Of a DNA stretch of 64,000 bases, positions 1-64,000 are shown piece after piece. Location: assembly GCA_033344895.1 (NCBI GenBank), contig JAWPMN010000001.1, forward strand, positions 4,038,001 through 4,102,000. Reading direction: 5' to 3'. Both the position numbers and the translations under genes were made by a program. The stretch's first letter is position 1. Every line of letters starts with the position of its first letter. This DNA is from Alphaproteobacteria bacterium (GTDB taxonomy: Bacteria; Pseudomonadota; Alphaproteobacteria; UBA8366; Aestuariispiraceae). A model generated the notes under the pieces. It did not search any database and had not been told where the DNA came from. It was given only the letters and a program-made list of their open reading frames with translations.

Positions 1-498
1 CCCCGCCGCTTCCGCATCGCCCTGATAGGCCAACATCAGCGCATGACTGTCGATGATCCCTGTCGAAGGCGACAAAAGCGCCTTCGTGCAACGCAGGGCC
101 GGCTCCATCGCCCTCGCCTCCTGACCCGATACCCAGACCAGGTCATCCGCGCCGACCACACCATTGGCACGGGCCTTTTCCAGGATTTCATTCAGAACCG
201 GCTCTTCCTCTGCGGAGGTGGCGACAATCAGCTTGCCGCAGCGACGGTGCGGCACACCGCGCGCCTCGCAGTATTCGTAGAGCCTTCTGCGGCCCTGGAC
301 GCACAGCTTCGCCTTCAAACTGCCCTGCGGATAGTAGATGCCGGCGTGAATCACTTCGCTGTTGCGGGAACTGGTTTCCGTGCCGATCGCATCGGCGCGT
401 TCGATCACGACCACGTCCCGTCCCGACTCGGCGAGAATCTTTGCACAGGCCAGACCGACCACGCCGGCGCCGATCACGACGGTTTCAACCTCATCCAT
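1..498 (-). CDS. FAD-dependent oxidoreductase, L-2-hydroxyglutarate oxidase-like (N-terminal part)
   Basis: The gene runs off the left edge, so only the first 166 residues are visible. The N-terminus carries the dinucleotide-binding motif [12 protein letters not shown], then [28 protein letters not shown] in two parts: an ERxxxxGTETS FAD-contact segment and an [13 protein letters not shown] block. That block is typical of the LhgO/DAO family, which oxidises 2-hydroxy acids or amine-like substrates with FAD. The ATG at 498 is the first Met before the Rossmann motif. It is divergent from metC, with about 100 bp between them. The substrate cannot be fixed from this part; LhgO-like is a family-level inference. 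Confidence 0.8.
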
Positions 499-598
499 TC
501 CGCTGTTCCCCGACCAGGATTTGCAATTCCGACGAAGGCGCATAGGCTGCTCGCCGACGGGTGCGACAACAAGCAGAAATCAAAGGGTGGATCGGCGC

Positions 599-1798
599 GT
601 GGACGAAAACAAGAAACATAACGACGATACGATCGCGGTGCATGCCGGACGGCGACCAATGGAAAATTTCGGCGTCGTCAATCCGCCCGTATACCACGCC
701 TCAACAATCCTGCACCCGACCGTCAAATCCTGGGAAGGACGCAAGGAAGGCACGGCCCACAAGGTCGGCCGGCACTCGGTCATGTACGGCCGGATGGGAA
801 CACCGACGCAGTTCGCACTGCGCGATGCGCTGACCGAGTTGGAAGGCGCAGCGGACACGGAGCTGCTGCCAAGTGGCATGTCCGCCTGTGCCCAGCCCTT
901 CATGGCGCTGGCGGCCCCGGGCGCTCATTTCCTGATCCCGGACAACGTCTATCTGCCGGTCCGATCCCTGGGCAGCGGATACCTGACCCAACTGGGCTGC
1001 GAGATCACATTCTACGACCCCGCCATCGGATCGGGAATTTCGGATCTGATCCGTCCGGAAACCAAGATGGTCTGGACCGAGGCGCCGGGCTCCCTGACAT
1101 TCGAAATGCCGGATCTGCGTGCGATCATTGCAGCAGCCAAGGAGAAAGGCGTTCTGACGGGAATCGACAACACCTGGGGCGCCGGATACTTCCTGAAACC
1201 GATTGCGTTGGGGATCGATTTCTCGGCACATGCCTTGACCAAGTATCCCTGCGGCCATTCCGACGCCATGCTGGGCAGCGTGTCCTGCGCCACGCAGGAA
1301 CTCTACGAGTTGATCCATCAGACGGTCATGTTCCAGGGCATCGGCGTTTCGCCCGACGATTGCTATCTGGTTCAGCGCGGTCTGCGCACCATGCCGACGC
1401 GGCTGATGCGTCACCATGAGAATGGCATTCGTATCGCCCAGTGGCTTGCCGAGCGGCCGGAGGTCGTTCGGGTCCTGCATCCGGCCCTGCCCGGCGATCC
1501 CGGCCACGAAATCTGGAAGCGTGATTTTACCGGCGCCTGTGGTCTGTTCGGTGCGGTGATCAAGGCACCGGACCGCGACCGACTTGTGGCGATGGTCGAA
1601 GGCTACGAGCTGTTCGGGATAGGCGCTTCCTGGGGAGGTTTCGAAAGCCTGTGCATCACCTCCTATCCGGAGAAAATCCGCACGGCGACCGACTGGCCGC
1701 AGGACGGTCAGGTGCTGCGCTATCATATCGGGCTGGAGGATCCGGAAGACCTGATCCGTGATCTGGAGCGCGGTTTCGATCGGCTTGCCGGAAAGTGA
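599..1798 (+). CDS. metC: cystathionine beta-lyase, PLP-dependent
   Basis: A 399-aa Cys/Met-metabolism PLP enzyme (fold type I) that cleaves cystathionine to homocysteine, pyruvate and ammonia. Visible signatures are VNPPVYHASTILHPT near the N-terminus, the SGMSA substrate/PLP loop, IDNTWGAGYF and the Schiff-base lysine in ALTKYPCGHSDAMLGS. No ATG sits before the conserved N-terminus. GTG at 599 (MDENKKHNDDTIAVHAG) is preceded by GGGTGG; an in-frame GTG at 587 is the alternative. The stop overlaps the GTG start of modA by 4 bp, so metC is apparently the first gene of the molybdate transport operon, an uncommon pairing. Confidence 0.88.
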   Translation: MDENKKHNDDTIAVHAGRRPMENFGVVNPPVYHASTILHPTVKSWEGRKEGTAHKVGRHSVMYGRMGTPTQFALRDALTELEGAADTELLPSGMSACAQPFMALAAPGAHFLIPDNVYLPVRSLGSGYLTQLGCEITFYDPAIGSGISDLIRPETKMVWTEAPGSLTFEMPDLRAIIAAAKEKGVLTGIDNTWGAGYFLKPIALGIDFSAHALTKYPCGHSDAMLGSVSCATQELYELIHQTVMFQGIGVSPDDCYLVQRGLRTMPTRLMRHHENGIRIAQWLAERPEVVRVLHPALPGDPGHEIWKRDFTGACGLFGAVIKAPDRDRLVAMVEGYELFGIGASWGGFESLCITSYPEKIRTATDWPQDGQVLRYHIGLEDPEDLIRDLERGFDRLAGK

Positions 1799-2553
1799 AG
1801 CTATTCGGCCTGCGCATCTTTCTGGGGATCGTCGCCCTGGTCGCGGGGGCATCGACTTTCCCGACCGAAGGCCAGACCCAGGACCGTGTGCGGGTCTTTG
1901 CAGCGGCAAGCCTGGCGGAGCCGCTGGCCGCGATCCTGTCGGAAATCGACGGCGCGGACGGTGTCTTCGCCTCCAGCGGCACCCTGGCGCGCCAGATCGT
2001 CGCCGGCGCCCCCGCGGACATCTTCATCAGCGCCCATAGCCAATGGACCGACTACCTGACCTCGGAAAGTGCCGTTGAACAGAAGGACGTATCGATTTTT
2101 CTGCGCAATGCGCTGGTACTGATCGGCGGGGCTGACGAACCGAAGATCGAGGGTTTCGATGAATCCATTGTGCCGCTTCTCATGGAGCGTCGCCTGGCGA
2201 TTGGCGATCCGGATCATGTCCCAGCCGGTTTCTATGCCCGTCAGGCCCTGATGGCCGGGGGGCTATGGGACTCTCTGGAGCGATCGGCCGTTCGCGCCTC
2301 TTCCGTTCGCGCTGCTCTGGCCTATGTGGAGCGCGGTGCCGTCGGGTATGGCATCGTCTATGCCTCGGATGCAGCCGCGTCCCGCGCGTCGCTGCAACTG
2401 GCGATCCCTACCCATCTGCACGATCCGATCGTCTACACCATCACCCTGCTTCGGGACACGCCGGCGGCCCGGGCGGTACTGGACACTTTGAAAGGAACCG
2501 ACTCGCAGGCTACGTTGAGCCGGTTCGGATTCACTCTAGCCCCTGCGGATTAG
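1795..2553 (+). CDS. modA: molybdate ABC transporter periplasmic binding protein ModA
   Basis: A 252-aa protein with a signal peptide (LRIFLGIVALVAGASTFP, cleavage around residue 25) followed by the ModA pattern VRVFAAASLAEPLAAIL, where the AAASL serine contacts the oxyanion. Next come FASSGTLARQI, GAPADIFISA and the hinge YGIVYASDA. It binds molybdate or tungstate in the periplasm and delivers it to ModBC. It starts at a GTG overlapping the metC stop by 4 bp and is followed 3 bp later by modB. The GTG start is chosen because the signal sequence begins directly after it. Confidence 0.93.
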   Translation: MKLFGLRIFLGIVALVAGASTFPTEGQTQDRVRVFAAASLAEPLAAILSEIDGADGVFASSGTLARQIVAGAPADIFISAHSQWTDYLTSESAVEQKDVSIFLRNALVLIGGADEPKIEGFDESIVPLLMERRLAIGDPDHVPAGFYARQALMAGGLWDSLERSAVRASSVRAALAYVERGAVGYGIVYASDAAASRASLQLAIPTHLHDPIVYTITLLRDTPAARAVLDTLKGTDSQATLSRFGFTLAPAD

Positions 2554-2556
2554 AAG

Positions 2557-3261
2557 ATGTTGAGCGCCTTCGAGACCGAAGCGCTGCTGCTGAGTCTGAA
2601 AGTCAGCGCGGTCGCGACACTTGGCGCCTTGCCGCTGGCCATGCTGCTTGCCTTCGTCCTGGCGCGGGGCCGGTTTCCATTGAAGTGGCTGTTGGACGGC
2701 ATCGTACATGCGCCACTTGTCGTTCCGCCCGTCGTTGTCGGTTACCTGCTGCTGATCACATTCAGTCCCAGCGGATGGATCGGCGGGCCGTTGCAGGACT
2801 GGTTCGGCTGGACACTTGCCTTTACCTGGCAGGGCGCGGCCGTTGCGGCCGCGGTCATGGCATTACCCCTGATGGTGCGCGCGGTCCGGCTGTCACTCGA
2901 ACAGATCGACTTCCGATTGGAGGACGCGGCAACCACGCTCGGCGCCACGCGGCTGGACTTGCTGACGTCCGTGACATTGCCCCTGATCGCCCCCGGCGTC
3001 GTCGTCGCCCTGGTCCTGGGCTTTGCGCGGGCTCTGGGCGAATTCGGCGCGACAATCACATTTGTCGCAAACATTCCGGGGGAGACCCGCACGTTACCGA
3101 TTGCCCTCTATTCGCTGGCTCAGACGCCGGGCGCCGAGTTGGAAGCAGGGCGACTTGCCCTGATTTCCGTTCTCGTTGCCGTGGCGGCACTGGTTGCATC
3201 CGAAGCCGTCGCCCGTCGGACGCGCCGCGCGATCGGAATGCAGGAAACGGCTTCGCGATGA
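2557..3261 (+). CDS. modB: molybdate ABC transporter permease ModB
   Basis: A 234-aa inner-membrane permease with about five hydrophobic spans. It carries the EAA cytoplasmic loop, FRLEDAATTLGATRLDLLTSVTLPLI, followed by ALGEFGATITFVANIPGETRTLPIAL, a segment highly characteristic of ModB. It forms the membrane channel for molybdate with ModC. ATG at 2557 follows the modA stop after 3 bp. Its own stop overlaps the modC start (ATGA), which implies translational coupling. Confidence 0.94.
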   Translation: MLSAFETEALLLSLKVSAVATLGALPLAMLLAFVLARGRFPLKWLLDGIVHAPLVVPPVVVGYLLLITFSPSGWIGGPLQDWFGWTLAFTWQGAAVAAAVMALPLMVRAVRLSLEQIDFRLEDAATTLGATRLDLLTSVTLPLIAPGVVVALVLGFARALGEFGATITFVANIPGETRTLPIALYSLAQTPGAELEAGRLALISVLVAVAALVASEAVARRTRRAIGMQETASR

Positions 3262-4355
3262 TTTTCGTGCGGGTCGCCAGTCGCATGGGAGACTTTTCTC
3301 TCAATGCCAGCCTCGCCGCAGAGGAGGATCAGCCGACGGTCGCATTGTTCGGCCGTTCCGGCTGTGGAAAGACATCGCTGGTCAATGCCGTCGCCGGCCT
3401 GCTGAAGCCCGATACCGGTCGCATCGAAATTGCTGGCGAGACCGTCCTGGATACGGAACGCGGCATCGACCTTCCCCCCAACAGGCGCCGGATCGGCTAC
3501 GTGTTCCAGGAGGGGCGGCTGTTTCCGCATCTCAACGTGCGCGCCAATCTGGACTACGGCCGAAGACGCAACGGCGATGGCAGTGTTTCCTTTGATCAGG
3601 CCGTTCAGCTGTTGGGCCTGGACCATCTGCTGACGCGGAAGCCCTTTGCGCTTTCAGGCGGCGAACGACAACGTGTCGCCATCGGCCGCGCCCTGCTGTC
3701 CAATCCCCGATTGCTGCTGATGGATGAGCCGCTGGCGTCCCTGGATTCCCATCGCAAGAACGAAATTCTGCCCTTCATCGCCCGCCTGAAGGATGAAGTC
3801 GGGATTCCGATCCTCTACGTCAGCCACGCGATGGAAGAGATCGCCCAACTGGCCGATGTCGTGGCCCTGATGGATGCCGGCCGCATCGTTGCGATGGATA
3901 CGGTGGAGCGGCTGACCGCGCGTCTGGACCTGCATCCCCTGACCGGGCGATACGAGGCCGGCGCATTCCTGACCGCACGGATCGCGGAGAAGAACGCGGC
4001 GACGGGGCTGATGCGTCTTGCAATCGCGGACAACGCCTTCCTGACCGTTCCGGCCGCGCCCTTCGCACTGGGCAACCAGATGAAACTGCGCATTCGGGCC
4101 CGCGACGTCAGCCTTTCCCTGACGGAACCCCAGGATATCAGTATACTGAACCGCTTACCCGGTCGTGTGGTCGAGGTGCGACCGGATGACGAAGGTCCCA
4201 TGGCAGAGGTTCTGGTGGATGTCGGGGCGCCGGTCTGGGCGCGCATAACCAAACTGTCCGCGCAGTCCCTGAAACTTGCACCGGGCAGTGAGATCTGGGT
4301 CCTGATAAAGACGGTTGCGATCGATCGGACATCCCCGGGGCGACAGAAAACCTGA
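3258..4355 (+). CDS. modC: molybdate ABC transporter ATPase ModC
   Basis: A 365-aa ATP-binding subunit. Walker A is FGRSGCGKTS (residues about 30-40), the Q-loop region is RIGYVFQEGRLFPHL, the signature is LSGGERQRVAIGRAL, Walker B is LLLMDEPLASLD, and the H-loop is VSHAMEE. The C-terminal 130 residues form a TOBE/Mop-like oxyanion-sensing domain (NRLPGRVVEVRPDD...). ATG 3258 overlaps the modB stop. The same frame is open for about 1 kb upstream, but that stretch is only a shadow of modA and modB. Confidence 0.94.
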   Translation: MIFVRVASRMGDFSLNASLAAEEDQPTVALFGRSGCGKTSLVNAVAGLLKPDTGRIEIAGETVLDTERGIDLPPNRRRIGYVFQEGRLFPHLNVRANLDYGRRRNGDGSVSFDQAVQLLGLDHLLTRKPFALSGGERQRVAIGRALLSNPRLLLMDEPLASLDSHRKNEILPFIARLKDEVGIPILYVSHAMEEIAQLADVVALMDAGRIVAMDTVERLTARLDLHPLTGRYEAGAFLTARIAEKNAATGLMRLAIADNAFLTVPAAPFALGNQMKLRIRARDVSLSLTEPQDISILNRLPGRVVEVRPDDEGPMAEVLVDVGAPVWARITKLSAQSLKLAPGSEIWVLIKTVAIDRTSPGRQKT

Positions 4356-4407
4356 CGGATGCGATGCGACGGTGGAATTGGCCCGTCGGGTCCCCATTTA
4401 GGCACGC

Positions 4408-5649
4408 ATGACAGACAAGACAGAAATCGACCATCCGATGTCTCCCGACCGACAGGCCGAGCTCCTGCTGGGCAGTACCGACGGCTGGCCCCTGGCCCCG
4501 GTTGTACGCTGGCTCATGGACGACGGCTGCAAGACCAATGATGCGTCGGTACTGATTTCAGGATTGAGCCAGACCCTTCTGGACGTCGGCGCCCCGGTCT
4601 GGCGCATCCGTCTCGCCTTCTGGACGATTCATCCGACCTTGGTCGCAGTGGCCCATCAATGGCTTCGAGGTCAGGGTACGGAAACCTATCAGGTTGCCCA
4701 TGGCATTTTCGACAGCCCCGATTACATCGGAAGCCCGGCGCAGGAGATCCGCGAAACCGGGCGCCCCGTCCGATATCGTCTGAAAGACGACCTGGACCCG
4801 GAGCGCCATCACTCGGTTCTGGTCGACCTCCGGAAAAAAGGCGGCACCGACTACTATGCCATTCCCATGAAGGCATTCAGCGGTCAGATCGATTCCTTTT
4901 TCGTAGCGACCGATCATCCGGATGGCTTCAGCGACGCGGACATTCAAAAATTCGATGCCTTGTGCCGCTATCTGTTACCGGTCATCGAGTCCATTTCACA
5001 GCATCGCCTGTCCGTCGCGCTTCTGGATACCTATGTCGGTGAACGGACCGGCCGCCGCGTGCTGGAGGGCAAGATCAAGCGTGGCGACGGGGAGGAAATC
5101 GATGCGGCGCTCTGGTTCAGCGACTTGCGCAATTTCACCCATCTGACCGAGACCCTCGAGCCAGTCGCGATGCTGGATGTCCTGAACACGTATTTCGAAT
5201 TCGTCTACAATGCCGTGCGGACCTATGACGGCGAGGTTCTCCGCTTCATCGGCGATGCGATGCTAATCGTCTTTCCCACGGACCGGGTGGGCGGTGCACG
5301 ACGCGCCTGCCAGAACGCCCTGGCCGCCGCCGAAGACGCCTTCAGCGGACTTGCCACGATGAACCATATGCGGCGCCGACGCGGTCAGCCGGAAATCCAG
5401 TTCGGTGTCGGATTGCATGTCGGCACGGTGGTCTACGGCAATGTCGGTGCACCAAGCAGGTTGGATTTCACGGTCATGGGGCCGGCCGTCAACCGGACAG
5501 CGCGGCTGGAAAGTCTGACCAAGGTGGCGAAGACGCCGTTGCTTGTTTCCGATCAGTTCGCAGGCCATCTCGACCGGAACTGCCGCCATGTCGGTGCCTA
5601 CGAGGTCAAGGGCATCGCGCAACCGATCGACGCCTATGCCATCGAATGA
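4408..5649 (+). CDS. class III adenylate/guanylate cyclase
   Basis: 413 aa. The C-terminal half (about 220-400) is a class III catalytic domain. The metal-binding aspartates sit in WFSDLRNFTHLTE and FIGDAMLIVFP, and the dimer-interface signature is GVGLHVGTVVYGNVGAPSRLDFTVMGPAVNRTARLE. The N-terminal half is a sensory-like region common in alphaproteobacterial cyclases, without a motif I can name. No membrane span is seen, so it is probably cytosolic. It makes cAMP or cGMP. It starts 52 bp after modC on the same strand. A cyclic-nucleotide-fold protein at 18384-18932 could be a receiver, but nothing in the sequence links them. Confidence 0.9.
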   Translation: MTDKTEIDHPMSPDRQAELLLGSTDGWPLAPVVRWLMDDGCKTNDASVLISGLSQTLLDVGAPVWRIRLAFWTIHPTLVAVAHQWLRGQGTETYQVAHGIFDSPDYIGSPAQEIRETGRPVRYRLKDDLDPERHHSVLVDLRKKGGTDYYAIPMKAFSGQIDSFFVATDHPDGFSDADIQKFDALCRYLLPVIESISQHRLSVALLDTYVGERTGRRVLEGKIKRGDGEEIDAALWFSDLRNFTHLTETLEPVAMLDVLNTYFEFVYNAVRTYDGEVLRFIGDAMLIVFPTDRVGGARRACQNALAAAEDAFSGLATMNHMRRRRGQPEIQFGVGLHVGTVVYGNVGAPSRLDFTVMGPAVNRTARLESLTKVAKTPLLVSDQFAGHLDRNCRHVGAYEVKGIAQPIDAYAIE

Positions 5650-5670
5650 CCGGATAACCGGACCGGGTTT

Positions 5671-7125
5671 CTAGCGGCTGAGACGGGCCAGTGCGGTCTT
5701 GGAGAGGAATGGCTCGTAACGCTTCCACTCGCCGCCGGCTGGAATGCCGGATTCCTCACCAAAGGCCTGGACCGCCTCCCCCGGGATGGTTCCGGGCAGC
5801 CCGAGGAACTCCATGACTTTCGACAGGGTGCTCTGCGGGTCCGACACGCGATCCTTGTCTTCGATCGTGAGCGTTCTTTCCGCCATCGTTTCCGCGCAGC
5901 CAGTCCAGTTCGTCTCGACGGAAACGTAAAGGTCGGCGGCACTCTCAAACCGTAGAAGGTAGGAGGAAATCGGCGTCAATTCGTATCCGCGCATGCTGGA
6001 CGCCAGGCAGGCCGCAACCGGGTCGCGGCGGAATCGGACGAAGCGAGCAGCCGGAAAGATTTCGGCAAGAAAACCGGCATAGGCGGCGGCAATGGGCATG
6101 TGATCGACCCGCAACTTCCGGCCCTGGCCCGGTTTCCCGAAATGGCGGTCATAGGCCTTGCGGCAATCTTCCACCAATCCGGGCGATAGTGGCTGCGGGA
6201 TGACAGGTGATCCAAATGCGGTTTGAATTGCCTTCTCGACGCTGAAACCGTCGTCGCGAAGCTGTACCGAAGGATGCCGACGCAGGACTGCTGCCAGTTG
6301 TTCCGTGCCGCTGTTGGGGAAGCCGATCAGAAAGACGAGATCCTCCCCCGGACCTTCCTTGGCATAAGGGAGTGCCCGTCCGGCATAGAACGCGCCGACG
6401 GATGCGAGATCGGCACGCTCGACGGAGGCCCGGTTCAGGGCATCCGGAAACAGGCTTTCCAAAGCCTGCCTTCCGGCGTCCGCTTCCTTGAGCGCATCTT
6501 CGGCGCGGCCAAGTTTGTCATAGGCCTCTGCCCTCGTGTAATGCACCATCTGTGCAATCCGGCGCCCGGCTCTTTCAAGGGCCAGCCCTTCCATAACGGA
6601 AATTGCTTCCTCCGCGCGCCCCTGCCGAACAAGCCCCTTCGCGGACACGGCCGCCAATCCAGGATGCTTCGGGAACCGCACCAGGGCATCGCTTGCCAGG
6701 GCTGCGCCCTGATCAGACATGCCGACCGACTCCAGCAAGGACGCCAGGGCAAAGACCGCCTGCGCATCGTTCGGGGCCAGTTCGATGCCCTTCTGGTAGT
6801 ACTCAATGGCCTTCTGCGGGGCGGACCGGCGATCAAGATTCCCGAGATTGACGTAGGGGGCAGAGAAGTCCGGCGCGGCCTGGATTGCCTTCAGCCAATG
6901 CCCACGGGCCATTTCCCGGTCTCCGCGCTGAATCGCGATCATGCCGAGTCCATTGATCGCGCCGGCATGCCCGGGAGCCTGCTTCAGCAGTTTGTTGAAT
7001 GCCGATTCCGCAGCTTCAACCTGGCCCGCCTGCAAAGCCACCAGGCCCGACCGGAACATCTTGTTCACGGCTTCCACCGTCTGTTCGTTCACTGCGTTGT
7101 TCATCCCGGCACCCGTCCACTGCAT
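5671..7125 (-). CDS. TPR-repeat sulfotransferase family protein
   Basis: 484 aa. Residues about 10-235 contain tandem TPRs (for example ALQAGQVEAAESAFNKLLKQAPGHAGAINGLGMIA). The C-terminal half resembles P-loop sulfotransferases: LIGFPNSGTEQL is the 5'-phosphosulfate loop and RFVRFRRDPVAACLASS the 3'-phosphate motif, both for PAPS binding. Family members may sulfate glycans or proteins; the acceptor here is unknown. Two in-frame starts are plausible, ATG 7125 and ATG 7104 (MNNAVNEQ); neither has a strong ribosome site. It is divergent from the LysR gene at 7345. Confidence 0.82.
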   Translation of the reverse strand: MQWTGAGMNNAVNEQTVEAVNKMFRSGLVALQAGQVEAAESAFNKLLKQAPGHAGAINGLGMIAIQRGDREMARGHWLKAIQAAPDFSAPYVNLGNLDRRSAPQKAIEYYQKGIELAPNDAQAVFALASLLESVGMSDQGAALASDALVRFPKHPGLAAVSAKGLVRQGRAEEAISVMEGLALERAGRRIAQMVHYTRAEAYDKLGRAEDALKEADAGRQALESLFPDALNRASVERADLASVGAFYAGRALPYAKEGPGEDLVFLIGFPNSGTEQLAAVLRRHPSVQLRDDGFSVEKAIQTAFGSPVIPQPLSPGLVEDCRKAYDRHFGKPGQGRKLRVDHMPIAAAYAGFLAEIFPAARFVRFRRDPVAACLASSMRGYELTPISSYLLRFESAADLYVSVETNWTGCAETMAERTLTIEDKDRVSDPQSTLSKVMEFLGLPGTIPGEAVQAFGEESGIPAGGEWKRYEPFLSKTALARLSR

Positions 7126-7344
7126 CTCTACTAAGCCCTAAGGCTGTACCTTCTTCGCCAGACCAAATCAAACAGGCTGGTGCCGCCAGAAGTCTCGCGC
7201 CTGACAAAAGCCGACCGCTCTAATGCGACGAACATCGAAGCCCTTTCCCCACCGAGCGCAGGCGCGAATGTTCCCGTTCTGCTTGGCACCCGCACATCAT
7301 TTCGTATTCTGTTCCTTCTACAACCGATCATTCAAAGATTCACT

Positions 7345-8271
7345 ATGACCAGGCAGTTTCCATCGCTATCGAGACTCCGCGCATTGATGACGGTCTGTTC
7401 AGCAGGTGGATTCACCGCCGCGGCGGAAGAACTGCTGCTGACCCAATCCGCCGTGAGCAATCAGATCAGGACACTGGAGGAAGAGGTCGGAACGCTTCTG
7501 ATCGAGAGAATTGGCAAATCGGTCCGCCCCACACGAGAGGGGGAACTGCTCATCGCGGCAGGACGTCGAATTTTCCGGGAGCTGGAGGATGTCTACGCCG
7601 AGATCGACGCCCGTCGAAACATCGTGACGGGCGAGATCAGTATCGGCGCCGGCGGGACCGTGAACACCTATCAACTTCCCCCGCTTCTGACGCAGATCAG
7701 TGAGGAATACCCCAACCTCAGCATCCGTATTCTGACCGGCAATACCGCGCCGCTGATCGACATGGTGCTGGATCTGGAACTCGACATCCTGATCGCGACC
7801 GGGCCGATTGCCCATCGGGCACTCGCGCAGCAGCAATTCATGAACGATCACTACGTCTGTATCACGCCCCCCGGCGAAACAAACCTTCCGAAGAGAATCC
7901 GCCCGCAGGACCTGACCGATAAACGTTTGATCCTGTACGAGAAATCCGGCGCTAGTCGCGATCTGCAGGATGAATGGCTGGAATCCGCCCCGATCGATCC
8001 CCTGAACATTCACGAAATCGGCAGTGCAGAAGCACAAAAAACTTTCGTCAGGGCGAAATTCGGATGGTCGCTGATTTCCGAGATGGCGGTCCTGGAGGAT
8101 CATCGGCGCGGATTGCTGAACATTGTGCCGCTTTCCCCGCCGCTTGTCAGACCGCTCGTGGCGGTCTGGCGACGGGATCGTGAGGACATTCCGGCGATCA
8201 AGGCGGTCCGACATGTCTTTCAGCAGTTTTCTGAACGCCAGTTGGAGTCGGAAAGGATCATGACGGAATAG
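7345..8271 (+). CDS. LysR-family transcriptional regulator
   Basis: 308 aa. The N-terminal winged helix-turn-helix reads LSRLRALMTVCSAGGFTAAAEELLLTQSAVSNQIRTLEEEVG (about residues 5-47). A LysR effector-binding domain follows (GEISIGAGGTVNTYQLPPLL...). ATG 7345 is chosen because the HTH begins a few residues later; a longer in-frame extension back to 7180 has no family counterpart. The 220-240 bp upstream, shared with the divergent TPR-sulfotransferase, should hold both promoters. It may control that gene or the acetyltransferase downstream; the effector is unknown. Confidence 0.9.
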   Translation: MTRQFPSLSRLRALMTVCSAGGFTAAAEELLLTQSAVSNQIRTLEEEVGTLLIERIGKSVRPTREGELLIAAGRRIFRELEDVYAEIDARRNIVTGEISIGAGGTVNTYQLPPLLTQISEEYPNLSIRILTGNTAPLIDMVLDLELDILIATGPIAHRALAQQQFMNDHYVCITPPGETNLPKRIRPQDLTDKRLILYEKSGASRDLQDEWLESAPIDPLNIHEIGSAEAQKTFVRAKFGWSLISEMAVLEDHRRGLLNIVPLSPPLVRPLVAVWRRDREDIPAIKAVRHVFQQFSERQLESERIMTE

Positions 8272-8357
8272 TCGGAAATGCACTTGCGGTTGATCCCCCC
8301 GTTGACCTTTTGCTAACGAAATTATCCGACTTTCGGATCGAGCAAGAGGGAGAGGAC

Positions 8358-8897
8358 GTGTCGATCCAATCAATCAACCCGCAGGGCGCCTACAGTATTC
8401 GCGACGCCATTTTTGAGGACCAAACCCGCATCCTCGAAATCTATGCGGAAGGCATCCAGTCCGGCGACGCAACGTTCACCGCAGAGATTCCGACCTGGGA
8501 AGAATGGGACGGAACCTACCTTCCAGACTGCCGCATGGTCGCGGAACAGCATGGCGACGTCATCGGCTGGGCCGCGTTGAAGCCGGCCTCTCCCCGACCG
8601 GTCTATCGCGGCGTTACCGACCTGAGCATCTATGTCGACGCCTCGGTTCGGAGTCGCGGAATCGGGCGACGCTTGCTTGAAGCCCTCATCAGAACGTCGG
8701 AAGCCCAAGGCGTCTGGACGATCCGGGCCCATATGTTCCCCGAGAACGACATCAGCATCCGATTGCATCACTCGACCGGGTTTCGAACCATTGGAACCTG
8801 CGAACGCGCCGGAAAAATGGAAATCGGTCCGCGTCGAGGGATGTGGCGGGACGTCGTCCTGATGGAGCGACGCAGTATCCTAGTCGGCATCGACTGA
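8358..8897 (+). CDS. GNAT N-acetyltransferase, phosphinothricin/methionine sulfone type
   Basis: 179 aa. A single GNAT domain of the Pat/MnaT (YncA) family: IRDAIFEDQTRILEIYAEGIQSGDATFT near the N-terminus, motif A VDASVRSRGIGRRLLEALI for acetyl-CoA binding, then HMFPENDISIRLHHSTGFRTIGT and a C-terminal WRDVVLMERR. Relatives acetylate phosphinothricin, methionine sulfoximine or sulfone. GTG 8358 has a strong AGGGAGAGGA ribosome site immediately upstream. It lies 86 bp after the LysR gene on the same strand. Confidence 0.88.
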   Translation: MSIQSINPQGAYSIRDAIFEDQTRILEIYAEGIQSGDATFTAEIPTWEEWDGTYLPDCRMVAEQHGDVIGWAALKPASPRPVYRGVTDLSIYVDASVRSRGIGRRLLEALIRTSEAQGVWTIRAHMFPENDISIRLHHSTGFRTIGTCERAGKMEIGPRRGMWRDVVLMERRSILVGID

Positions 8898-8925
8898 GGC
8901 CGAAGCAACGGGCTGGTTGCGAAGT

Positions 8926-9828
8926 TCAATTGCAGTCCCCTTCCCCACCACCCGGCATACGGGCCCTGCAGTAATTCGTCCGGTGTTCAACGACACTATC
9001 CAGCTCCGCCCCTTTGAGGTCGGCCAGTTCAAAACTGGCCTGCTTCAGATTGGCCCCGACGAGGTCGGCATCCACAAGGCTTGCCCGGGTCAGATCGGCC
9101 CCGGCCAGCAAGGCATAGCTCAGTCTGGCACCTTCCAGATTGGCGCCGCTCAGATCCGCACCGTTCAGATTGGCCTGCGACAGATCCGCCCCGCTCAGAT
9201 CGGCCCCTTTCAAAATCGCCCCCTCCAGATTGGCGCCGCGCAGATTGGCCTCATCCAAAACCGCACCGGTCAGATCAGCCCCCCGAAGCACGGCCTTGTC
9301 CGCATAGGTTCGGGTCAGGATCGAATGGCGCAGATTTGCGGTCGTGAAGTCAGCGAAGGTCAGTTCCGTGGATTCCAGATTGGCCGAAACAAGGCGCGCG
9401 AACTCCAGTTTCGCACCGCGAAGGGTCGCGCCATAGAGGGCTGCCCCCGTCAAATCCGCTTTGCGCAAATCGGCGCCGGTGAGATCGGCCCGATTGAACT
9501 TGGCCAGGGCAAGGTTCGCGCTTTCGAAGCTGGTGCCTTCCAGCTTGGCGCGCTTGAAATCGACATCGAACATGTACGCCCCCCTGAAGTTTCCGTTCTT
9601 CAGGTCTACCCCTGCGAAATCGCGATATCGCAGGTCGCACAGGGGGCATTCGGTCTGGCCCTTTTCCGGTTCGAAACGACCGCCATCATAAGCACCGTGC
9701 ATTTCGGCCACGGGGCCGCATGCGACCGGCAACATTGCCAAGCCCGGCAAGAAGGCGCTCACGCATGCCCGCACGCCCAGCATGACCATCCGCTTCCAGT
9801 TGCGCCAAGCGACGGTTAATGGCGTCAT
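8926..9828 (-). CDS. exported pentapeptide-repeat protein
   Basis: About 300 aa. Residues about 65-285 are an almost uninterrupted run of A(D/N)LxG-type pentapeptides (ANLRGANLEGAILKGADLSG and so on), predicted to form a right-handed quadrilateral beta helix. The N-terminus has a basic start and a hydrophobic stretch (VMLGVRACVSAFLPGLAMLPVAC), so it is probably exported; the Cys after PVA does not make a canonical lipobox. A CPLCDL pair precedes the helix. GAGGAG touches an upstream ATG at 9834 but sits 6 nt from ATG 9828, which is preferred. It is the last gene of the exported-protein cassette, 40 bp after the second secretin-like gene. Confidence 0.87.
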   Translation of the reverse strand: MTPLTVAWRNWKRMVMLGVRACVSAFLPGLAMLPVACGPVAEMHGAYDGGRFEPEKGQTECPLCDLRYRDFAGVDLKNGNFRGAYMFDVDFKRAKLEGTSFESANLALAKFNRADLTGADLRKADLTGAALYGATLRGAKLEFARLVSANLESTELTFADFTTANLRHSILTRTYADKAVLRGADLTGAVLDEANLRGANLEGAILKGADLSGADLSQANLNGADLSGANLEGARLSYALLAGADLTRASLVDADLVGANLKQASFELADLKGAELDSVVEHRTNYCRARMPGGGEGDCN

Positions 9829-9868
9829 CTTCATCTCCTCGCCCGGCGAGCCTCCTTGTGGCCTGCCG

Positions 9869-11785
9869 TCAGTAATAGAGAAACTCCGCCACCTTGTTCA
9901 GGCGCTGGCGGAGGGTCGACTGGTTCGACCATTGCTCCAGTTCAACATCGCCCGTGCGAAACTCCCGATAGAGCGAACTGTCCTGCATGTGATGAAAGAC
10001 CGAGGCCCAATTCGGATACGGCTTGAACCAGTCGCTGTAGCGCGCGCGCAATTCGTCCACGGGTCCGCTCCCCGACCCTTTGCCCGCCGCCGCAGATGCT
10101 TCAGAACGGTAGATGTAATTCGGCCGTCTCGGGGTCAGCAGAATGAGAACGGACTTCTCGAAATCCTGCGTCGTTTTCCGCGAGAACAGGTACTGAACCC
10201 CCGGAATGTCCTGGAGGATTGGGACTCCATCGCGATTTCTCTCGCCTTCCTTCTCGCTCAACCCGGAGAGGATCATCGTCTCTCCGAAACGCATGATGGC
10301 ATTGGTCTTCACCTCGGTCTTCGAGGTGTCGATCCGGAAGGTATAAATCACCGATGTCGTATTCGGCGTCGAAAGGAACTGCCGTTCCGCAAAGACGCTC
10401 AGCTTGATGCGGCCGTCGTCGAGAAATTCGGGCAGAACCCTCAACATGATGCCGATATCCTCGTTTGCGGAGATCGGCGTGATGTCGTCCCCACCGACCA
10501 CGACCTTGGCATCGATGTTGATCCCCGAGAAAAACTCAGACTCCTCATTGTCCAGGGCAATCAGGCTGGGCCGGGCAAGGATCTCACTGCGGGCAGAGTT
10601 CGCGTTGGCGATGTTCAGGGCATACTCGATCTGCTTCAGACCGATCGCCTTGGTGATCGTCTCCGTGTTGTTTCCGTATTCCTTCCGGCGGGTCATCTGA
10701 TAGGACAGCCCGGAAGAGCCAAAAGTATCGGCGCCGAACTGCAGGGTCAGGCCGCTCAACAGATTGACGCCCTTCGCCGTGCTGATGTTCTCTTCCGTGC
10801 GCAGGATGACCACGTCGACGATTACCATGTTTTCGTCATCGTGCTCCGCCTCGATCAGCTGACGGCGTTTCGTATCCTCCGCCCGCGCCACCTCCAGATC
10901 GAAGCCGCCGCTATCATGCCCGGGACCGTGGAAGATATCAGTGTCATGATCGGTCTCCTCGTCCTGCCAGTCCCCGACAGGCGGCAGCGGCGTGTCCTCG
11001 ACCGCACCGGTTGGCGCGCGGTTCGGCAAGGGGGATTCCTGGAATTGAGACATCAAGTGGGGCCGATTTTGCCGTTCGTGAAATCGGCGCCAGCCCGATA
11101 TGCGTGACTCGACAACCCTGTAATCCAGGGAATCGACGCCGGCATCCCGGTACCGCCCGAGAAGTCGAACGGAATCCTGCACATTGCCGAGGGCCGCATT
11201 GACCACCGCGGCCGCACGCAGTTCATTGGGAGAGAAGGCTTTCCGCCGTGACAACTGGTTCAGGGCGGCGGCGGCGGTCGCAGGATCGCCGACATAGTAG
11301 GAGGCCGCCGCCAGACCGTAGAGGACTCCAGGATCATCCTTGTTGAACAGTGCGGCTTCCGCGAATTGCGCCCTTGCCTCTCTGAAACGACGGCGTTCCA
11401 TCAACAGCAAGCCCATCTGATGCCGCGCGACCCAGTTGCTGGGATCGAATTTGATCGCCAGCTTGTAGCCTTCCTCTGCCAGCGGATACAGCGAGACCTG
11501 CCCGTTCGCTGCCTGCAGGTGATAGGCCAGCCCGTTCAGGAACTGGATGTATGAATTGGTGACATCGAGCTTCAGCGCCTGGTTGAAGCGCAGGGATGCC
11601 ATTTCATAGTCCCCGGCTTCCAGCAGTCGCATTCCGTTCTTTGCCAGAGATAGCGGCGCAGACCTTGGCCATTCGGATTCGGTGGGTTCGTCGGTTTTCG
11701 TAACGGAAAGGAAGTCACCAGCCGTGGCGCATCCGGTCAGCGCCAAGGCGATGGTCAATCCCAGGATCGATTGCTTGATGCCCAT
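9869..11785 (-). CDS. TPR-secretin lipoprotein (copy 2)
   Basis: 638 aa. A lipoprotein signal (LTIALALTGC, lipobox LTGC), TPR-like repeats at about 45-230, then a secretin (type II/III secretion) domain at about 320-555. The domain shows EILARPSLIALDNEES, GIMLRVLPEFLDDGRIKLSV, GVPILQDIPGVQYLFS and SVLILLTPRRP. Secretins form outer-membrane multimeric gates; here the usual periplasmic N-domains are replaced by TPRs. The C-terminus (ELRARYSDWFKPYPNWASVF) is shared with the adjacent paralogue. ATG 11785 has TGAGGT upstream and lies 8 bp after the previous stop; a longer reading to 11857 would overlap that gene. Confidence 0.85.
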   Translation of the reverse strand: MGIKQSILGLTIALALTGCATAGDFLSVTKTDEPTESEWPRSAPLSLAKNGMRLLEAGDYEMASLRFNQALKLDVTNSYIQFLNGLAYHLQAANGQVSLYPLAEEGYKLAIKFDPSNWVARHQMGLLLMERRRFREARAQFAEAALFNKDDPGVLYGLAAASYYVGDPATAAAALNQLSRRKAFSPNELRAAAVVNAALGNVQDSVRLLGRYRDAGVDSLDYRVVESRISGWRRFHERQNRPHLMSQFQESPLPNRAPTGAVEDTPLPPVGDWQDEETDHDTDIFHGPGHDSGGFDLEVARAEDTKRRQLIEAEHDDENMVIVDVVILRTEENISTAKGVNLLSGLTLQFGADTFGSSGLSYQMTRRKEYGNNTETITKAIGLKQIEYALNIANANSARSEILARPSLIALDNEESEFFSGINIDAKVVVGGDDITPISANEDIGIMLRVLPEFLDDGRIKLSVFAERQFLSTPNTTSVIYTFRIDTSKTEVKTNAIMRFGETMILSGLSEKEGERNRDGVPILQDIPGVQYLFSRKTTQDFEKSVLILLTPRRPNYIYRSEASAAAGKGSGSGPVDELRARYSDWFKPYPNWASVFHHMQDSSLYREFRTGDVELEQWSNQSTLRQRLNKVAEFLYY

Positions 11786-11793
11786 CACCGACC

Positions 11794-13680
11794 TCAGTAA
11801 TGCAGAAACTTCCTGGCGAGGGAGAGACGCTCCGCCAGGTTTCCGCTGCCGCCCCACTTTTCCATACTGACATCACCGGTTCTAAACTCCCGGTAGAGCT
11901 TGTTCTCCTGCAGGTGATTGAAGATGGAAGCCCAGTTGGGATAGGGCTTGAACCAGTCATTGTAGCGGGCGCGAAGCTCGGCAAGGGAGGATCCCTGCAC
12001 CTCTCCTTCCCGCACCCCGCCCTCCTCCGGGCGAAACAGGTATTGCGGGCGCCGCGGCGTCAGCAGGATGAGAACCGATTTCTGAAAATCCTGCGTCGTT
12101 TCCTTGGAAAAGAGATACTGAATCCCGGGAATATCCTGCAGCAAGGGCACGCCGTCCCGTCCTCGCTCCACTTCCTTCTCGCTCAAACCGCTCAGGATCA
12201 ACGTGTCCCCCAATCGCATCACGACATTGGCCTTCACATTGGTCTTGGACGTGTCGATCCGGTACTGGAACTGAATGGAGGTCGTATTCGGTGTGGTCAG
12301 GAATGTCCGTTCCGCCTCGACATTCAGTTTAACCCGTCCGTCCGGCAGGAAGGTCGGTGTCACGGCCAGCCGGACCCCGATATCCATTTCCACTTCGGCA
12401 CCGGTGCCGGACGTCGCGTCAGGCGCCGCGACGGCGGCCGCGTTGATGTAGTTCCCGGAAAAGAACTCGGATTCAAGACCATCCACCGCAAGCAGGCTTG
12501 GCCGCGCCAGAATTTCGTTTCTCCGCGTGTTGGAATTGGCGATGTTCAACGAGTATTCCAGTGCCTTCAGGCTGATTGCCTTGACCACGGACACGGACTT
12601 GCTGGCGATGGTTTCAGACCGCTCCGTCTTGAAGCCAAGCCCCGCATTGTTGAAGTCGCCATCCCCAAACTGAAGTGTCAGACCACTCAGCAAATTGACC
12701 CCTTTCGAGGTCGTCAGGTTTTCCTCCGTTCGGACGATGACGACATCGACGATGACGGAATCGATCGGCTCCTCATCGCCATCAAGGGACGGATCGTCGA
12801 AATCTCGATCGTCGTTGTCCAGGTCATATTCGGTCGCTTCACGAATTGCTTCCTCCGGGTCGATCGGCTGATCGCCGTCCTCCTGATAGGCCGGGTCATA
12901 GGCGGGATCGTAGCCCTGGGTCAGATGCAGATGGGGCGCCCTGCCGCCCTGCGCATGGAACGCCTCCCAGTCCTGCAACCGGCGTGTCAGTCGGGTCAGG
13001 ACCGCCTCATTCGTTTCGAATGTCCGATACTGCGTCAGGTAACTGCCCGCCTCTCCGGCCTTTCCGACAGCGGCCATGACGAGTGCGGACGCGCGAAGGG
13101 CCCGTGGTGACGGTTCCGCAACCGAGGTCAGGCGATTCAGGAAGCCGGCTGCGGCCACAGGGTCATGGGCATAATAGGATGCCACGGCAAGACTATAGAG
13201 GATGTCAGTGTCGTCCTCCCGATACAGGGCTGCCTCGGAAAATGCCTCCCTGGCGGCCGGAAAATTCCTGTTCCGCATCTCGATCAGGCCAAGCTGATAA
13301 TGCGCCATCCAGTTGCTGTGATCGAACTTCACAGCCAACCGATATCCCTCGACCGCCAATGGATAGTGGGCTGAATTGCCCTGATCGGCCTGCAGGTGGT
13401 AGGCCAGTGCGGCAAGGTAATGCAGATAGGAATTGGTCGGATCCATCTGCAGGGCATTGTTGAAGAGGGCAGAGGCATGTTCGAAATGGCCCTGCTCCAC
13501 CATGTCGATCCCCATTTCGGCGAACCGAACCGGTTCGTTTTCGCCTGCGGCACGCGACACGGGCTGGTCGCCCACCGGCGATGTCTCGAACATCTGGCAC
13601 CCGCCCGTCAACGGCATGAGGACGAAACAAGCCAACGCAAGGAGGGCATTGCGCAATAGCTGGCAGACTGTGGTCATCAT
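11794..13680 (-). CDS. TPR-secretin lipoprotein (copy 1)
   Basis: 628 aa, paralogue of the next gene. A lipoprotein-like signal (CFVLMPLTGGC), TPR repeats at about 50-240, an acidic linker (DLDNDDRDFDDPSLDGDEEP), and a secretin domain at about 300-550. The domain shows EILARPSLLAVDGLES, IGVRLAVTPTFLPDGRVKLNV, GVPLLQDIPGIQYLFS and SVLILLTPRRPQYLF. The conserved tail is ELRARYNDWFKPYPNWASIF. ATG 13680 (or 13677 next to it) follows GGAGTAGGGGGC and lies 5 bp after the TAXI gene's stop. The two paralogues may form a mixed outer-membrane ring (inference). Confidence 0.84.
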   Translation of the reverse strand: MMTTVCQLLRNALLALACFVLMPLTGGCQMFETSPVGDQPVSRAAGENEPVRFAEMGIDMVEQGHFEHASALFNNALQMDPTNSYLHYLAALAYHLQADQGNSAHYPLAVEGYRLAVKFDHSNWMAHYQLGLIEMRNRNFPAAREAFSEAALYREDDTDILYSLAVASYYAHDPVAAAGFLNRLTSVAEPSPRALRASALVMAAVGKAGEAGSYLTQYRTFETNEAVLTRLTRRLQDWEAFHAQGGRAPHLHLTQGYDPAYDPAYQEDGDQPIDPEEAIREATEYDLDNDDRDFDDPSLDGDEEPIDSVIVDVVIVRTEENLTTSKGVNLLSGLTLQFGDGDFNNAGLGFKTERSETIASKSVSVVKAISLKALEYSLNIANSNTRRNEILARPSLLAVDGLESEFFSGNYINAAAVAAPDATSGTGAEVEMDIGVRLAVTPTFLPDGRVKLNVEAERTFLTTPNTTSIQFQYRIDTSKTNVKANVVMRLGDTLILSGLSEKEVERGRDGVPLLQDIPGIQYLFSKETTQDFQKSVLILLTPRRPQYLFRPEEGGVREGEVQGSSLAELRARYNDWFKPYPNWASIFNHLQENKLYREFRTGDVSMEKWGGSGNLAERLSLARKFLHY

Positions 13681-13685
13681 GCCCC

Positions 13686-14747
13686 CTACTCCCACCAGCC
13701 GGAAACACTAGTGCGCCCGGTACCGAACTCAATTCCGGCCGCACGAAAATATTCCACCGCACCGGCATGAAGCGGCAGAACGTCCCCGGCTTCTACAAGG
13801 TCCTTTGTTTCCGAGCGCCGTGCCCGGGAATAACGGGTCCTGGCCTCCTCCATCTCCAATGCGTGCAGGGATTGGGCGAGCACGGACACGGTCGCGTCAT
13901 GCAGCTGGGTGCTGGAAACGAGGACGACCTCCGTACTGACGGTCACGATGTCGTCAGAATTCCAGGGAAAAACATCGCCCGGTATCGTCGCGACTTCAAA
14001 GAACGGACCCGAATTCAGGACATCGACCAGTTCCTGGGCTGTCAGGGTCAGAAAACGTGCATCGCATTCCTGCGTCAGACGATCATAGAATTCCGATGGA
14101 ACCGGCAGCGCTTGGAATACAGCATCAACAGCACCGTTGCAGAAGGCATCCCCTGCTGCATCGCGGGGCAGTTCGTGCACCATTTCAAAATCACTGTCGT
14201 TCCAGTCGGCAAGATCGAAGACCAAACGCGCAAATGCGCGCTCTCCCGACCCGGGATTGCCGACATTGACGCGCCGACCCCGCAAATCCTCCAGGGTTTC
14301 GATGTCGGAGAATGCCGGGACCAGTATCACCATCGGGCTGTCATAGACCGTTGCGATGGCCCGGATCTGCGGAAACGGGCCGTCTTCTCCAAAGGCACCC
14401 TCCCCACGATATGCCTCATAGGCCAGATCGGCGCGCGTGATCACCACATCCATTTCGCCGGATCGCAGCGCATTGATGTTGAAGATCGAGCCCCCCGTCG
14501 CATAGGTCCGGCATCTCACACCATGTCCGTGACGTCCGGAATTGATTCCGTCACACAGGTTCAGGCCCGCTTCATGCGAGACGCCGGCCTGCATTCCCGC
14601 CCCAAGCGCGATGTACTTGTCCATCGCCACCGCGGGAGGGATGACGCCCATCAGGGAGGCGGCAACAGTCATTGCGAAGATTCCAGCCAAAAAAAGATTC
14701 CGGAGATCTGTCCCTTCCGCTGGCCGGCCCATTGCGCTGATGCTCAT
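13686..14747 (-). CDS. TAXI-family TRAP-type periplasmic solute-binding protein
   Basis: 353 aa. A signal peptide (LFLAGIFAMTVAASLMGVIPPAVA), then a TAXI/NMT1-like fold: YIALGAGMQAGVSHEAGLNLCDGIN, RCRTYATGGSIFNINALRSGEMDVVITRADLAYEAY, LRGRRVNVGNPGSGERAFARLV. TAXI proteins normally feed fused TRAP DctQM permeases; no such permease is in the window. GGGGGAGG upstream supports ATG 14747, 25 bp after the lectin-like gene. It may be a periplasmic sensor or chaperone of the cassette rather than an importer subunit; this is inference. Confidence 0.85.
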   Translation of the reverse strand: MSISAMGRPAEGTDLRNLFLAGIFAMTVAASLMGVIPPAVAMDKYIALGAGMQAGVSHEAGLNLCDGINSGRHGHGVRCRTYATGGSIFNINALRSGEMDVVITRADLAYEAYRGEGAFGEDGPFPQIRAIATVYDSPMVILVPAFSDIETLEDLRGRRVNVGNPGSGERAFARLVFDLADWNDSDFEMVHELPRDAAGDAFCNGAVDAVFQALPVPSEFYDRLTQECDARFLTLTAQELVDVLNSGPFFEVATIPGDVFPWNSDDIVTVSTEVVLVSSTQLHDATVSVLAQSLHALEMEEARTRYSRARRSETKDLVEAGDVLPLHAGAVEYFRAAGIEFGTGRTSVSGWWE

Positions 14748-14772
14748 CGCCGCCTCCCCCGTCTCGAGGTCA

Positions 14773-17700
14773 CTACTGGCCGAGGGCATTCACAACGGCG
14801 CGTTCCACGGCGGGCGGACGATGAGCCTTCAATCGCTCATCGATTGCAGCCTGCGCGGCTTTGGCATCGCCGACCGGTGCGATGGAGCGCCAGTACGCCT
14901 GTTCCTTCGCCTGGGCGGCATCCATGTAATCCGGATAGGCATACATCAGCGGCACACCGCCGAAGTCGCGATTGAAGATTTCGACATTGAAGGTCGCGCC
15001 GGACCCACGATCGTTCCAGACCCATTTCATGTCTTCCATATCGACATACGACACGGTGGACGGGCTTGCCTTGATGCAGGCAATGGAGTCCGGCCAGGGC
15101 TTTAGATCGGACGTATTGTTGGTCACGAAGCCGACGGCGGTGAAGCCAACCGGACAGCGCGGCATCCAGATGGACCCGTCGGTCTTCGCCCCGGAACAGC
15201 GATCACTCCAGACAAAGTCGAAATCCTCCGGATACTCCCACCAGACTCCCTTACCCTTCCGGGCATTGCAGATCTGGCGCAGTTCACGGGGTTCGTCATA
15301 GCCGCTCTGAATATAGTCGCCCAGGCTGATGCAATCCTTGGGGTTGTCCAGGCGCGGGCGCCAGAACGAGCCGTCATTGTCGCCGCCCGAGCCACGATCG
15401 CTCCACACCCATTCAGCCTTGGCCGGTTTGACGCGCGCCTCGGTATACAGACCCGACGGCTCGCTGCCGATCCCCTGGTCCAGCTCCGCCATGTATTCGT
15501 CATAGCCCTGAACGGTGAGGAAAATGACCTTGTTGAAGGCTTCCAGTTCCTTGCCGGTGAGGCCGAGTTCCTTTTTCGCGAATTCGGGACCGTGCTGGGC
15601 CAGAAATTCCTTCAGTGCCATCTCCGCCGCCTTGCCAGCGCCATACTTGGCAGCACCGGCGGGGGTATACTTGCTCAACTCGCCCTTAAGCTTCCATGCG
15701 CGCAAGATGTATTTCACACGCAGTTCCAGATAGATGCGGAAGGGATCCTGACTCCAGTCCACCTCAAAGATCGGTCCTACGAGATAATCCTTGATCACGG
15801 GCGTTTCGTAGATCCGCCTGGCAGCCGCGTTTACGTCGCCCTTCAGAAGGTTGGTGAGAACGTCCTTCTTGAGGTTGTGGATTTCCTCAATGTCGCCGGC
15901 AACGGCACGCGCCCAGGATTCTGTTCCCTTGGAACCGAAATCCTCCACGAGCTTTCCGATCGTCTTCATGTGAGATTGGGGAATTTCCTGGGTCAGGGCC
16001 CCGGCGAGGGTAAAGACCTGCCCATAGGGGCTGCCTTGAGAGGCAATCTTGCCCAAGGCACCGGCTGCCCCTTTCAGATCATTGTTCCTGATCGCGGTCA
16101 GCGTCGCCGAGATGTTTTCTTCCAGCTTGCCGTATTGCGCCTTTGCGTGCAGCGCAACCCAGGAAAACGGTTCCTTGGGCTTGCAGCTGCTGGCCCCCGG
16201 AACCGTGTCGTCCCGCCCCGGGAAGGTGTGCAGGATCTGGTCATTGTTGCCTGACTGGATGGCGACGGGATACCCCAGCATGTCGACATCGAAGCGCATA
16301 ATGCCGGATGTCAGGCTTTCGAAATCCTTCCAACTGCCGTTGCCACTGCCGGAAGCCCGGGGCCGCATGATCTTCCCATCGGCACTCAGATACCAGGGCA
16401 TCCCGTTCATCGATACATGGATGTCCACGGCGTCCTGCTTGAAGACCGACCAGCTGTTCTTGTTCAGATCGACATACAGCGCCCCATGCCCGGACCCGGC
16501 GAACCAAAGCCGCCTGTTATCCGGATCCGCGGAAATCCGCATCGGCTGTTCGGCGATCGAATCCGGCTTGCCGTCACCCATGACGACAACCGCCTGCTGC
16601 GGATTACGTCCCTTGATCTGAAAGACCGTCCAGAGGCCGTTCTTGCGTCGGTTCCATTCCTGATGATGGATCTTGCCGTCATATCTGTCACCGGCGACCA
16701 GTTGCCGGCCGTGTTTGACGTCGGTGATCGTGAACCCGCCGCCCCGCTGCAGATCAAAGCGCCATCGGGCGTTTGCCTTGGCGCGCCATTCCGGATTGTT
16801 GGGCTTGGCGTATATGCGGCCATCATAGCCGTCGCCGGCGGCGAACAGCTGGCTGCCGTCTCGCGAGACGAGCCAGACGCTGCATTCCTTGCGGTCTGCC
16901 AGTTCGATACGCCATTCCGCCGCTTCATAAAGATAACCATCACCGTGGTTGCCATCCTTCCAGCGCAGCGATTTCCGATGCTTTGCATCGTCGAGCCGGA
17001 AGATGCCGTCTTGCGGGAACTTGCAGGCCGGGCCCTTGGTGATTTTCTCATAGTACAGCGGCTGCGCCACATGCAGGGTCCACCACTGCTCCGGCCGATT
17101 CCGCAATACAAGTGATTGCTCGACATCCTGATGATAGACACTGCCGTCGAAGTTCTGTCCGGAGACGAGCGCCCGGCCGTGCTTGTAATCGACCAGCATC
17201 ACCCGACCATCTTCTCCGCTGACAAGGCGCCACATCGCATTTGTGCGGTCCTGATGCGGCTGCAGATAAATCTGATTGTCGTGGGAATCCCCGGCGACGA
17301 GATATCTCTCCGGATTGGTGCTGTCGCGCAGCCGGAACAGGCACGCATCTTCGACCTTCTCGAAGTTCCAGACAGCCTCATCGTCATAGGGCTGGGTGTT
17401 CCGGTTGATCGCATTGTGCTCCGGCTGACTGCGATTTCCTGCGATCAGGCCGCGCCCGTGCTTGGCATCCGTCAAAATGTAGAATTTCGATTTCGTCGGA
17501 AGCGTGCAAAGCACCTTGCCCGGGGCGCGCTTGTTCTTGCCGCTGGATGTCATGGAACTCATCATCTTCACGGCTGACATGGAACTCTTGCCGCCGCTAA
17601 GCAGACGCCAGTTCCTGTTGTCGAAGAAATAGACCTCACCGTCTTCGCCGAGCATGTATGGGGTCTGTCCGTCATAGGCCAGATCCCGGACCAGTACCGG

Positions 17701-18060
17701 CGCCTCCGCCAGTTCGCTGGTGGCTTCGCAGCGCCCGTTCGACAGATTTCTGTCGTAGACGATGACCCGGCGGTTGTCCGACGCCGCCAACCCCTGCGAC
17801 CCGTGTGCGGCTACCTTTGTGGCGTAGAAGTTGTTGGGGCGTGGACATTCGGTCCAGCCGCTGCCGGAGCGCGCGAAATTCATGTAGAGTTGGCCGGATT
17901 TGTTGATGCTCCATTTGACCATCTTGCCGGCGGCCACTTCCCTGCCCTTACCCCATCCCTCCCAGCGGATATTCGCGGCAGATGCCGGAACGGCGGCGCT
18001 GAACACGAACCCCAGAAGCGCGCCGGCTGCGGTCCAGCGACCAAGTATGGAATATGACAT
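14773..18060 (-). CDS. large secreted lectin-like protein with Vps62-type repeats
   Basis: 1095 aa. A signal peptide ends around ASA28. Residues about 40-190 resemble a beta-propeller or tectonin (repeated Trp/Gly blades). Residues about 190-490 hold six degenerate repeats of the form D-x-KHGRxLVAGD-x-YDGxIY...W, a ricin-B/beta-trefoil-like pattern suggesting carbohydrate binding. A further tectonin-like part and an alpha-helical section (about 640-860) follow. The last 220 residues contain three Vps62/DUF946 units (VWSDRGSGGDNDGSFWRP, VWSDRCSGAKTDGSIWMP, VWNDRGSGATFNVEIF). ATG 18060 lies 9 nt after GGAGAGGA. It is the first gene of the exported cassette; function unknown, surface or secreted lectin likely. 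Confidence 0.75.
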   Translation of the reverse strand: MSYSILGRWTAAGALLGFVFSAAVPASAANIRWEGWGKGREVAAGKMVKWSINKSGQLYMNFARSGSGWTECPRPNNFYATKVAAHGSQGLAASDNRRVIVYDRNLSNGRCEATSELAEAPVLVRDLAYDGQTPYMLGEDGEVYFFDNRNWRLLSGGKSSMSAVKMMSSMTSSGKNKRAPGKVLCTLPTKSKFYILTDAKHGRGLIAGNRSQPEHNAINRNTQPYDDEAVWNFEKVEDACLFRLRDSTNPERYLVAGDSHDNQIYLQPHQDRTNAMWRLVSGEDGRVMLVDYKHGRALVSGQNFDGSVYHQDVEQSLVLRNRPEQWWTLHVAQPLYYEKITKGPACKFPQDGIFRLDDAKHRKSLRWKDGNHGDGYLYEAAEWRIELADRKECSVWLVSRDGSQLFAAGDGYDGRIYAKPNNPEWRAKANARWRFDLQRGGGFTITDVKHGRQLVAGDRYDGKIHHQEWNRRKNGLWTVFQIKGRNPQQAVVVMGDGKPDSIAEQPMRISADPDNRRLWFAGSGHGALYVDLNKNSWSVFKQDAVDIHVSMNGMPWYLSADGKIMRPRASGSGNGSWKDFESLTSGIMRFDVDMLGYPVAIQSGNNDQILHTFPGRDDTVPGASSCKPKEPFSWVALHAKAQYGKLEENISATLTAIRNNDLKGAAGALGKIASQGSPYGQVFTLAGALTQEIPQSHMKTIGKLVEDFGSKGTESWARAVAGDIEEIHNLKKDVLTNLLKGDVNAAARRIYETPVIKDYLVGPIFEVDWSQDPFRIYLELRVKYILRAWKLKGELSKYTPAGAAKYGAGKAAEMALKEFLAQHGPEFAKKELGLTGKELEAFNKVIFLTVQGYDEYMAELDQGIGSEPSGLYTEARVKPAKAEWVWSDRGSGGDNDGSFWRPRLDNPKDCISLGDYIQSGYDEPRELRQICNARKGKGVWWEYPEDFDFVWSDRCSGAKTDGSIWMPRCPVGFTAVGFVTNNTSDLKPWPDSIACIKASPSTVSYVDMEDMKWVWNDRGSGATFNVEIFNRDFGGVPLMYAYPDYMDAAQAKEQAYWRSIAPVGDAKAAQAAIDERLKAHRPPAVERAVVNALGQ

Positions 18061-18383
18061 CGTTAGCATTCCTCTCCGAATTCCCTTCGCGCCCCGTCGC
18101 CTTGACCCGCCTTGTGAGGAGCCGGGAGAATGACCTGAAGCTCCTTGGACAGTGACGGTCACAAGCCTTTGGGAATCCTATCGGATCGCTAACGAACAAA
18201 TAAATTTATTCTTGTAATATAATCATTTCAAAAAATGATAGTCATGCTCAGTCCATGTGGAGGCAGCGCCTCCCGGCGCGATGTCCTCTCATCCCGGTGC
18301 GCAGGTTGGCGTGAACTTTCGTCGGCCGACACCGCGCCGATGCAAGGTGGCGAATGAAACCCTGCCGGATGTCCATCGGATCT
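18061..18383. promoter_or_regulatory. AT-rich intergenic region with two palindromes
   Basis: No gene fits in these 323 bp. The stretch 18190-18245 is much richer in A+T than its surroundings. It holds a perfect 12-bp palindrome AATAAATTTATT (18199-18210) and an inverted repeat ATCATTT-CAAA-AAATGAT (18222-18239). It lies upstream of the minus-strand lectin operon and downstream of the cyclic-nucleotide-fold gene, so it is the most likely promoter/operator of the exported-protein cassette. The inverted repeat could alternatively serve as a weak terminator for the upstream gene. Confidence 0.5.
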
Positions 18384-18932
18384 CTAGTGGTGGGCGGCAC
18401 TGCCGGACAGAAGCTTCAGCATGCGGTCAAACCGATCACCGGCGAGGGAGACCTGATCCAGCAGCTTTTCGTCCAACTCGTCTTCCAGGACTTCCTCGCT
18501 GTCCAGAGTTACCGCTTCACCATACCCCAGACGCCGCACCGTTCCGCGCAGACGATCCGCCAGAAAGAAACAGAGCGCCTTGTAGAGCCGCATACCGAAG
18601 GCGGGGTCATCCTGGGTACGGCGTTCGATTTCGGAATGTGTCAGTTCCAGGACGGTGACCGGGCCGTCGGCCACAACCGTCGCCGATGGCGGGGATTCGT
18701 CCACAAACGACATCTCCCCGACGATCTCGCCGGTCCCCAACCGCGCAATTAATCCAATCTTCTCGTCCTCGACGCGCAGTCTGCCGTCCAACAGGAAGAA
18801 AATGCTGGTGCCGCGCACGCCCTGTCGGATCAGCGCGGTTCCGTCTTCGAATTTCACCCGTTGCCCGGCGCGCGCCATCCATTCGGCATCGGTGTCCTTC
18901 AATTGACCAAGGATTACGAGAACCTTGCGCAT
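18384..18932 (-). CDS. cyclic nucleotide-binding-fold protein without DNA-binding domain
   Basis: 182 aa. A CAP-like cNMP domain (about 10-125): VKFEDGTALIRQGVRGTSIFFLLDGRLRV followed by the phosphate-binding-cassette region GEIVGEMSFVDESPPSATVVA. The Glu of the cassette is kept, but the usual Arg (PRSATV) is replaced by Pro (PPSATV), so nucleotide binding is doubtful. No helix-turn-helix follows; the C-terminus is helical and acidic. It sits 21 bp downstream of the ABC gene and is apparently the last gene of export system A. Similar proteins occur next to NHLM transporters, where their role is unclear. Confidence 0.8.
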   Translation of the reverse strand: MRKVLVILGQLKDTDAEWMARAGQRVKFEDGTALIRQGVRGTSIFFLLDGRLRVEDEKIGLIARLGTGEIVGEMSFVDESPPSATVVADGPVTVLELTHSEIERRTQDDPAFGMRLYKALCFFLADRLRGTVRRLGYGEAVTLDSEEVLEDELDEKLLDQVSLAGDRFDRMLKLLSGSAAHH

Positions 18933-18953
18933 GACTGTCTCCCTGCACCCAAT

Positions 18954-21947
18954 CTAGATCATCTGTCTTTTCGCGATTTCGGCGAACAGCCCATCCTCCG
19001 CCAGCAAAGCCTCAAAGCGCCCCTGCTGGACCACCCGCCCCCGATCCATCACCAGGATCCGGTCGACATGCCGAACGGTCGACAGTCTGTGTGCGATCAC
19101 GATCCGGGTGCCGGTCAGATGCCGCAGACTGTTCATCACCAGATCCTGAGTTGTGTTGTCGAGTGCGCTTGTCGGCTCATCCAGCACCAGGATCGTTGGA
19201 TGTTGTGCCAGGGCGCGGGCAAGCAACAGGCGCTGGCGCTGACCACCGGACAGTGTGTTTACGCCTTCGGTCACGACGCTGTGCATGCCCATCGGCATTG
19301 CCTCGATATCCGGCGCCAGGCCGACCATGCGAGCGGCGCGCCAGGCGTCCTCTTCGGTCAGCGTACCGTTGCCGGCGATATTGGCGAAGATGCTGCCACC
19401 CGACAGTCGGCCATGCTGCAACACCACCTGCGTCTGGCGGCGCAATGAGGAAAGCTCGAGGCTGTGCAAGGGAATGCCGTCGAACAGGACCTCCCCGGAT
19501 TCGGCCTCTGCAAACCCCAGCATCAGCCGCACCAGGGTCGACTTTCCGCTGCCGGAAGGACCGACGATGGCAATGAACTCGTTCGCATCGATCGAAAGAC
19601 TGACATCGTCCAGGACAAGCTTGCTGTCCGGCGAATACCGGTAGCTGACATTGCTGATATTGACCGCGCCCCGCAGTCGAACCGCCGCGCGGGCGCCGTC
19701 CGATTCTTCCAGCGGTTCCTCGACAACAGGGCGAAGTCGTTCGAACATCGGTACCGCGACCAAGGCTCGGGTCAGAGCTGACACAAGTGCGGTCATCGAA
19801 AGCATGAGTTGACCGAATGCCGCATTGAAGGCGACGAAATCGCCGGTCGACATCAATTCGTCGGCTTCCTCACCTGTCGCGGCGGTCATGATGTCGAGTT
19901 GCTGCTGCTGCGCGGCATCTTCCATGACGACGGCGGTTACGGCGAAGATCGCCCCGGTTGCCAGGACCGGAAAGACCGACTGGAAGACGGTCTGCATGTT
20001 GGCCAACGCCCGTGCCTGAACGAAGCAGCGCTTCTGCGCAGCGTAGAGGCCGGCCCATCTGGCGTAGGCGCGCTTTTCAGCACCGGCCACCCGCAGCTTG
20101 CCGATCGCGGACAGCACCTGGAGAACGAAGCCTTCCGCCCGGCCCTGCTGCGTGATCCGAGCCCGCTCGTGAACCAATTGCCGGTGCCCCAGAAACCCGA
20201 CGACCGCCACGGATAGGGCGATCATGCAACTGGCCAGAATGGCAAGGCGCCAATTGTAGTAGAACAGCAAAGCGAGACTGAAGATCGAGAAGACTGCTCC
20301 CAAAAGGCTTTGAACCGTGGTGCCGCTCAATGTCTGTCGAATTGTCTGGATGCCGAGGACCCGGTCGGTCAGATCACCGGTGGTAAAGCGCTTCAGAAAA
20401 TGGGTCGGCAATCGCAGCAGCCGATCGAACAGTGAGGATTGCAGGACGAGATCCGCCCTGCCCTCGACCCGCAACAGCGCAACGATCTTGACCGCTTCGA
20501 ACGACGCAGCACCGAAGCCGGCGAAAACCAGGGCGAGTACGATCTGGAGATGCCCGGGGAAATCCGCACGCGGCAACACGGTCTCGATCAGATGCCCGGT
20601 CAGGACGGGTGTCATTGCCGCGATCACGCCGCCGCATAGACCCATCAGGGCAATGCGGCGGAAGTCGGCCCTAAGCGAAGGGAGTATGAAGTCAAGAATG
20701 TCCCTCAGCGACGCGATAGTAGCCGGCAGAGGGCGATAGACCATCATGGCGTCTGCGGAGAGACCGTCTGCCACCGCGCGGTCGACCTGCATTGGGTGAC
20801 CGGTCGCACCGGCAATCAGAACATACCCTCCCGCCCGACCCGGAATCAGCGCGACCGCCTCTCCGCCTTCGGTCATGAACCCCAGTAGCGGCCCGTTGTC
20901 ATGGCGCCACCACGCGTCCCGCAGCAGCACCTTGCGGGTACGGACGCGATAGCTCAGCGACAGATTTTCCAGCGGGTCGATGCCGGGACGCGGCGGCGCG
21001 GCGCGAGGTGCATCACCCAGTCCTACGCCCAATGCTTTCAGCACAACGCGAAAGGCCGCGTGCAGGCCGTTCCCACCGAAATCAATGTCCGACAGATCAA
21101 AGGCCGGTCTTCCGAGCATCGCTGCCAGATCCCGGATGGAACGATCTAGCGCCGCCCCTTCCGCGGACACAATGCGTTCAAGGCGCCGCTGGGCGAGATC
21201 GTCCCGCTCAGAAAATACGTCGGACAGGGCCCGTTGATAGATTTCGAGGAACCTGGTCAGGACCGGCCGCCATTGACCCCGTTCGATCAGCGTCGCCATG
21301 TCCAGGGCATTGAAATCCGTGAACTCCGAAGCCCCGACCCAGGAAGACGCCGTAACCGGTAGGCAGTCGGCCCGTCCGGCGAGACGATCCTGTAGCAGCA
21401 ATCGGTCACCGGATTCCGCTGTGGCCCCACCCGCAAGCCATACCGGGCGGCGACCGGTGGCAAAGGCGGCCTCGCCCGGCTTCAAACTGCCGGACATGCC
21501 GGGCTCGACAACTACCTCCCGCTGCGCCGGACGGTTTTGTTCAATGCCACGCAACAGCCCGGCGACGAACCGATCGAGACGCTCCCCCAGAGACGAAGGG
21601 TCCATGCCGTCGAGATCGAACCCGACCTGGACACGCGTCCCGACAGTGCCGACGGCCAGCAAGGCGAGTCGGGTCTGCCCGTCCGGTCCTTCTTTCGGAA
21701 TTTCATTGTCGCAGAGACCAAAAACGACATCCCCTGCCCTGGCACGATAAATCGGATACCGCATACCGGTCGCAACCACGCCTTCGACCTCCACGGCAAA
21801 GACGTCAACATGACCGTCGACGACACGAAGGCTGTCCCCGGTACCGATCAACAAGATCGGATTGTTCGAACCGACCTCCCGAATGTCCGTTTCCGATGCG
21901 GCGAAGGGGTAAGGCGCTCGCTGGTCTTTGGACAGGGTCCGGTCCAT
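18954..21947 (-). CDS. NHLM-type peptide export ABC transporter, permease/ATPase (second subunit)
   Basis: 997 aa, matching the NHLM bacteriocin-system ABC2 family. It has a long N-terminal soluble region of about 400 residues, including WWRHDNGPLLGF, and six transmembrane spans at about 430-700. The ATPase shows Walker A VGPSGSGKSTLVRLM (about 796), signature LSGGQRQRLLLARAL (about 897), Walker B ILVLDEPTSALD and H-loop IVIAHRLSTV. It probably pairs with the C39-containing ABC protein to export leader-bearing peptides through the inner membrane. ATG 21947 lies 6 bp after the upstream gene's stop. Confidence 0.92.
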   Translation of the reverse strand: MDRTLSKDQRAPYPFAASETDIREVGSNNPILLIGTGDSLRVVDGHVDVFAVEVEGVVATGMRYPIYRARAGDVVFGLCDNEIPKEGPDGQTRLALLAVGTVGTRVQVGFDLDGMDPSSLGERLDRFVAGLLRGIEQNRPAQREVVVEPGMSGSLKPGEAAFATGRRPVWLAGGATAESGDRLLLQDRLAGRADCLPVTASSWVGASEFTDFNALDMATLIERGQWRPVLTRFLEIYQRALSDVFSERDDLAQRRLERIVSAEGAALDRSIRDLAAMLGRPAFDLSDIDFGGNGLHAAFRVVLKALGVGLGDAPRAAPPRPGIDPLENLSLSYRVRTRKVLLRDAWWRHDNGPLLGFMTEGGEAVALIPGRAGGYVLIAGATGHPMQVDRAVADGLSADAMMVYRPLPATIASLRDILDFILPSLRADFRRIALMGLCGGVIAAMTPVLTGHLIETVLPRADFPGHLQIVLALVFAGFGAASFEAVKIVALLRVEGRADLVLQSSLFDRLLRLPTHFLKRFTTGDLTDRVLGIQTIRQTLSGTTVQSLLGAVFSIFSLALLFYYNWRLAILASCMIALSVAVVGFLGHRQLVHERARITQQGRAEGFVLQVLSAIGKLRVAGAEKRAYARWAGLYAAQKRCFVQARALANMQTVFQSVFPVLATGAIFAVTAVVMEDAAQQQQLDIMTAATGEEADELMSTGDFVAFNAAFGQLMLSMTALVSALTRALVAVPMFERLRPVVEEPLEESDGARAAVRLRGAVNISNVSYRYSPDSKLVLDDVSLSIDANEFIAIVGPSGSGKSTLVRLMLGFAEAESGEVLFDGIPLHSLELSSLRRQTQVVLQHGRLSGGSIFANIAGNGTLTEEDAWRAARMVGLAPDIEAMPMGMHSVVTEGVNTLSGGQRQRLLLARALAQHPTILVLDEPTSALDNTTQDLVMNSLRHLTGTRIVIAHRLSTVRHVDRILVMDRGRVVQQGRFEALLAEDGLFAEIAKRQMI

Positions 21948-21953
21948 TACGCG

Positions 21954-24146
21954 TCACTCCTCATCCGCGATGAGGGTTGCATAGGTCCCGCCGGCCCCGA
22001 TCAGGGCGTCATGAGTGCCGCGTTCGACGATCCGGCCGCGAGACAGCACGATGATCTCGTCGCAGTCCCGGATCGTCGAAAGGCGATGGGCGATGATCAG
22101 GCAGGTGCAACCACGCCGCCGCAGATTGTCGTCGATCGCCTTCTCCGTCACCGTATCCAGTGCCGCGGTCGCTTCATCCAGGATCAGGATACGCGGGTCC
22201 TGTGTCAGGGCACGGGCGATTTCCAGACGCTGGCGCTGCCCGCCGGAGAAATTCGTCCCCCCTTCCTCCACATGGCATTCGAGCTGGCCGGACCGGCTCA
22301 TGACCTCGTCGCGAATCTCGGCATCTGCCAACGCCCGCGTCAGTTCCTGCGCGGAAACGTCATCGTCCCAGAGCGTTAGATTTTCACGGACAGTCCCATC
22401 GAACAGAAATATGTCCTGGTCGACATAGGCGACCGAGCCGGCATGGACGTGCCTCGGAATCCGTTCCAACGGATGTCCATCCACCGCGACAGTCCCGCTC
22501 CACGGCTCAAGAAGCCCGGCGGCGATCCGTCCGATCGTCGACTTGCCACTGCCCGACCCGCCGACCAGCGCGACACGGGACCCGGGCGCCACGGAAAGGG
22601 AAATTCCGTCCAGCAATGGCGGGTCGAGCGGGCTATACCCGAAAGTGACATCCGTCAGGACCAGTTCCCCATTCAGAACCGGCGGCCCCTGCCATTCGGA
22701 TTCCGGCGGAGACGGCGCCGGCATGGGATGCGCTTCGATATCGTCGAGCCGCGCAATGTCACCACGCACACGCTGCAACTGCCCGCCGAGATCGACCAGC
22801 GCGCCGATCGGTGTGACAAAACTGAGCATCAGAGACTGGATCGCAACGATCGAGCCGATGGACAGAGCCCCTTCCATCACGCGCATGCCGCCGATGCCCA
22901 GGATCGCCGCGGTGGTCAACGCACCGGTCAGAACCGGTGACGCGGTCAGCAAGACATTTGTCAGACCGATCACCCGCTGCGAATCCAGCATCTTCGCCTG
23001 ATATCCGGCCCAAGTCCGGAAGGCGTCGTTCTCCATGCCGCTGGTTTTCAGGTTTTCCGAAGAACGGATACTGCCGACCGTTGCCGCGGCGAGCTTGCCG
23101 CTATCCGCCATCAGCGCGCGATTAATATCCACCCGGCGGCGGGAAAGGACTTTCAGCAGGATCAGGTTTGCCGCTGCCAGGGTGAAACCGACCGCCGACA
23201 TCATCCAGTCATAGACGGCGATGGCCAGTCCGTAAAAGACGACCATCCCCAGATTCATCACATTTGTCGCCAGTTGCCCCGATAACAGCATGGCAATCCT
23301 GTCATTCGCCGCCATGCGGTCGGCCAGGTCGCCGGCATGCCGTTGAGCGAAGAATGCAGCAGGCAAATGGATCAACCGCCATAGGAAGCGGGACGCCATG
23401 GTCAGAGCCAGCTTGGTCTCCAGCCGCAGAAGGTAGCGTTGCTGCAACCAGGTGAAGGCGCCACGCAGCATTCCCGCTACGACGATCCCGATCACCAGCG
23501 GAACCAGCCAGCTTTCCTTCTCGTCGACCAGAATCTCATCGACGAATATCTTTGAGAAACCGGCAATCGCAATGCCGGGAATGACGAGAGCCAGACTGGC
23601 CAGAACGACGAAGGCGAGCGCCGAACCGGACGATCGGAGCCGCTGCGCCAGAATACCGATCAAGCTGGACTGCGCTCCTTGCTTCCGGAAGTCCGGACCG
23701 CGCTCGAATGCCAGTACCACACCCGTGTAATACTCACCGAACTCGTCCAGAGGAAGCCTGCGAGGGCCGGACGCGGGGTCATTGATATAGGCGTATCCCC
23801 GCCGTATCCCCTCAAACACCACGTAGTGATTGAAGTTCCAGTGGATAATGGAGGGGACCGGCAAGTCCGGCAGCGCTTTCGGTTCCTTCTTGAAGCCCTT
23901 GGCGGATAAACCGAAGCGCCGTGCGGCCTTCAAAAGGTTGCTGGCCTTGCTCCCGTCCCGGGTGACTCCCGCCGCCACCCGCAGCGCATCAATGGATTCC
24001 CAACGGCCGTAATAGCCGAGCACCATGGCAAGGCACGCAACGCCACATTCAACGCCGGTCATCTGCAGGACGGTCGGAGTCCGCGCCCGGTTGCCAAACA
24101 GCCGCCGCCGTGCATGGCCTTTGATGCTTTTCAGTGCTGTCGTCAT
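21954..24146 (-). CDS. NHLM-type C39-peptidase ABC transporter
   Basis: 730 aa, NHLM ABC1 (PCAT) family. The N-terminal C39 cysteine peptidase has Gln28 and Cys34 in LQMTGVECGVACLAMVLGYYG, the catalytic His in IIHWNFNHYVVFEG and the Asp in YINDPASGP. Transmembrane spans occupy about 165-450. Walker A is GGSGSGKSTIGRI (about 529), the signature FSGGQRQRLEIARAL, and Walker B ILILDEATAALD. It should cleave the leader and export the core peptide. It sits 3 bp after the HlyD stop and 6 bp before ABC2, so the three are one operon. Confidence 0.93.
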   Translation of the reverse strand: MTTALKSIKGHARRRLFGNRARTPTVLQMTGVECGVACLAMVLGYYGRWESIDALRVAAGVTRDGSKASNLLKAARRFGLSAKGFKKEPKALPDLPVPSIIHWNFNHYVVFEGIRRGYAYINDPASGPRRLPLDEFGEYYTGVVLAFERGPDFRKQGAQSSLIGILAQRLRSSGSALAFVVLASLALVIPGIAIAGFSKIFVDEILVDEKESWLVPLVIGIVVAGMLRGAFTWLQQRYLLRLETKLALTMASRFLWRLIHLPAAFFAQRHAGDLADRMAANDRIAMLLSGQLATNVMNLGMVVFYGLAIAVYDWMMSAVGFTLAAANLILLKVLSRRRVDINRALMADSGKLAAATVGSIRSSENLKTSGMENDAFRTWAGYQAKMLDSQRVIGLTNVLLTASPVLTGALTTAAILGIGGMRVMEGALSIGSIVAIQSLMLSFVTPIGALVDLGGQLQRVRGDIARLDDIEAHPMPAPSPPESEWQGPPVLNGELVLTDVTFGYSPLDPPLLDGISLSVAPGSRVALVGGSGSGKSTIGRIAAGLLEPWSGTVAVDGHPLERIPRHVHAGSVAYVDQDIFLFDGTVRENLTLWDDDVSAQELTRALADAEIRDEVMSRSGQLECHVEEGGTNFSGGQRQRLEIARALTQDPRILILDEATAALDTVTEKAIDDNLRRRGCTCLIIAHRLSTIRDCDEIIVLSRGRIVERGTHDALIGAGGTYATLIADEE

Positions 24147-24149
24147 CGA

Positions 24150-25427
24150 TCAGAAGGTCCAACCGGACCAGAATCCGATGCCGGTATGCCTGCGGATGAA
24201 TGGCACGATCAGATTGGCCGGCGGGTCCTCGGAAACCGTGATTTCCGCCTCCAGCGTCGTCCCGGCTGTGATCGGCACCGGCGGTCCCGTCCCCGATGTC
24301 CAGCGGTAGCCGCTGGTCGTCTGGACATCGGATATCAGGTCCACCCGTGCCGCATAGGGCGCACCTTCTTCGGAATAGGCCCCGACCAGTTGTTCGTTCT
24401 GCAGGATGCTCAACATGCCGTCCCGCGTCGCCGGATAGTCCGAAACCTCGATTACCCGACCCAGCAGGGCACCAAATTCCTCCTTCTTCACGGTTGACGG
24501 TGAAAGATGCACCGTCATGCCCGGCACGACGCGCTTCCCGTCCTTCGTTGGAACGAACATCATCGCCTGGAGAACTTGACCGTCCGTAGCAATGCTGGCG
24601 ATTGCGGTGCCGCGTTGGACCACGGCGCCTTCAAAAATCTTGAGTTCGGTCACCCGCCCCGATGTCGGTGCCAGGATGCGCGCTTCCTGGGTCAGCCGGG
24701 CGTCAAGTTCACGGACACGGTGTCGGGCCTCGTCGACCCGCAAATCGACTTCCGTCAGGCTCTTGGCGTGCGCCGTATGAAGGCTCAGCAATTCGGATTC
24801 AAGTTCCAGAATGCGATTCCGGGCGGTGCTGATATCCTGCAGGGACGCATTGTATTCGGCGGTCTTTGTGTCCAACTGGTCCCGTGTCGCATATCCTTTC
24901 GCCGCCAGTGCCGCCAGATTGTCCAAACCGGCCGACAGCGATTCCGCGCGCGCCTGCGCGGCCCGAATGATCCCTTCCTGCGCGGCCTTCTGCTTTTCAA
25001 AGTTGCCGGACTTCAGTTCAACTTCCTGATCGTAGTTCCTCTCCAGGACCGCGCGTTCGCGTAGCCTCCCGGCCAGAACCTCACGCGCGCTCTCGGCCTC
25101 CTGACGGAGTGCATCCTGTTCCAGGACGGCTATCTCCTGGCCTTTCACAACCACATCGTTCTGATCGACCAGCAGCGCGACGACGGTTCCGCCGGATGGC
25201 GCCATGGCATCGAGAATGCGCCCGCCCGAGGTCACAAAAATGCCCTTCCCCGAGACCTGGTCCGGAATCTGTCCGAAAATTCCCCATCCGACGATCCCCG
25301 TCAGCAGCATCAGCAAAGTCAACAGCGTGACCCAGCCGAACGGATCGGATACCGGCACGACCCGATCCAACTGCTCAGGCGATGAAAGCCTGTCCAACGC
25401 TGCCTGACGGAATATCTGCCGTGCCAT
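24150..25427 (-). CDS. NHLM-type HlyD-family membrane fusion protein
   Basis: 425 aa. The N-terminal FRQAALDRLSSPEQLDRVV segment is followed by one transmembrane span (WVTLLTLLMLLTGIVGWGIFG, about 30-52), a lipoyl-like half (ILDAMAPSGGTVVALLVDQNDVVVKGQEIAVLE), a long coiled-coil hairpin (about 110-235) and a C-terminal beta-barrel half (ILAPTSGRVTELKIFEGAVVQRG). It bridges the ABC pair to the outer envelope. ATG 25427 is supported by AAAGGTGG upstream; in-frame ATGs at 25463 and 25493 lack such a site. First gene of export system A, divergent from the AraC regulator. Confidence 0.9.
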   Translation of the reverse strand: MARQIFRQAALDRLSSPEQLDRVVPVSDPFGWVTLLTLLMLLTGIVGWGIFGQIPDQVSGKGIFVTSGGRILDAMAPSGGTVVALLVDQNDVVVKGQEIAVLEQDALRQEAESAREVLAGRLRERAVLERNYDQEVELKSGNFEKQKAAQEGIIRAAQARAESLSAGLDNLAALAAKGYATRDQLDTKTAEYNASLQDISTARNRILELESELLSLHTAHAKSLTEVDLRVDEARHRVRELDARLTQEARILAPTSGRVTELKIFEGAVVQRGTAIASIATDGQVLQAMMFVPTKDGKRVVPGMTVHLSPSTVKKEEFGALLGRVIEVSDYPATRDGMLSILQNEQLVGAYSEEGAPYAARVDLISDVQTTSGYRWTSGTGPPVPITAGTTLEAEITVSEDPPANLIVPFIRRHTGIGFWSGWTF

Positions 25428-25481
25428 GTGGTCCGCCACCTTTCGCGCCACATCCCGCGCCATGGTGATGAAAGCCGGGAT

Positions 25482-25500
25482 AACCAATTGCAAACTGGTT
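25482..25500. promoter_or_regulatory. inverted repeat between divergent hlyD-like and araC-like genes
   Basis: AACCA-N9-TGGTT lies 55 bp upstream of the HlyD start inside the 255-bp divergent intergenic region. It could be an operator for the AraC-type regulator or another factor. A near-match to the AACCGGTT element (AACCTGTT, 25631-25638) lies closer to the AraC start but lacks the GGNCATGG partner seen at the precursor genes. Function not demonstrated. Confidence 0.35.
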
Positions 25501-25682
25501 GGATTCTAGCATCGCAGGGGGTTCAGACGGTTGGCTGCACTTGTCTGAATGTCTCGAAAGCATTGCGTGAAGGTTTCGACGGGCAGCCCAACCGACGATA
25601 TCGGCCATTTCTTGAATATTCATGGCCAGGAACCTGTTAGGCTATCGATGAGCCGTGGAATCCATCACCCGGAATTGGGCGC

Positions 25683-26735
25683 ATGAATCAGATCGTTGAT
25701 GACAACAACCCCATTCCCATCCCACGGCTGAGCTTCGACACCCAGAGTTTCGGTGCGAACGATCGGCTGGATGCCTGGCGTGAGAATATGGGCGTCTTCT
25801 TCGATCTGTCGGCAGTCGATGGCGGGCGTCAGGAAAGCATCGCGCGGGCGCGGATCGACGCCTGCAGCATGGCCGGTACGGTTTTCGGTGTAACCACGGC
25901 CGACGCACAATTGTTCCAGCGTTCCGAACAGCGTGTCGCACGGGACGAGATGGAGCACTTCCTGATCCAGGTCTTTCTTCATGGCGGCGGCCGGACGCGG
26001 GACGGTGAGACGATTCAGGCCGGCGACATGCTGATCATCGACCTGGATCAGCCGCACAGCATGGTAACGTCGGATTTTTCCAACCTGACACTTGTTCTGC
26101 CGCGCGAATTGCATCCCGCACTATCGGATATCCTGACCCGTCTGCATGCCAGGCGTCTGCCCAGCACCAGCCCGGTCATCCGGCTTCTCGCCAGCCACCT
26201 CCAATCAATCTGGCATAATGTCGGCGATATGACGGTGCAGGATTCAGGCGCGACGCTTAAAGGTACGATCGGGCTGATGGAATGCTGGCTGTCGCAGAGA
26301 CAGTTCAGCGAGGATCTGTCGCCCGAGGTATCGTCCGGTCTCGCCAAATCCATCTTCCGTCACATTGACGCGCACATTGAAGAACCCCTTTCCCCTGAAC
26401 ATCTATGCGGTCTGTTCCGGATTTCCCGATCGCAGCTCTATCGTATCTTCAAGCCCTATGAGGGCGTATCCCGCTATGTTTGGGAACGACGCATGGTGAA
26501 GGCCATGCGCATGCTGTCGAACCCGATTTTCAGCGAACTCGCTATCGGAACCATCGCGTTCAAGTGCGGGTTCTCGACCGAACCGCATTTCAGCCGCTCC
26601 TTCAAGGAACGCTTCGGGATCAACCCAAGTGCCTTCCGCCGTGACGCGTTGGAAGCCTGTCTCAATGGCGGAAACGGAAGCGACCATGGCCAGCATTATC
26701 GCCACCGCTTCGCATCCTGGATCCGGGAACTCTGA
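25683..26735 (+). CDS. AraC-family transcriptional regulator
   Basis: 350 aa. The N-terminal 200 residues match the AraC-binding-like (AraC_binding_2) sensory fold (ERVARDEMEHFLIQVFLHGGGRTRDGETIQAGDMLIIDLDQPHSM region). The C-terminal 100 residues carry two HTHs: LCGLFRISRSQLYRIFKPYEGVSRYVWERRM and IGTIAFKCGFSTEPHFSRSFKERFGINPSAFRR. It lies directly upstream of the three precursor genes and divergent from export system A. It is the obvious candidate to bind the shared AACCGGTT-N10-GGNCATGG module (inference). The first copy of that module begins 3 bp after this gene's stop. Confidence 0.92.
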   Translation: MNQIVDDNNPIPIPRLSFDTQSFGANDRLDAWRENMGVFFDLSAVDGGRQESIARARIDACSMAGTVFGVTTADAQLFQRSEQRVARDEMEHFLIQVFLHGGGRTRDGETIQAGDMLIIDLDQPHSMVTSDFSNLTLVLPRELHPALSDILTRLHARRLPSTSPVIRLLASHLQSIWHNVGDMTVQDSGATLKGTIGLMECWLSQRQFSEDLSPEVSSGLAKSIFRHIDAHIEEPLSPEHLCGLFRISRSQLYRIFKPYEGVSRYVWERRMVKAMRMLSNPIFSELAIGTIAFKCGFSTEPHFSRSFKERFGINPSAFRRDALEACLNGGNGSDHGQHYRHRFASWIREL

Positions 26736-26738
26736 CAT

Positions 26739-26809
26739 AACCGGTTCTGGATGTTCGGGCATGGGCATAGCGCCGATCAGAGGCAATGGTGGCGGCGTCT
26801 AGGGAGGGC
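26739..26809 (+). promoter_or_regulatory. conserved promoter module of precursor gene 1
   Basis: AACCGGTT (26739-26746), then 10 nt (CTGGATGTTC), GGGCATGG (26757-26764), 37 nt, and GGGAGGGC (26802-26809). The start codon lies 56 nt after the last element. The same order and near-identical spacing recur upstream of precursors 2 and 3, and the first two blocks recur upstream of precursor 4 and the fused exporter. This points to a shared regulator site plus promoter. Confidence 0.7.
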
Positions 26810-26865
26810 AAAAACCCGGAGACGCGCGACATGGACTGTCCCCGGCCAAACAACTGGAGAAATTG

Positions 26866-27138
26866 ATGACCGATAACTCTGCCGGGCAAGAGAATGTCCT
26901 AAAATTCCGATCCCTGCTGGAAGCCAATCCGGCGCTTCAGGCCGATGTCGAGCAGCATGTCGGTAACGGAAGCTGGAACGCCACGGCCATCGTGCAGATC
27001 GGGCGCGATCACGGACTGGAGTTCACAGCAAACGACATCGAAACCGTCATGGATCAAGACGATGAACTGTCGGATTTCGAATTGGAGCTTGTGGCTGCTG
27101 CCGGCGGCCCTACGCAGTGCGGCAACGACGGCTTGTAA
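26866..27138 (+). CDS. Nif11-type leader peptide precursor 1
   Basis: 90 aa. The leader (about 1-77) matches the Nif11-like pattern: ENVLKFRSLLEANPALQADV, HVGNGSWNATAIVQIGRDHG, LEFTANDIETVMDQDDELSD, then FELELVAAA in place of the usual LExVAGG. The core after AAA is GGPTQCGNDGL, with a single Cys. ATG 26866 has GGAG 6 nt upstream; a TTG at 26863 is in frame but too close. The likely fate is cleavage at the Ala/Gly junction and export by the C39 ABC proteins nearby. The mature peptide and any modification are unknown. Confidence 0.85.
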   Translation: MTDNSAGQENVLKFRSLLEANPALQADVEQHVGNGSWNATAIVQIGRDHGLEFTANDIETVMDQDDELSDFELELVAAAGGPTQCGNDGL

Positions 27139-27230
27139 GTCAGGATAGTGGTTGTTCGGGCCCGGAAACCGATCCGCCGGCCCCTATTCCCCGACTGTTC
27201 GAATCGGCCCCGGGCCGGGCGCGACTAAGC

Positions 27231-27302
27231 AACGTCTTCTGGATGCTTGGACATGGTCGCTACATCTCCGAACAGCGATAATTGCCCTGCCATTGGGAGG
27301 GC
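27231..27302 (+). promoter_or_regulatory. conserved promoter module of precursor gene 2
   Basis: AACGTCTT (27231-27238, 5 of 8 matches to AACCGGTT), then CTGGATGCTT (8 of 10 identical to the spacer of module 1), GGACATGG (27249-27256), 38 nt, and GGGAGGGC (27295-27302). The start codon follows after 58 nt. The remaining upstream sequence from 27139 shows no gene. Confidence 0.65.
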
Positions 27303-27360
27303 GTGCGCCGATCGCGTCCGGCTTGGACGAACCTTCGGCCATTACATTGTGGAGAGAATG

Positions 27361-27630
27361 ATGACCGATCACGCCGCTGGGCATGCGAATGTTCTGAAAT
27401 TCCGGTCCCTGGTGGACTCCGATCCCGCGCTTCAGGCCGAGGTTTCGCAACATGTCGGGAACGGGACTTGGAACGCCGCGTCCATCGTCGATCTGGCGCA
27501 CACCAAGGGTCTGGATTTCAGTGCCGACGACATTGTCGATGTTCTGGACGAGGACGACGAGCTTTCCGACTTCGAACTGGAACTCGTGGCTGCCGCCAAC
27601 CCTGTTTCGTGCAACAATGACGGCGCATAA
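27361..27630 (+). CDS. Nif11-type leader peptide precursor 2
   Basis: 89 aa. Leader as in precursor 1 (ANVLKFRSLVDSDPALQAEV, HVGNGTWNAASIVDLAHTKG, DELSDFELELVAAA); the core is NPVSCNNDGA with one Cys. Two adjacent ATGs exist (27358, 27361); GGAG lies 6 nt before 27361, as in precursors 1 and 3. It is separated from its neighbours by over 200 bp on each side and has its own promoter module, so the precursors are probably transcribed individually rather than as one operon. Confidence 0.85.
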   Translation: MTDHAAGHANVLKFRSLVDSDPALQAEVSQHVGNGTWNAASIVDLAHTKGLDFSADDIVDVLDEDDELSDFELELVAAANPVSCNNDGA

Positions 27631-27713
27631 CGCCACATAGCTGGCCCTCGAGCCTCAGCGCCATCTCGGCAGGAGTTTTTTCAGAACTCCATCCGGGCTA
27701 CGACACGCCATGT

Positions 27714-27786
27714 AAACGGATCGGGACAACCGGGCATATTCTTTTCACGTGTCGGGACGACGATGATCCCTCTGTCACGGGAGGGC
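27714..27786 (+). promoter_or_regulatory. conserved promoter module of precursor gene 3 (weaker match)
   Basis: AAACGGAT (27714-27721, 6 of 8 to AACCGGTT), 10 nt, GGGCATAT (27732-27739, 2 mismatches to GGNCATGG), 39 nt, and a perfect GGGAGGGC (27779-27786), then 58 nt to the start codon. The spacing, rather than the first two blocks, is what carries this match. A small hairpin GGAGTT-N7-AACTCC (27672-27690) just upstream may end the previous transcript. Confidence 0.5.
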
Positions 27787-27844
27787 ATCAGTCGAATGTG
27801 ACCGTTTGGAAGCCGCAGCCGAATAGTGTGAACAGGAGAAGTCT

Positions 27845-28120
27845 ATGACTGATATCCCGGTTGGGCATTCAAACGTTCTGGAATTTCGGCCCTTAATTGA
27901 CGATTGCCAAAAATTGCAATCCGAGGTCGCGCGCCATGTCGGAAACGGCGGTTGGGATTCCGCCGCCATCGTTCGCATCGGCCATGCGCGGGGACTGGAC
28001 TTCACGGCGGCCGACATCCAGGCAGTGATGGAACAGGATGACGAACTCTCCGACTTCGGGCTGGAACTTGTCGCCGCAGCGGTGCCAATCAACTGCAACG
28101 ACCAGAATATTCGGGCCTAG
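27845..28120 (+). CDS. Nif11-type leader peptide precursor 3
   Basis: 91 aa, most divergent of the three adjacent copies: SNVLEFRPLIDDCQKLQSEV, HVGNGGWDSAAIVRIGHARG, DDELSDFGLELVAAA; core VPINCNDQNIRA. The core Cys and the Pro three residues before it are kept, and it is the only core with an Arg. It also has a Cys inside the leader (DDCQ). ATG 27845 has GGAG 6 nt upstream. It converges with the GNAT gene, 68 bp away. Confidence 0.85.
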   Translation: MTDIPVGHSNVLEFRPLIDDCQKLQSEVARHVGNGGWDSAAIVRIGHARGLDFTAADIQAVMEQDDELSDFGLELVAAAVPINCNDQNIRA

Positions 28121-28188
28121 CAATCCGAGTCCTGTGGAGCGGCGTCTCCGGCATGGCAGTTTGCAGCGGGAAACATCCTCTATGGCCC

Positions 28189-29118
28189 TTACAGCCCGTC
28201 CAGCACCCGCCGCCCCACAAAGCGTGAATCCGTCCATATGGTGAATGGCTTAAGCCGACGCTGCATGATCCCAATCATGCCCGGATTCTCCCCATAGGTC
28301 TCATAAACCGCGACTGACCTCGGTCCGTAAGCCTCGGCCTGAAAACGGCACACATCGTAGACGCCGGCGACCAGCCACCCCTTCCGTTGAAGCTCTGGCG
28401 CGACATAGCCATTGGTGTAGTGATAGTAGCCGTCCTCCGCATGGTTTTCGCCGAGCACCCAGCCGACGATCTCTCCGTGGCGTCGCAGCACGATCGAAAT
28501 TCGTGGGTCACAATGCGGTTCGAACCGGCGGTAATCGAAACGCCAGTCGTCTGACACGATGCTGTCGGCCCTTTCGCGATCCGCGTCGGTCAGGCTTTCC
28601 CACGGCGTTGCGGCGTAGCCCTGTCTCGCGAACCTGTGCAACATCGGTGCCCAGGACGGCCACGCCCGCTCAGTCCAGTCCGCATGACCGGCCAGTCGGA
28701 ATTCGACCAGTTTCGGTGCCGACCATCCGTGTGCCGCCAGAAAGGCCTCAAAGACATCCGGGTTTCGCATACGGTCAGAGTGGTAGGCAACGAGGCATGA
28801 CAGTCCCGCAGCGCCCGCCGCTTCCTGGGCCCGGTCCATCAGAGCATGCCCAATGCCCTGTCGCCGCTGGGCCCGTTGCACCATGATCGACAGGATCCGC
28901 ATTTCCGGTTCGGATTCCTTCGACGCCCGCTCCGGCCGCATCAGCACGAGCCCTGCCGGTCGGTCCCCCAAATAGGCGCCGAATGCTTCAACCCTGCTAT
29001 CGGAATTGTCAGGCGACGGATCCGAGGTGAGCAACTCTCGGAAGCGCGGGTATGTCATCGTGATGAAGTCCCTTGCCGTCGCGCCGGCAACTGGCTCGAT
29101 CCTAATCATGGCCGACAT
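28189..29118 (-). CDS. two-domain GNAT acyltransferase of the export locus
   Basis: 309 aa. The N-terminal GNAT domain (about 5-150) has a good acyl-CoA motif A, ILSIMVQRAQRRQGIGHALM. The C-terminal half (about 165-309) looks like a second, degenerate GNAT domain (NGYVAPELQRKGWLVAGVYDVCRFQ). ATG 29118 has GGGAGG 8 nt upstream and overlaps the HlyD-stub gene by 17 bp, so it is translationally coupled to export system B. It could acylate the peptide, as GNATs do in fatty-acylated RiPPs (selidamides), or act in self-protection. The cores lack Lys, so the acceptor is unclear. Confidence 0.78.
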   Translation of the reverse strand: MSAMIRIEPVAGATARDFITMTYPRFRELLTSDPSPDNSDSRVEAFGAYLGDRPAGLVLMRPERASKESEPEMRILSIMVQRAQRRQGIGHALMDRAQEAAGAAGLSCLVAYHSDRMRNPDVFEAFLAAHGWSAPKLVEFRLAGHADWTERAWPSWAPMLHRFARQGYAATPWESLTDADRERADSIVSDDWRFDYRRFEPHCDPRISIVLRRHGEIVGWVLGENHAEDGYYHYTNGYVAPELQRKGWLVAGVYDVCRFQAEAYGPRSVAVYETYGENPGMIGIMQRRLKPFTIWTDSRFVGRRVLDGL

Positions 29119-29341
29119 CGATCGCGCCTCCCGACCTTATTCCGCTGTCCTCTGCCATCAGGACTCCACCCGTGATCCATAGCAGCACTCCAAGGATCAG
29201 GGCCGCCTGCGCAACCCGCAGGACGCGCCACCGGCCGGGATGAAGGAGTTCCGGCATCCGGCCATCGCCGTGCACACCGATAAAGCGATCCACCGCCTGC
29301 TGACGAAACAGCGGGCGCTTTCGAAATTTCAGGGCATCCAT
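29102..29341 (-). CDS. HlyD stub: N-terminal anchor of an NHLM membrane fusion protein
   Basis: 79 aa. RPLFRQQAVDRF lines up with QIFRQAALDRL of the full-length HlyD at 24150-25427, followed by a similar-length linker and one transmembrane span (VAQAALILGVLLWITGGVLM). The protein then stops after about 15 residues: no lipoyl half, hairpin or barrel. ATG 29341 overlaps the fused exporter's stop by 13 bp, with AAAGGACG upstream, and its 3' end overlaps the GNAT start by 17 bp, so it looks like a maintained, coupled gene. No remnant of the missing domains is present downstream. Confidence 0.7.
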   Translation of the reverse strand: MDALKFRKRPLFRQQAVDRFIGVHGDGRMPELLHPGRWRVLRVAQAALILGVLLWITGGVLMAEDSGIRSGGAIDVGHD

Positions 29342-32300
29342 TCGGGCGTCCTTTCGCGGGTCTCTTCGGGAACGAGACTGGCACCGGGGCTGGTTGGCGC
29401 GCCATTTTCGGCAACGAGGCTACCTCCCTCCATGCGATACACGCGATCGGCCAGCCCAAGGGCGCTGGCACGGTGAGAGACCACAAGACAGCCAATACCA
29501 AGCGCCCGGATTGCAGCGAAGATCTCCAGTTGCTGAGCATCCGGCAGGGCATTAGTCGCTTCATCCAGGATCAGCAGTTTTGGCCGCCGGATAAGTCGAC
29601 GGGCGATCAGGATGCGTTGCTTCTGACCGGTCGAGATGCGTTCGGAATCGACAATGGTCTGTATCCCCATCGGCATCGCATCCAGATCGGGCTCCAACTG
29701 CGCCTGCCTGGCGGCTTCCCAAATTTCCGGAAGCGTGAAATCTTCATCACCGCCGATATGCCCCCGGATCGTCATGGCTTGTTCCAGTTCGTCGTCCTGC
29801 AACACCGCGCCGACCTCCTCCCTCCAGGCGGAAATATCGGTCGCAACGAGAGGCTTGCCTTCGCGCAGGATCTGCCCCTCATCCGGGGACAGGAAACCAA
29901 GTATCAGGCGCAACAGTGTGGATTTGCCGCAACCGGATGGACCGGTAAGCGCGACGATTTCTCCCGGCCCGATGTGGAGCGAGACGCCGTCGACCGCCCG
30001 CTGCGCGACGCCCGGATACCGGTAACCAACCTGTCGCAGATCAAGGCTGCCGACGTCGGTTCCAACCGCGGCCACCACCCCCGTCGGGGATGGAGGATCA
30101 ACGGGGGCATCAGCGAGCCTTTGCAGGCGCCGCAGAGCCGGACCGATCCGTATAATCTCGCACAGTGCCCCCGACACCTGCCAGGCCGCGATTGCGGCGA
30201 GCAGAAAGGCCAGTATCGATGCGCCCCCCTGGGTCGTTACGGGGCTGTTGCGCAGTAGTGTCAGGGCGAAGCATCCGACAACGGCAAACGCAAACCATTG
30301 CAGCGCGGCTTCAGCCACCGTCTCGCATCGTCTTACCTGATGGGCGGGTCCGCACTCCGTGTCGACCAATCTATCCCAGACGCCAAGTGCGGCTTCTGTC
30401 CGCCCGGACTGGCGGAGCTTGGCAGCACTCTTGGTCATTGCGGCCAGGAACACTCTACCGGCAGGACGCAACCGCAGGACGGCTGCAGCCGCGTCCGAGC
30501 GACACCAGGCCAGCAAGGCTGGAACGACGACAAACGGGGTCAATAGAAACGACGCAAGGCCGACGGATTGAGGCGTGAGGACGGCCACGACAATAAGGCA
30601 CGGGATAGCAGTGGCCCCCATAACGAGGCGGCGCGAAGCGCCATTGCGCAGAACGTTCAACAATTCCGGAATAGCCTGCAGGCTGCGGTTCACTTCCTGC
30701 GGCGCGCGGTTCCGAATGAAGAGCGGCTGAATCCGCATCAGATGCTGATAGAGGGCTGAATGGGCCGACAGTTCCAGAATGCCTTCAACCCGGTGCTGCG
30801 CTGATAGGCGTGTCGCCCCCAGGACAACGATCGCGACCGCCCAGAAGGCAATTCCGATGCCCCAATGACCCGGCGGTGTGCCCCCATCTGAAAGCAGGAA
30901 TAGCGCAGCGACAGGCCCACAAGCCAGCAACCCGGCAAGCAACAGATCTGACACAACGCCTTCGAACATCGCCTTCCCGACCGGTCGCAAAGGAAACCGG
31001 AAGAAATCGCGCGCTCGCGCAACTTTCTGTGCGAAACGCGGATAGATCCGATAGGCGGTCGGCATCAGTTCGGAGGCCCCATCGGACAGCAGAAACGTGC
31101 CGCCGTCGGGATCTTGAAAATACCCGGCCCCAGACGGATTCGGCAGGATCGCGACCGGTCGACCGTCCTGCTTGCGGAATCCGATCAGCGGACCGCAATC
31201 ACGCCGCCACCATTCCGCCACGACGAATCTCACCGGGCGCAAAATCAACTGATTGTGTCGCGCCAAGTCCATCAGGACGCTTCGCGCCGTCCCCTTCTGG
31301 GAGCAAGCGGGGATGGTGATGGCGGGAATACGAGATGCCTTGGCGGCCAGTTCGAAGACCCGGGTCAGATCGCCAGTTCGCAGGGTCATGGACGACGCAT
31401 GGCTCGTCACCCCTTGTTCTGACCCCGTGTAAGGATCCGGCCTGGATTCAGACAAGGGGACAGCAGTCATGGATGCGTCAGAAGCAACCCGCCCTTCGGA
31501 CAACAGCAGCGTTCGATCGCAGGCAGAGAGGGTCGACGCACGATGACTGATGACCAATACTGTCACGCCGCGTCTGCGAAGGTTCTCAAAGACGCGCCGT
31601 TCTGTTTCCGGATCGAGCCCGTCCGTCGCCTCATCGATCACGACGAGGCCGGGATTACGGGTCAGGATCCGCGCCAGTTCCAGCCTCTGCCTCTGCCCGC
31701 CGCTCAGATTGGCGGCACGCGGAGCTAACGGCGTGTCGAGGCCAGCCGGAAATCCAGCGATGACGTCCTCCAGGCAGGCATCCGCTACGGCAGCCTCCAA
31801 ATCCGACTCCGACACGGCATTGTCCCAAAGACACAGATTGTCGCGGATGGTGCCCGGCGCGAAGAACGGATGCTTGTCGAGCCAACCGATCCGGCGGGCC
31901 AGATCAGCCGTGCCGATGGCGCTGATCGGTCTATCGTCCAATTGCACCATACCGGCCCAGGGCCGGTGCAATCCGATCATCAACGCCGCCAGGGCCGACT
32001 TTCCACCGCCAGATGGCCCGGTCAGAGCGACCCATTCCCCGGGTCGCACGGTGACGGTAACAGCATCGAACAAGGGCGGCTTCACCGACGAGAAGCCAAA
32101 ACGCACCTCCCGGAGGCAGAGTGCCGCACCACGCGCCGGCCAGATCATCGGCGGGTGCGGTGCTTCAAACTCGTTACTGCAGTCGCTCAGATCGTCGAGC
32201 GGTGGCAGCATGAAATGCAAAGCATCAAGGCGGCCATGCAACCGGGCGAAGGCGCGCAACGGCGGCAGCAACAGGGTGATCAGAGCAAATGTGGCTATCA

Positions 32301-33519
32301 GAGTTCGCACAGCACCATCAGATGCCGGGGGAAATACCCAGAAGCAGATCAGCACCCCCGGCCACATCAGGAAGTATGTCAGGTCGGCCGATAGTTCTGC
32401 GCCCCCCTTCATCAGGCCGGTGCGCTGTCGGATATCGAGCCGGCGGGCACAAAGGCCCATCGCGTCCTTGAAGAACTCCCGGTCGCCGCCGCTGGTCTTG
32501 AAGGATTCGAAGTTCTCCAGGCTGTGCGACAGTTTCATCCAGTGCGCGTCACGATCGTCCTGTCGTACGCGCCCTTCACGACCGGCCGCCTTGTCCGCCG
32601 CAAGATTGAGCCGGAGAAACAGCCCGACCAGAAACGCAGCCAACACCGCGGAAGGCAAATGCACCACGGCGAGGGCGGAAAGCAACAAGGGAACTGCGAC
32701 CACGGCCGCTGCCGCCGGCAACAGAACTCGAAACAGCGTCTCGGCGAGCGCATCATGGCCCCCGATGCGCTGCGCGAGAACCGAATGTACCCGGTAGACG
32801 AAGAAGGCATGAGCCTGCGCCAGGACATGCCGGGCCATTCCTGAAAGCCGATCCCGGCAATATTCATCTTCGACCCGCGCCGATGCCCAGGCCGAAACGG
32901 CCAGTGCCATCCCCGAGCCCAAGAAACCCGCAATGCCAAGACCGATGAAACTCGCGTCTTCCGCGCCGGTCTGGCGGGCCAGGTCCAGCAGTGCCGGCAA
33001 CAACGGAATGGCCCAGATCGCCTGCGACACGAGGGCTGTCAGGATCAGACCGGGCGGGCAATGATTCAGTTGCCGCCGGATCCTGCGCCACAGCGTGATC
33101 GGGACACCGCCGGGACGAAATCTTTCCGAGGGAGAAAAGAACAGTGCGACGCCCGTGAAGCTCTCATCGAACTCTTCTCGCGACATTACGAAGCGCCCAA
33201 ATCCAGGATCGGCAAGCTGAACGTCTCGTTCGTCAATCCCCTCGACCACTGTGAAATGGATGAAATTGGTGAACACGACCAGGGGAAAACCGAAGCGTTG
33301 AAGCCGGTCCGGCTCCGTCCGGACGACCCGCGCGTCGAGGCCGAAATGGTCGGCGATGCGCAGCAGATCCTTGGCGTCGACGCAGTCGCGTGAAACGCCG
33401 GAAACCCTCCGCAACGTCTCCAGATCCACATGACGGCCGTAATGGGCGAGGATCATGCCCATGGATGCCAGTCCACATTCCGTGGATTGGGTTTGCAAAT
33501 GGATCGGAAACGGTCTCAC
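29329..33519 (-). CDS. fused NHLM exporter: C39 peptidase-ABC-ABC in one polypeptide
   Basis: About 1396 aa from GTG 33519. Domain order: C39 peptidase (Cys15 in LQTQSTECGLASMGMILAHYG, His88 in FTNFIHFTVVEG, Asp104 in QLADPGFG), membrane domain 1, ATPase 1 (Walker A GPSGGGKSA about 500, signature LSGGQRQRLELARIL, Walker B LVVIDEATDGLD). A linker leads to an ABC2-like half (AEWWRRDCGPLIGF, as in the 997-aa protein), membrane domain 2 and ATPase 2 (Walker A GPSGCGKST about 1192). ATPase 2 has a drifted signature ISTGQKQR and ATNALPD after Walker B. GTG 33519 has GGGGGAG 4 nt upstream and lies downstream of the shared promoter module; the frame is open back to 33777 but looks non-coding. No stop separates the halves. 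Confidence 0.85.
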   Translation of the reverse strand: MRPFPIHLQTQSTECGLASMGMILAHYGRHVDLETLRRVSGVSRDCVDAKDLLRIADHFGLDARVVRTEPDRLQRFGFPLVVFTNFIHFTVVEGIDERDVQLADPGFGRFVMSREEFDESFTGVALFFSPSERFRPGGVPITLWRRIRRQLNHCPPGLILTALVSQAIWAIPLLPALLDLARQTGAEDASFIGLGIAGFLGSGMALAVSAWASARVEDEYCRDRLSGMARHVLAQAHAFFVYRVHSVLAQRIGGHDALAETLFRVLLPAAAAVVAVPLLLSALAVVHLPSAVLAAFLVGLFLRLNLAADKAAGREGRVRQDDRDAHWMKLSHSLENFESFKTSGGDREFFKDAMGLCARRLDIRQRTGLMKGGAELSADLTYFLMWPGVLICFWVFPPASDGAVRTLIATFALITLLLPPLRAFARLHGRLDALHFMLPPLDDLSDCSNEFEAPHPPMIWPARGAALCLREVRFGFSSVKPPLFDAVTVTVRPGEWVALTGPSGGGKSALAALMIGLHRPWAGMVQLDDRPISAIGTADLARRIGWLDKHPFFAPGTIRDNLCLWDNAVSESDLEAAVADACLEDVIAGFPAGLDTPLAPRAANLSGGQRQRLELARILTRNPGLVVIDEATDGLDPETERRVFENLRRRGVTVLVISHRASTLSACDRTLLLSEGRVASDASMTAVPLSESRPDPYTGSEQGVTSHASSMTLRTGDLTRVFELAAKASRIPAITIPACSQKGTARSVLMDLARHNQLILRPVRFVVAEWWRRDCGPLIGFRKQDGRPVAILPNPSGAGYFQDPDGGTFLLSDGASELMPTAYRIYPRFAQKVARARDFFRFPLRPVGKAMFEGVVSDLLLAGLLACGPVAALFLLSDGGTPPGHWGIGIAFWAVAIVVLGATRLSAQHRVEGILELSAHSALYQHLMRIQPLFIRNRAPQEVNRSLQAIPELLNVLRNGASRRLVMGATAIPCLIVVAVLTPQSVGLASFLLTPFVVVPALLAWCRSDAAAAVLRLRPAGRVFLAAMTKSAAKLRQSGRTEAALGVWDRLVDTECGPAHQVRRCETVAEAALQWFAFAVVGCFALTLLRNSPVTTQGGASILAFLLAAIAAWQVSGALCEIIRIGPALRRLQRLADAPVDPPSPTGVVAAVGTDVGSLDLRQVGYRYPGVAQRAVDGVSLHIGPGEIVALTGPSGCGKSTLLRLILGFLSPDEGQILREGKPLVATDISAWREEVGAVLQDDELEQAMTIRGHIGGDEDFTLPEIWEAARQAQLEPDLDAMPMGIQTIVDSERISTGQKQRILIARRLIRRPKLLILDEATNALPDAQQLEIFAAIRALGIGCLVVSHRASALGLADRVYRMEGGSLVAENGAPTSPGASLVPEETRERTPEWMP

Positions 33520-33589
33520 CCAACTCCCCCGGACGCCTGATCCCACCTTGGAAAGAGACAGTGGATTCTCGCAAACGTCCGGCGAACAA

Positions 33590-33620
33590 CCATGACCGTC
33601 CGTACCAAACCGGTTGTCTG
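33590..33620 (-). promoter_or_regulatory. conserved promoter module of the fused exporter
   Basis: Read on the minus strand: CAGACAACCGGTT (33620-33608), 10 nt, GGTCATGG (33597-33590), then 70 nt to GTG 33519. The 13-mer is identical to the one upstream of precursor 4. This places the promoter inside the 272-bp region shared with yciB, and argues that translation of the exporter begins below 33590. Confidence 0.65.
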
Positions 33621-33791
33621 CCCATTCGGGTCGACCGCAAAACCGGCAAAACGGGGCTGGCCCCTGGATCCACCGAAGTACGGTCCCACAGTCATTGGAG
33701 GACATAGACCTCGACGCCCGGGTCCGGTAAGACCTTTCGACGGCAACCATCAGGGACATCCTCGGCGTTGCCATCATGAACTGGAACTGCC

Positions 33792-34367
33792 GTGACCTTT
33801 GCGCAGCGTTATCTCAATCGACGCATACTGCTGGAGTTGTTTCCGGCGGCTGTCTTCCTGGTCGTGAACTTCGCATGGGGTTTGATGCCCGCGACTGCGG
33901 CGGTGATGGCGGCAACGGCCCTCGCAGTCGTTGTTGGGCTCGCGATGGAGCGCCGTGTCCCGATCCTTGCGCTCGTAACGCTTGTTCTGGTCCTGGTGCT
34001 GGGGGGTGCGAGCCTGGCCCTTGATGATGCGGTCTTCATCAAGATCAAGCCAACCGTCGGAAAGTGCCTGTTCGCCGCCGCCCTCGGGATCGGTCTCTTC
34101 TTTCGGCCCAGCTTTCTCGCCCGGGCCCTTGACGGCCAGGTGGCGCTGAGCGACCGGGGGTGGCGAATCCTGACCATCTGCTGGATTGCGCTTGCACTGT
34201 CTCTGGCAGGATTGAACGAACTGATCTGGCGCACGCTGGATGTCGATATATGGGCAACATTCAAGGCCGGCATGACGCCGGTTTCCATCGTTGGCTACAT
34301 CGCAATCACACGTGTGATCGCACCGCGCTACTGGCAGGAGGCAACAGACAATCGTGCTGGCGGTTGA
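33792..34367 (+). CDS. yciB: YciB/IspZ-type inner-membrane septation protein
   Basis: 191 aa with five to six hydrophobic spans. It matches the YciB (intracellular septation protein A) pattern: LLELFPAAVFLVVNFAWGLMPATAAVMAAT, DDAVFIKIKPTVGKCLFAAALGIGL, LSDRGWRILTICWIALALSLAGLNELIWRTLDVDIWATFK. Length is typical for the family. Family members act in envelope and cell-division homeostasis. It starts at GTG 33792. It lies between the fused exporter (divergent) and precursor 4 (convergent), and has no obvious tie to peptide export. Confidence 0.9.
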   Translation: MTFAQRYLNRRILLELFPAAVFLVVNFAWGLMPATAAVMAATALAVVVGLAMERRVPILALVTLVLVLVLGGASLALDDAVFIKIKPTVGKCLFAAALGIGLFFRPSFLARALDGQVALSDRGWRILTICWIALALSLAGLNELIWRTLDVDIWATFKAGMTPVSIVGYIAITRVIAPRYWQEATDNRAGG

Positions 34368-34493
34368 CCCAGGCACGCCTGACAAAGCTTGAAAGGTTCT
34401 TACGCGGTCAGGTCAGCGGCCGATTGCGGTACCTCGACAGCACCCCGCCGGACGGTATTCAGCGGCCGGATTAAGTTGCGGCACGCCCGCTGG

Positions 34494-34766
34494 TTAATTC
34501 AAACCAGCATCGTTGCATTGAGTAGGCGCGGCGGCGGCAACGAGTTCGAGTTCAAAATCGGACAGTTCGTCGTCCTCATCCATTCCGCTTACAATATCCT
34601 CAACATCAAAATCGAATCCCATGCTCCTACCGATTGCAACAATCGCGGAAGAATCCCAGGTGCCATTGCCGACATGACGGGCGACTTCGTGCTGAAGTTT
34701 AGGATCGGAATCGACGAGTTGACGGAATTTCAGCACATTCTTTTGTGCACCATGCGAACGGGTCAT
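34494..34766 (-). CDS. Nif11-type leader peptide precursor 4
   Basis: 90 aa, detached from the other three and on the opposite strand. Leader KNVLKFRQLVDSDPKLQHEV, HVGNGTWDSSAIVAIGRSMG, EDDELSDFELELVAAA; core APTQCNDAGLN. It shares PTQC with precursor 1 and CND with precursor 3. ATG 34766 has GGAGGAGA upstream; a longer in-frame reading to 34901 runs through the promoter module. It converges with yciB (126 bp without a gene between them). Confidence 0.85.
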   Translation of the reverse strand: MTRSHGAQKNVLKFRQLVDSDPKLQHEVARHVGNGTWDSSAIVAIGRSMGFDFDVEDIVSGMDEDDELSDFELELVAAAAPTQCNDAGLN

Positions 34767-34861
34767 ATCAGTCTCCTCCACCAGGCTCTTGCTCGAAAGC
34801 GCCAATCCTTGGACGCCACCGCGCTTTAAAGACCATGTTCCCACTCGGTCGGAAATTGATG

Positions 34862-34892
34862 CCATGTCCAGACGCCCCCAACCGGTTGTCTG
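34862..34892 (-). promoter_or_regulatory. conserved promoter module of precursor gene 4
   Basis: Minus strand: CAGACAACCGGTT (34892-34880), 10 nt (GGGGGCGTCT), GGACATGG (34869-34862), then 95 nt to ATG 34766. The GGGAGGGC block of precursors 1-3 is not present; a looser GGTGGCG lies at about the same distance. The rest of the 322 bp up to the tRNA shows no gene. Confidence 0.65.
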
Positions 34893-35088
34893 ACCGTCCA
34901 AAAATCCGCAAACTCCGCCCCATAAAGGGCAATCATTTCACTGCTTCCCTTATCTGGTGCGGAGCATCTGCAGCCGAAACCAATTTTGTCTCGCTCCGGC
35001 CATTGCCGGCAATGACGGAACAAAATCCAATGACCAAACTTGGAAGGGCTTGAAAGCGTTGGCTGACCGCCAGCCGCACAAAAAAGCT

Positions 35089-35165
35089 TGGCGGCCCCGG
35101 CAGGACTCGAACCTGCAACCATCCGCTTAGAAGGCGGGTGCTCTATCCAGTTGAGCTACGGGGCC
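35089..35165 (-). tRNA. tRNA-Arg (anticodon TCT)
   Basis: A 77-nt cloverleaf including an encoded CCA. Acceptor arms GGCCCCG/CGGGGCC, discriminator G, anticodon stem CCGCC-TTCTAAG-CGG region with TCT, and T-arm GGTTCGAGTCC. It reads on the minus strand. Confidence 0.95.
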
Positions 35166-35214
35166 GGATACCGCGGCAGGAGCTCTTAGTCTCGGCCCCG
35201 CGGTTGGTCAACGG

Positions 35215-35520
35215 TCAATGGGTCCAGGGACGCTTGCGGCCATTCGAGAAGTTGTCCGCATAGGCCTTCGGCTTGATGCGGCGGTCCTTCGGCTTCTCGA
35301 CGGTATAGGCGTAGCCGTGCTTTTCGGCATAGGCGATTGCCTCTTCGGCGGTATCGAAGCTCAGACGCACCTGCTTGCGCGTATCCGCGGAGCCAACCCA
35401 TCCCATCAATGCGTCCGGACGCCCTGGATCGGCAGGTTCGAATTCCAGAATCCAATCCCGGGTCTTGCCGCGCCCGGATTGCATAGCGGTTTTCGCCGGT
35501 TTGAAGATCCTGACTTCCAT
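35215..35520 (-). CDS. complex I accessory subunit, ETC/NDUFS4-like
   Basis: 101 aa. The N-terminus MEVRIFKPAKTAMQSG and the conserved WILEFEP, MGWVGSADTRKQVRLSFDTAEEAIAYAEKHGYAY and PKAYADNF segments match the ETC complex I subunit conserved region (mitochondrial NDUFS4 family). This is found as a stand-alone protein in alphaproteobacteria and associated with NADH dehydrogenase. ATG 35520 has GGGAGGGGA upstream; it lies 50 bp from tRNA-Arg on the same strand. Confidence 0.93.
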   Translation of the reverse strand: MEVRIFKPAKTAMQSGRGKTRDWILEFEPADPGRPDALMGWVGSADTRKQVRLSFDTAEEAIAYAEKHGYAYTVEKPKDRRIKPKAYADNFSNGRKRPWTH

Positions 35521-35716
35521 TGTCCCCTCCCTAGCGAGGCCGTTTTCCGTGTCGGATGGGGTCATACCACGCTTCGACTGGAACATTCCAGCCCGCAGCA
35601 CAGTTCAAATTCACCTTAATAACCGGCGTGACGTTATCGAGGGTCATCCCCCTGGCCGCCCCCGTCTCGGATCATTTTGTGGTTCTCGACAACGCAACTG
35701 GACCGAAGGGGTACGG

Positions 35717-36238
35717 ATGATTAAAAATTCAGAAAGCGTCTTTTCGCCCCCAATGGCACAAGCACGGTCTGTCCGAATGGTTGATATGCTTCAGAAATCG
35801 AAATGCCGCGTCCTGGTCGTCGATGACAACGCGCCGGTGAGAATGCTGCTTCGCGAGCTGCTGCGGAACGAAGGCGTTGCGTCCATTTCGGAGGCGGAGA
35901 ATGGCGTTGAAGCCCTCGCCCATCTGGAGGCACGGCCTTTCGACATCGTGTTCGCCGATCTGGAAATGCCGACGATGGGCGGCATGGAGCTCATGCGAAC
36001 CGTCCGGGAAGAAAAGATTATCTATAACAGCCAGATACCTTTCGTCTTCGTCACGGCGCATGCCAATCCGGACCTTGTCGCCATGGCACGTAGCCTGGGC
36101 GTCGCCGGGTATCTGGTGAAGCCGATCTCGTCGGGACAACTCCGTGCCAAACTGGACCAGGCCCTGCGCATTGCGCAGAAGCTTATGGATCAGGATGCCC
36201 GGCCGTCGAAGGCCGCCGATACCTGGGATCTGAAATAG
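35717..36238 (+). CDS. single-domain response regulator (CheY-like)
   Basis: 173 aa. One receiver domain (about 30-155): CRVLVVDDNAPVRMLL with the acidic pair, the phosphoacceptor Asp in VFADLEMPTMGGMELM, FVFVTAHAN (switch Thr) and YLVKPIS (Lys). There is no output domain; a 28-residue N-terminal extension and a short C-terminal tail flank it. It probably acts by protein-protein contacts with a histidine kinase partner encoded elsewhere. ATG 35717 has GAAGGGG upstream. Confidence 0.9.
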   Translation: MIKNSESVFSPPMAQARSVRMVDMLQKSKCRVLVVDDNAPVRMLLRELLRNEGVASISEAENGVEALAHLEARPFDIVFADLEMPTMGGMELMRTVREEKIIYNSQIPFVFVTAHANPDLVAMARSLGVAGYLVKPISSGQLRAKLDQALRIAQKLMDQDARPSKAADTWDLK

Positions 36239-36472
36239 TTCGGCCGACGGTGACCGATTCCGGGTCACCCCAGTTTCCATTCTTTCGTAAGGGTGCAGAG
36301 CCCCGGAACGGCGGCGGTCCACCGGGTGGGATTGTATCGCCCCCCGTAATTCTCCCCAGCAGCCTCCATGAACAGGGGGCGTTACCGCGTCGGCATTTGC
36401 CCTGGTGCGTGCATTCAGCACAGGTCCGTTCGATCCCCTGCCCGCTTACGGCGAAATCAATCGTCTTCCACA

Positions 36473-36503
36473 TTGACATGAATATTGATTCATGTTTCAT
36501 AAT
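36473..36503 (+). promoter_or_regulatory. promoter and TetR-type operator of the liv-like operon
   Basis: TTGACA (36473-36478) and CATAAT (36498-36503) resemble a sigma-70 -35/-10 pair with 19-nt spacing. Between and overlapping them is the 18-bp palindrome CATGAAT-ATTG-ATTCATG (36477-36494). The same palindrome, differing only in the centre (ACTG), precedes the tetR-like gene at 45724. Binding here would block RNA polymerase, so repression by that TetR protein is the simplest reading. The rest of 36239-36538 contains no gene. Confidence 0.75.
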
Positions 36504-36538
36504 TTGCCCAGAACATACAAACAGGGAGGACTATCCAG

Positions 36539-37720
36539 ATGAAGAGAACGTTCATGGTGGGGCTGGCCGCTTCGATAAGCGCCATGCTGGCGACGACGGC
36601 ACTCGCCGAAATCCGAATTGCGCATGTCTATGGCAAGACCGGGGCCCTGGAGGCCTATGCCGCACAGTCACACCAGGGTTTGATGCTTGGGCTTGAATAC
36701 GCAACGGGCGGCACGATGGAAATCAACGGCGAGCCGATCGTCGTCATCGAAAAGGACACCCAGGTGAAACCGGACCTCGGCAAGGCAATGCTGGCGGAGG
36801 CATTCGGTGACGATGACGCTCATATAGCCGTCGGGCCTGTGTCCTCCGGCGTCGCACTGGCGATGCTGCCGGTCGCTGAAGAATACGAGCGCATCCTGAT
36901 CGTGGAACCGGCCGTGGCCGACTCGATCACCGGCGAAAACTGGAACCGTTTCATCTTCCGGACCGGGCGCAACTCGTCACAGGATGCCATCGCGAATGCC
37001 GTGGCACTGGGCGGCGAAGGGGTGACCGTTGCCACACTGGCGCAGGATTACGCGTTCGGCCGGGACGGTGTCGCCGCCTTCAAGGAAGCCCTCGAAGCAA
37101 CGGGGGCGACCCTGGCGCATGAAGAATATGTACCGACAGACACGACTGATTTCACCGCCGCGGCCGAACGCATCTTTCAGGCCATGGCCGACATCGAGGG
37201 GGAAAAGAAGCTCTTCATCATCTGGGCCGGTGGCGGCAATCCGATGGGCAAGCTCAACGCCATGGATCCGTCCCGTTTCGGCATCGAAATCGCGTCCGGC
37301 GGCAACATTCTGGCGGCCCTGACGGCCTACAAGGAACTGCCCGGCATGGAAGGCGCCACCTACTACTATTACGAAATCCCCAAGAACCCGGTGAATGACT
37401 GGCTTGTGGAGCAGCATCTCGATCGGTTCGGCACGCCCCCGGACTTCTTCACCGCGGGCGGAATGGCGGCTGGAATTGCCGTCGTGGAAGCGATCCGCAA
37501 GGCAGGTGGCGCAGAAGATACCGAAGCGCTGATTGCGGCCATGGAAGGCATGGAATGGGATACCCCGAAGGGCACCATGCGGTTCCGTAAGGAAGATCAC
37601 CAGGCCATGCAGACCATGTACCACTTCCGGACCGAAATTCAGGACGGAAAGGACTATGGTGTTCCGGTTCTGGTGCGTGAAATCGGTATGGACGAAATGG
37701 ACATTCCGATCCGCAACTGA
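36539..37720 (+). CDS. branched-chain-type ABC transporter substrate-binding protein
   Basis: 393 aa. Signal peptide to about residue 23 (ATTALA), then a type I periplasmic binding fold (Peripla_BP_6): IRIAHVYGKTGALEAYAAQSHQGLMLGLEYATGG, AVGPVSSGVALAMLPVAEEYERILIVEPAVADSIT, FRTGRNSSQDAIANAVAL. It captures the ligand in the periplasm for the permease/ATPase set downstream. Similar proteins include aromatic-acid binders as well as amino-acid binders, and the partner catabolic operon favours an organic acid (inference). GGGAGGA supports ATG 36539. Confidence 0.9.
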   Translation: MKRTFMVGLAASISAMLATTALAEIRIAHVYGKTGALEAYAAQSHQGLMLGLEYATGGTMEINGEPIVVIEKDTQVKPDLGKAMLAEAFGDDDAHIAVGPVSSGVALAMLPVAEEYERILIVEPAVADSITGENWNRFIFRTGRNSSQDAIANAVALGGEGVTVATLAQDYAFGRDGVAAFKEALEATGATLAHEEYVPTDTTDFTAAAERIFQAMADIEGEKKLFIIWAGGGNPMGKLNAMDPSRFGIEIASGGNILAALTAYKELPGMEGATYYYYEIPKNPVNDWLVEQHLDRFGTPPDFFTAGGMAAGIAVVEAIRKAGGAEDTEALIAAMEGMEWDTPKGTMRFRKEDHQAMQTMYHFRTEIQDGKDYGVPVLVREIGMDEMDIPIRN

Positions 37721-37805
37721 TCTGCACGGGCGGGCACCGTATCGGCGCCTGCCCCTGCTCCGCCCTTGCCGCTGTCACAGCCCTTCCCGTCGAAAGTGTG
37801 ACTTC

Positions 37806-38570
37806 ATGACCCGGACACTCCTGGAAACCGACGGCCTGACCGTGCGCTTTGGTGGTCACGTCGCTGTCGATGCGGTGACCTGTTCCTTTCACGCCGGCGA
37901 ACTGACCGCGATCGTGGGGCCGAACGGGGCCGGCAAGACGACATATTTCAATCTGATTTCCGGACAGATCCCGGCGTCGGCCGGGACGGTAAAACTCATG
38001 GGATCCGACATCACCCGGGACGGTGTATCGGAGAGATGCCGCAAGGGACTTGGCCGCGCCTTTCAACTGACCAACCTGTTCCCCAACCTGACCGTGCTGG
38101 AAAACGTCCGCCTCGTGATCCAGGCACGGGCAAACAAGGGATTCAGCCTACTGTCGATGGCCGACAGCCATTCGAAACTGACTGCCGACGCGATGGCAAT
38201 CCTGGAGCGTGTCCGCCTGGACCGCCTGAAGGGACAGACCGTCCGCGAACTGAGCCACGGCAATCAGCGAAAGCTGGAAGTGGCGCTGCTGATCGCCTTG
38301 GATCCAATGGTCTATATGTTCGACGAACCGACCGCCGGCATGAGCGTCGACGAAGCGCCGGTTGTGCTCGATCTGATCGCTGAGCTCAAGAAGGACAGCG
38401 ACCGCACAATTCTGCTGGTCGAACACAAGATGGATGTCATCCGGTCGCTCGCGGACCGGATCATTGTGCTGCATAACGGTGCCCTGGCGGCGGACGGGCC
38501 GCCCGGCGAGGTCATGGCGTCCGACATCGTTCAGGAGGCCTATATGGGACGGGATCTGGAAGATGTCTGA
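37806..38570 (+). CDS. livG: ABC transporter ATPase, LivG-like
   Basis: 254 aa. Walker A GPNGAGKTTYFNLISG, Q-loop GRAFQLTNLFPNLTVLENV, signature LSHGNQRKLEVALLI, Walker B VYMFDEPTAGM, H-loop VEHKMDV. LSHG in place of LSGG is common in LivG relatives, and the long insertion before the signature is typical. It lies 85 bp after the binding-protein gene and overlaps livF by 8 bp (ATGTCTGA). Confidence 0.9.
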   Translation: MTRTLLETDGLTVRFGGHVAVDAVTCSFHAGELTAIVGPNGAGKTTYFNLISGQIPASAGTVKLMGSDITRDGVSERCRKGLGRAFQLTNLFPNLTVLENVRLVIQARANKGFSLLSMADSHSKLTADAMAILERVRLDRLKGQTVRELSHGNQRKLEVALLIALDPMVYMFDEPTAGMSVDEAPVVLDLIAELKKDSDRTILLVEHKMDVIRSLADRIIVLHNGALAADGPPGEVMASDIVQEAYMGRDLEDV

Positions 38571-39285
38571 ACCGGTGCTCACCCTGACAGGCGTTCATAC
38601 CGACATCGCCCAGTATCATATTCTCAACGGTGTCGATCTGGCCGTGCCAAGGGGCGGCGTCACCATGCTGCTCGGCCGGAACGGGGTCGGAAAGACAACG
38701 ACACTTCGAACGATTATCGGCCACTGGCAGACGAAGGCCGGCAGCATCACCTTCGACGGCACGGACATTACCGGTCAGACCGTACCGGCCAGGGCCCGCG
38801 CCGGAATCGGCTTCGTGCCGGAGGATATGGGAATCTTCTCCGATTTGACGGTAGAGGAGAACATGATCCTTGCGGCGGTTTCGGGCCCACTGGACCCTGC
38901 CCGCCGCGACTGGCTGTTCTCCGTCTTTCCCCCGCTTCGAACGTTCTGGGAATCGCCGGCAGGGACATTGTCCGGCGGTCAGAAGCAGATGCTCTCGATC
39001 GCCAGAGCGATGGCGGAAGAACGGGTCCTTTATCTGATCGACGAACCCACTAAGGGACTTGCCCCGGCCATTGTCTCCACCATGGCCGGCGCCCTGCGCA
39101 AACTGAAGGCGCAGGGGGCGACCATCCTGCTGGTCGAGCAGAACTTCGCTGTAGCCAGAGCCCTGGGCGATACAGCCGCGGTAATGGATGACGGTCGCAT
39201 CGTTTGGGCCGGCCCCATGGCGCAACTGGCGGAAGACGCCGCGTTGCAGGAACGCCTGATGGGCCTCAGCATGGAAGCGCATTGA
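38563..39285 (+). CDS. livF: ABC transporter ATPase, LivF-like
   Basis: 240 aa. Walker A GRNGVGKTTTLRTIIG, LivF-specific GIGFVPEDMGIFSDLTVEENM, signature LSGGQKQMLSIARAM, Walker B YLIDEPTKGLAP, H-loop VEQNFAVA. It forms the ATPase heterodimer with the preceding subunit. ATG 38563 overlaps the livG stop by 8 bp; livH follows after 1 bp. Confidence 0.92.
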   Translation: MSEPVLTLTGVHTDIAQYHILNGVDLAVPRGGVTMLLGRNGVGKTTTLRTIIGHWQTKAGSITFDGTDITGQTVPARARAGIGFVPEDMGIFSDLTVEENMILAAVSGPLDPARRDWLFSVFPPLRTFWESPAGTLSGGQKQMLSIARAMAEERVLYLIDEPTKGLAPAIVSTMAGALRKLKAQGATILLVEQNFAVARALGDTAAVMDDGRIVWAGPMAQLAEDAALQERLMGLSMEAH

Positions 39286-39286
39286 G

Positions 39287-40318
39287 ATGACCACAGCACC
39301 GGACCACACACCGACTTTCGCTGCCGAGACACTTGCGGAGCGCCTTGCCCGATTGGCTCCGTATCTCCTGATCCCTGCCCTCGTGCTGATCGGCTTCATC
39401 GCAATCGGGGCACCGTCTTCATGGTTGACCCTGACGGTATCGGGTCTCGCCATGGGGATGATGATCTTCATCATGGCCTCCGGGCTGACCCTCGTGTTCG
39501 GGTTGATGGATGTCATCAACTTCGGTCACGGCGCATTCATCTCGGTCGGCGCCTTTGTCGGAGTTTCCGTCCTGCTGGCGATGGGGGACTGGACCGGGGC
39601 CTCGTCCCTACTGCTCAATGTTTCAGCCGTGTTCTTGGCCGTCATGGCCGCCATGGCGGTCACCGGGTTGATGGGCTGGGGTTTCGAGCGGATCATCGTA
39701 CGGCCGGTCTATGGGGCCCATCTGAAGCAGATCCTGGTTACCGTCGGCGGACTGGTGGTGATCGAGCAGTTGATCCATGTCGTCTGGGGACCGGATGAAA
39801 TCTACCTGACCCGCCCGGAGACCCTGAAGGGGGCTTTTACCTTTGCCGGTGCCGCGGTCGAAAAGTACCGGTTGCTCGCCGTCGTACTCGGTATCGCCCT
39901 GTTCCTGGTCATGCGCCTTGTTCTGAAGCGCACGAAGATCGGGCTGATTGTCCGGGCCGGTGTCGAAAACGGCGAAATGGTGCAGGCGCTGGGCTACCGG
40001 CTGCGCATGGTTTTCATCGGTGTCTTCGTGGCCGGATCCGCCCTGGCAGGACTGGGCGGTGTCATGTGGGGGCTCTATCAGGAAGTCATCACCGCCGGAA
40101 TGGGCGAGGAGATGATGATCCTTGTCTTCATCGTGGTCATCATCGGCGGCCTCGGTTCGGTCGAAGGGGCCTTCCTTGGTGCGCTGCTGGTCGGGCTCTT
40201 GCAGAACTACGTCGCCTTCCTCGAACCAAAACTGGCGCTGGTATCCAATATCGGACTGATGACAGCAATCCTCATGTGGCGGCCGCAAGGCATGCTGCCC
40301 ATCGTGAAGGCGAAGTAG
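39287..40318 (+). CDS. livH: branched-chain-type ABC permease, LivH-like
   Basis: 343 aa with about eight membrane spans. The LivH family segment GLMDVINFGHGAFISVGAFVGV and the EAA-like loop VRAGVENGEMVQALGYRLRMVFIGVFVAGSALAGLGGVMWG are visible, followed by GLGSVEGAFLGALLVGLLQNY. The N-terminal 40 residues are longer than in E. coli LivH. It starts directly after livF and is followed by livM after 1 bp. Confidence 0.9.
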   Translation: MTTAPDHTPTFAAETLAERLARLAPYLLIPALVLIGFIAIGAPSSWLTLTVSGLAMGMMIFIMASGLTLVFGLMDVINFGHGAFISVGAFVGVSVLLAMGDWTGASSLLLNVSAVFLAVMAAMAVTGLMGWGFERIIVRPVYGAHLKQILVTVGGLVVIEQLIHVVWGPDEIYLTRPETLKGAFTFAGAAVEKYRLLAVVLGIALFLVMRLVLKRTKIGLIVRAGVENGEMVQALGYRLRMVFIGVFVAGSALAGLGGVMWGLYQEVITAGMGEEMMILVFIVVIIGGLGSVEGAFLGALLVGLLQNYVAFLEPKLALVSNIGLMTAILMWRPQGMLPIVKAK

Positions 40319-40319
40319 C

Positions 40320-41372
40320 ATGATCTCGACACTCCTGTCCCGCGACCTGCCCCACTCGACGATCCTGACCGTACTGCTTGTCACGATCCTGGTCTGCCTG
40401 GCGGCTGCCCCCTTCCTGTTCCCGGGGGTCCGCTCGCTGGAGACGGCCGCCCGGATCTGCATCTTCATCGTCCTGGTCGCCAGCTACGACCTGTTGCTCG
40501 GATACGGCGGCATTGTCAGCTTCGCCCATACCATGTTTTTCGGGTTGGGCGCCTATGGCGTGGCCCTCGCCTCGACGCATCTTGGTCGGGGCTATGACGC
40601 CCTGCTCATCGGCGCCCTGCTCGGCGCCCTCGGCGCGGCGTTGCTGGCCTTGCTGATCGGGCTGTTCTCGCTGCGCGTCCGGGCGATCTTCTTTGCCATG
40701 ATCACCCTGGCCGTCGCTTCGGCCGTCGCGGTGCTGGTTTCGCAGTTTTCCGGGATTACCGGCGGAGAGGACGGGTTGAACTACTCCATTCCGCGCGAAC
40801 TGACACCTGCCTTCCGGCTGGGTGAGGTCTTTGGGGTCAAGATCAACGGAAAGCTTCTGAACTACTATCTGATCTTCTTCGCTTCGCTTGCGCTTTTCCT
40901 GATCCTTCTCCGTCTCGTCAACTCACCCTTCGGACGCGTCCTGCAGGCAATCCGGGAAAATGATTTCCGGGCCGAGGCAATCGGATACAAGGTCGTCTGG
41001 TATCGCACCGTCGCGACCTGTCTTTCCGCGGCAATCGCCGCACTTGCCGGCAGTCTGTTTGCCATCTGGCTGCGCTATGTCGGGCCGGATACGACGCTGA
41101 GCTTCACGATCATGCTGGACATCCTCTTGATGGTCGTGATCGGCGGCATGGGCACGATGTACGGCGCGGTCATCGGGGCGACGATCTTTGTTCTGGCGCA
41201 GAATTATCTGCAGAATCTGATGGGCGCCGCATCGGACGCAACGGCGATGATCCCGCTTCTGCCGCAACTGCTGGACCCGGATCGCTGGCTGCTTTGGCTG
41301 GGTGTTCTGTTCATCCTGAGCGTCTATTTCTTTCCCTCCGGCATCGTCGGCCGATTGCGGGCGGGGCGCTGA
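40320..41372 (+). CDS. livM: branched-chain-type ABC permease, LivM-like
   Basis: 350 aa with about nine to ten spans. LivM signatures: LLLGYGGIVSFAHTMFFGLGAYGVALA, the cytoplasmic loop SPFGRVLQAIRENDFRAEAIGYKVVWYR, and VVIGGMGTMYGAVIGATIFVL. It forms the channel with LivH. The stop is 2 bp before the GTG start of the hydrolase gene, which extends the operon. Confidence 0.9.
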   Translation: MISTLLSRDLPHSTILTVLLVTILVCLAAAPFLFPGVRSLETAARICIFIVLVASYDLLLGYGGIVSFAHTMFFGLGAYGVALASTHLGRGYDALLIGALLGALGAALLALLIGLFSLRVRAIFFAMITLAVASAVAVLVSQFSGITGGEDGLNYSIPRELTPAFRLGEVFGVKINGKLLNYYLIFFASLALFLILLRLVNSPFGRVLQAIRENDFRAEAIGYKVVWYRTVATCLSAAIAALAGSLFAIWLRYVGPDTTLSFTIMLDILLMVVIGGMGTMYGAVIGATIFVLAQNYLQNLMGAASDATAMIPLLPQLLDPDRWLLWLGVLFILSVYFFPSGIVGRLRAGR

Positions 41373-41374
41373 CG

Positions 41375-42130
41375 GTGGCGCACCAGTTCCTGTTTCTGCA
41401 TGGCTGGACAATGCATGGCGGTATTTTCGATGACCTGATCTCAAGGCTGGGGGATAACTGCATCTGTGCCGCCCCCGACCTTCCCGGACATGGGAGCGCC
41501 AAGGCACGACCGCCGACACTGGACGATTGTGCAGATGTCCTCGCGTCCGCCCTCGACGCGCTTGGTCCGGATCCGGTCATTCCCGTTGGCTGGTCGATGG
41601 GCGCGGCCGCGGTGTGGCGGTACATCCGCCGGCATGGAACTGGGAAAGTCACCGGCCTGGTCACTGTGGACATGAGCCCCAGGGTCAGTCCGGCCAAAGA
41701 CTGGCCGCATGGCCTGATAGGTCAGACCGAGGAATCCGTCGCCGCATCGACCGCACGGTTCGAGACGGATTGGCATTCTGCGACCGAGAGTATCGCGGCG
41801 ACCATGTTCGGATCACCGGAGGGCGCGCCCCGGTTCAGCCGGTCCGATGCACTGCGTATTATTCGCGGACACTCCCCTGCTGCAATGCGCGCGCTATGGC
41901 ATGACCTGGTGGCCCTTGATGAACGGGCGCTTATTCCGCAGATCGACGTGCCCTATCTGGTATGTTCCGGTCAGCGCAGTCGCGTTTATCCGGAGGCCGC
42001 CTCACGCTGGATCGCCGACCAGGCACCGCAAAGCCGTCATGCGGTCTTCGAAATGTCCGGCCACTCACCTCATCTCGAAGAACCGGCGGCCTTTGCACAT
42101 ACTCTACTGGATTTTGCCGACCAACTCTGA
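41375..42130 (+). CDS. alpha/beta-fold hydrolase, BioH/MenH-like
   Basis: 251 aa. HGW near the N-terminus provides the oxyanion region (FLFLHGWTMHGGIF), the nucleophile Ser is in PVGWSMGAAA, the acid is probably in the YLVCSGQRSR region, and the His is in EMSGHSPHLEEP. It would hydrolyse an ester or thioester in the cytosol; the size and motif layout resemble BioH/esterases. GTG 41375 is used because livM ends 2 bp earlier and no ATG precedes the conserved core. As the last gene of the importer operon it probably processes the imported compound or its CoA ester. Confidence 0.82.
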   Translation: MAHQFLFLHGWTMHGGIFDDLISRLGDNCICAAPDLPGHGSAKARPPTLDDCADVLASALDALGPDPVIPVGWSMGAAAVWRYIRRHGTGKVTGLVTVDMSPRVSPAKDWPHGLIGQTEESVAASTARFETDWHSATESIAATMFGSPEGAPRFSRSDALRIIRGHSPAAMRALWHDLVALDERALIPQIDVPYLVCSGQRSRVYPEAASRWIADQAPQSRHAVFEMSGHSPHLEEPAAFAHTLLDFADQL

Positions 42131-42163
42131 CGCTCCCTGTCGGATGCGAAGGCGTAGGCACCG

Positions 42164-42529
42164 CTAGAATCCTCCGGCGACATCCTTCGCCTTGACCAGG
42201 GAGCGCCCCTCACAGATCACCGTCCCGTCCGGCGTCACACAACGCGCCCAAAGGTCGACCAGGTGCTTGTCCGGGCGCAGGCGGGTGACTTCCACGCTCG
42301 CGGTCAAGTTTGTATCCAGCGGTGCGGGCAGGTTGAAATGCAGTTCTTGCTTGAGATAGTTCGTGCCCGCCCCAGGCAGCTTGACGCCCAGAAGGTAGGA
42401 GAACAACGCGGCGATCAGCGGTTCCGGGACATGATCGCCCGGGTCCGCGCCCGCCAACGCTGAGAAACGCTCCAGGTCGGTGCGGGAGTAGCGGCGGGCA
42501 ACGGACGCTGACTGACCGACATTCAACAT
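42164..42529 (-). CDS. MaoC-like hot-dog protein lacking the canonical dehydratase motif
   Basis: 121 aa. The C-terminal two-thirds (LPGAGTNYLKQELHFNLPAPLDTNLTASVEVTRLRPDKHLVDL) match MaoC/R-specific hydratase hot-dog folds. The usual SGDxNPIHxDxxxA...RIAHGML stretch is shortened to AGADPGDHVPEPLIAALFSYLLG, so the Asp/His catalytic pair is not recognisable. It may be the non-catalytic half of a heteromer with the adjacent MaoC protein. ATG 42529 overlaps that gene by 7 bp; last gene of the TetR-led operon. Confidence 0.75.
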   Translation of the reverse strand: MLNVGQSASVARRYSRTDLERFSALAGADPGDHVPEPLIAALFSYLLGVKLPGAGTNYLKQELHFNLPAPLDTNLTASVEVTRLRPDKHLVDLWARCVTPDGTVICEGRSLVKAKDVAGGF

Positions 42530-42879
42530 TCGATTTCTGCCTCGCCAACCAGAACCTCCGCCCCGTCGGCAACACGCATGGCCCTGAAGGCAAGCTTTCC
42601 AGGCGCTGTTTCGATTACCGACAAGGCAATCTCCTCCTCGGCAAAGGCCGGATTGGGAAACATCATGGTCTGAATGCGCTGCCGGACGCCCGGACGCGCC
42701 TGTTGCAACAGCCCCCACAGTTTCGAATAGATCAGCATGCCGTGACTTACCGTACGACCGAATGCGGTCCTGGCGGAGAATGCCGGGTCCACATGGATTG
42801 CATTGTCGTCGCCAGATACCGCCGCAAAGGCATCGAATTCCGCCTGGGTCGGCACCCAACGCGCGGACAGGTCAATCAT
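42523..42879 (-). CDS. MaoC-family acyl-CoA hydratase
   Basis: 118 aa. The conserved hot-dog hydratase segment SGDDNAIHVDPAFSARTAFGRTVSHGML carries the Asp and His of the 2-enoyl-CoA hydratase active site; the second half of the fold is VRQRIQTMMFPNPAFAEEEI. It would hydrate an enoyl-CoA intermediate. ATG 42879 overlaps the acyl-CoA synthetase stop by 8 bp. Confidence 0.85.
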   Translation of the reverse strand: MIDLSARWVPTQAEFDAFAAVSGDDNAIHVDPAFSARTAFGRTVSHGMLIYSKLWGLLQQARPGVRQRIQTMMFPNPAFAEEEIALSVIETAPGKLAFRAMRVADGAEVLVGEAEIEC

Positions 42880-44362
42880 GGTCCAGCAGCTTTCTCAGTT
42901 CCGGTTTCCGTACCTTGCCGGCGGCGGTGCGCGGGAAGTCTTCTACGATCCGGACAATTGCGGGCACCTTGTACGCGGCCAGTCTTTCCCGGCACCAGGG
43001 CCGCAATGTCTCCGCCGACAAGGTTTCACCGGGTCGCAATGTAATGAAGGCCGCACCGACCTCGCCCCATTTATCGTCTGCAATGCCGATCACGGCGCAT
43101 TCCAGAATGGCCGGGTGAGCGATCAGGACACGCTCGACCTCGGCCGGATAGACGTTCTCGCCGCCGGAAATGTACATGTCCTTGATACGATCGACGATGA
43201 AGTAATAGCCATCCGCATCACGCCTTCCGACATCGCCGCTTTGCAGCCAGCCATCTTCGGTAAAGGTCTTCTCCGTTGCCTCGGGATTCTGGAAATAGCC
43301 CGGTGTGATGTTGGGCCCACGCAGTTGGATTTCGCCTTCACCGGACACTCCGTCCGGTACGCCGGCCAGCCGAACCTCCGTCAGCATCTGCGCCCGCCCG
43401 ACAGAGCCGATCTTCTCCGCGGCATGGCGGGCATCCATCAGAAAGACCGTCGGGCCGGTTTCGGTCATTCCGAAACCGTTCAGGACATAGGCGCCGCGCT
43501 GCGAAAAGAACCGGATCAAGGGTTCCGACAGCGGTGCACCGCCGCAGCCACAGCGAATGCCGGCCCAGTCCACCGCATCGATGTCATGCAACAGCGAGAA
43601 GGCCTGATAGATGGCAGGGACGCCAAAGAACTGCGTCACGCCACCGCCCTCGAGAAGGGCCATGACCCGATCCGCGTCAAACTTCGGAAGGATGGTGGAG
43701 AAACCGCCATTCAGAAAAACCGGAAGCGTATAAAGATTAATACCGGCGGTATGAAACAGGGGCAGGAAATTGATCGACCTGTCAGCCCCGGTCAGGCCGA
43801 TGGCCTGACCGATATTCACGGCATTCGCCCAGGCCATCTTTGCGGTCTGTATGACCGACTTGGGCCGCCCTGTCGTGCCCGAAGTGAAAAGCAGGTACCA
43901 GGGACGATCAGCGGGAATGGCGGCGCGCAGCGGCGGCCCGCCCGCGGCGATCCAAGACTTGAGATCGCCATCCGTCCCAACCAACGGAACTCCCGACCTC
44001 CGCGCGACGTCTGCGGCCGTTTCAGCCATCGCCCGATCATGGATGAGGGCCCTGGGGGTGACGGTGGCCAGCGTCTCAACAAGCTCGGCGGCAGGCTGTC
44101 GCCAGTTCAACGGACACAGGATGACGCCCGTTTTCTGGCAGGCGAACAACGCCAGAAAGAACTCCGCGCAATTGTGGCAGAGGATGGCAACGCGCTCCCC
44201 CTCCTCCAGCCCCATCGATCGGAAGCCACATGCAATGGCGTCGGCAGCCGCGTTTATGGCGGAGAAGCTCCAGTCCTGACCGGAAATGGCATCGTGAAAC
44301 GCCAGATCATCGCACGAAAGTTCCGCGCGTTTCATCGCCATGTCCGGGAGCAGATCAGACAT
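42872..44362 (-). CDS. acyl-CoA synthetase (AMP-forming)
   Basis: 496 aa of the ANL superfamily. P-loop LLFTSGTTGRPKSV, GFGMTETGPTVFL (A5), LQSGDVGRRDADGYYFIVDRIKDMYISGGENVYPAEVE (A7-A8) and the C-terminal catalytic Lys region TAAGKVRKPEL. It activates a carboxylic acid to its CoA thioester using ATP. ATG 44362 overlaps the enoyl-CoA hydratase stop by 8 bp, the same overlap style used elsewhere in this operon; an upstream ATG at 44386 is possible. Confidence 0.9.
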   Translation of the reverse strand: MSDLLPDMAMKRAELSCDDLAFHDAISGQDWSFSAINAAADAIACGFRSMGLEEGERVAILCHNCAEFFLALFACQKTGVILCPLNWRQPAAELVETLATVTPRALIHDRAMAETAADVARRSGVPLVGTDGDLKSWIAAGGPPLRAAIPADRPWYLLFTSGTTGRPKSVIQTAKMAWANAVNIGQAIGLTGADRSINFLPLFHTAGINLYTLPVFLNGGFSTILPKFDADRVMALLEGGGVTQFFGVPAIYQAFSLLHDIDAVDWAGIRCGCGGAPLSEPLIRFFSQRGAYVLNGFGMTETGPTVFLMDARHAAEKIGSVGRAQMLTEVRLAGVPDGVSGEGEIQLRGPNITPGYFQNPEATEKTFTEDGWLQSGDVGRRDADGYYFIVDRIKDMYISGGENVYPAEVERVLIAHPAILECAVIGIADDKWGEVGAAFITLRPGETLSAETLRPWCRERLAAYKVPAIVRIVEDFPRTAAGKVRKPELRKLLDHD

Positions 44363-45137
44363 TGCCGGCGGCCTCTTCCCGGCCAAGGAAACGCGCCATG
44401 CGGGCCTTCACGAGGTCCGAGCCAATCAAGCTGCAAAAGGCCGCTGTTTCCCGTGATAGACCGTCCCGGACACGGGGCAGGCGCTCCGCGTTCCAGAGCA
44501 ATCGCTTTGCAGCCAACGCACTGTCGACATCGATCCGCGCAAGTAACTCCACGCATCGGGATTCCGGATCGTCATCAACTGCCGTAGCAATGCCGAGCCC
44601 AACGGCGTCACCGGCGGAAACGCGGCGATCGGTCAGGAGCCAATTCTGCGCTGCGGAAATTCCGATAAGGTCAGGCAGTACCGCCGTCCAGCCGCCGTCG
44701 GGTGCGAATCCCACGGTCCCATAGTACGGTTGAACAAAGGCCTCAGAAGACAGTACCGACAAGTCGGCGGCGAATAGAAAGCCGGCGGACCCGCCTGTGA
44801 TGGCACCCCGTGCCGCCACGGCGAAGATCACCGGTGCCGCCATCATGCGATAGACGCATTTCTGAAGGCGGGGCACAACGGCATTTGCGTATTCCAGAAC
44901 CGTTCCGGATTCCGCAGCATCGTGAAAACGTCCGACATCGCCGCCGGTCGAGAAGTTCCTGCCGCCCGAGAGAACGACCCGCTCGACACCGCTGTCGATC
45001 ACCGCATCCAGCGCAGATTGGAGGGCGTCGAGAAGTCCAGGTTCAAGAGCATTGGCACGGGGCGCGTCGAGCCGAATGAAATGACAACGCTCCCCGGTCG
45101 GCAGATCACGCAGATCCAGCCTTACCAGTTCGTTCAC
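44355..45137 (-). CDS. enoyl-CoA hydratase/isomerase (crotonase family)
   Basis: 260 aa. The oxyanion-hole motifs are LSGGRNFSTGGDVGRF and AARGAITGGSAGFLFAADL. YYGTVGFAPDGGWTAVLP carries an Asp where hydratases have the second Glu, as in PaaG-type isomerases, so hydration or double-bond isomerisation of a CoA thioester are both possible. Its start overlaps the tetR-like stop (ATGA). Confidence 0.85.
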   Translation of the reverse strand: MNELVRLDLRDLPTGERCHFIRLDAPRANALEPGLLDALQSALDAVIDSGVERVVLSGGRNFSTGGDVGRFHDAAESGTVLEYANAVVPRLQKCVYRMMAAPVIFAVAARGAITGGSAGFLFAADLSVLSSEAFVQPYYGTVGFAPDGGWTAVLPDLIGISAAQNWLLTDRRVSAGDAVGLGIATAVDDDPESRCVELLARIDVDSALAAKRLLWNAERLPRVRDGLSRETAAFCSLIGSDLVKARMARFLGREEAAGNV

Positions 45138-45724
45138 GGCTCAAGTCCCCGACGGATCAGGCGGTGCGCCTCTTCAACCACACGGTCGATATCGGGAGCA
45201 TCATCCCAGAGGATGTATCGATCCCCCAAGGCCCGCGCCATGCCCATCAGCGCCCAGGCTCTGATTTCCGGATCGCCGGCGGAGATTTCGCCCTTCTGCT
45301 GCGCTTCCCGAAGACCGGCTGCATACGCATCGCCAAAGGCGGTGAAATAGCTGCGATAGGCTTCCGGATCGGTAAACCTGGCTTCCTCGACAATGCGGTA
45401 CAGCGATGGCCTGGCCAGCAGAAACCGCAAGAAGGCCTCCAGACCCAGCCGTTCGGCCGTCAGCCTGTCCGGGGCCCCCGCGACGGCGTCGGACACCTCC
45501 GAACGGGTCAGGCGCCCCATTTCCAGAACGAGTTCCCGGAAGATTTCCTCCTTGCTGGAAAAATAGATGTAGAATGTACCAAGTGCGGTTTCGGCCTGTT
45601 GCGTGATTTCCGCGATCGATGCCGCAGCGAAGCCCTGAGCACCGATGACGGCCTCAGCGGCTTCCAGGATCTTTGCGCGGCGCGCCAGTCCGCGTTTCGT
45701 TTTCGGCACAGCTTGAACACCCAT
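45134..45724 (-). CDS. TetR-family regulator of the acyl-CoA and liv-like operons
   Basis: 196 aa. N-terminal HTH: TKRGLARRAKILEAAEAVIGAQGFAAASIAEITQQAETALGTFYIYFSSKEEIFREL. The C-terminal ligand domain is all-helical (FLRFLLARPSLYRIVEEARF). It leads the minus-strand operon and starts 5 bp from an 18-bp palindrome, so it probably represses itself and, through the matching palindrome at 36477-36494, the importer operon. The ligand may be the CoA ester made by the operon (inference). Confidence 0.9.
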   Translation of the reverse strand: MGVQAVPKTKRGLARRAKILEAAEAVIGAQGFAAASIAEITQQAETALGTFYIYFSSKEEIFRELVLEMGRLTRSEVSDAVAGAPDRLTAERLGLEAFLRFLLARPSLYRIVEEARFTDPEAYRSYFTAFGDAYAAGLREAQQKGEISAGDPEIRAWALMGMARALGDRYILWDDAPDIDRVVEEAHRLIRRGLEP

Positions 45725-45729
45725 GAAAT

Positions 45730-45747
45730 CATGAATACTGATTCATG
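45730..45747 (-). promoter_or_regulatory. TetR-type operator
   Basis: Perfect inverted repeat CATGAAT-ACTG-ATTCATG directly before the tetR-like ATG at 45724. On the transcribed strand TTGAAT and TATTCA, 16 nt apart, could be -35/-10 elements overlapping it; if so, the transcript would have almost no leader. Confidence 0.7.
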
Positions 45748-45850
45748 TTTCAAATTCAAGCTCTATTTCATCGCCGGAATGGCTTGCTGCATGCTCGACG
45801 CTTGCAAAGACACCGAACTATCCATAGAAGACGCAACGTTTCATATGTCG

Positions 45851-45927
45851 GGGCGTAGCGCAGCCTGGTAGCGCATCTGCTTTGGGAGCAGAGGGTCGTT
45901 GGTTCAAATCCAGCCGCCCCGACCACT
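45851..45927 (+). tRNA. tRNA-Pro (anticodon TGG)
   Basis: 77 nt with encoded CCA. Acceptor CGGGGCG/CGCCCCG, discriminator A, anticodon arm CTGCT-TTGGGAG-CAG with TGG, T-arm GGTTCAAATCC. It reads on the plus strand. Confidence 0.95.
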
Positions 45928-46273
45928 CACCGTTTCGACTCCGTTCAAATTGCTTCGTTTGGTTCGATATTCGAACGGGTCTGATTTTCAGATTGCGCGA
46001 AATTCTTCAATCGCCCCTCCAGAGGCTTCACCCTCAATTAGACTGCACAAATGTAAGATTGCCGACATAATTGCATGGTTTCCCATCGCTTTTCGAATGC
46101 CACAGATGAACCGTTCCCTTTCACAAGTTTCCCGTAAACCGCGTATCGTACACTTCGCCTAAAATGCTTCCAAAATCTCCTTGAAAAGATACGGGTAAGA
46201 CTATTACATCCCGCTGGGTCACATGAGGCGACTGCTTTGCATTCGCTTAAACAATGAGTTGGTGGGATAGATT
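45928..46273. other. gene-free intergenic region
   Basis: 346 bp between tRNA-Pro and the arsR-like gene, more A/T-rich than the average of the window. I see no convincing coding frame, tRNA or repeat. It presumably holds the arsR-like promoter. Confidence 0.5.
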
Positions 46274-46597
46274 ATGACCGCGCATGCAAGCATCGCGGAC
46301 GAGCGGTCGTTTGACCGACTTGTCGATTTCGACGCGGCAACGACACTGTTGCGTGCATTTGCCAACCCGCATCGGTTTAAGATTCTCTGTCTTCTACGGC
46401 AGGGCGAATTGACCGTGGGCGAGCTGGAAATGGCAATCGGCATTCGTCAGCCGAGCATGTCACAGCAGCTCGCGAGACTTCGCGAAGATGGCATTGTTTC
46501 CTGCCGGCGCGATGGCAAATCCATGATTTACAGCATTGCCAGCCCCCGCGCTCAACGCCTGGTAGACGCGCTGATTTGCATCCACGAAGCGGCCTGA
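46274..46597 (+). CDS. ArsR/SmtB-family regulator
   Basis: 107 aa. Winged-helix ArsR fold: LLRAFANPHRFKILCLLRQGELTVGELEMAIGIRQPSMSQQLARLREDGIVSCRRDGKSMIYSIA. The CxC metal site of ArsR (ELCVCDL) is absent here (ELTVGEL), so this is probably not an arsenic sensor; it resembles the BigR/thiol-responsive or non-metal branch. No target gene is adjacent in the same direction. Confidence 0.88.
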   Translation: MTAHASIADERSFDRLVDFDAATTLLRAFANPHRFKILCLLRQGELTVGELEMAIGIRQPSMSQQLARLREDGIVSCRRDGKSMIYSIASPRAQRLVDALICIHEAA

Positions 46598-46642
46598 ACA
46601 ACGGCGAGGCTCGATTGCTGGGGCCCAACTTCGTGGGGCCCT

Positions 46643-47992
46643 TCACTCCCCATCCGGCGGGTCGCGATTCAGGCGTACCGGAATTTCCACCGACGAACGG
46701 ATGTGCAGATCCCGCTGCGAGAATGGAAATTCGATGCCGTTCTCGCGGAAAATCTGCCAGACATTCAGCAGTACCTCGCTTCGCACATTCGCGACCCCGG
46801 CCTGGGGATCGTCGATCCAAATTCTCAGTTCCAGTTCCAGGGCATCCGCCCCAAATGCCATGAAGCGGCAGACCGGCGCCGGGTCGCTTCGAACCCGTGC
46901 GACCGACCGCGACGACTCCTCCGCCAGTTCCATCGCCTTCTTAACATCCGACTCATAGGAGATTCCGACCGGAATTTTCAGTCGGACCAGCGTGTTGGAG
47001 AAGGACCAGTTCTCGACGCGCTGTGAGATCAGTTCCTCATTCGGAATCAGATGTTCCGTTCCATCACGGGTGATGACGGAAACGTAGCGCGCCCGCAGCG
47101 AATTGATCCAACCGAACGTATCCCCGATTGCGATCACATCCCCCGGCTTGACCGATTTGTCCATCAACAGGATCAGGCCGCTGATCAGGTTGGAAACGAC
47201 CTTCTGCAGGCCGAATCCGATGCCCAGCCCCACCGCGCCGGAGAACACGGCAAGCGCCGTCAGGTCGATGCCGATACTGTCCAGAGCCGCGACGACGGCA
47301 ACGCCCATGAGGAAGATGCGAACCGTCTTGCCAAGCAGTACCTTTGCGGACGGGGAAAGCCCCTTTGCATGTTCGAACCGGGCTTCGACCAGCCGCGAGA
47401 GAAATCCGGCTGCCCAGAGCAGTGCGACGAGCACGATCCCGGCCTTCAGCGCACTCAATACGCTGACCCGGACATCGCCCAGCGTCACCCCCATACTGTC
47501 CAGCGTGGCCATGGTCGGCGCCAACAGCCCCAGCAGATTCAGCGCCGCCAGGGTCCAGGCGAGAAATGCGAGAGATTTGGACCAACCCGGGTCGCGGATT
47601 GCCTGGGACAGGACCCGGATGACAACCCACGCCGTCAGCAGGCTAACCGCGCTTTCGACCAGATGATGCGGCCAGTCCGCCTGTTTTGCGGCGAATACGC
47701 TGAACCATTGCAGGATCAGCCAGATGACCGGCAGGACGAGCGGAACCATGGTTCGGAGCGCTGGATCCGTGAACCGCGCGAAACGGCCCTTCCCCAATTG
47801 TCGCTCCAGAACCCGGCGGGTCGTCCCGGACAACAGTCGCGCCAGAGCCCATGCGGCAAGGATTGTAAGAAGCTGTATCAGAGTGGAAGGAACCAGGATC
47901 GTCGTATCGATCCAGGTCCAGACGGACGCGGAAAGTCGTTGAATCTCTCCCGGGTCCAAAAGGCGTTCGAGTAACCCGACTTCTTCTTGCAT
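46643..47992 (-). CDS. MscS-family mechanosensitive channel
   Basis: 449 aa with about five to six spans. The MscS pore helix and following beta domain are clear: GIDLTALAVFSGAVGLGIGFGLQKVVSNLISGLILLMDKSVKPGDVIAIGDTFGWINSLRARYVSVITRDGTEHLIPNEELI. It releases solutes on membrane tension. The extra N-terminal spans put it among the longer MscS types rather than E. coli MscS (286 aa). Confidence 0.92.
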   Translation of the reverse strand: MQEEVGLLERLLDPGEIQRLSASVWTWIDTTILVPSTLIQLLTILAAWALARLLSGTTRRVLERQLGKGRFARFTDPALRTMVPLVLPVIWLILQWFSVFAAKQADWPHHLVESAVSLLTAWVVIRVLSQAIRDPGWSKSLAFLAWTLAALNLLGLLAPTMATLDSMGVTLGDVRVSVLSALKAGIVLVALLWAAGFLSRLVEARFEHAKGLSPSAKVLLGKTVRIFLMGVAVVAALDSIGIDLTALAVFSGAVGLGIGFGLQKVVSNLISGLILLMDKSVKPGDVIAIGDTFGWINSLRARYVSVITRDGTEHLIPNEELISQRVENWSFSNTLVRLKIPVGISYESDVKKAMELAEESSRSVARVRSDPAPVCRFMAFGADALELELRIWIDDPQAGVANVRSEVLLNVWQIFRENGIEFPFSQRDLHIRSSVEIPVRLNRDPPDGE

Positions 47993-48116
47993 ATGCGCAG
48001 TCTAGGACGGTACTGCTCGTTTGGCTACGGCATGAATGGCCGCGCGGAATCCGGAAGGGCCAAGCCAACCGTCGTTCCGCGCGGCGCCGATTGCCTACTC
48101 TGTGACGCCCCCCAGC

Positions 48117-48821
48117 TTATGTGGATTGCAAATTGTAGCGGTCGTGATGGCGTACCCAGCTCATCGGCCCTTCCTCGTTGCGCCCTCGCGGCGCAAGATC
48201 GAGCAGCGCATAAGTTCCCATCATCGCCTCCACACCCCGGCCATAGGTCGAATAGGTGTGGTAGACACTGCCATCATCGTCCTTGAAGAAGGCACTGATG
48301 CCTGGCCATTCCTCACCGAGATGACGCCACTGGCCGTAATTGTAGTCGATTGTTCCGCCAGCCGTATCCGCCGGCGTGAAGCTGACCCGGAAGTCGAAGT
48401 TGAAGGACGACCCGTGCGAAGAGACCCAATTGAACTTCCACCCCATACGCTTCCGAAACCCTTCAATCTCGTCGAGTGTCGCGCGAGACACCGCCACCAG
48501 GGTGACATCATGATGGGCCAGATGCCGGTTCATGCCATCGATATGATCGGCCATGAAGGAGCAGCTTGGGCAGCCATGCTTCCAGCCCTCCACGAACATG
48601 AAGTGCTGCACCAACAGCTGTGAACGGCCATCGAACAGGTCAGCCAGCGTGCGTTGGCCATCCGTCGTATCGAACCGGTACGCCACATCAACGCGTTGCC
48701 AGGGCAATGCCTGGCGTTTTCGGGTCACTTCGTCCCGCAGCCGGGTCAGTTCCTTTTCAGCCTTCAGCAATTCCAGGCGGGCGTCGCGCCAGTCATCGCG
48801 GTTTGCGATCTTGCGATCCAT
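48117..48821 (-). CDS. DUF899 thioredoxin-like protein
   Basis: 234 aa. Matches the DUF899 family: RDARLELLKAEKELTRLRDEVTRKRQALPW, the thioredoxin-like LLVQHFMFVEGWKHGCPSCSFMADHIDG with a CPSC motif, WVSSHGSSFNFDF and GEEWPGISAFFKDDDGSVYHTYSTYGRGVE. Biological role unknown. ATG 48821 has GGAAGGAAA upstream and lies 2 bp after the stop of the small membrane protein gene. Confidence 0.88.
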   Translation of the reverse strand: MDRKIANRDDWRDARLELLKAEKELTRLRDEVTRKRQALPWQRVDVAYRFDTTDGQRTLADLFDGRSQLLVQHFMFVEGWKHGCPSCSFMADHIDGMNRHLAHHDVTLVAVSRATLDEIEGFRKRMGWKFNWVSSHGSSFNFDFRVSFTPADTAGGTIDYNYGQWRHLGEEWPGISAFFKDDDGSVYHTYSTYGRGVEAMMGTYALLDLAPRGRNEEGPMSWVRHHDRYNLQST

Positions 48822-48823
48822 GG

Positions 48824-49090
48824 TCAGTTTCCTTCCGAGTGAGAATTGAAGGTCGCGGCGGTCAGCCTCAGCCAGGGCGGCAGGTGAAAAAGTCCCATGA
48901 GGAAATACATGAGCGCCATGTCGCTGATCAGGGGCATCCCTGTCAGGCTGTTGCATAAACCGTCGACCGGTGCCTCCGCCGACAGCCAGGCCATCCCCGC
49001 ACAAATCGGAGACACGACAAGGCTCAGCCATCCGGCCGGGTCCCATCGCGTCACCTTCGGTACACTGCCGGTACCCGGTACTGGTGCCAT
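48824..49090 (-). CDS. small two-span membrane protein
   Basis: 88 aa with two hydrophobic stretches (WLSLVVSPICAGMAWLSA and ISDMALMYFLMGLFHLPPWL). I do not recognise a family. The stop lies 2 bp before the DUF899 start, suggesting one operon. The ATG has only a distant GGAGA, so the start is uncertain. Confidence 0.5.
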   Translation of the reverse strand: MAPVPGTGSVPKVTRWDPAGWLSLVVSPICAGMAWLSAEAPVDGLCNSLTGMPLISDMALMYFLMGLFHLPPWLRLTAATFNSHSEGN

Positions 49091-49198
49091 TGCCAATTTC
49101 ACGTCTCCGTTCAATTGTGCCTGTCTCGGCGGTTGCGATGGCGGCACGCTAGGACAGCCCGGCGCGCGGGTGAGAGTTACAAAGGTGACGGGATTTTC

Positions 49199-50419
49199 AT
49201 GGACTCGCTGATCAACAGCGCTGCCAGGGCCCTTTCCGGCGGCGACCCGCTCGCAGCCCTGAACCGGGTCGCGCTGCGAAACGATCCTCCGGCCCTGGCT
49301 TTGCGTGGCATTGCGATGGCGCAACTCGGCGATCTGGAACGGGCGAGGACATTGCTTCGGGCCGCCGTTCGAGCCTTTGGCCCGACTGAAAGCGTATACC
49401 GGGCGCGATGCGTGGTTGCCGAGGCCGAGGTCGCCCTTGTGTCCCGGGACCTCGGAAAGACTTTGGACGAACTCCCAGGTGCGCGCGCCGTTCTTGAGGC
49501 GGCAGGCGATCTCGCGAATGGGGCCCATGCCGCCTATCTCGACGCCCGGCGTCACCTTCTTACCGGCCACCTGGACCATGCGGAGGCGCTGCTTTCTTCC
49601 TTTGACAGATCGGGGCTCCCCCTGACCACTCGGGTCGGCTGCAATCTCGTCGAAGCGGGCATCGCGATCCGGCGTGTTCGAGCCCGGCCCGCACATTCGG
49701 CGTTGGAACAGGCAAGACGAGGGGCTCGAAAAGCCGCAATCCCTGCCCTTGCCGCGGAAGTGGAAGCCACGGCGAAGTCACTCCAGGCGCCAAAAGCGCG
49801 TATCCTGACGCAGTGTGATGACCGGTTGGCGTCCCTCGCGGATGTCGAAGCCCTCTTCTCCTCCGGCGCGCTGATTGTCGACGTCTGCCGCAACGTTCTG
49901 CGGGCCGGACCAACCGTCATTTCAATGACGAACCGCCCGGTCCTATTCTCAGCCCTGCGCACGCTTGCCGAGGCCTGGCCCACGGATGCCGCCCGGGAAG
50001 TACTGCTCAAACAGATCTTCGGGGCACGTCAGGCGGACGAGTCGCACCGGGTCAGGCTTCGGGTAGAAGTCGCGCGTCTGAGAAAACTCATTGTACCACT
50101 GGCGGATATCAGGGCGACGAAAGCAGGGTTCGTCCTGAGACCCAGGACGAATGTCGACATCGTCCTGCTGCTGCCCCCGACCGAAAGCGAGCATGGCGCG
50201 TTTCTGGCCTTGCTGGCGGACGGGGAAGCCTGGTCGAGCTCCGCCCTGGCGGAAGCGACAGGGATGAGTGCACGCACGGTGCAACGGGCCATGAAACTGC
50301 TCGCGGGCGAAGGCGCGGTCGAGCCGATTGGCCAAGGGCGCTCCCGCCGTTGGATGGCCACGCCTGTGCCGGGTTTCCCGACAAGTTTGTTACTCCCCGT
50401 CGCCGGCATTCCCCGCTAG
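49199..50419 (+). CDS. HTH regulator with TPR-like N-terminal domain
   Basis: 406 aa. The first 220 residues are TPR-like helical repeats (ALRGIAMAQLGDLERARTLLRAAVRAFG). Then comes an OmpR-like winged helix (DAAREVLLKQIFGARQADESHRVRLRVEVARLRKLI...GFVLRP), and a second HTH near the C-terminus (SSSALAEATGMSARTVQRAMKLLAGEGAVEPIG). It is probably a DNA-binding regulator, divergent from the DUF899 operon and followed 9 bp later by the propeller gene. ATG 49199 has GGTGACGGG upstream. Confidence 0.75.
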   Translation: MDSLINSAARALSGGDPLAALNRVALRNDPPALALRGIAMAQLGDLERARTLLRAAVRAFGPTESVYRARCVVAEAEVALVSRDLGKTLDELPGARAVLEAAGDLANGAHAAYLDARRHLLTGHLDHAEALLSSFDRSGLPLTTRVGCNLVEAGIAIRRVRARPAHSALEQARRGARKAAIPALAAEVEATAKSLQAPKARILTQCDDRLASLADVEALFSSGALIVDVCRNVLRAGPTVISMTNRPVLFSALRTLAEAWPTDAAREVLLKQIFGARQADESHRVRLRVEVARLRKLIVPLADIRATKAGFVLRPRTNVDIVLLLPPTESEHGAFLALLADGEAWSSSALAEATGMSARTVQRAMKLLAGEGAVEPIGQGRSRRWMATPVPGFPTSLLLPVAGIPR

Positions 50420-50428
50420 TCTCCGGGC

Positions 50429-51061
50429 ATGAAGAAATCCGGCGCTGAAATCCTGTGCGAGTACGGTCCCTTCCCCGGCATCGATCATGTCGCCGGGGTC
50501 AGTTTCGATGGAAAGTATGTCTGGTTTGCCTCAGGCGATCGGTTGAATGCAATCGACCCGAACAGCGGCAGGATCATCCGTGCGGTCGATACGCCGGCCA
50601 ATGCCGGAACCGCCTTCGACGGCACGTACCTGTTTCAGATCTCGGAGACGGTCATACGCAAGATCGACCCACTGACGGGCACCATCGTCGCGGAGATTCC
50701 ATCCCCAGGCGCAGGAAGCGATTCTGGTCTCGCCTGGGCGGAGGGCTCACTCTGGGTTGGTCAGCACCGGGACCGGAAGATCCATCAGATCGATCCAGAA
50801 ACTGGCGATATTCTGCGAACGATCCAGTCTGATCGTTTTGTAACCGGCGTGACCTGGTCACAGGGGGAGTTCTGGCACGGGACATGGGACGACGACATGA
50901 GCGACATCCGTCGCGTCGATCCGGAGACGGGCGCGGTGCTGGAATCCCTTGAAATGCCACCAGGCAGCGGAGTCTCGGGTCTGGAAGCGGACGGCGGGAA
51001 CCGATTTTTCTGCGGCGGCGGCAACAGTGGAACCGTCCGCGTCATACGGAAGCCGGATTAG
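50429..51061 (+). CDS. small beta-propeller (NHL/Vgb-like) protein
   Basis: 210 aa with about four to five repeats of the form G-x-WFxSGDRLNAIDPxSGxIIR, typical of Vgb/NHL/PQQ-like propellers (IDPLTGTIVAEIPSPGAG, IDPETGDILRTI, VDPETGAVLESLEMP). No signal peptide is seen, so it is probably cytosolic. Function unknown; similar proteins are often found next to the regulator type encoded just upstream. Confidence 0.78.
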   Translation: MKKSGAEILCEYGPFPGIDHVAGVSFDGKYVWFASGDRLNAIDPNSGRIIRAVDTPANAGTAFDGTYLFQISETVIRKIDPLTGTIVAEIPSPGAGSDSGLAWAEGSLWVGQHRDRKIHQIDPETGDILRTIQSDRFVTGVTWSQGEFWHGTWDDDMSDIRRVDPETGAVLESLEMPPGSGVSGLEADGGNRFFCGGGNSGTVRVIRKPD

Positions 51062-51110
51062 CCGACAGCGCGCCCGGCTGCTCCTTCAGCGGCGGCCCCG
51101 GGTCACTCCC

Positions 51111-52679
51111 CTACTCCCACTCGATCGTCCCGGGCGGCTTCGACGTCACATCGTAGACAACCCGGTTGATACCGCGCACCTCGTTGATGATGCGGGTCGC
51201 GACCCGGCTGAGAAACGCGTGATCGAACGGATAGCTGTCGGCCGTCATGCCATCGGTCGATGTGACCGCGCGAAGACCGCAGACATGATCATAGGTTCGC
51301 GCATCCCCCATCACGCCGACCGTCTTGACCGGCAGCAGCACCGCGAAGGCCTGCCAGATCTCGTCATACAGGCCGGCATTGCGAATTTCTTCCAGATAGA
51401 TCGCATCCGCCTTGCGCAGGATATCCGCCTTCTCGCGATCGACCGGGCCGGGAATTCGGATCGCCAGTCCCGGACCCGGGAACGGATGACGCCCGATCAT
51501 GCTCTCCGGCAGCCCCAGCTCGCGTCCCAGTTCCCGGACCTCGTCCTTGAACAGTTCCCGCAGCGGTTCGACCAGCTTCATGTCCATCCGCTCGGGCAGG
51601 CCACCGACATTGTGGTGCGACTTGATGGTGACCGATGGGCCTCCTGCGAAGCTGACACTCTCGATCACGTCGGGATACAGCGTGCCCTGCGCCAGGAAAT
51701 CTGCGCCGCCGATCTTCGTCGCTTCCTCCTCGAAGACATCGATGAACAGGCCGCCGATGATCTTGCGCTTCTTTTCAGGATCGTCGACACCGGCCAGCTT
51801 GCCGAGGAACAGATCCGACGCGTCGCAATGAACCAGCGGTATGTTGTAATGATCGCGGAACAGGCGCACGACCTGCTCGCTTTCGCCCTGGCGCATCAGC
51901 CCGTGATCGACATAGATGCAGGTCAGGCGTTCGCCGATGGCTTCGTGGATCAGCACCGCGACCACAGAACTGTCGACGCCGCCGGACAGACCGCAGATCA
52001 CGCGGCCGTCCTCACCAACCTGACGGCGGACGCTTTCGATCGCCTGCTGCTTGAACGCCGCCATGGTCCAGTCGCCGGTGCAGCCGCAGACCAGATGCAC
52101 AAAATTCGAGATCAGGCGCGCGCCGTCCGGAGTATGAACCACTTCCGGATGGAACTGAACTGCATAGAACTTACGATCGTCATCAGCGATGGCGGCGAAG
52201 GGTGCGTTGGCGCTTTTGCCGACCACCCGGAACCCATCCGGCAGGCGGTCCACGCGGTCGCCATGGCTCATCCAAACCTGAGGTTTTCCACCTTTCTGCC
52301 AGACCCCGTCAAACAGACCGCAATCATCGACGACGTCGATTTCTGCACGGCCGAACTCCTGATGATCCGACCCTTCGACCGAGCCGCCGAGCTGCGCGCA
52401 CATCGTCTGCTGCCCGTAGCAGATACCGAAAACCGGAACTCCCAGGTCGTACACGATCTGTGGCGCGCGGGGCGTGTCCGAATGGGTCACACTGGCAGGG
52501 CCGCCGCTCAGAATAATACCCTTCGGGGCGAAAGCTCGGATCTTGTCGTCGGAAACGGCATTGAACGGATGAATTTCCGAATAGACGCCCGCCTCGCGCA
52601 CACGACGCGCAATCAACTGGGTAACCTGACTGCCGAAATCGAGAATGAGAATGCGGTCGTCGCCGACAATATCTGTCAT
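51111..52679 (-). CDS. guaA: GMP synthase (glutamine-hydrolysing)
   Basis: 522 aa. N-terminal class I glutamine amidotransferase with Cys in [15 protein letters not shown] and His/Glu in FHPEV; the ATP-pyrophosphatase domain has the P-loop [14 protein letters not shown]. The C-terminal dimerisation domain ends in [16 protein letters not shown]. It converts XMP to GMP. Length is as expected for the family. Together with guaB (54827-56290) it supplies guanine nucleotides. Confidence 0.97.
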
Positions 52680-52750
52680 GGTTCTGGAATCTTCCTCTGG
52701 CAGGCGCGGAATGCGCTTCTAGCTATAGCAAATCCGTTACTCGAACAAGG

Positions 52751-53146
52751 TCAGGGCCGGCGCGCCACCATATCGATTTCAACCAGGGCGCCGACGGCCA
52801 GCCCGGTGACGCCGATGGTGGTTCGGGCCGGCAGCTTTCCGGCCTCGAAATACTCGAGATAAGTCTGGTTCATCGCCGCATAGTCCCGGTCGAAATGGGT
52901 CAGATAGATCCGGCACTGCACGACGTCCGACAAGCCCAGGCCGAGCCCGTCCAGGATCAGTGTCAGATTGTCCATCACCCGGCGAGTCTGGGCCACGATC
53001 CCGTCGGGCAAGGGCGCAGCGTCATCATTCGGGTCAGTCGGCATCTGGCCGGTCAGGAAGACAAAGCCGTTGACCTCCGTCGCATGCGAAAACGGTGCGA
53101 CGGGCGTCGGGCCCGCGGCGATCATGTGGTGCAGAATGTCGGACAT
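52751..53146 (-). CDS. ridA: RidA/YjgF-family enamine/imine deaminase
   Basis: 131 aa. VAPFSHATEVNGFVFLTGQMP, VVQCRIYLTHFDRDYAAMNQTYLEYF and the substrate-binding Arg in LPARTTIGVTGLAVGALVEIDMVA follow the RidA pattern. It hydrolyses reactive enamines and imines from PLP enzymes. It lies 71 bp upstream of guaA on the same strand. Confidence 0.9.
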   Translation of the reverse strand: MSDILHHMIAAGPTPVAPFSHATEVNGFVFLTGQMPTDPNDDAAPLPDGIVAQTRRVMDNLTLILDGLGLGLSDVVQCRIYLTHFDRDYAAMNQTYLEYFEAGKLPARTTIGVTGLAVGALVEIDMVARRP

Positions 53147-53233
53147 GGTGTGTCTTCCCCCTTGATTATCCGGGTCCGGACCAAGCCCCGATCGCCCTGA
53201 CGAGGACGCCGGCAGGCCTGCCGTGAGCCCCCC

Positions 53234-54571
53234 TCACCCCAGCTTCCTGCCGAGAACCGCAACAAAGAAGCCGTCTGTATTGTGGTCCTTCGGCGTCAGC
53301 CGCAGATGGGGACGCCCAGCATCGCCTGGATAGGACGTTCCCGGCACCGTTTCACGCCAGACATCCGCCACCGGGTGCTCGAAGAAGGTCGGGTTCGCAG
53401 CCAGGAACGACGCAATCTGAGCCTCGTTTTCACTGGGCAGGATGGAACAGGTCACATAGATCAGGCGCCCGCCCGGTGCGACCAGCCGCGCCGCGCTCTC
53501 CAGAACGGAGGCCTGCTTGGCGATGACCTCGTCCAGGCCTTCGCGGGTCAGTTTCCATTTCTGGTCCGGATTGCGCCGCCAGGTGCCGGAACCGCTGCAG
53601 GGCGCGTCGACCAGCACCCGATCGAAGCCGCCGTCGAAACGAGCCGCCCGACGCTTCACCCATTTGTCCCGTTCCGACGACAGGGCACGACGTTCCACCA
53701 TGAAGACGCCGGCCCGCTTCAGGCGTTGCGCGGCGCGGTTCAACCGGGCCTCGGAAACGTCACAGGCAACGATCCGACCGGTATTCTGCATGGCAGCGCC
53801 AAGCGCCAGCGTCTTGCCCCCTGCCCCGGCACAGAAATCGACAACCTTCATGCCCGGTTTGGCCTCGACCAGCAGGGCCGCCAGCTGCGAGCCTTCGTCC
53901 TGAGGCTCGATGAGACCGTCCTTGAAGACCGTCGTACCGGTCAGCGGGCGCCGTTCCCGCAGCCGTAGCCCGGTCGGAGAATACGGCGTCGGAACAGTTT
54001 CAATGCCCTCGGAGGCAAGCCGGCTTCCCGCCTCCTCACGCGTGCCCTTCAGCAGATTGACCCGCAGGTCGACCGGCGCTTCATCGCCATGGGCCGCCAG
54101 TTGCGCCTCGGCATCGTCGCCATACAGCGCGCCCAATTCCTCGGACAGGAAATCCGGGACGTTCGCCGCAGCCGCCAAAGGCTGGCATCCCAGATCGAAC
54201 CCTTTCTGAGCCGCCAGTTCGACCGCGACCCTCTTTTCGACGCCGGTTAGCGGCGACGGATCGAAACGCTCCCCGGTAAAACTGCCGTCCATATCTGTCA
54301 GTTGCTGCCCCTGTCCCAGCTGCAGCCAGATGAGCAATCGCGCCCGCGGTGTCGGGTCGCCACCCTGACAACGCGACAGCCACCAATCGATCTGACCGCG
54401 CCGACGCAGGGTGCCGTAGACCATTCCAGCAATTGCCGACTTGTCCTTCGCGCCGGCATAGCGGTTGGAGCGGGCCCAGTCGGCCAGCAGCTTGTCGGCT
54501 GGCGGTGCGTCCGCCCCGTCCAGGCGTTCCAACAGGCCGATCGCGGCGGAAATTCGGGCACCTGGTGTCAT
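53234..54571 (-). CDS. rsmB: 16S rRNA m5C methyltransferase, RsmB-like
   Basis: 445 aa. The N-terminal NusB-like helical region (DKLLADWARSNRYAGAKDKSAIAGMVYGTLRRRG) is followed by a SAM methyltransferase: PQDEGSQLAALLVEAKPGMKVVDFCAGAGGKTLAL, DAPCSGSGTWRRNPDQKW (releasing Cys) and YVTCSILPSENE (catalytic Cys). ATG 54571 overlaps the SemiSWEET stop (ATGA); the longer open frame to 54784 only shadows that gene. Confidence 0.9.
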   Translation of the reverse strand: MTPGARISAAIGLLERLDGADAPPADKLLADWARSNRYAGAKDKSAIAGMVYGTLRRRGQIDWWLSRCQGGDPTPRARLLIWLQLGQGQQLTDMDGSFTGERFDPSPLTGVEKRVAVELAAQKGFDLGCQPLAAAANVPDFLSEELGALYGDDAEAQLAAHGDEAPVDLRVNLLKGTREEAGSRLASEGIETVPTPYSPTGLRLRERRPLTGTTVFKDGLIEPQDEGSQLAALLVEAKPGMKVVDFCAGAGGKTLALGAAMQNTGRIVACDVSEARLNRAAQRLKRAGVFMVERRALSSERDKWVKRRAARFDGGFDRVLVDAPCSGSGTWRRNPDQKWKLTREGLDEVIAKQASVLESAARLVAPGGRLIYVTCSILPSENEAQIASFLAANPTFFEHPVADVWRETVPGTSYPGDAGRPHLRLTPKDHNTDGFFVAVLGRKLG

Positions 54572-54816
54572 CCGTAACGCACTTTCATCCACAGTATGGA
54601 AAGGACCAGCAACAGGGTAACCCCGTTTGCCAGAACGAGCGGCAAATCGCCGATGGCGAGACCGTATGCAAGCCAGAGACAGACACCGGTTGCAAAGATC
54701 AGGAACATCGTCAGCGAAATGTCCCCGGTCGACCGACTGCGCCAGCATTTTATCGCCTGCGGCAGAAACGCGATTGTCGTGCACAATCCGGCGATCAGTC
54801 CGACGGCCTCGATCAT
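54568..54816 (-). CDS. SemiSWEET sugar transporter
   Basis: 82 aa with three membrane spans and the PQ-loop motif TTIAFLPQAIKCWRSRSTGDIS, then FLIFATGVCLWLAYGLAIGDLPLVLANGVTLLLVLSIL. SemiSWEETs dimerise into a small sugar uniporter. The gene sits 10 bp after guaB and is coupled to rsmB by a 4-bp overlap. Confidence 0.9.
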   Translation of the reverse strand: MIEAVGLIAGLCTTIAFLPQAIKCWRSRSTGDISLTMFLIFATGVCLWLAYGLAIGDLPLVLANGVTLLLVLSILWMKVRYG

Positions 54817-54826
54817 CGGCGTGGCC

Positions 54827-56392
<1,566 letters not shown>

Positions 56393-56486
56393 CTATTCCC
56401 ACAAAGACACGATGCAACTGAACCCTAAAAACGCGCTTTCACCCCATCACAAAATGCAAAATGCGCAGTTTATGTCCTGAAACGCA

Positions 56487-58229
56487 CTACAGCAGGTTCG
56501 CATCCTGCAATTCAGCTTCGATTTTCGCCATTGCCTTTCCGGTTATGGCCCCATTCAGCAATCCGACTGCCGCTTTCGCAGCTGCCCTGTGCAGGAAATT
56601 GTCCAGATTTTCGTCAATCAGCCGGCAAAGGACCTTACCGATCCGTCTTTTCATCCGACCGTGCAACTCAGGCATCTTTTCGGCAAATCCGGACGGCCAG
56701 GGCGGCGTGAAGGGCTTCAAACCGAGATCCAGCCCGAACATGTCCCGTCGGTTCATGCCTCGAACCAAGGGAATGATCGGCAGAACCTGCGAACCGTCCG
56801 GTCGCGTGATCTTCCAATGGTCGATCTGTTGCGGCGACCACCTGCCCTGAATCAAGCGGTGTTCGACCGGCACGGTGAACCAGTTCGCCAGGAAACGCTG
56901 GGCGTTGATCCGGCCAAGAATGTAGTCGTGATGCCGAAAGGACACATCCAGGAACCCACCGAAAGCGCGCAGGGCGCCCCCCGCGACAGCATATCTGGCC
57001 GGTACCTCATTGCCTGCGCCATCCAACTCGTACCGTGCCGGGGCAATGACATATCGACTGGGGGTTCCGTTCCGCAGAACCGCCAGATCTTCCGGCTTGA
57101 AGCGTGCCTGCTGCTTCAGCGCCGACATTAACGCGCCGAGCACAAATCCCAATGTCGGGTGACCATCCTTCGGCTCCCCTTCCTGATGAACATTCGGGAA
57201 CGGGTCCACCATGATCAGTTTGCGGGTGGATTTCACGGGATCGCGTTCGTTGCGTCCGCTTTCATCGGCAATGAGACGCCTTCCGATCTCGATCGGCTCG
57301 TTGTTCATCGTGCCGCCGTCGACCGTCCAGTACGCAAACTCACCATCGGATCGCCCTCCGGGAAAGTCGGGGGGAATTTTTGCGGAGGCCATGCATTTCC
57401 CGTCAATCGGGCTGTCGAGCGGTACCGGCCAATGCATTTCATTATAAAGGTCACGGTCAGTGGATATCCGCCGAGGACGCAAGGCAAAGGGAAAGGCCGC
57501 GGTTCCCATCGCGGCGTCCGCCAGCTTTCTAAATGGCTCAGAGGTACCGTCGGTATCGAAATCGACGAAACAATGGCCGACCCAGCCGGGGTTCGACGTT
57601 CCATAGGCGAACCGCGCATAGTCCTTGTGGGCGGTGACGGAATGTTCGGTCCCGGCCTCCCCTATAAATGACAGATTGTAGGGAACACCCCGCAAATTCG
57701 TCGTCGACAGGTAGATCGGCACCGGATCGCGCAGCCAGGCCGGATAGGCTGATCGTGTCTTCGGAATATCAACCGCACGGTCCCGGATGCCATCGATACT
57801 GCCGGCCCCTTCCGTATTCAGAAGCGAGAGCAACGGCTTATCCTCCGACAGGTCGTCATCCTCCAGCATGCCGGCGATGTCGACCTCCTCAACCCAGGAA
57901 CGGTAGAGCACCGAATGGTCGGCATCCGGATCGTATCGCGGCCCGGAGACGCCTTTCACCTCACCGCGAACGACGGAGGCCAGCAATGCGCCGCTGATGC
58001 CGCCGGCCGATGCGCCCAGCACGGCGTCAACGGTCACTCTGTGGTCCTGGGGCAGCATCGGGTCGCCTTCGGTCCGGGCGGCCTCCATCGCGTCCAGTGC
58101 CTCGATCAGGAAGTCCAGAACGCCGGCGGTATAGGCCCCCGCTGAAACAGCCCCGGCCATGACCAAAGAAAGATGAAATCCGGTATCGTCTTCCTGACGG
58201 CCCGGCAGACTCATGTCTTGAAGATACAT
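56487..58229 (-). CDS. patatin-like phospholipase
   Basis: 580 aa. The catalytic Ser is in VLGASAGGISGALLA and the catalytic Asp in TVDGGTMNNEP; an oxyanion-like MAGAVSAGAYTAGVLD precedes them. It probably hydrolyses acyl lipids. The long C-terminal part beyond the patatin core is shared by bacterial patatin-related proteins but has no motif I can name. No signal peptide is evident. Confidence 0.88.
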   Translation of the reverse strand: MYLQDMSLPGRQEDDTGFHLSLVMAGAVSAGAYTAGVLDFLIEALDAMEAARTEGDPMLPQDHRVTVDAVLGASAGGISGALLASVVRGEVKGVSGPRYDPDADHSVLYRSWVEEVDIAGMLEDDDLSEDKPLLSLLNTEGAGSIDGIRDRAVDIPKTRSAYPAWLRDPVPIYLSTTNLRGVPYNLSFIGEAGTEHSVTAHKDYARFAYGTSNPGWVGHCFVDFDTDGTSEPFRKLADAAMGTAAFPFALRPRRISTDRDLYNEMHWPVPLDSPIDGKCMASAKIPPDFPGGRSDGEFAYWTVDGGTMNNEPIEIGRRLIADESGRNERDPVKSTRKLIMVDPFPNVHQEGEPKDGHPTLGFVLGALMSALKQQARFKPEDLAVLRNGTPSRYVIAPARYELDGAGNEVPARYAVAGGALRAFGGFLDVSFRHHDYILGRINAQRFLANWFTVPVEHRLIQGRWSPQQIDHWKITRPDGSQVLPIIPLVRGMNRRDMFGLDLGLKPFTPPWPSGFAEKMPELHGRMKRRIGKVLCRLIDENLDNFLHRAAAKAAVGLLNGAITGKAMAKIEAELQDANLL

Positions 58230-58284
58230 CCTGACGCCCCCTTCCCCCGAAAGAAGGCAATCATATCATGTCAAGCGAACTTGT

Positions 58285-59007
58285 TTAACCGTTCTGGTTG
58301 TCATCCTCACGACGGAAGCCGAGGGCGACGACATACATCTCGGGCGATTCCTTGCGGCTGGCGGGCGGCTTCATGTGGAAAACCCGCTCAAAGTCCTTCT
58401 TCAGCACGTTCAGGAGCGATCCTTCGGTGCCGCCAGAAAAGACTTTGGCAACAAATGCGCCACCGGGGGCAAGCACCTCCTGCGCGAAGGCATAGGCGGT
58501 TTCAACCAGGGCAACGATGCGCAGATGGTCGGTCTGAGGATGGCCCGTCGTGTTTGCCGCCATATCCGACAGAACAATGTCCGCCTGACCGCCGAGTTCG
58601 GCCTTCAGGCGGTCCGGTGCATCGTCATCCATGAAATCGCCGACCAGCAGAACCGCGCCGGGTATCGGGTCGCATTCCAGCAGATCGATTCCGACGACGC
58701 GCGCGTTGGAACCGCAGCGCTGAAGCGCCACCTGGGTCCAGCCGCCGGGCGCACATCCCAGATCGACGATACGGTTTCCGGGTTTCAGCAGATTATGCTT
58801 GTCGTCGATCTCCGCCAGCTTGAAGGCCGCGCGACCACGATATCCGAGCCGACGGGCTTCCGCCACATAGGGGTCGTTGAGCTGACGTTCGAGCCAAAGC
58901 GTGGAAGACAGCTTTCGGCCGCGTGCGGTCTTCACCCGTACCCTTGCGCCACGGGAGTCCGTGACATTGCGACTGCCGCCGCCTTTCTTTCCAGTTTTCC
59001 TGGCCAT
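58285..59007 (-). CDS. rlmE: 23S rRNA 2'-O-methyltransferase RlmE (FtsJ)
   Basis: 240 aa. RlmE features: RGRAAFKLAEIDDKHNLLKPGNRIVDLGCAPGGWTQVAL with the first catalytic Lys and SAM site, DIVLSDMAANTTGH with the Asp, and GGAFVAKVFSGGTEG with the second Lys. It methylates U2552 in the A-loop. A basic N-terminal extension (KTGKKGGGSRNVTDSRGARVRVKTARGRKL) is common in alphaproteobacteria. Confidence 0.95.
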   Translation of the reverse strand: MARKTGKKGGGSRNVTDSRGARVRVKTARGRKLSSTLWLERQLNDPYVAEARRLGYRGRAAFKLAEIDDKHNLLKPGNRIVDLGCAPGGWTQVALQRCGSNARVVGIDLLECDPIPGAVLLVGDFMDDDAPDRLKAELGGQADIVLSDMAANTTGHPQTDHLRIVALVETAYAFAQEVLAPGGAFVAKVFSGGTEGSLLNVLKKDFERVFHMKPPASRKESPEMYVVALGFRREDDNQNG

Positions 59008-59056
59008 GCATCGGCCTCCCGAAACGAAGAAACCGCGCCGAAGCGCGGTTTCCGAG

Positions 59057-59130
59057 TGGCTGGGGAACCTGGATTCGAACCAGGACTAACGGAGTCAGAG
59101 TCCGTGGGTCTACCGTTAACCTATTCCCCA
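59057..59130 (-). tRNA. tRNA-Gln (anticodon CTG)
   Basis: 74 nt including encoded CCA. Acceptor TGGGGAA/TTCCCCA, discriminator G, anticodon arm ACGGA-CTCTGAC-TCCGT with CTG, T-arm GGTTCGAATCC. It reads on the minus strand. Confidence 0.95.
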
Positions 59131-59327
59131 TCAGAGGTCCGGTGCGCCGGACGGGCGGGTACATAACGATTTCCGACGACGAGGTCAACCGCTCCGGCGG
59201 ATAAGATTTGCAGATCGTATCATAAAACCGACGCCCTGTCGTCTTGCGCCCGGTTCCTGTTTTCAACGACCAAGCGACAGTCTATACTGGAACGACCATT
59301 CCACAATCGACAGCCGGAGCATTTCTC

Positions 59328-60026
59328 ATGACCATCGAACTGTTCGAACTGCGCGGCAAGGACCCGGACCTCCGGTTCAGCCCCAATGTCTGGCCGACGC
59401 GCATGGCGCTTGTGCACAAGCAACTGCCTTTCACTTCCGTGCCCTGGCGCTTCACCGAAAAGGACGCAATCGCCTTCTCGGGCCAGAAAATGGTGCCGGT
59501 GATCCGCGACGCCGGAAAATCGGTCCACGATTCCTGGGCCATCGCGAATTATCTCGAAGACACTTATCCGGATCGCCCCAGCCTTTTCGGCGGTCCTGCG
59601 GGCAAGGCCGGCATCGTCTTCTTCCGTCGCTACGTCACGACAATCTATGGTGCGGCCGCCCCGATCGCGGTCCTGCCCGTCTGGAACTGCCTCGATGAAG
59701 AGGATCAAGCCTATTTTCGGGACACCCGCGAGGCCCGCCTGGGCAGGAAACTTGAAGATGTCTGCGGAGATATCGCCCAAAGGCTCGACACTTTCAGGAC
59801 GGCCCTGGGGCCGATGCGCGCCATGCTGGGCGACCAGCCCTTTGCCGGTGGCGACGCCCCGCTTTATTCAGACCACATGCTTTTCGGTGTGATCCAATGG
59901 CTCCGCTGTGTCGCGGATGTTGACCTGTTCGAAAAGGATGACCCCGTCGCCGACTGGGTCGAACGCATGCTGGATGCCTATGACGGGCATGCCCGCGCGG
60001 CAAAGACCTGCCGAACGGCAGCTTGA
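59328..60026 (+). CDS. glutathione S-transferase, LigE/beta-etherase-like
   Basis: 232 aa. The thioredoxin-like N-terminal domain reads LFELRGKDPDLRFSPNVWPTRMALVHKQLPFTSVPWRFTEKD, with KMVPVIRDAGKSVHDSWAIANYLEDTYPDRPSLFGGP, closely following the LigE-type GST pattern. The helical C-terminal domain follows. Relatives cleave beta-aryl ethers or act as general GSTs; the substrate here is unknown. ATG 59328 has CCGGAGC upstream. Confidence 0.85.
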   Translation: MTIELFELRGKDPDLRFSPNVWPTRMALVHKQLPFTSVPWRFTEKDAIAFSGQKMVPVIRDAGKSVHDSWAIANYLEDTYPDRPSLFGGPAGKAGIVFFRRYVTTIYGAAAPIAVLPVWNCLDEEDQAYFRDTREARLGRKLEDVCGDIAQRLDTFRTALGPMRAMLGDQPFAGGDAPLYSDHMLFGVIQWLRCVADVDLFEKDDPVADWVERMLDAYDGHARAAKTCRTAA

Positions 60027-60221
60027 TACCGCGGAGAGTCTTACAGGGATCGCCGGCCGCCCTATGCTGCACTGCGGTATTCGGTTTTTGCACGGCGACC
60101 CTGCCCTTTATGCAATTGTTAAATGTCCCGGCGACATCCATTTCCAGCGCAGTCGCCGGGACGCGCTGTTACCCCCAACACCACGGCCCGGATCCAATAA
60201 CTCGAAGTTGGAGTAAGCCAA

Positions 60222-60437
60222 ATGGCCGTAACCACACTCGACGCCGCCCGCAGCGCCCAGCCGACGAAAGTCGGGTCCTTCACCGTTCCCGCCGCCCTGT
60301 CCGGCTTCGTGAACCGCATCGCGAACTATCTGGAACGTCGCAAGGCCGTTTCGCAGTTGCAGTCGCTGACGGACCGGGAACTGGCTGATATCGGCCTGAC
60401 GCGCACCGAAATCGAGAGCGCTGTCGCCGGTCGGTAA
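60222..60437 (+). CDS. DUF1127 small basic protein (copy 1)
   Basis: 71 aa. The C-terminal DUF1127 motif is YLERRKAVSQLQSLTDRELADIGLTRTEIESAVAG. Such small Arg-rich proteins are abundant in alphaproteobacteria and linked to RNA turnover and phosphate/carbon metabolism in some species. ATG has TTGGAG upstream. It shares the start MAVTTLD with the second copy and is followed by a terminator. The 195 bp upstream hold no gene and probably its promoter. Confidence 0.9.
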   Translation: MAVTTLDAARSAQPTKVGSFTVPAALSGFVNRIANYLERRKAVSQLQSLTDRELADIGLTRTEIESAVAGR

Positions 60438-60494
60438 GCCCGGAGAGTACATCGTCCGGCAGGTCGTCCCCCAAGGGCCGGCCGGACCTGTAAG

Positions 60495-60528
60495 AACCCC
60501 CGCCCCGGGTGACCGCGGTGGGGGTTTT
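60495..60528 (+). terminator. Rho-independent terminator of DUF1127 copy 1
   Basis: AACCCCC (60495-60501) pairs with GGGGGTT (60520-60526), with extra GC pairing inside the loop, and the stem is followed by TT of a short T run. Confidence 0.8.
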
Positions 60529-60732
60529 GCATTTTGGTATCCAGCTGCCGCGAAATGACGCACATTGAAAAGTTTTGGCCGTGGTCGTGCCATGCCAAAA
60601 CCGCAGAGACCCCCTGCTTTTTCTGCAATTGCCGCATGTCGCAAAAGCGATCATTTAGGCGCCAGAAACGGTGCCCCGGACGCCCGCGCCCAAAGCCCGA
60701 AATCGAAACCGCTAGTTTCTGGAGATCGAACC

Positions 60733-60960
60733 ATGGCTGTTACCACGCTCGACACCGGCGCTCGCGAAATCACGGTTAAGGACCTGATCGCGCGCGGCGT
60801 ATTCTCTGTCATTGCCCAGTTGGAAGCGGCGGCCCAGGCCGTTGCGGACTATCGCGCCCGCCGTGCCACCGCGGCACAGTTGCATGCCCTGTCCGACCAG
60901 ATGCTGTCTGACATCGGCCTGACGCGCGACAGCATCGACACGTCGCTGTCCCTGCGCTGA
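60733..60960 (+). CDS. DUF1127 small basic protein (copy 2)
   Basis: 75 aa. DUF1127 motif YRARRATAAQLHALSDQMLSDIGLTRDSIDTSL at the C-terminus; same MAVTTLD start as copy 1, so the pair is a tandem duplication with a diverged middle. GGAGA lies 8 nt before ATG 60733. It has its own terminator, so it can be expressed independently of copy 1. Confidence 0.9.
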   Translation: MAVTTLDTGAREITVKDLIARGVFSVIAQLEAAAQAVADYRARRATAAQLHALSDQMLSDIGLTRDSIDTSLSLR

Positions 60961-61010
60961 GCAGATTGCGGTCCCGGATTTAGACCGGGCTACACCGCCA
61001 GTTGAAGTTC

Positions 61011-61046
61011 GACCCCGCCCGGCCCGGCCGCGGCGGGGTTCTTTCT
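61011..61046 (+). terminator. Rho-independent terminator of DUF1127 copy 2
   Basis: ACCCCGCC (61012-61019) pairs with GGCGGGGT (61032-61039), followed by TCTTTCT. The remaining 200 bp to the cold-shock gene look like a long 5' untranslated leader with a possible TATAGT box near 61163. Confidence 0.75.
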
Positions 61047-61245
61047 GGCCGGAACACCGCATTACACGCATTTGGACCCGCGTTTATGCCGTAGACGCGC
61101 GAACGGATATGGCTTAAGACTATCAGGGTAAACCGGGGCAGGCTTCAGGAGAAACCACGCCCTATAGTAACGGTTGGGGATTCGGGGAAGATACGCAAGA
61201 CATCCGTACCCTGGCCAGGGAGTAGCGAAGGAGCGCCAGTTTCCC

Positions 61246-61806
61246 ATGAATCGCCGTTTACCGCCCGCCGTCGTTCAGGAGCGGGTGACCGTTCAAGTGA
61301 AGTGGTTCAACCCGACCAAAGGCTTCGGTTTCGTCGTTCCGGAAGATGACGACAACAGCGATGCATTTCTGCACGCGTCGGTTCTTCCGTTGGAAGACGC
61401 AGCATCCATTACCGAAGGTGTGACCCTGGTCTGCGATCTCGCGCAGGGCCAGAAAGGCCTTATGGTCTCCACCGTGTATTCCGTCGATGCCTCGACGGCT
61501 GCGCCGCAGGCCAGCCGTGGACCGGGGCCGGGCCCGCGCCCGGGCGGTTTCGGCGGCGGTATGGACCGTGGCCCCCGCCACCAGCCAGGCCCGCCCGGCG
61601 AGCCGGGCGAAGGCACCGTGAAGTTCTTCAACGACGCCAAGGGTTTCGGTTTCGTGACCCCGGATAACGGCGGCCAGGACGTTTTCGTCTCCGCCCGGAT
61701 CCTGGGACGTGCTGGAATGCAGACGTTGGAAACCGCTCAACGGGTCCGTTACGTGGCGCGCCAAGGGGACAAGGGACCGATGGCGGAGAAGATCGAGCCG
61801 CTTTAA
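61246..61806 (+). CDS. double cold-shock-domain protein
   Basis: 186 aa with two CSDs joined by a Gly/Pro-rich linker (RGPGPGPRPGGFGGG). CSD1: VTVQVKWFNPTKGFGFVVPEDDDNSDAFLHASVL. CSD2: GTVKFFNDAKGFGFVTPDNGGQDVFVSARIL. Both keep the KGFGFV RNP1 motif, so both should bind single-stranded nucleic acid. ATG 61246 follows AAGGAG. Two-CSD proteins of this type are typical of alphaproteobacteria. Confidence 0.93.
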   Translation: MNRRLPPAVVQERVTVQVKWFNPTKGFGFVVPEDDDNSDAFLHASVLPLEDAASITEGVTLVCDLAQGQKGLMVSTVYSVDASTAAPQASRGPGPGPRPGGFGGGMDRGPRHQPGPPGEPGEGTVKFFNDAKGFGFVTPDNGGQDVFVSARILGRAGMQTLETAQRVRYVARQGDKGPMAEKIEPL

Positions 61807-61915
61807 GGCCGATCAATCGATCCGTTTTCGGAGAATCGGCGCGGCCCTATCCAGCCGCATCGGATTGTTATGTGCGCTTTGCCGCACCAGAATTTGAATG
61901 CACATCGCGTGCATG

Positions 61916-61953
61916 AAGAGAGGGAGGCTGCCACCGGGCACCCTCCCTCTCTT
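61916..61953. terminator. terminator of the cold-shock gene
   Basis: A 12-bp perfect stem: AAGAGAGGGAGG (61916-61927) with CCTCCCTCTCTT (61942-61953). T-rich sequence on one side and A-rich on the other make it usable from both directions; the GFA gene ends 22 bp further on. Confidence 0.8.
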
Positions 61954-61974
61954 GCGTTTCAAGAGGCGTCTTCG

Positions 61975-62346
61975 CTAATCCCCGGGCAGGTCGTAGTAGT
62001 CGCCCTGCCCATCCAGATGAATATGCTGCGTCATCTTCACGCCTGTCTTTCCGTCGATCGTGCCCGCGGCCACGGATATCCGCGCCTCAGATTCCGGCTT
62101 GAAGAACAGATTGCCGCCACATCGGTTGCAGAATCCCCGCCGAGCCGTCTCAGAAGACCTGAACCAGGTCAGCGTCTCGTCCGCAACGAGCGCGAACTGG
62201 GACTCCGGCACAGACGTCATGGCTACGAAATGCCCTGATGTCTTGCGGCACTGGCTGCAATGGCAACCGATCACGTCCCGCAACGGCGGCTCCAGACGAA
62301 AGCGCACACCGCCGCAGTAACACCCGCCCGTCAGAAATTCAGCCAT
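61975..62346 (-). CDS. GFA-domain zinc protein (glutathione-dependent formaldehyde-activating family)
   Basis: 123 aa. GFA/Mss4-like zinc fold: LTGGCYCGGVRFRLE, GCHCSQCRKTSGHFVAM and GFCNRCGGNLFF supply the Cys pairs, and the C-terminal IHLDGQGDYYDLP is typical. The name comes from a family member; activity towards S-hydroxymethyl-glutathione is unproven for most members. Confidence 0.92.
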   Translation of the reverse strand: MAEFLTGGCYCGGVRFRLEPPLRDVIGCHCSQCRKTSGHFVAMTSVPESQFALVADETLTWFRSSETARRGFCNRCGGNLFFKPESEARISVAAGTIDGKTGVKMTQHIHLDGQGDYYDLPGD

Positions 62347-62370
62347 TCTCTCCCCCTATGATAAGGCAAT

Positions 62371-63180
62371 TCAGGACCCGAAGCGCAGGAAGGCCCGGAC
62401 CTCGATACTGTGGCGCGGCGGCGCATCCGCCGGTGTGCCCCGAAGCTCGAACGCCGAATGCGGCGTGAAACGGGCACGGCCGTCCCGCGCACTGTCGTAG
62501 CCTTTGATCAGCAACGCCTCATCGGTCGTCATCCCCGGGAAATAGACCCACTTCTGATCCGGATTGTAGCTCAGATGGTAGATGTGGCCGACCCGGTCGT
62601 CATAGATCAGGGCGGTGTCACGCAAATCATGGGGGCCAAGCGAACGGGCGTCGACCAGTGCCAGCGGCAATGCCCGGACCGGGCCCCGCAGCGGGCGCCA
62701 CAGGTTGACCTGGGCAACCCGGCCTTTCAGCCAGTCTCGGGCGGCCTCGTCCCCGACCAGCTGGGCCAGGCGGACAGGCGCCGATTCATGGGTGTAGTCG
62801 TTGTGAACGTTCTGGACCGGCCGCCGGACCGTGTCACTGCCCGTGATTCGGATCGTATGATCGAAGATCAGGACCTCGGTGGCGCCTGTCGCGCGCCGGA
62901 AAATCGCCTCGACTTCCGGATAGTACACCTTTGAGATATCGGGGTGATCCGGGTTTTCCACCGGGCCCAGTTGGGTAGGGGCGCGAACCAGTTCAAATCC
63001 GGAAGTGTCCAGGCCATAATCGTTCTGAAGCAGGCGGCCATCGGCAACCTGAACCTCGCGGCGTTCCGCCTCGTAGTTGCGTTTCGCCTCGCCGCTTGCC
63101 CCGTGATAGCGCGCCTCAGGCACACGGATCCCGGCAGGGACAAAGTTCATTTCCGCTTGGGTGAAGGGGTATTGCGTCAT
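62371..63180 (-). CDS. CmcJ/NvfI-family (AsaB-like) oxidoreductase
   Basis: 269 aa. The HxD-type motif VHNDYTHESAPVRL, VNLWRPLRGPVRALPLALVDARSL, and a C-terminal FTPHSAFELRGTPADAPPRHSIEVRAFLRF match the CmcJ/NvfI/GA4-desaturase family of 2-oxoglutarate/Fe(II)-like enzymes. Fungal and bacterial members modify secondary metabolites; bacterial genomic copies mostly have unknown substrates. Divergent from the LysR gene at 63314, 133 bp away. Confidence 0.85.
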   Translation of the reverse strand: MTQYPFTQAEMNFVPAGIRVPEARYHGASGEAKRNYEAERREVQVADGRLLQNDYGLDTSGFELVRAPTQLGPVENPDHPDISKVYYPEVEAIFRRATGATEVLIFDHTIRITGSDTVRRPVQNVHNDYTHESAPVRLAQLVGDEAARDWLKGRVAQVNLWRPLRGPVRALPLALVDARSLGPHDLRDTALIYDDRVGHIYHLSYNPDQKWVYFPGMTTDEALLIKGYDSARDGRARFTPHSAFELRGTPADAPPRHSIEVRAFLRFGS

Positions 63181-63313
63181 GGCAGACCTTCTTTCAGTTT
63201 GCGTTAAACGTTCCTTTGCGCCCCCTCAAGCACATCCCCTATCTTGTCGCTGAAACTGGTAAGGACAAACGATGTTTCGTTGTATTATTTTTAAGTTGTG
63301 CTAATGAATGTGA

Positions 63314-64000
63314 ATGGCTGACCGACTGCCGCCCCTCACCGCGATCCGGATGTTTGAATCCGTTGCACGGAATCTCAGCTTTTCCCGTGCCGCGCAGGAA
63401 CTGAACGTGACCCCGGCGGCCGTCAGCCAGCAAATCCGATTGCTGGAAGATCACTATGGCGTTCAGCTATTCATCCGGTCGACGCGACGCCTGGAACTGA
63501 CCCCGGACGCCGCGGCCATCCTGCCCGCCGTACGAAGCGGATTTTCGTCATTCAGGGATGTCCACACGCGGCTTTCCGCCAGTCGAGAGGCCGGCATGCT
63601 GACGGTCAGCGTTTATCCCACCCTGGCCGAGAAATGGTTGATTCCACGCCTGGAACGGTTTCGAAAGGCCCATCCCGATATCGACCTGCGCATTCACGCT
63701 TCGGACGACTTTGCCGATTTTGCGCGCGGCGGCATCGATATCGCCATTCGATACGGGACCGGCAACTATCCCGAACTGACGGTCATTCCCTTCCTGGAAG
63801 AGAAAGTGTTCCCCGTCTGCAGTCCTGCCCTCGCGACCCAGTTGAAACGTCCCGAGGACCTGCGCGGCCAGACATTGCTGCACGCGGAGTGGCGTATGGA
63901 GCGGGAAGCCGGCGCCAACTGGCGGCTCTGGCTTAAGGCGGCACATTTGGACGATATCGATCCGGTACGCGGCATGCGCTTCAATATGGAGGCGATGCTG
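63314..64000 (+). CDS. LysR-family regulator, GcvA-like (cut by window edge)
   Basis: The first 229 residues are visible; no stop before the edge. HTH: LPPLTAIRMFESVARNLSFSRAAQELNVTPAAVSQQIRLLEDHYGVQLFIRSTRRLELT. The effector domain shows SVYPTLAEKWLIPRLERFRKAHPDIDLRIHASDD and GGIDIAIRYGTGNYPELTVIPFLEEKVFPVCSP, typical of the GcvA/AmpR branch. ATG 63314 precedes the LPPL start of this family. It may control the divergent CmcJ-like gene. Confidence 0.9.
   Translation, partial: MADRLPPLTAIRMFESVARNLSFSRAAQELNVTPAAVSQQIRLLEDHYGVQLFIRSTRRLELTPDAAAILPAVRSGFSSFRDVHTRLSASREAGMLTVSVYPTLAEKWLIPRLERFRKAHPDIDLRIHASDDFADFARGGIDIAIRYGTGNYPELTVIPFLEEKVFPVCSPALATQLKRPEDLRGQTLLHAEWRMEREAGANWRLWLKAAHLDDIDPVRGMRFNMEAML

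What the first reader, a model, noticed from the sequence alone, without database searches (positions are those of the whole stretch)
26739..34892. Shared promoter module links four precursor genes and the fused exporter
Upstream of precursors 1-4 and of the fused exporter I find AACCGGTT or a variant, exactly 10 nt, then GGNCATGG. Exact first block at precursors 1 and 4 and the exporter; 5/8 at precursor 2, 6/8 at precursor 3. The 13-mer CAGACAACCGGTT is identical at 33608-33620 and 34880-34892. Precursors 1-3 add GGGAGGGC 37-39 nt further on, then 56-58 nt to ATG. The genes lie on both strands and as far as 8 kb apart, so common regulation is the likely cause. The AraC protein at 25683 is the natural candidate to bind two sites spaced like this.
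Basis: seen in the sequence. Interest (0 to 1): 0.87.

Follow-up and report, generated by a model that had tools for sequence, protein, structure and literature searches.

The report
Shared switch of a peptide-secretion cluster
The genes for four small secreted-peptide precursors and for one of their exporters carry the same 26-base control element, kept in a sister species, so they are probably switched on together by the regulator encoded next to them; it is a sound but fairly ordinary example of bacterial gene control.

Summary
AACCGGTT-N10-GGNCATGG occurs exactly 4 times in the 4.64-Mb genome; 3 copies lie in this cluster and the 4th inside open frames. About 0.01 is expected, and spacers of 9 or 11 give no exact match. 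A sister species with the same cluster carries imperfect copies before 3 of its 4 precursor genes, while flanking DNA has drifted to 28-30% mean identity. Motif discovery on the 8 site-bearing upstream regions recovers the same 8 places, far above shuffled sets. Consensus: AAnCnnnTnKGn6YGGnCATnG. Two sites (precursor 3; sister P5) are weak. A -10-like hexamer (3/6 or better to TATAAT) lies 17-22 nt downstream at 7 of 8 sites, which would put GGnCAT at the -35 region, as for an AraC-type activator. The AraC-family protein is the only one of the shared cluster genes with a recognised DNA-binding domain, and close copies were found only in these two species. Binding is not shown. The exporter probably starts at GTG 33519, so its site lies upstream. 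New member of a known kind: a cluster-specific regulon of a Nif11-type peptide system.

The parts
26739..26764 (+). Element at precursor 1: AACCGGTT-N10-GGGCATGG, 3 nt after the araC stop codon, 101 nt before ATG
27231..27256 (+). Element at precursor 2: AACGTCTT-N10-GGACATGG, 104 nt before ATG
   Evidence: leave-one-out score 24.7, reached by 0 of 910 random segments
27714..27739 (+). Element at precursor 3 (weak): AAACGGAT-N10-GGGCATAT, 105 nt before ATG
   Evidence: leave-one-out score 9.25, reached by 3 of 910 random 223-nt segments, 0 of 910 in the fixed position window
33590..33615 (-). Element at fused exporter: AACCGGTT-N10-GGTCATGG, 70 nt before GTG 33519
34862..34887 (-). Element at precursor 4: AACCGGTT-N10-GGACATGG, 95 nt before ATG
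26782..26787 (+). -10-like GGCAAT, P1 (poor, 3/6)
27277..27282 (+). -10-like GATAAT, P2 (5/6)
27762..27767 (+). -10-like GATGAT, P3 (4/6)
34835..34840 (-). -10-like GAACAT, P4 (poor, 3/6)
33565..33570 (-). -10-like GAGAAT, exporter (4/6)
26802..26809 (+). GGGAGGGC, P1 (would be early transcribed sequence)
   Evidence: transcript start inferred
27295..27302 (+). GGGAGGGC, P2
27779..27786 (+). GGGAGGGC, P3
25683..26735 (+). AraC-family regulator, 350 aa (AraC_binding_2 + HTH_18); candidate activator
   Evidence: close copies found only in this genome and the sister species
26866..27138 (+). Precursor 1, Nif11-like leader
   Evidence: TIGR03798 34.8 bits, over the cut-off of 32.3
27361..27630 (+). 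Precursor 2, Nif11-like leader
   Evidence: TIGR03798 26.7 bits, below cut-off; aligned
27845..28120 (+). Precursor 3, Nif11-like leader
   Evidence: TIGR03798 21.0 bits, below cut-off; aligned
34494..34766 (-). Precursor 4, Nif11-like leader
   Evidence: TIGR03798 38.2 bits, over cut-off
29329..33519 (-). Fused exporter (C39 peptidase-ABC plus second ABC half), proposed start GTG 33519
   Evidence: 64% identical to the sister protein
24150..25493 (-). NHLM HlyD-type secretion protein; first gene before ABC1 and ABC2 on the same strand
   Evidence: TIGR03794, 296.5 bits
25539..25564 (-). Weak, displaced look-alike of the element upstream of hlyD; not claimed as a site
   Evidence: score 8.5; 6 of 455 random 189-bp segments reach it; the equivalent place in the sister species scores 8.7

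Best explanation
The 26-bp element is the operator part of an activator-dependent promoter that defines a small cluster-specific regulon: the transcription units of four Nif11-type precursors and of the fused exporter. The AraC/XylS-type protein encoded at 25683 most likely binds it, with GGnCAT as the promoter-proximal contact lying against or over the -35 region, and AAnCnnnT as the distal contact about two helical turns upstream. RNA polymerase then starts from a GAnnAT-type -10 hexamer about 20 bp downstream, giving a leader of roughly 60-70 nt at the precursors and about 40 nt at the exporter. Shown here: the sites, their rarity in perfect form, their conservation against a drifted background, their similar distance to start codons, and the common -10-like hexamer. 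Inferred: that AraC is the binder, that it activates, the transcript starts, the operon structure, and the inducing signal (unknown).
For: 3 of 4 exact genome matches fall in one 8.2-kb stretch, with 0.010 expected genome-wide and 0 exact for spacers of 9 or 11. EM (width fixed at 26) on 8 upstream regions finds the same 8 places, log-likelihood ratio 124.7 against 66.8 +/- 3.6 in 20 shuffled sets; a less redundant set of 5 gives 77.3 against 56.1 +/- 2.1 in 20. Mean pairwise identity is 0.68 and 0.81 in the blocks, 0.48 in the spacer and 0.29-0.30 in the flanks. The 7 precursor sites begin 121-131 nt before ATG. Best matches to TATAAT peak at offsets 17-22 (sum 29; 1 of 1000 shuffled sets reaches that maximum). 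In the sister species the two genes without a site (P3, exporter) lie 111 and 104 bp behind another precursor on the same strand. AraC is 89% identical in the two species; at E 1e-30 it matches 3 of 14 genomes of the family, the third at 30% identity, at E 1e-45 only the window's own of 385 drawn from the class, and a pattern-based scan of genome contigs gave 1 locus, the sister. The other conserved regulator-like gene has a cNMP-binding domain and no recognised HTH. GGnCA resembles the GGCCA end of the VqsM and CdpR sites and the GGTA box B of XylS, all AraC-family (passages of PMC8151288 and PMC5481539).
Against: No binding or transcript data. Sites at P3 and sister P5 are weak: a profile from this genome alone does not rank P5 in the top 10 of the 32 kb of the sister species, and one from the sister alone does not rank P3 in the top 10 of the window and puts the exporter site sixth, below two non-sites. 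The self-comparison of the profile shows no 21-bp direct repeat among its ten best, which a classical XylS site would show. Sister P5 has no -10-like hexamer of 3/6 or better, and those of P1 and P4 are only 3/6. Only two species carry the system, so conservation rests on one comparison. The hlyD export operon has only a weak look-alike and araC itself no site.
Confidence: 0.68

Rival explanations
1. The element is a real shared operator or promoter, but another factor reads it: an ECF-type sigma factor (AACC as -35, NCATGG as -10) or a regulator encoded elsewhere in the genome.
For: AACC-N16-NCATGG has about the spacing of an ECF promoter (recalled, not tested); the -10-like hexamer evidence is moderate; AraC binding is untested. 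I did not search the genome for candidate sigma factors.
Against: Of the genes shared by the two clusters only AraC has a recognised DNA-binding domain, and close copies of it were found only in the species with the cluster. A -10-like hexamer downstream of the element speaks against the element being the -10 itself.
Confidence: 0.22
2. The similarity is residue of gene duplication: upstream DNA was copied with the precursor genes and has no function of its own.
For: P1, P2 and the first two sister genes share the spacer (8-9 of 10), and P1-P3 share GGGAGGGC, so some copying did occur.
Against: The exporter is not a precursor homologue yet has a perfect site. P4 and exporter sites share 8/8 and 7/8 in the blocks but 4/10 in the spacer, 12/50 downstream and 22/60 upstream. 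Blocks are kept while flanks are at 28-30% mean identity.
Confidence: 0.05
3. The conserved blocks act in the RNA, as a leader element or riboswitch-like structure.
For: The element lies about 100 nt before ATG at the precursors and a G-rich block follows it.
Against: In 24000-36000 no Rfam match up to E = 1 except a tRNA and one weak match over the same tRNA. The six leaders folded, of eight, fold no better than shuffles (z from -1.6 to +0.9); these stretches begin downstream of the element.
Confidence: 0.04
4. Chance similarity picked out by eye.
For: At <=2 mismatches the genome-wide density is no higher than for wrong spacers.
Against: Perfect copies, EM and the sister species.
Confidence: 0.01

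Closest known systems
XylS / Pm promoter (AraC-XylS family activator)
   Same: GG-containing box B; activator-dependent promoter whose activator and RNA polymerase sites overlap (PMC5481539, passages, the overlap from a title in its reference list)
   Different: XylS sites are two 15-bp direct repeats of TGCA-N6-GGTA; here no 21-bp direct repeat was found and block 1 is AAnCnnnT
VqsM and CdpR sites of Pseudomonas aeruginosa (AraC family)
   Same: GGATSNNNTYGGCCA and RGWYNNNWNCGGCCA resemble GGATG-N3-GGnCAT at four of the eight sites (consensi from PMC8151288, passage)
   Different: the gap between the two parts is 3 here and 5 in VqsM; the other four sites lack GGATG
CuxR of Sinorhizobium meliloti (PDB 5NLA)
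   Same: closest solved relative of the AraC protein by sequence over residues 8-323, E = 2.4e-24; CuxR is a c-di-GMP-responsive activator (passages of PMC7499043 and PMC12538310)
   Different: distant relative; no test of c-di-GMP binding here; the CuxR paper itself is not held
Nif11/NHLP precursor clusters with TIGR03794/03796/03797 exporters (PMC2887384, passages)
   Same: Nif11-type leaders, HlyD-like protein, cleaving and non-cleaving ABC exporters, several precursors in one genome
   Different: that paper's main text does not contain 'promoter' or 'AraC'; here the precursors and a second, fused exporter share an operator-like element

Membership tests
AraC/XylS-family transcriptional regulator (protein at 25683) | C-terminal helix-turn-helix region of the AraC type | tested here: met
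   HTH_18 58.5 bits (cut-off 33.6), HTH_AraC 37.1 (26.6), AraC_binding_2 36.3 (27)
AraC-activated promoter with the operator at the -35 region | operator next to or over the -35 region at a near-fixed distance from a -10 hexamer | tested here: inconclusive
   -10-like hexamers at offsets 17-22 after the element at 7 of 8 sites; 1 of 1000 shuffled sets reaches the observed maximum; no transcript start known
AraC-activated promoter with the operator at the -35 region | binding of the AraC-family protein to the element | not testable with these tools
   needs purified protein
XylS-type operator | two direct repeats about 21 bp apart | tested here: not met
   profile self-comparison shows no 21-bp direct repeat among its ten best
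Nif11-leader precursor (TIGR03798) | score over the family cut-off of 32.3 bits | tested here: inconclusive
   P1 34.8 and P4 38.2 pass; P2 26.7 and P3 21.0 do not, but align with them over the full length
NHLM exporter (TIGR03796 + TIGR03797), fused protein | scores over the equivalog cut-offs | tested here: not met
   fused exporter 596.5 (cut-off 853.3) and 496.1 (cut-off 709.4), scanned from ATG 33777; the separate ABC1 979.5 and ABC2 795.8 pass. The fused protein is a diverged relative, not a member by cut-off

The most novel reading that the evidence does not exclude
A self-contained peptide-secretion regulon that grows by promoter capture: an AraC-type sensor, perhaps responding to c-di-GMP as its relative CuxR does or to the exported peptide, commands every unit that carries the 26-bp module, and the fused exporter acquired its own copy after ispA came to lie between it and the neighbouring precursor gene.
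Probability: 0.12. Interest if true: 0.6.

Novelty: new member of a known kind. Interest (0 to 1): 0.42.

Why it matters
It groups four short precursor genes (two of them below the family cut-off) and a diverged fused exporter into one regulated system by evidence independent of protein similarity, and gives a concrete operator and a candidate activator with which the cluster could be switched on in the laboratory. In the listings of four library searches (20 of 64, 12 of 24, 3 of 3 and 0 papers shown) I saw no title or abstract reporting an AraC-type operator in a Nif11/NHLM cluster; the papers themselves were not read for this beyond PMC2887384 (passages).

Tried and rejected
Sigma-70 consensus scan of 24000-36000: 0 sites against 3.0 in shuffles, uninformative. 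RNA element: not supported. Fused exporter on plasmids: no match at 1e-60. AraC relatives on plasmids: 102 records, all under 60% identity, the 8 listed at 29.5-34.1%; not followed. The 30%-identical AraC of G007 has in the 15 kb taken around it no other match to the queried cluster proteins at E 0.01 except a short cNMP hit. Stretches taken from three other NHLM loci (G008, G010, G055) carry no match to the refined pattern, and no precursor of this family was found in G008 or G010 (G055 was not in that search). The precursor profile matches 2 of 43 genomes of the order, this one and the sister.

Rows left out: 12 upstream regions were taken and the hlyD side of both species. The EM was given 8 of the 12, chosen after the pattern was known, with the width fixed at 26; the four left out (sister P3, sister exporter, both araC) have no site (best profile scores -3.2, -1.5, -4.1, -12.1). 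In single-base shuffles of each region (500 each) the best spacer-10 match is reached 0 times at P1, P4, exporter and sister P2, 1 at sister P1, 5 at P2, 18 at sister P5, 21 at P3, 115 at sister P3, and 283 or more at the other three. The refined consensus was derived from these same sites, so its genome counts are not independent. Leave-one-out profiles leave out one site, not its close relatives. The -10 test used single-base shuffles of the first 61 nt. Random segments come from 36-63.7 kb of the window.
Full report
What was checked. All five sites are present at the stated places. Three are perfect. In the single-contig 4.64-Mb genome there are four perfect copies; the fourth is inside stop-free frames of 332 and 643 codons. 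From base composition 0.010 perfect copies are expected; three of four random positions would fall in a span of this size with probability about 2e-8, which is only indicative because the sites themselves set the span. Changing the spacer to 9 or 11 removes all perfect matches: 0 of 48 and 0 of 30 hits at up to two mismatches, against 4 of 27 for spacer 10. With two mismatches allowed, spacer 10 is no commoner than the wrong spacers, so the two imperfect sites need other support.

Context. The cluster is a Nif11-type peptide system: precursors with TIGR03798-like leaders, a standard NHLM export set (HlyD, cleaving ABC1, ABC2, then a cNMP-binding protein) and a second exporter in which both ABC halves are fused. 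The AraC-family gene lies between the export operon, which diverges from it, and precursor 1. The exporter ORF was listed from ATG 33777, which would place its site inside the gene; the C39 domain begins at residue 91 of that reading and the sister ORF begins with ATG at the residue equivalent to GTG 33519, with GGGGGAG just upstream, so I take GTG 33519 as the start.

Sister species. One other genome of the same genus (G004) holds the same cluster: ABC1 94%, AraC 89%, HlyD 84%, ABC2 81%, fused exporter 64%. It appears to be CP051228.1 of the named collection, titled Mesoflavibacter (same coordinates, listed length differing by 100). It has four precursors. Three have the element at a similar distance from ATG: AACCTGTT-N10-GGGCATTG, AAGCCATT-N10-GGACATGG, AATCGAAT-N10-GGACATTG. 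Its remaining precursor and its exporter have none; they lie 111 and 104 bp behind another precursor on the same strand, so they are probably read from that gene's promoter (inference). In the window's genome an ispA-family gene (33792-34367) lies between precursor 4 and the exporter, and there the exporter has its own perfect element.

Statistics. EM motif discovery (width 26, started from every 26-mer of the input) on the eight site-bearing upstream regions, of twelve taken, returns the eight sites in register; score 124.7 against 66.8 +/- 3.6 (maximum 72.9) in 20 shuffled sets. With five less related regions it is 77.3 against 56.1 +/- 2.1 (maximum 60.6) in 20. Leave-one-out profile scores are 20 or more for six sites, reached by none of 910 random segments; P3 scores 9.25 (3 of 910 reach it; 0 of 910 in the fixed position window) and sister P5 10.4 (0 of 910). 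Across species the test is harder: the sister-only profile puts P2, P1 and P4 first to third in the window, the exporter sixth, and P3 outside the top ten; the window-only profile puts sister P1 and P2 first and second and P5 outside the top ten. Fully invariant columns are AA (1-2), T (8), G (11), GG (19-20) and CAT (22-24). Mean pairwise identity is 0.68 and 0.81 in the blocks, 0.48 in the spacer and 0.29-0.30 in the flanks. This pattern is what selection on a binding site leaves, and argues against plain duplication.

Refined pattern in the genus. AANCNNNTNKGNNNNNNYGGNCATNG matches 4 places in this genome (3 in the cluster), 4 in the sister (3 in the cluster), and 3, 3, 1 and 0 in four congeners; the backward-read control gives 1 in all six. 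In those four no AraC match at E 1e-30 and no precursor match was found. All 9 matches outside the clusters overlap stop-free frames of at least 324 codons; that these frames are genes was not tested. The pattern was derived from the sites, so this only describes how rare it is, and it misses P2 and P3.

Promoter architecture. Best matches to TATAAT in the 60 nt after the element peak at 17-22 nt downstream (sum over eight sites 29; shuffled mean at that place 19.2 +/- 2.5; 1 of 1000 shuffled sets reaches the maximum anywhere), with GATAAT, GATGAT, GATGAT, GATAGT, GAGAAT, GAACAT and GGCAAT; the eighth, sister P5, has none with 3 of 6 matches, and the last two named have only 3. A -35 box would then fall on or just after the end of the element; the sigma-70 scan finds no -35/-10 pair in the region. 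Lying upstream of or over the -35 sequence is described as the position preferred by AraC-family activators in PMC8151288 (passages). GGGAGGGC of precursors 1-3 would then be early transcribed sequence; it occurs nowhere else in the window and may be a relic of duplication, since the sister genes have only G-rich sequence there.

Who binds. Of the genes shared by the two clusters, only the AraC protein has a recognised DNA-binding domain; for the cNMP-binding protein at 18384-18932 none was found. Close copies of the AraC protein were found only in the two species. GGnCA resembles the second halves of the VqsM, CdpR and XylS sites. Its nearest solved relative by sequence is 5NLA, which PMC7499043 identifies as CuxR. 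I did not find the 21-bp direct repeat expected of a XylS-type site. The hlyD promoter has a weak look-alike in both species (8.5 and 8.7; 6 of 455 random segments reach 8.5), followed by a conserved TAGAAT about ten bases further away than the hexamers of the other promoters; I list it as a lead only.

Verdict. As a phenomenon it is a cluster-specific regulon of a familiar type in a little-studied peptide system, so the interest is moderate.

Noticed in passing
window 25539-25564 (-) and L031 9777-9802 (-): Weak look-alike of the element upstream of hlyD in both species, with conserved CAGACAAGTG and a conserved TAGAATC about 30 nt further on.
   Followed up: partly
window 29329-33519 (-); L056 (G055): Fused exporter carrying both NHLM ABC halves beside a standard separate NHLM pair; another exporter in one 1489-aa open frame, about 25% identical, exists in a distant genome of the class.
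   Followed up: partly
window 26866-28120, 34494-34766: Precursor cores of roughly ten residues follow a conserved LVAAA without a double glycine and hold one invariant Cys; among the proteins scanned here the only candidate tailoring enzyme is an acetyltransferase-type protein at 28189-29118.
   Followed up: no
window 18384-18932 (-): cNMP-binding protein without a recognised HTH, next to ABC2; also next to ABC2 in the sister species, G008 and G010.
   Followed up: partly
window 33792-34367 (+): ispA-family gene lies between precursor 4 and the exporter; no counterpart in the 32 kb taken from the sister species.
   Followed up: no
window 14773-18162 (-): 1129-aa protein with a Vps62 match and a sub-threshold ricin-type lectin match; no counterpart in the 32 kb taken from the sister species.
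   Followed up: no
L033 (CP051228.1): Record titled Mesoflavibacter (a Bacteroidota name, recalled) holds the sister-species cluster, so the title looks wrong.
   Followed up: no
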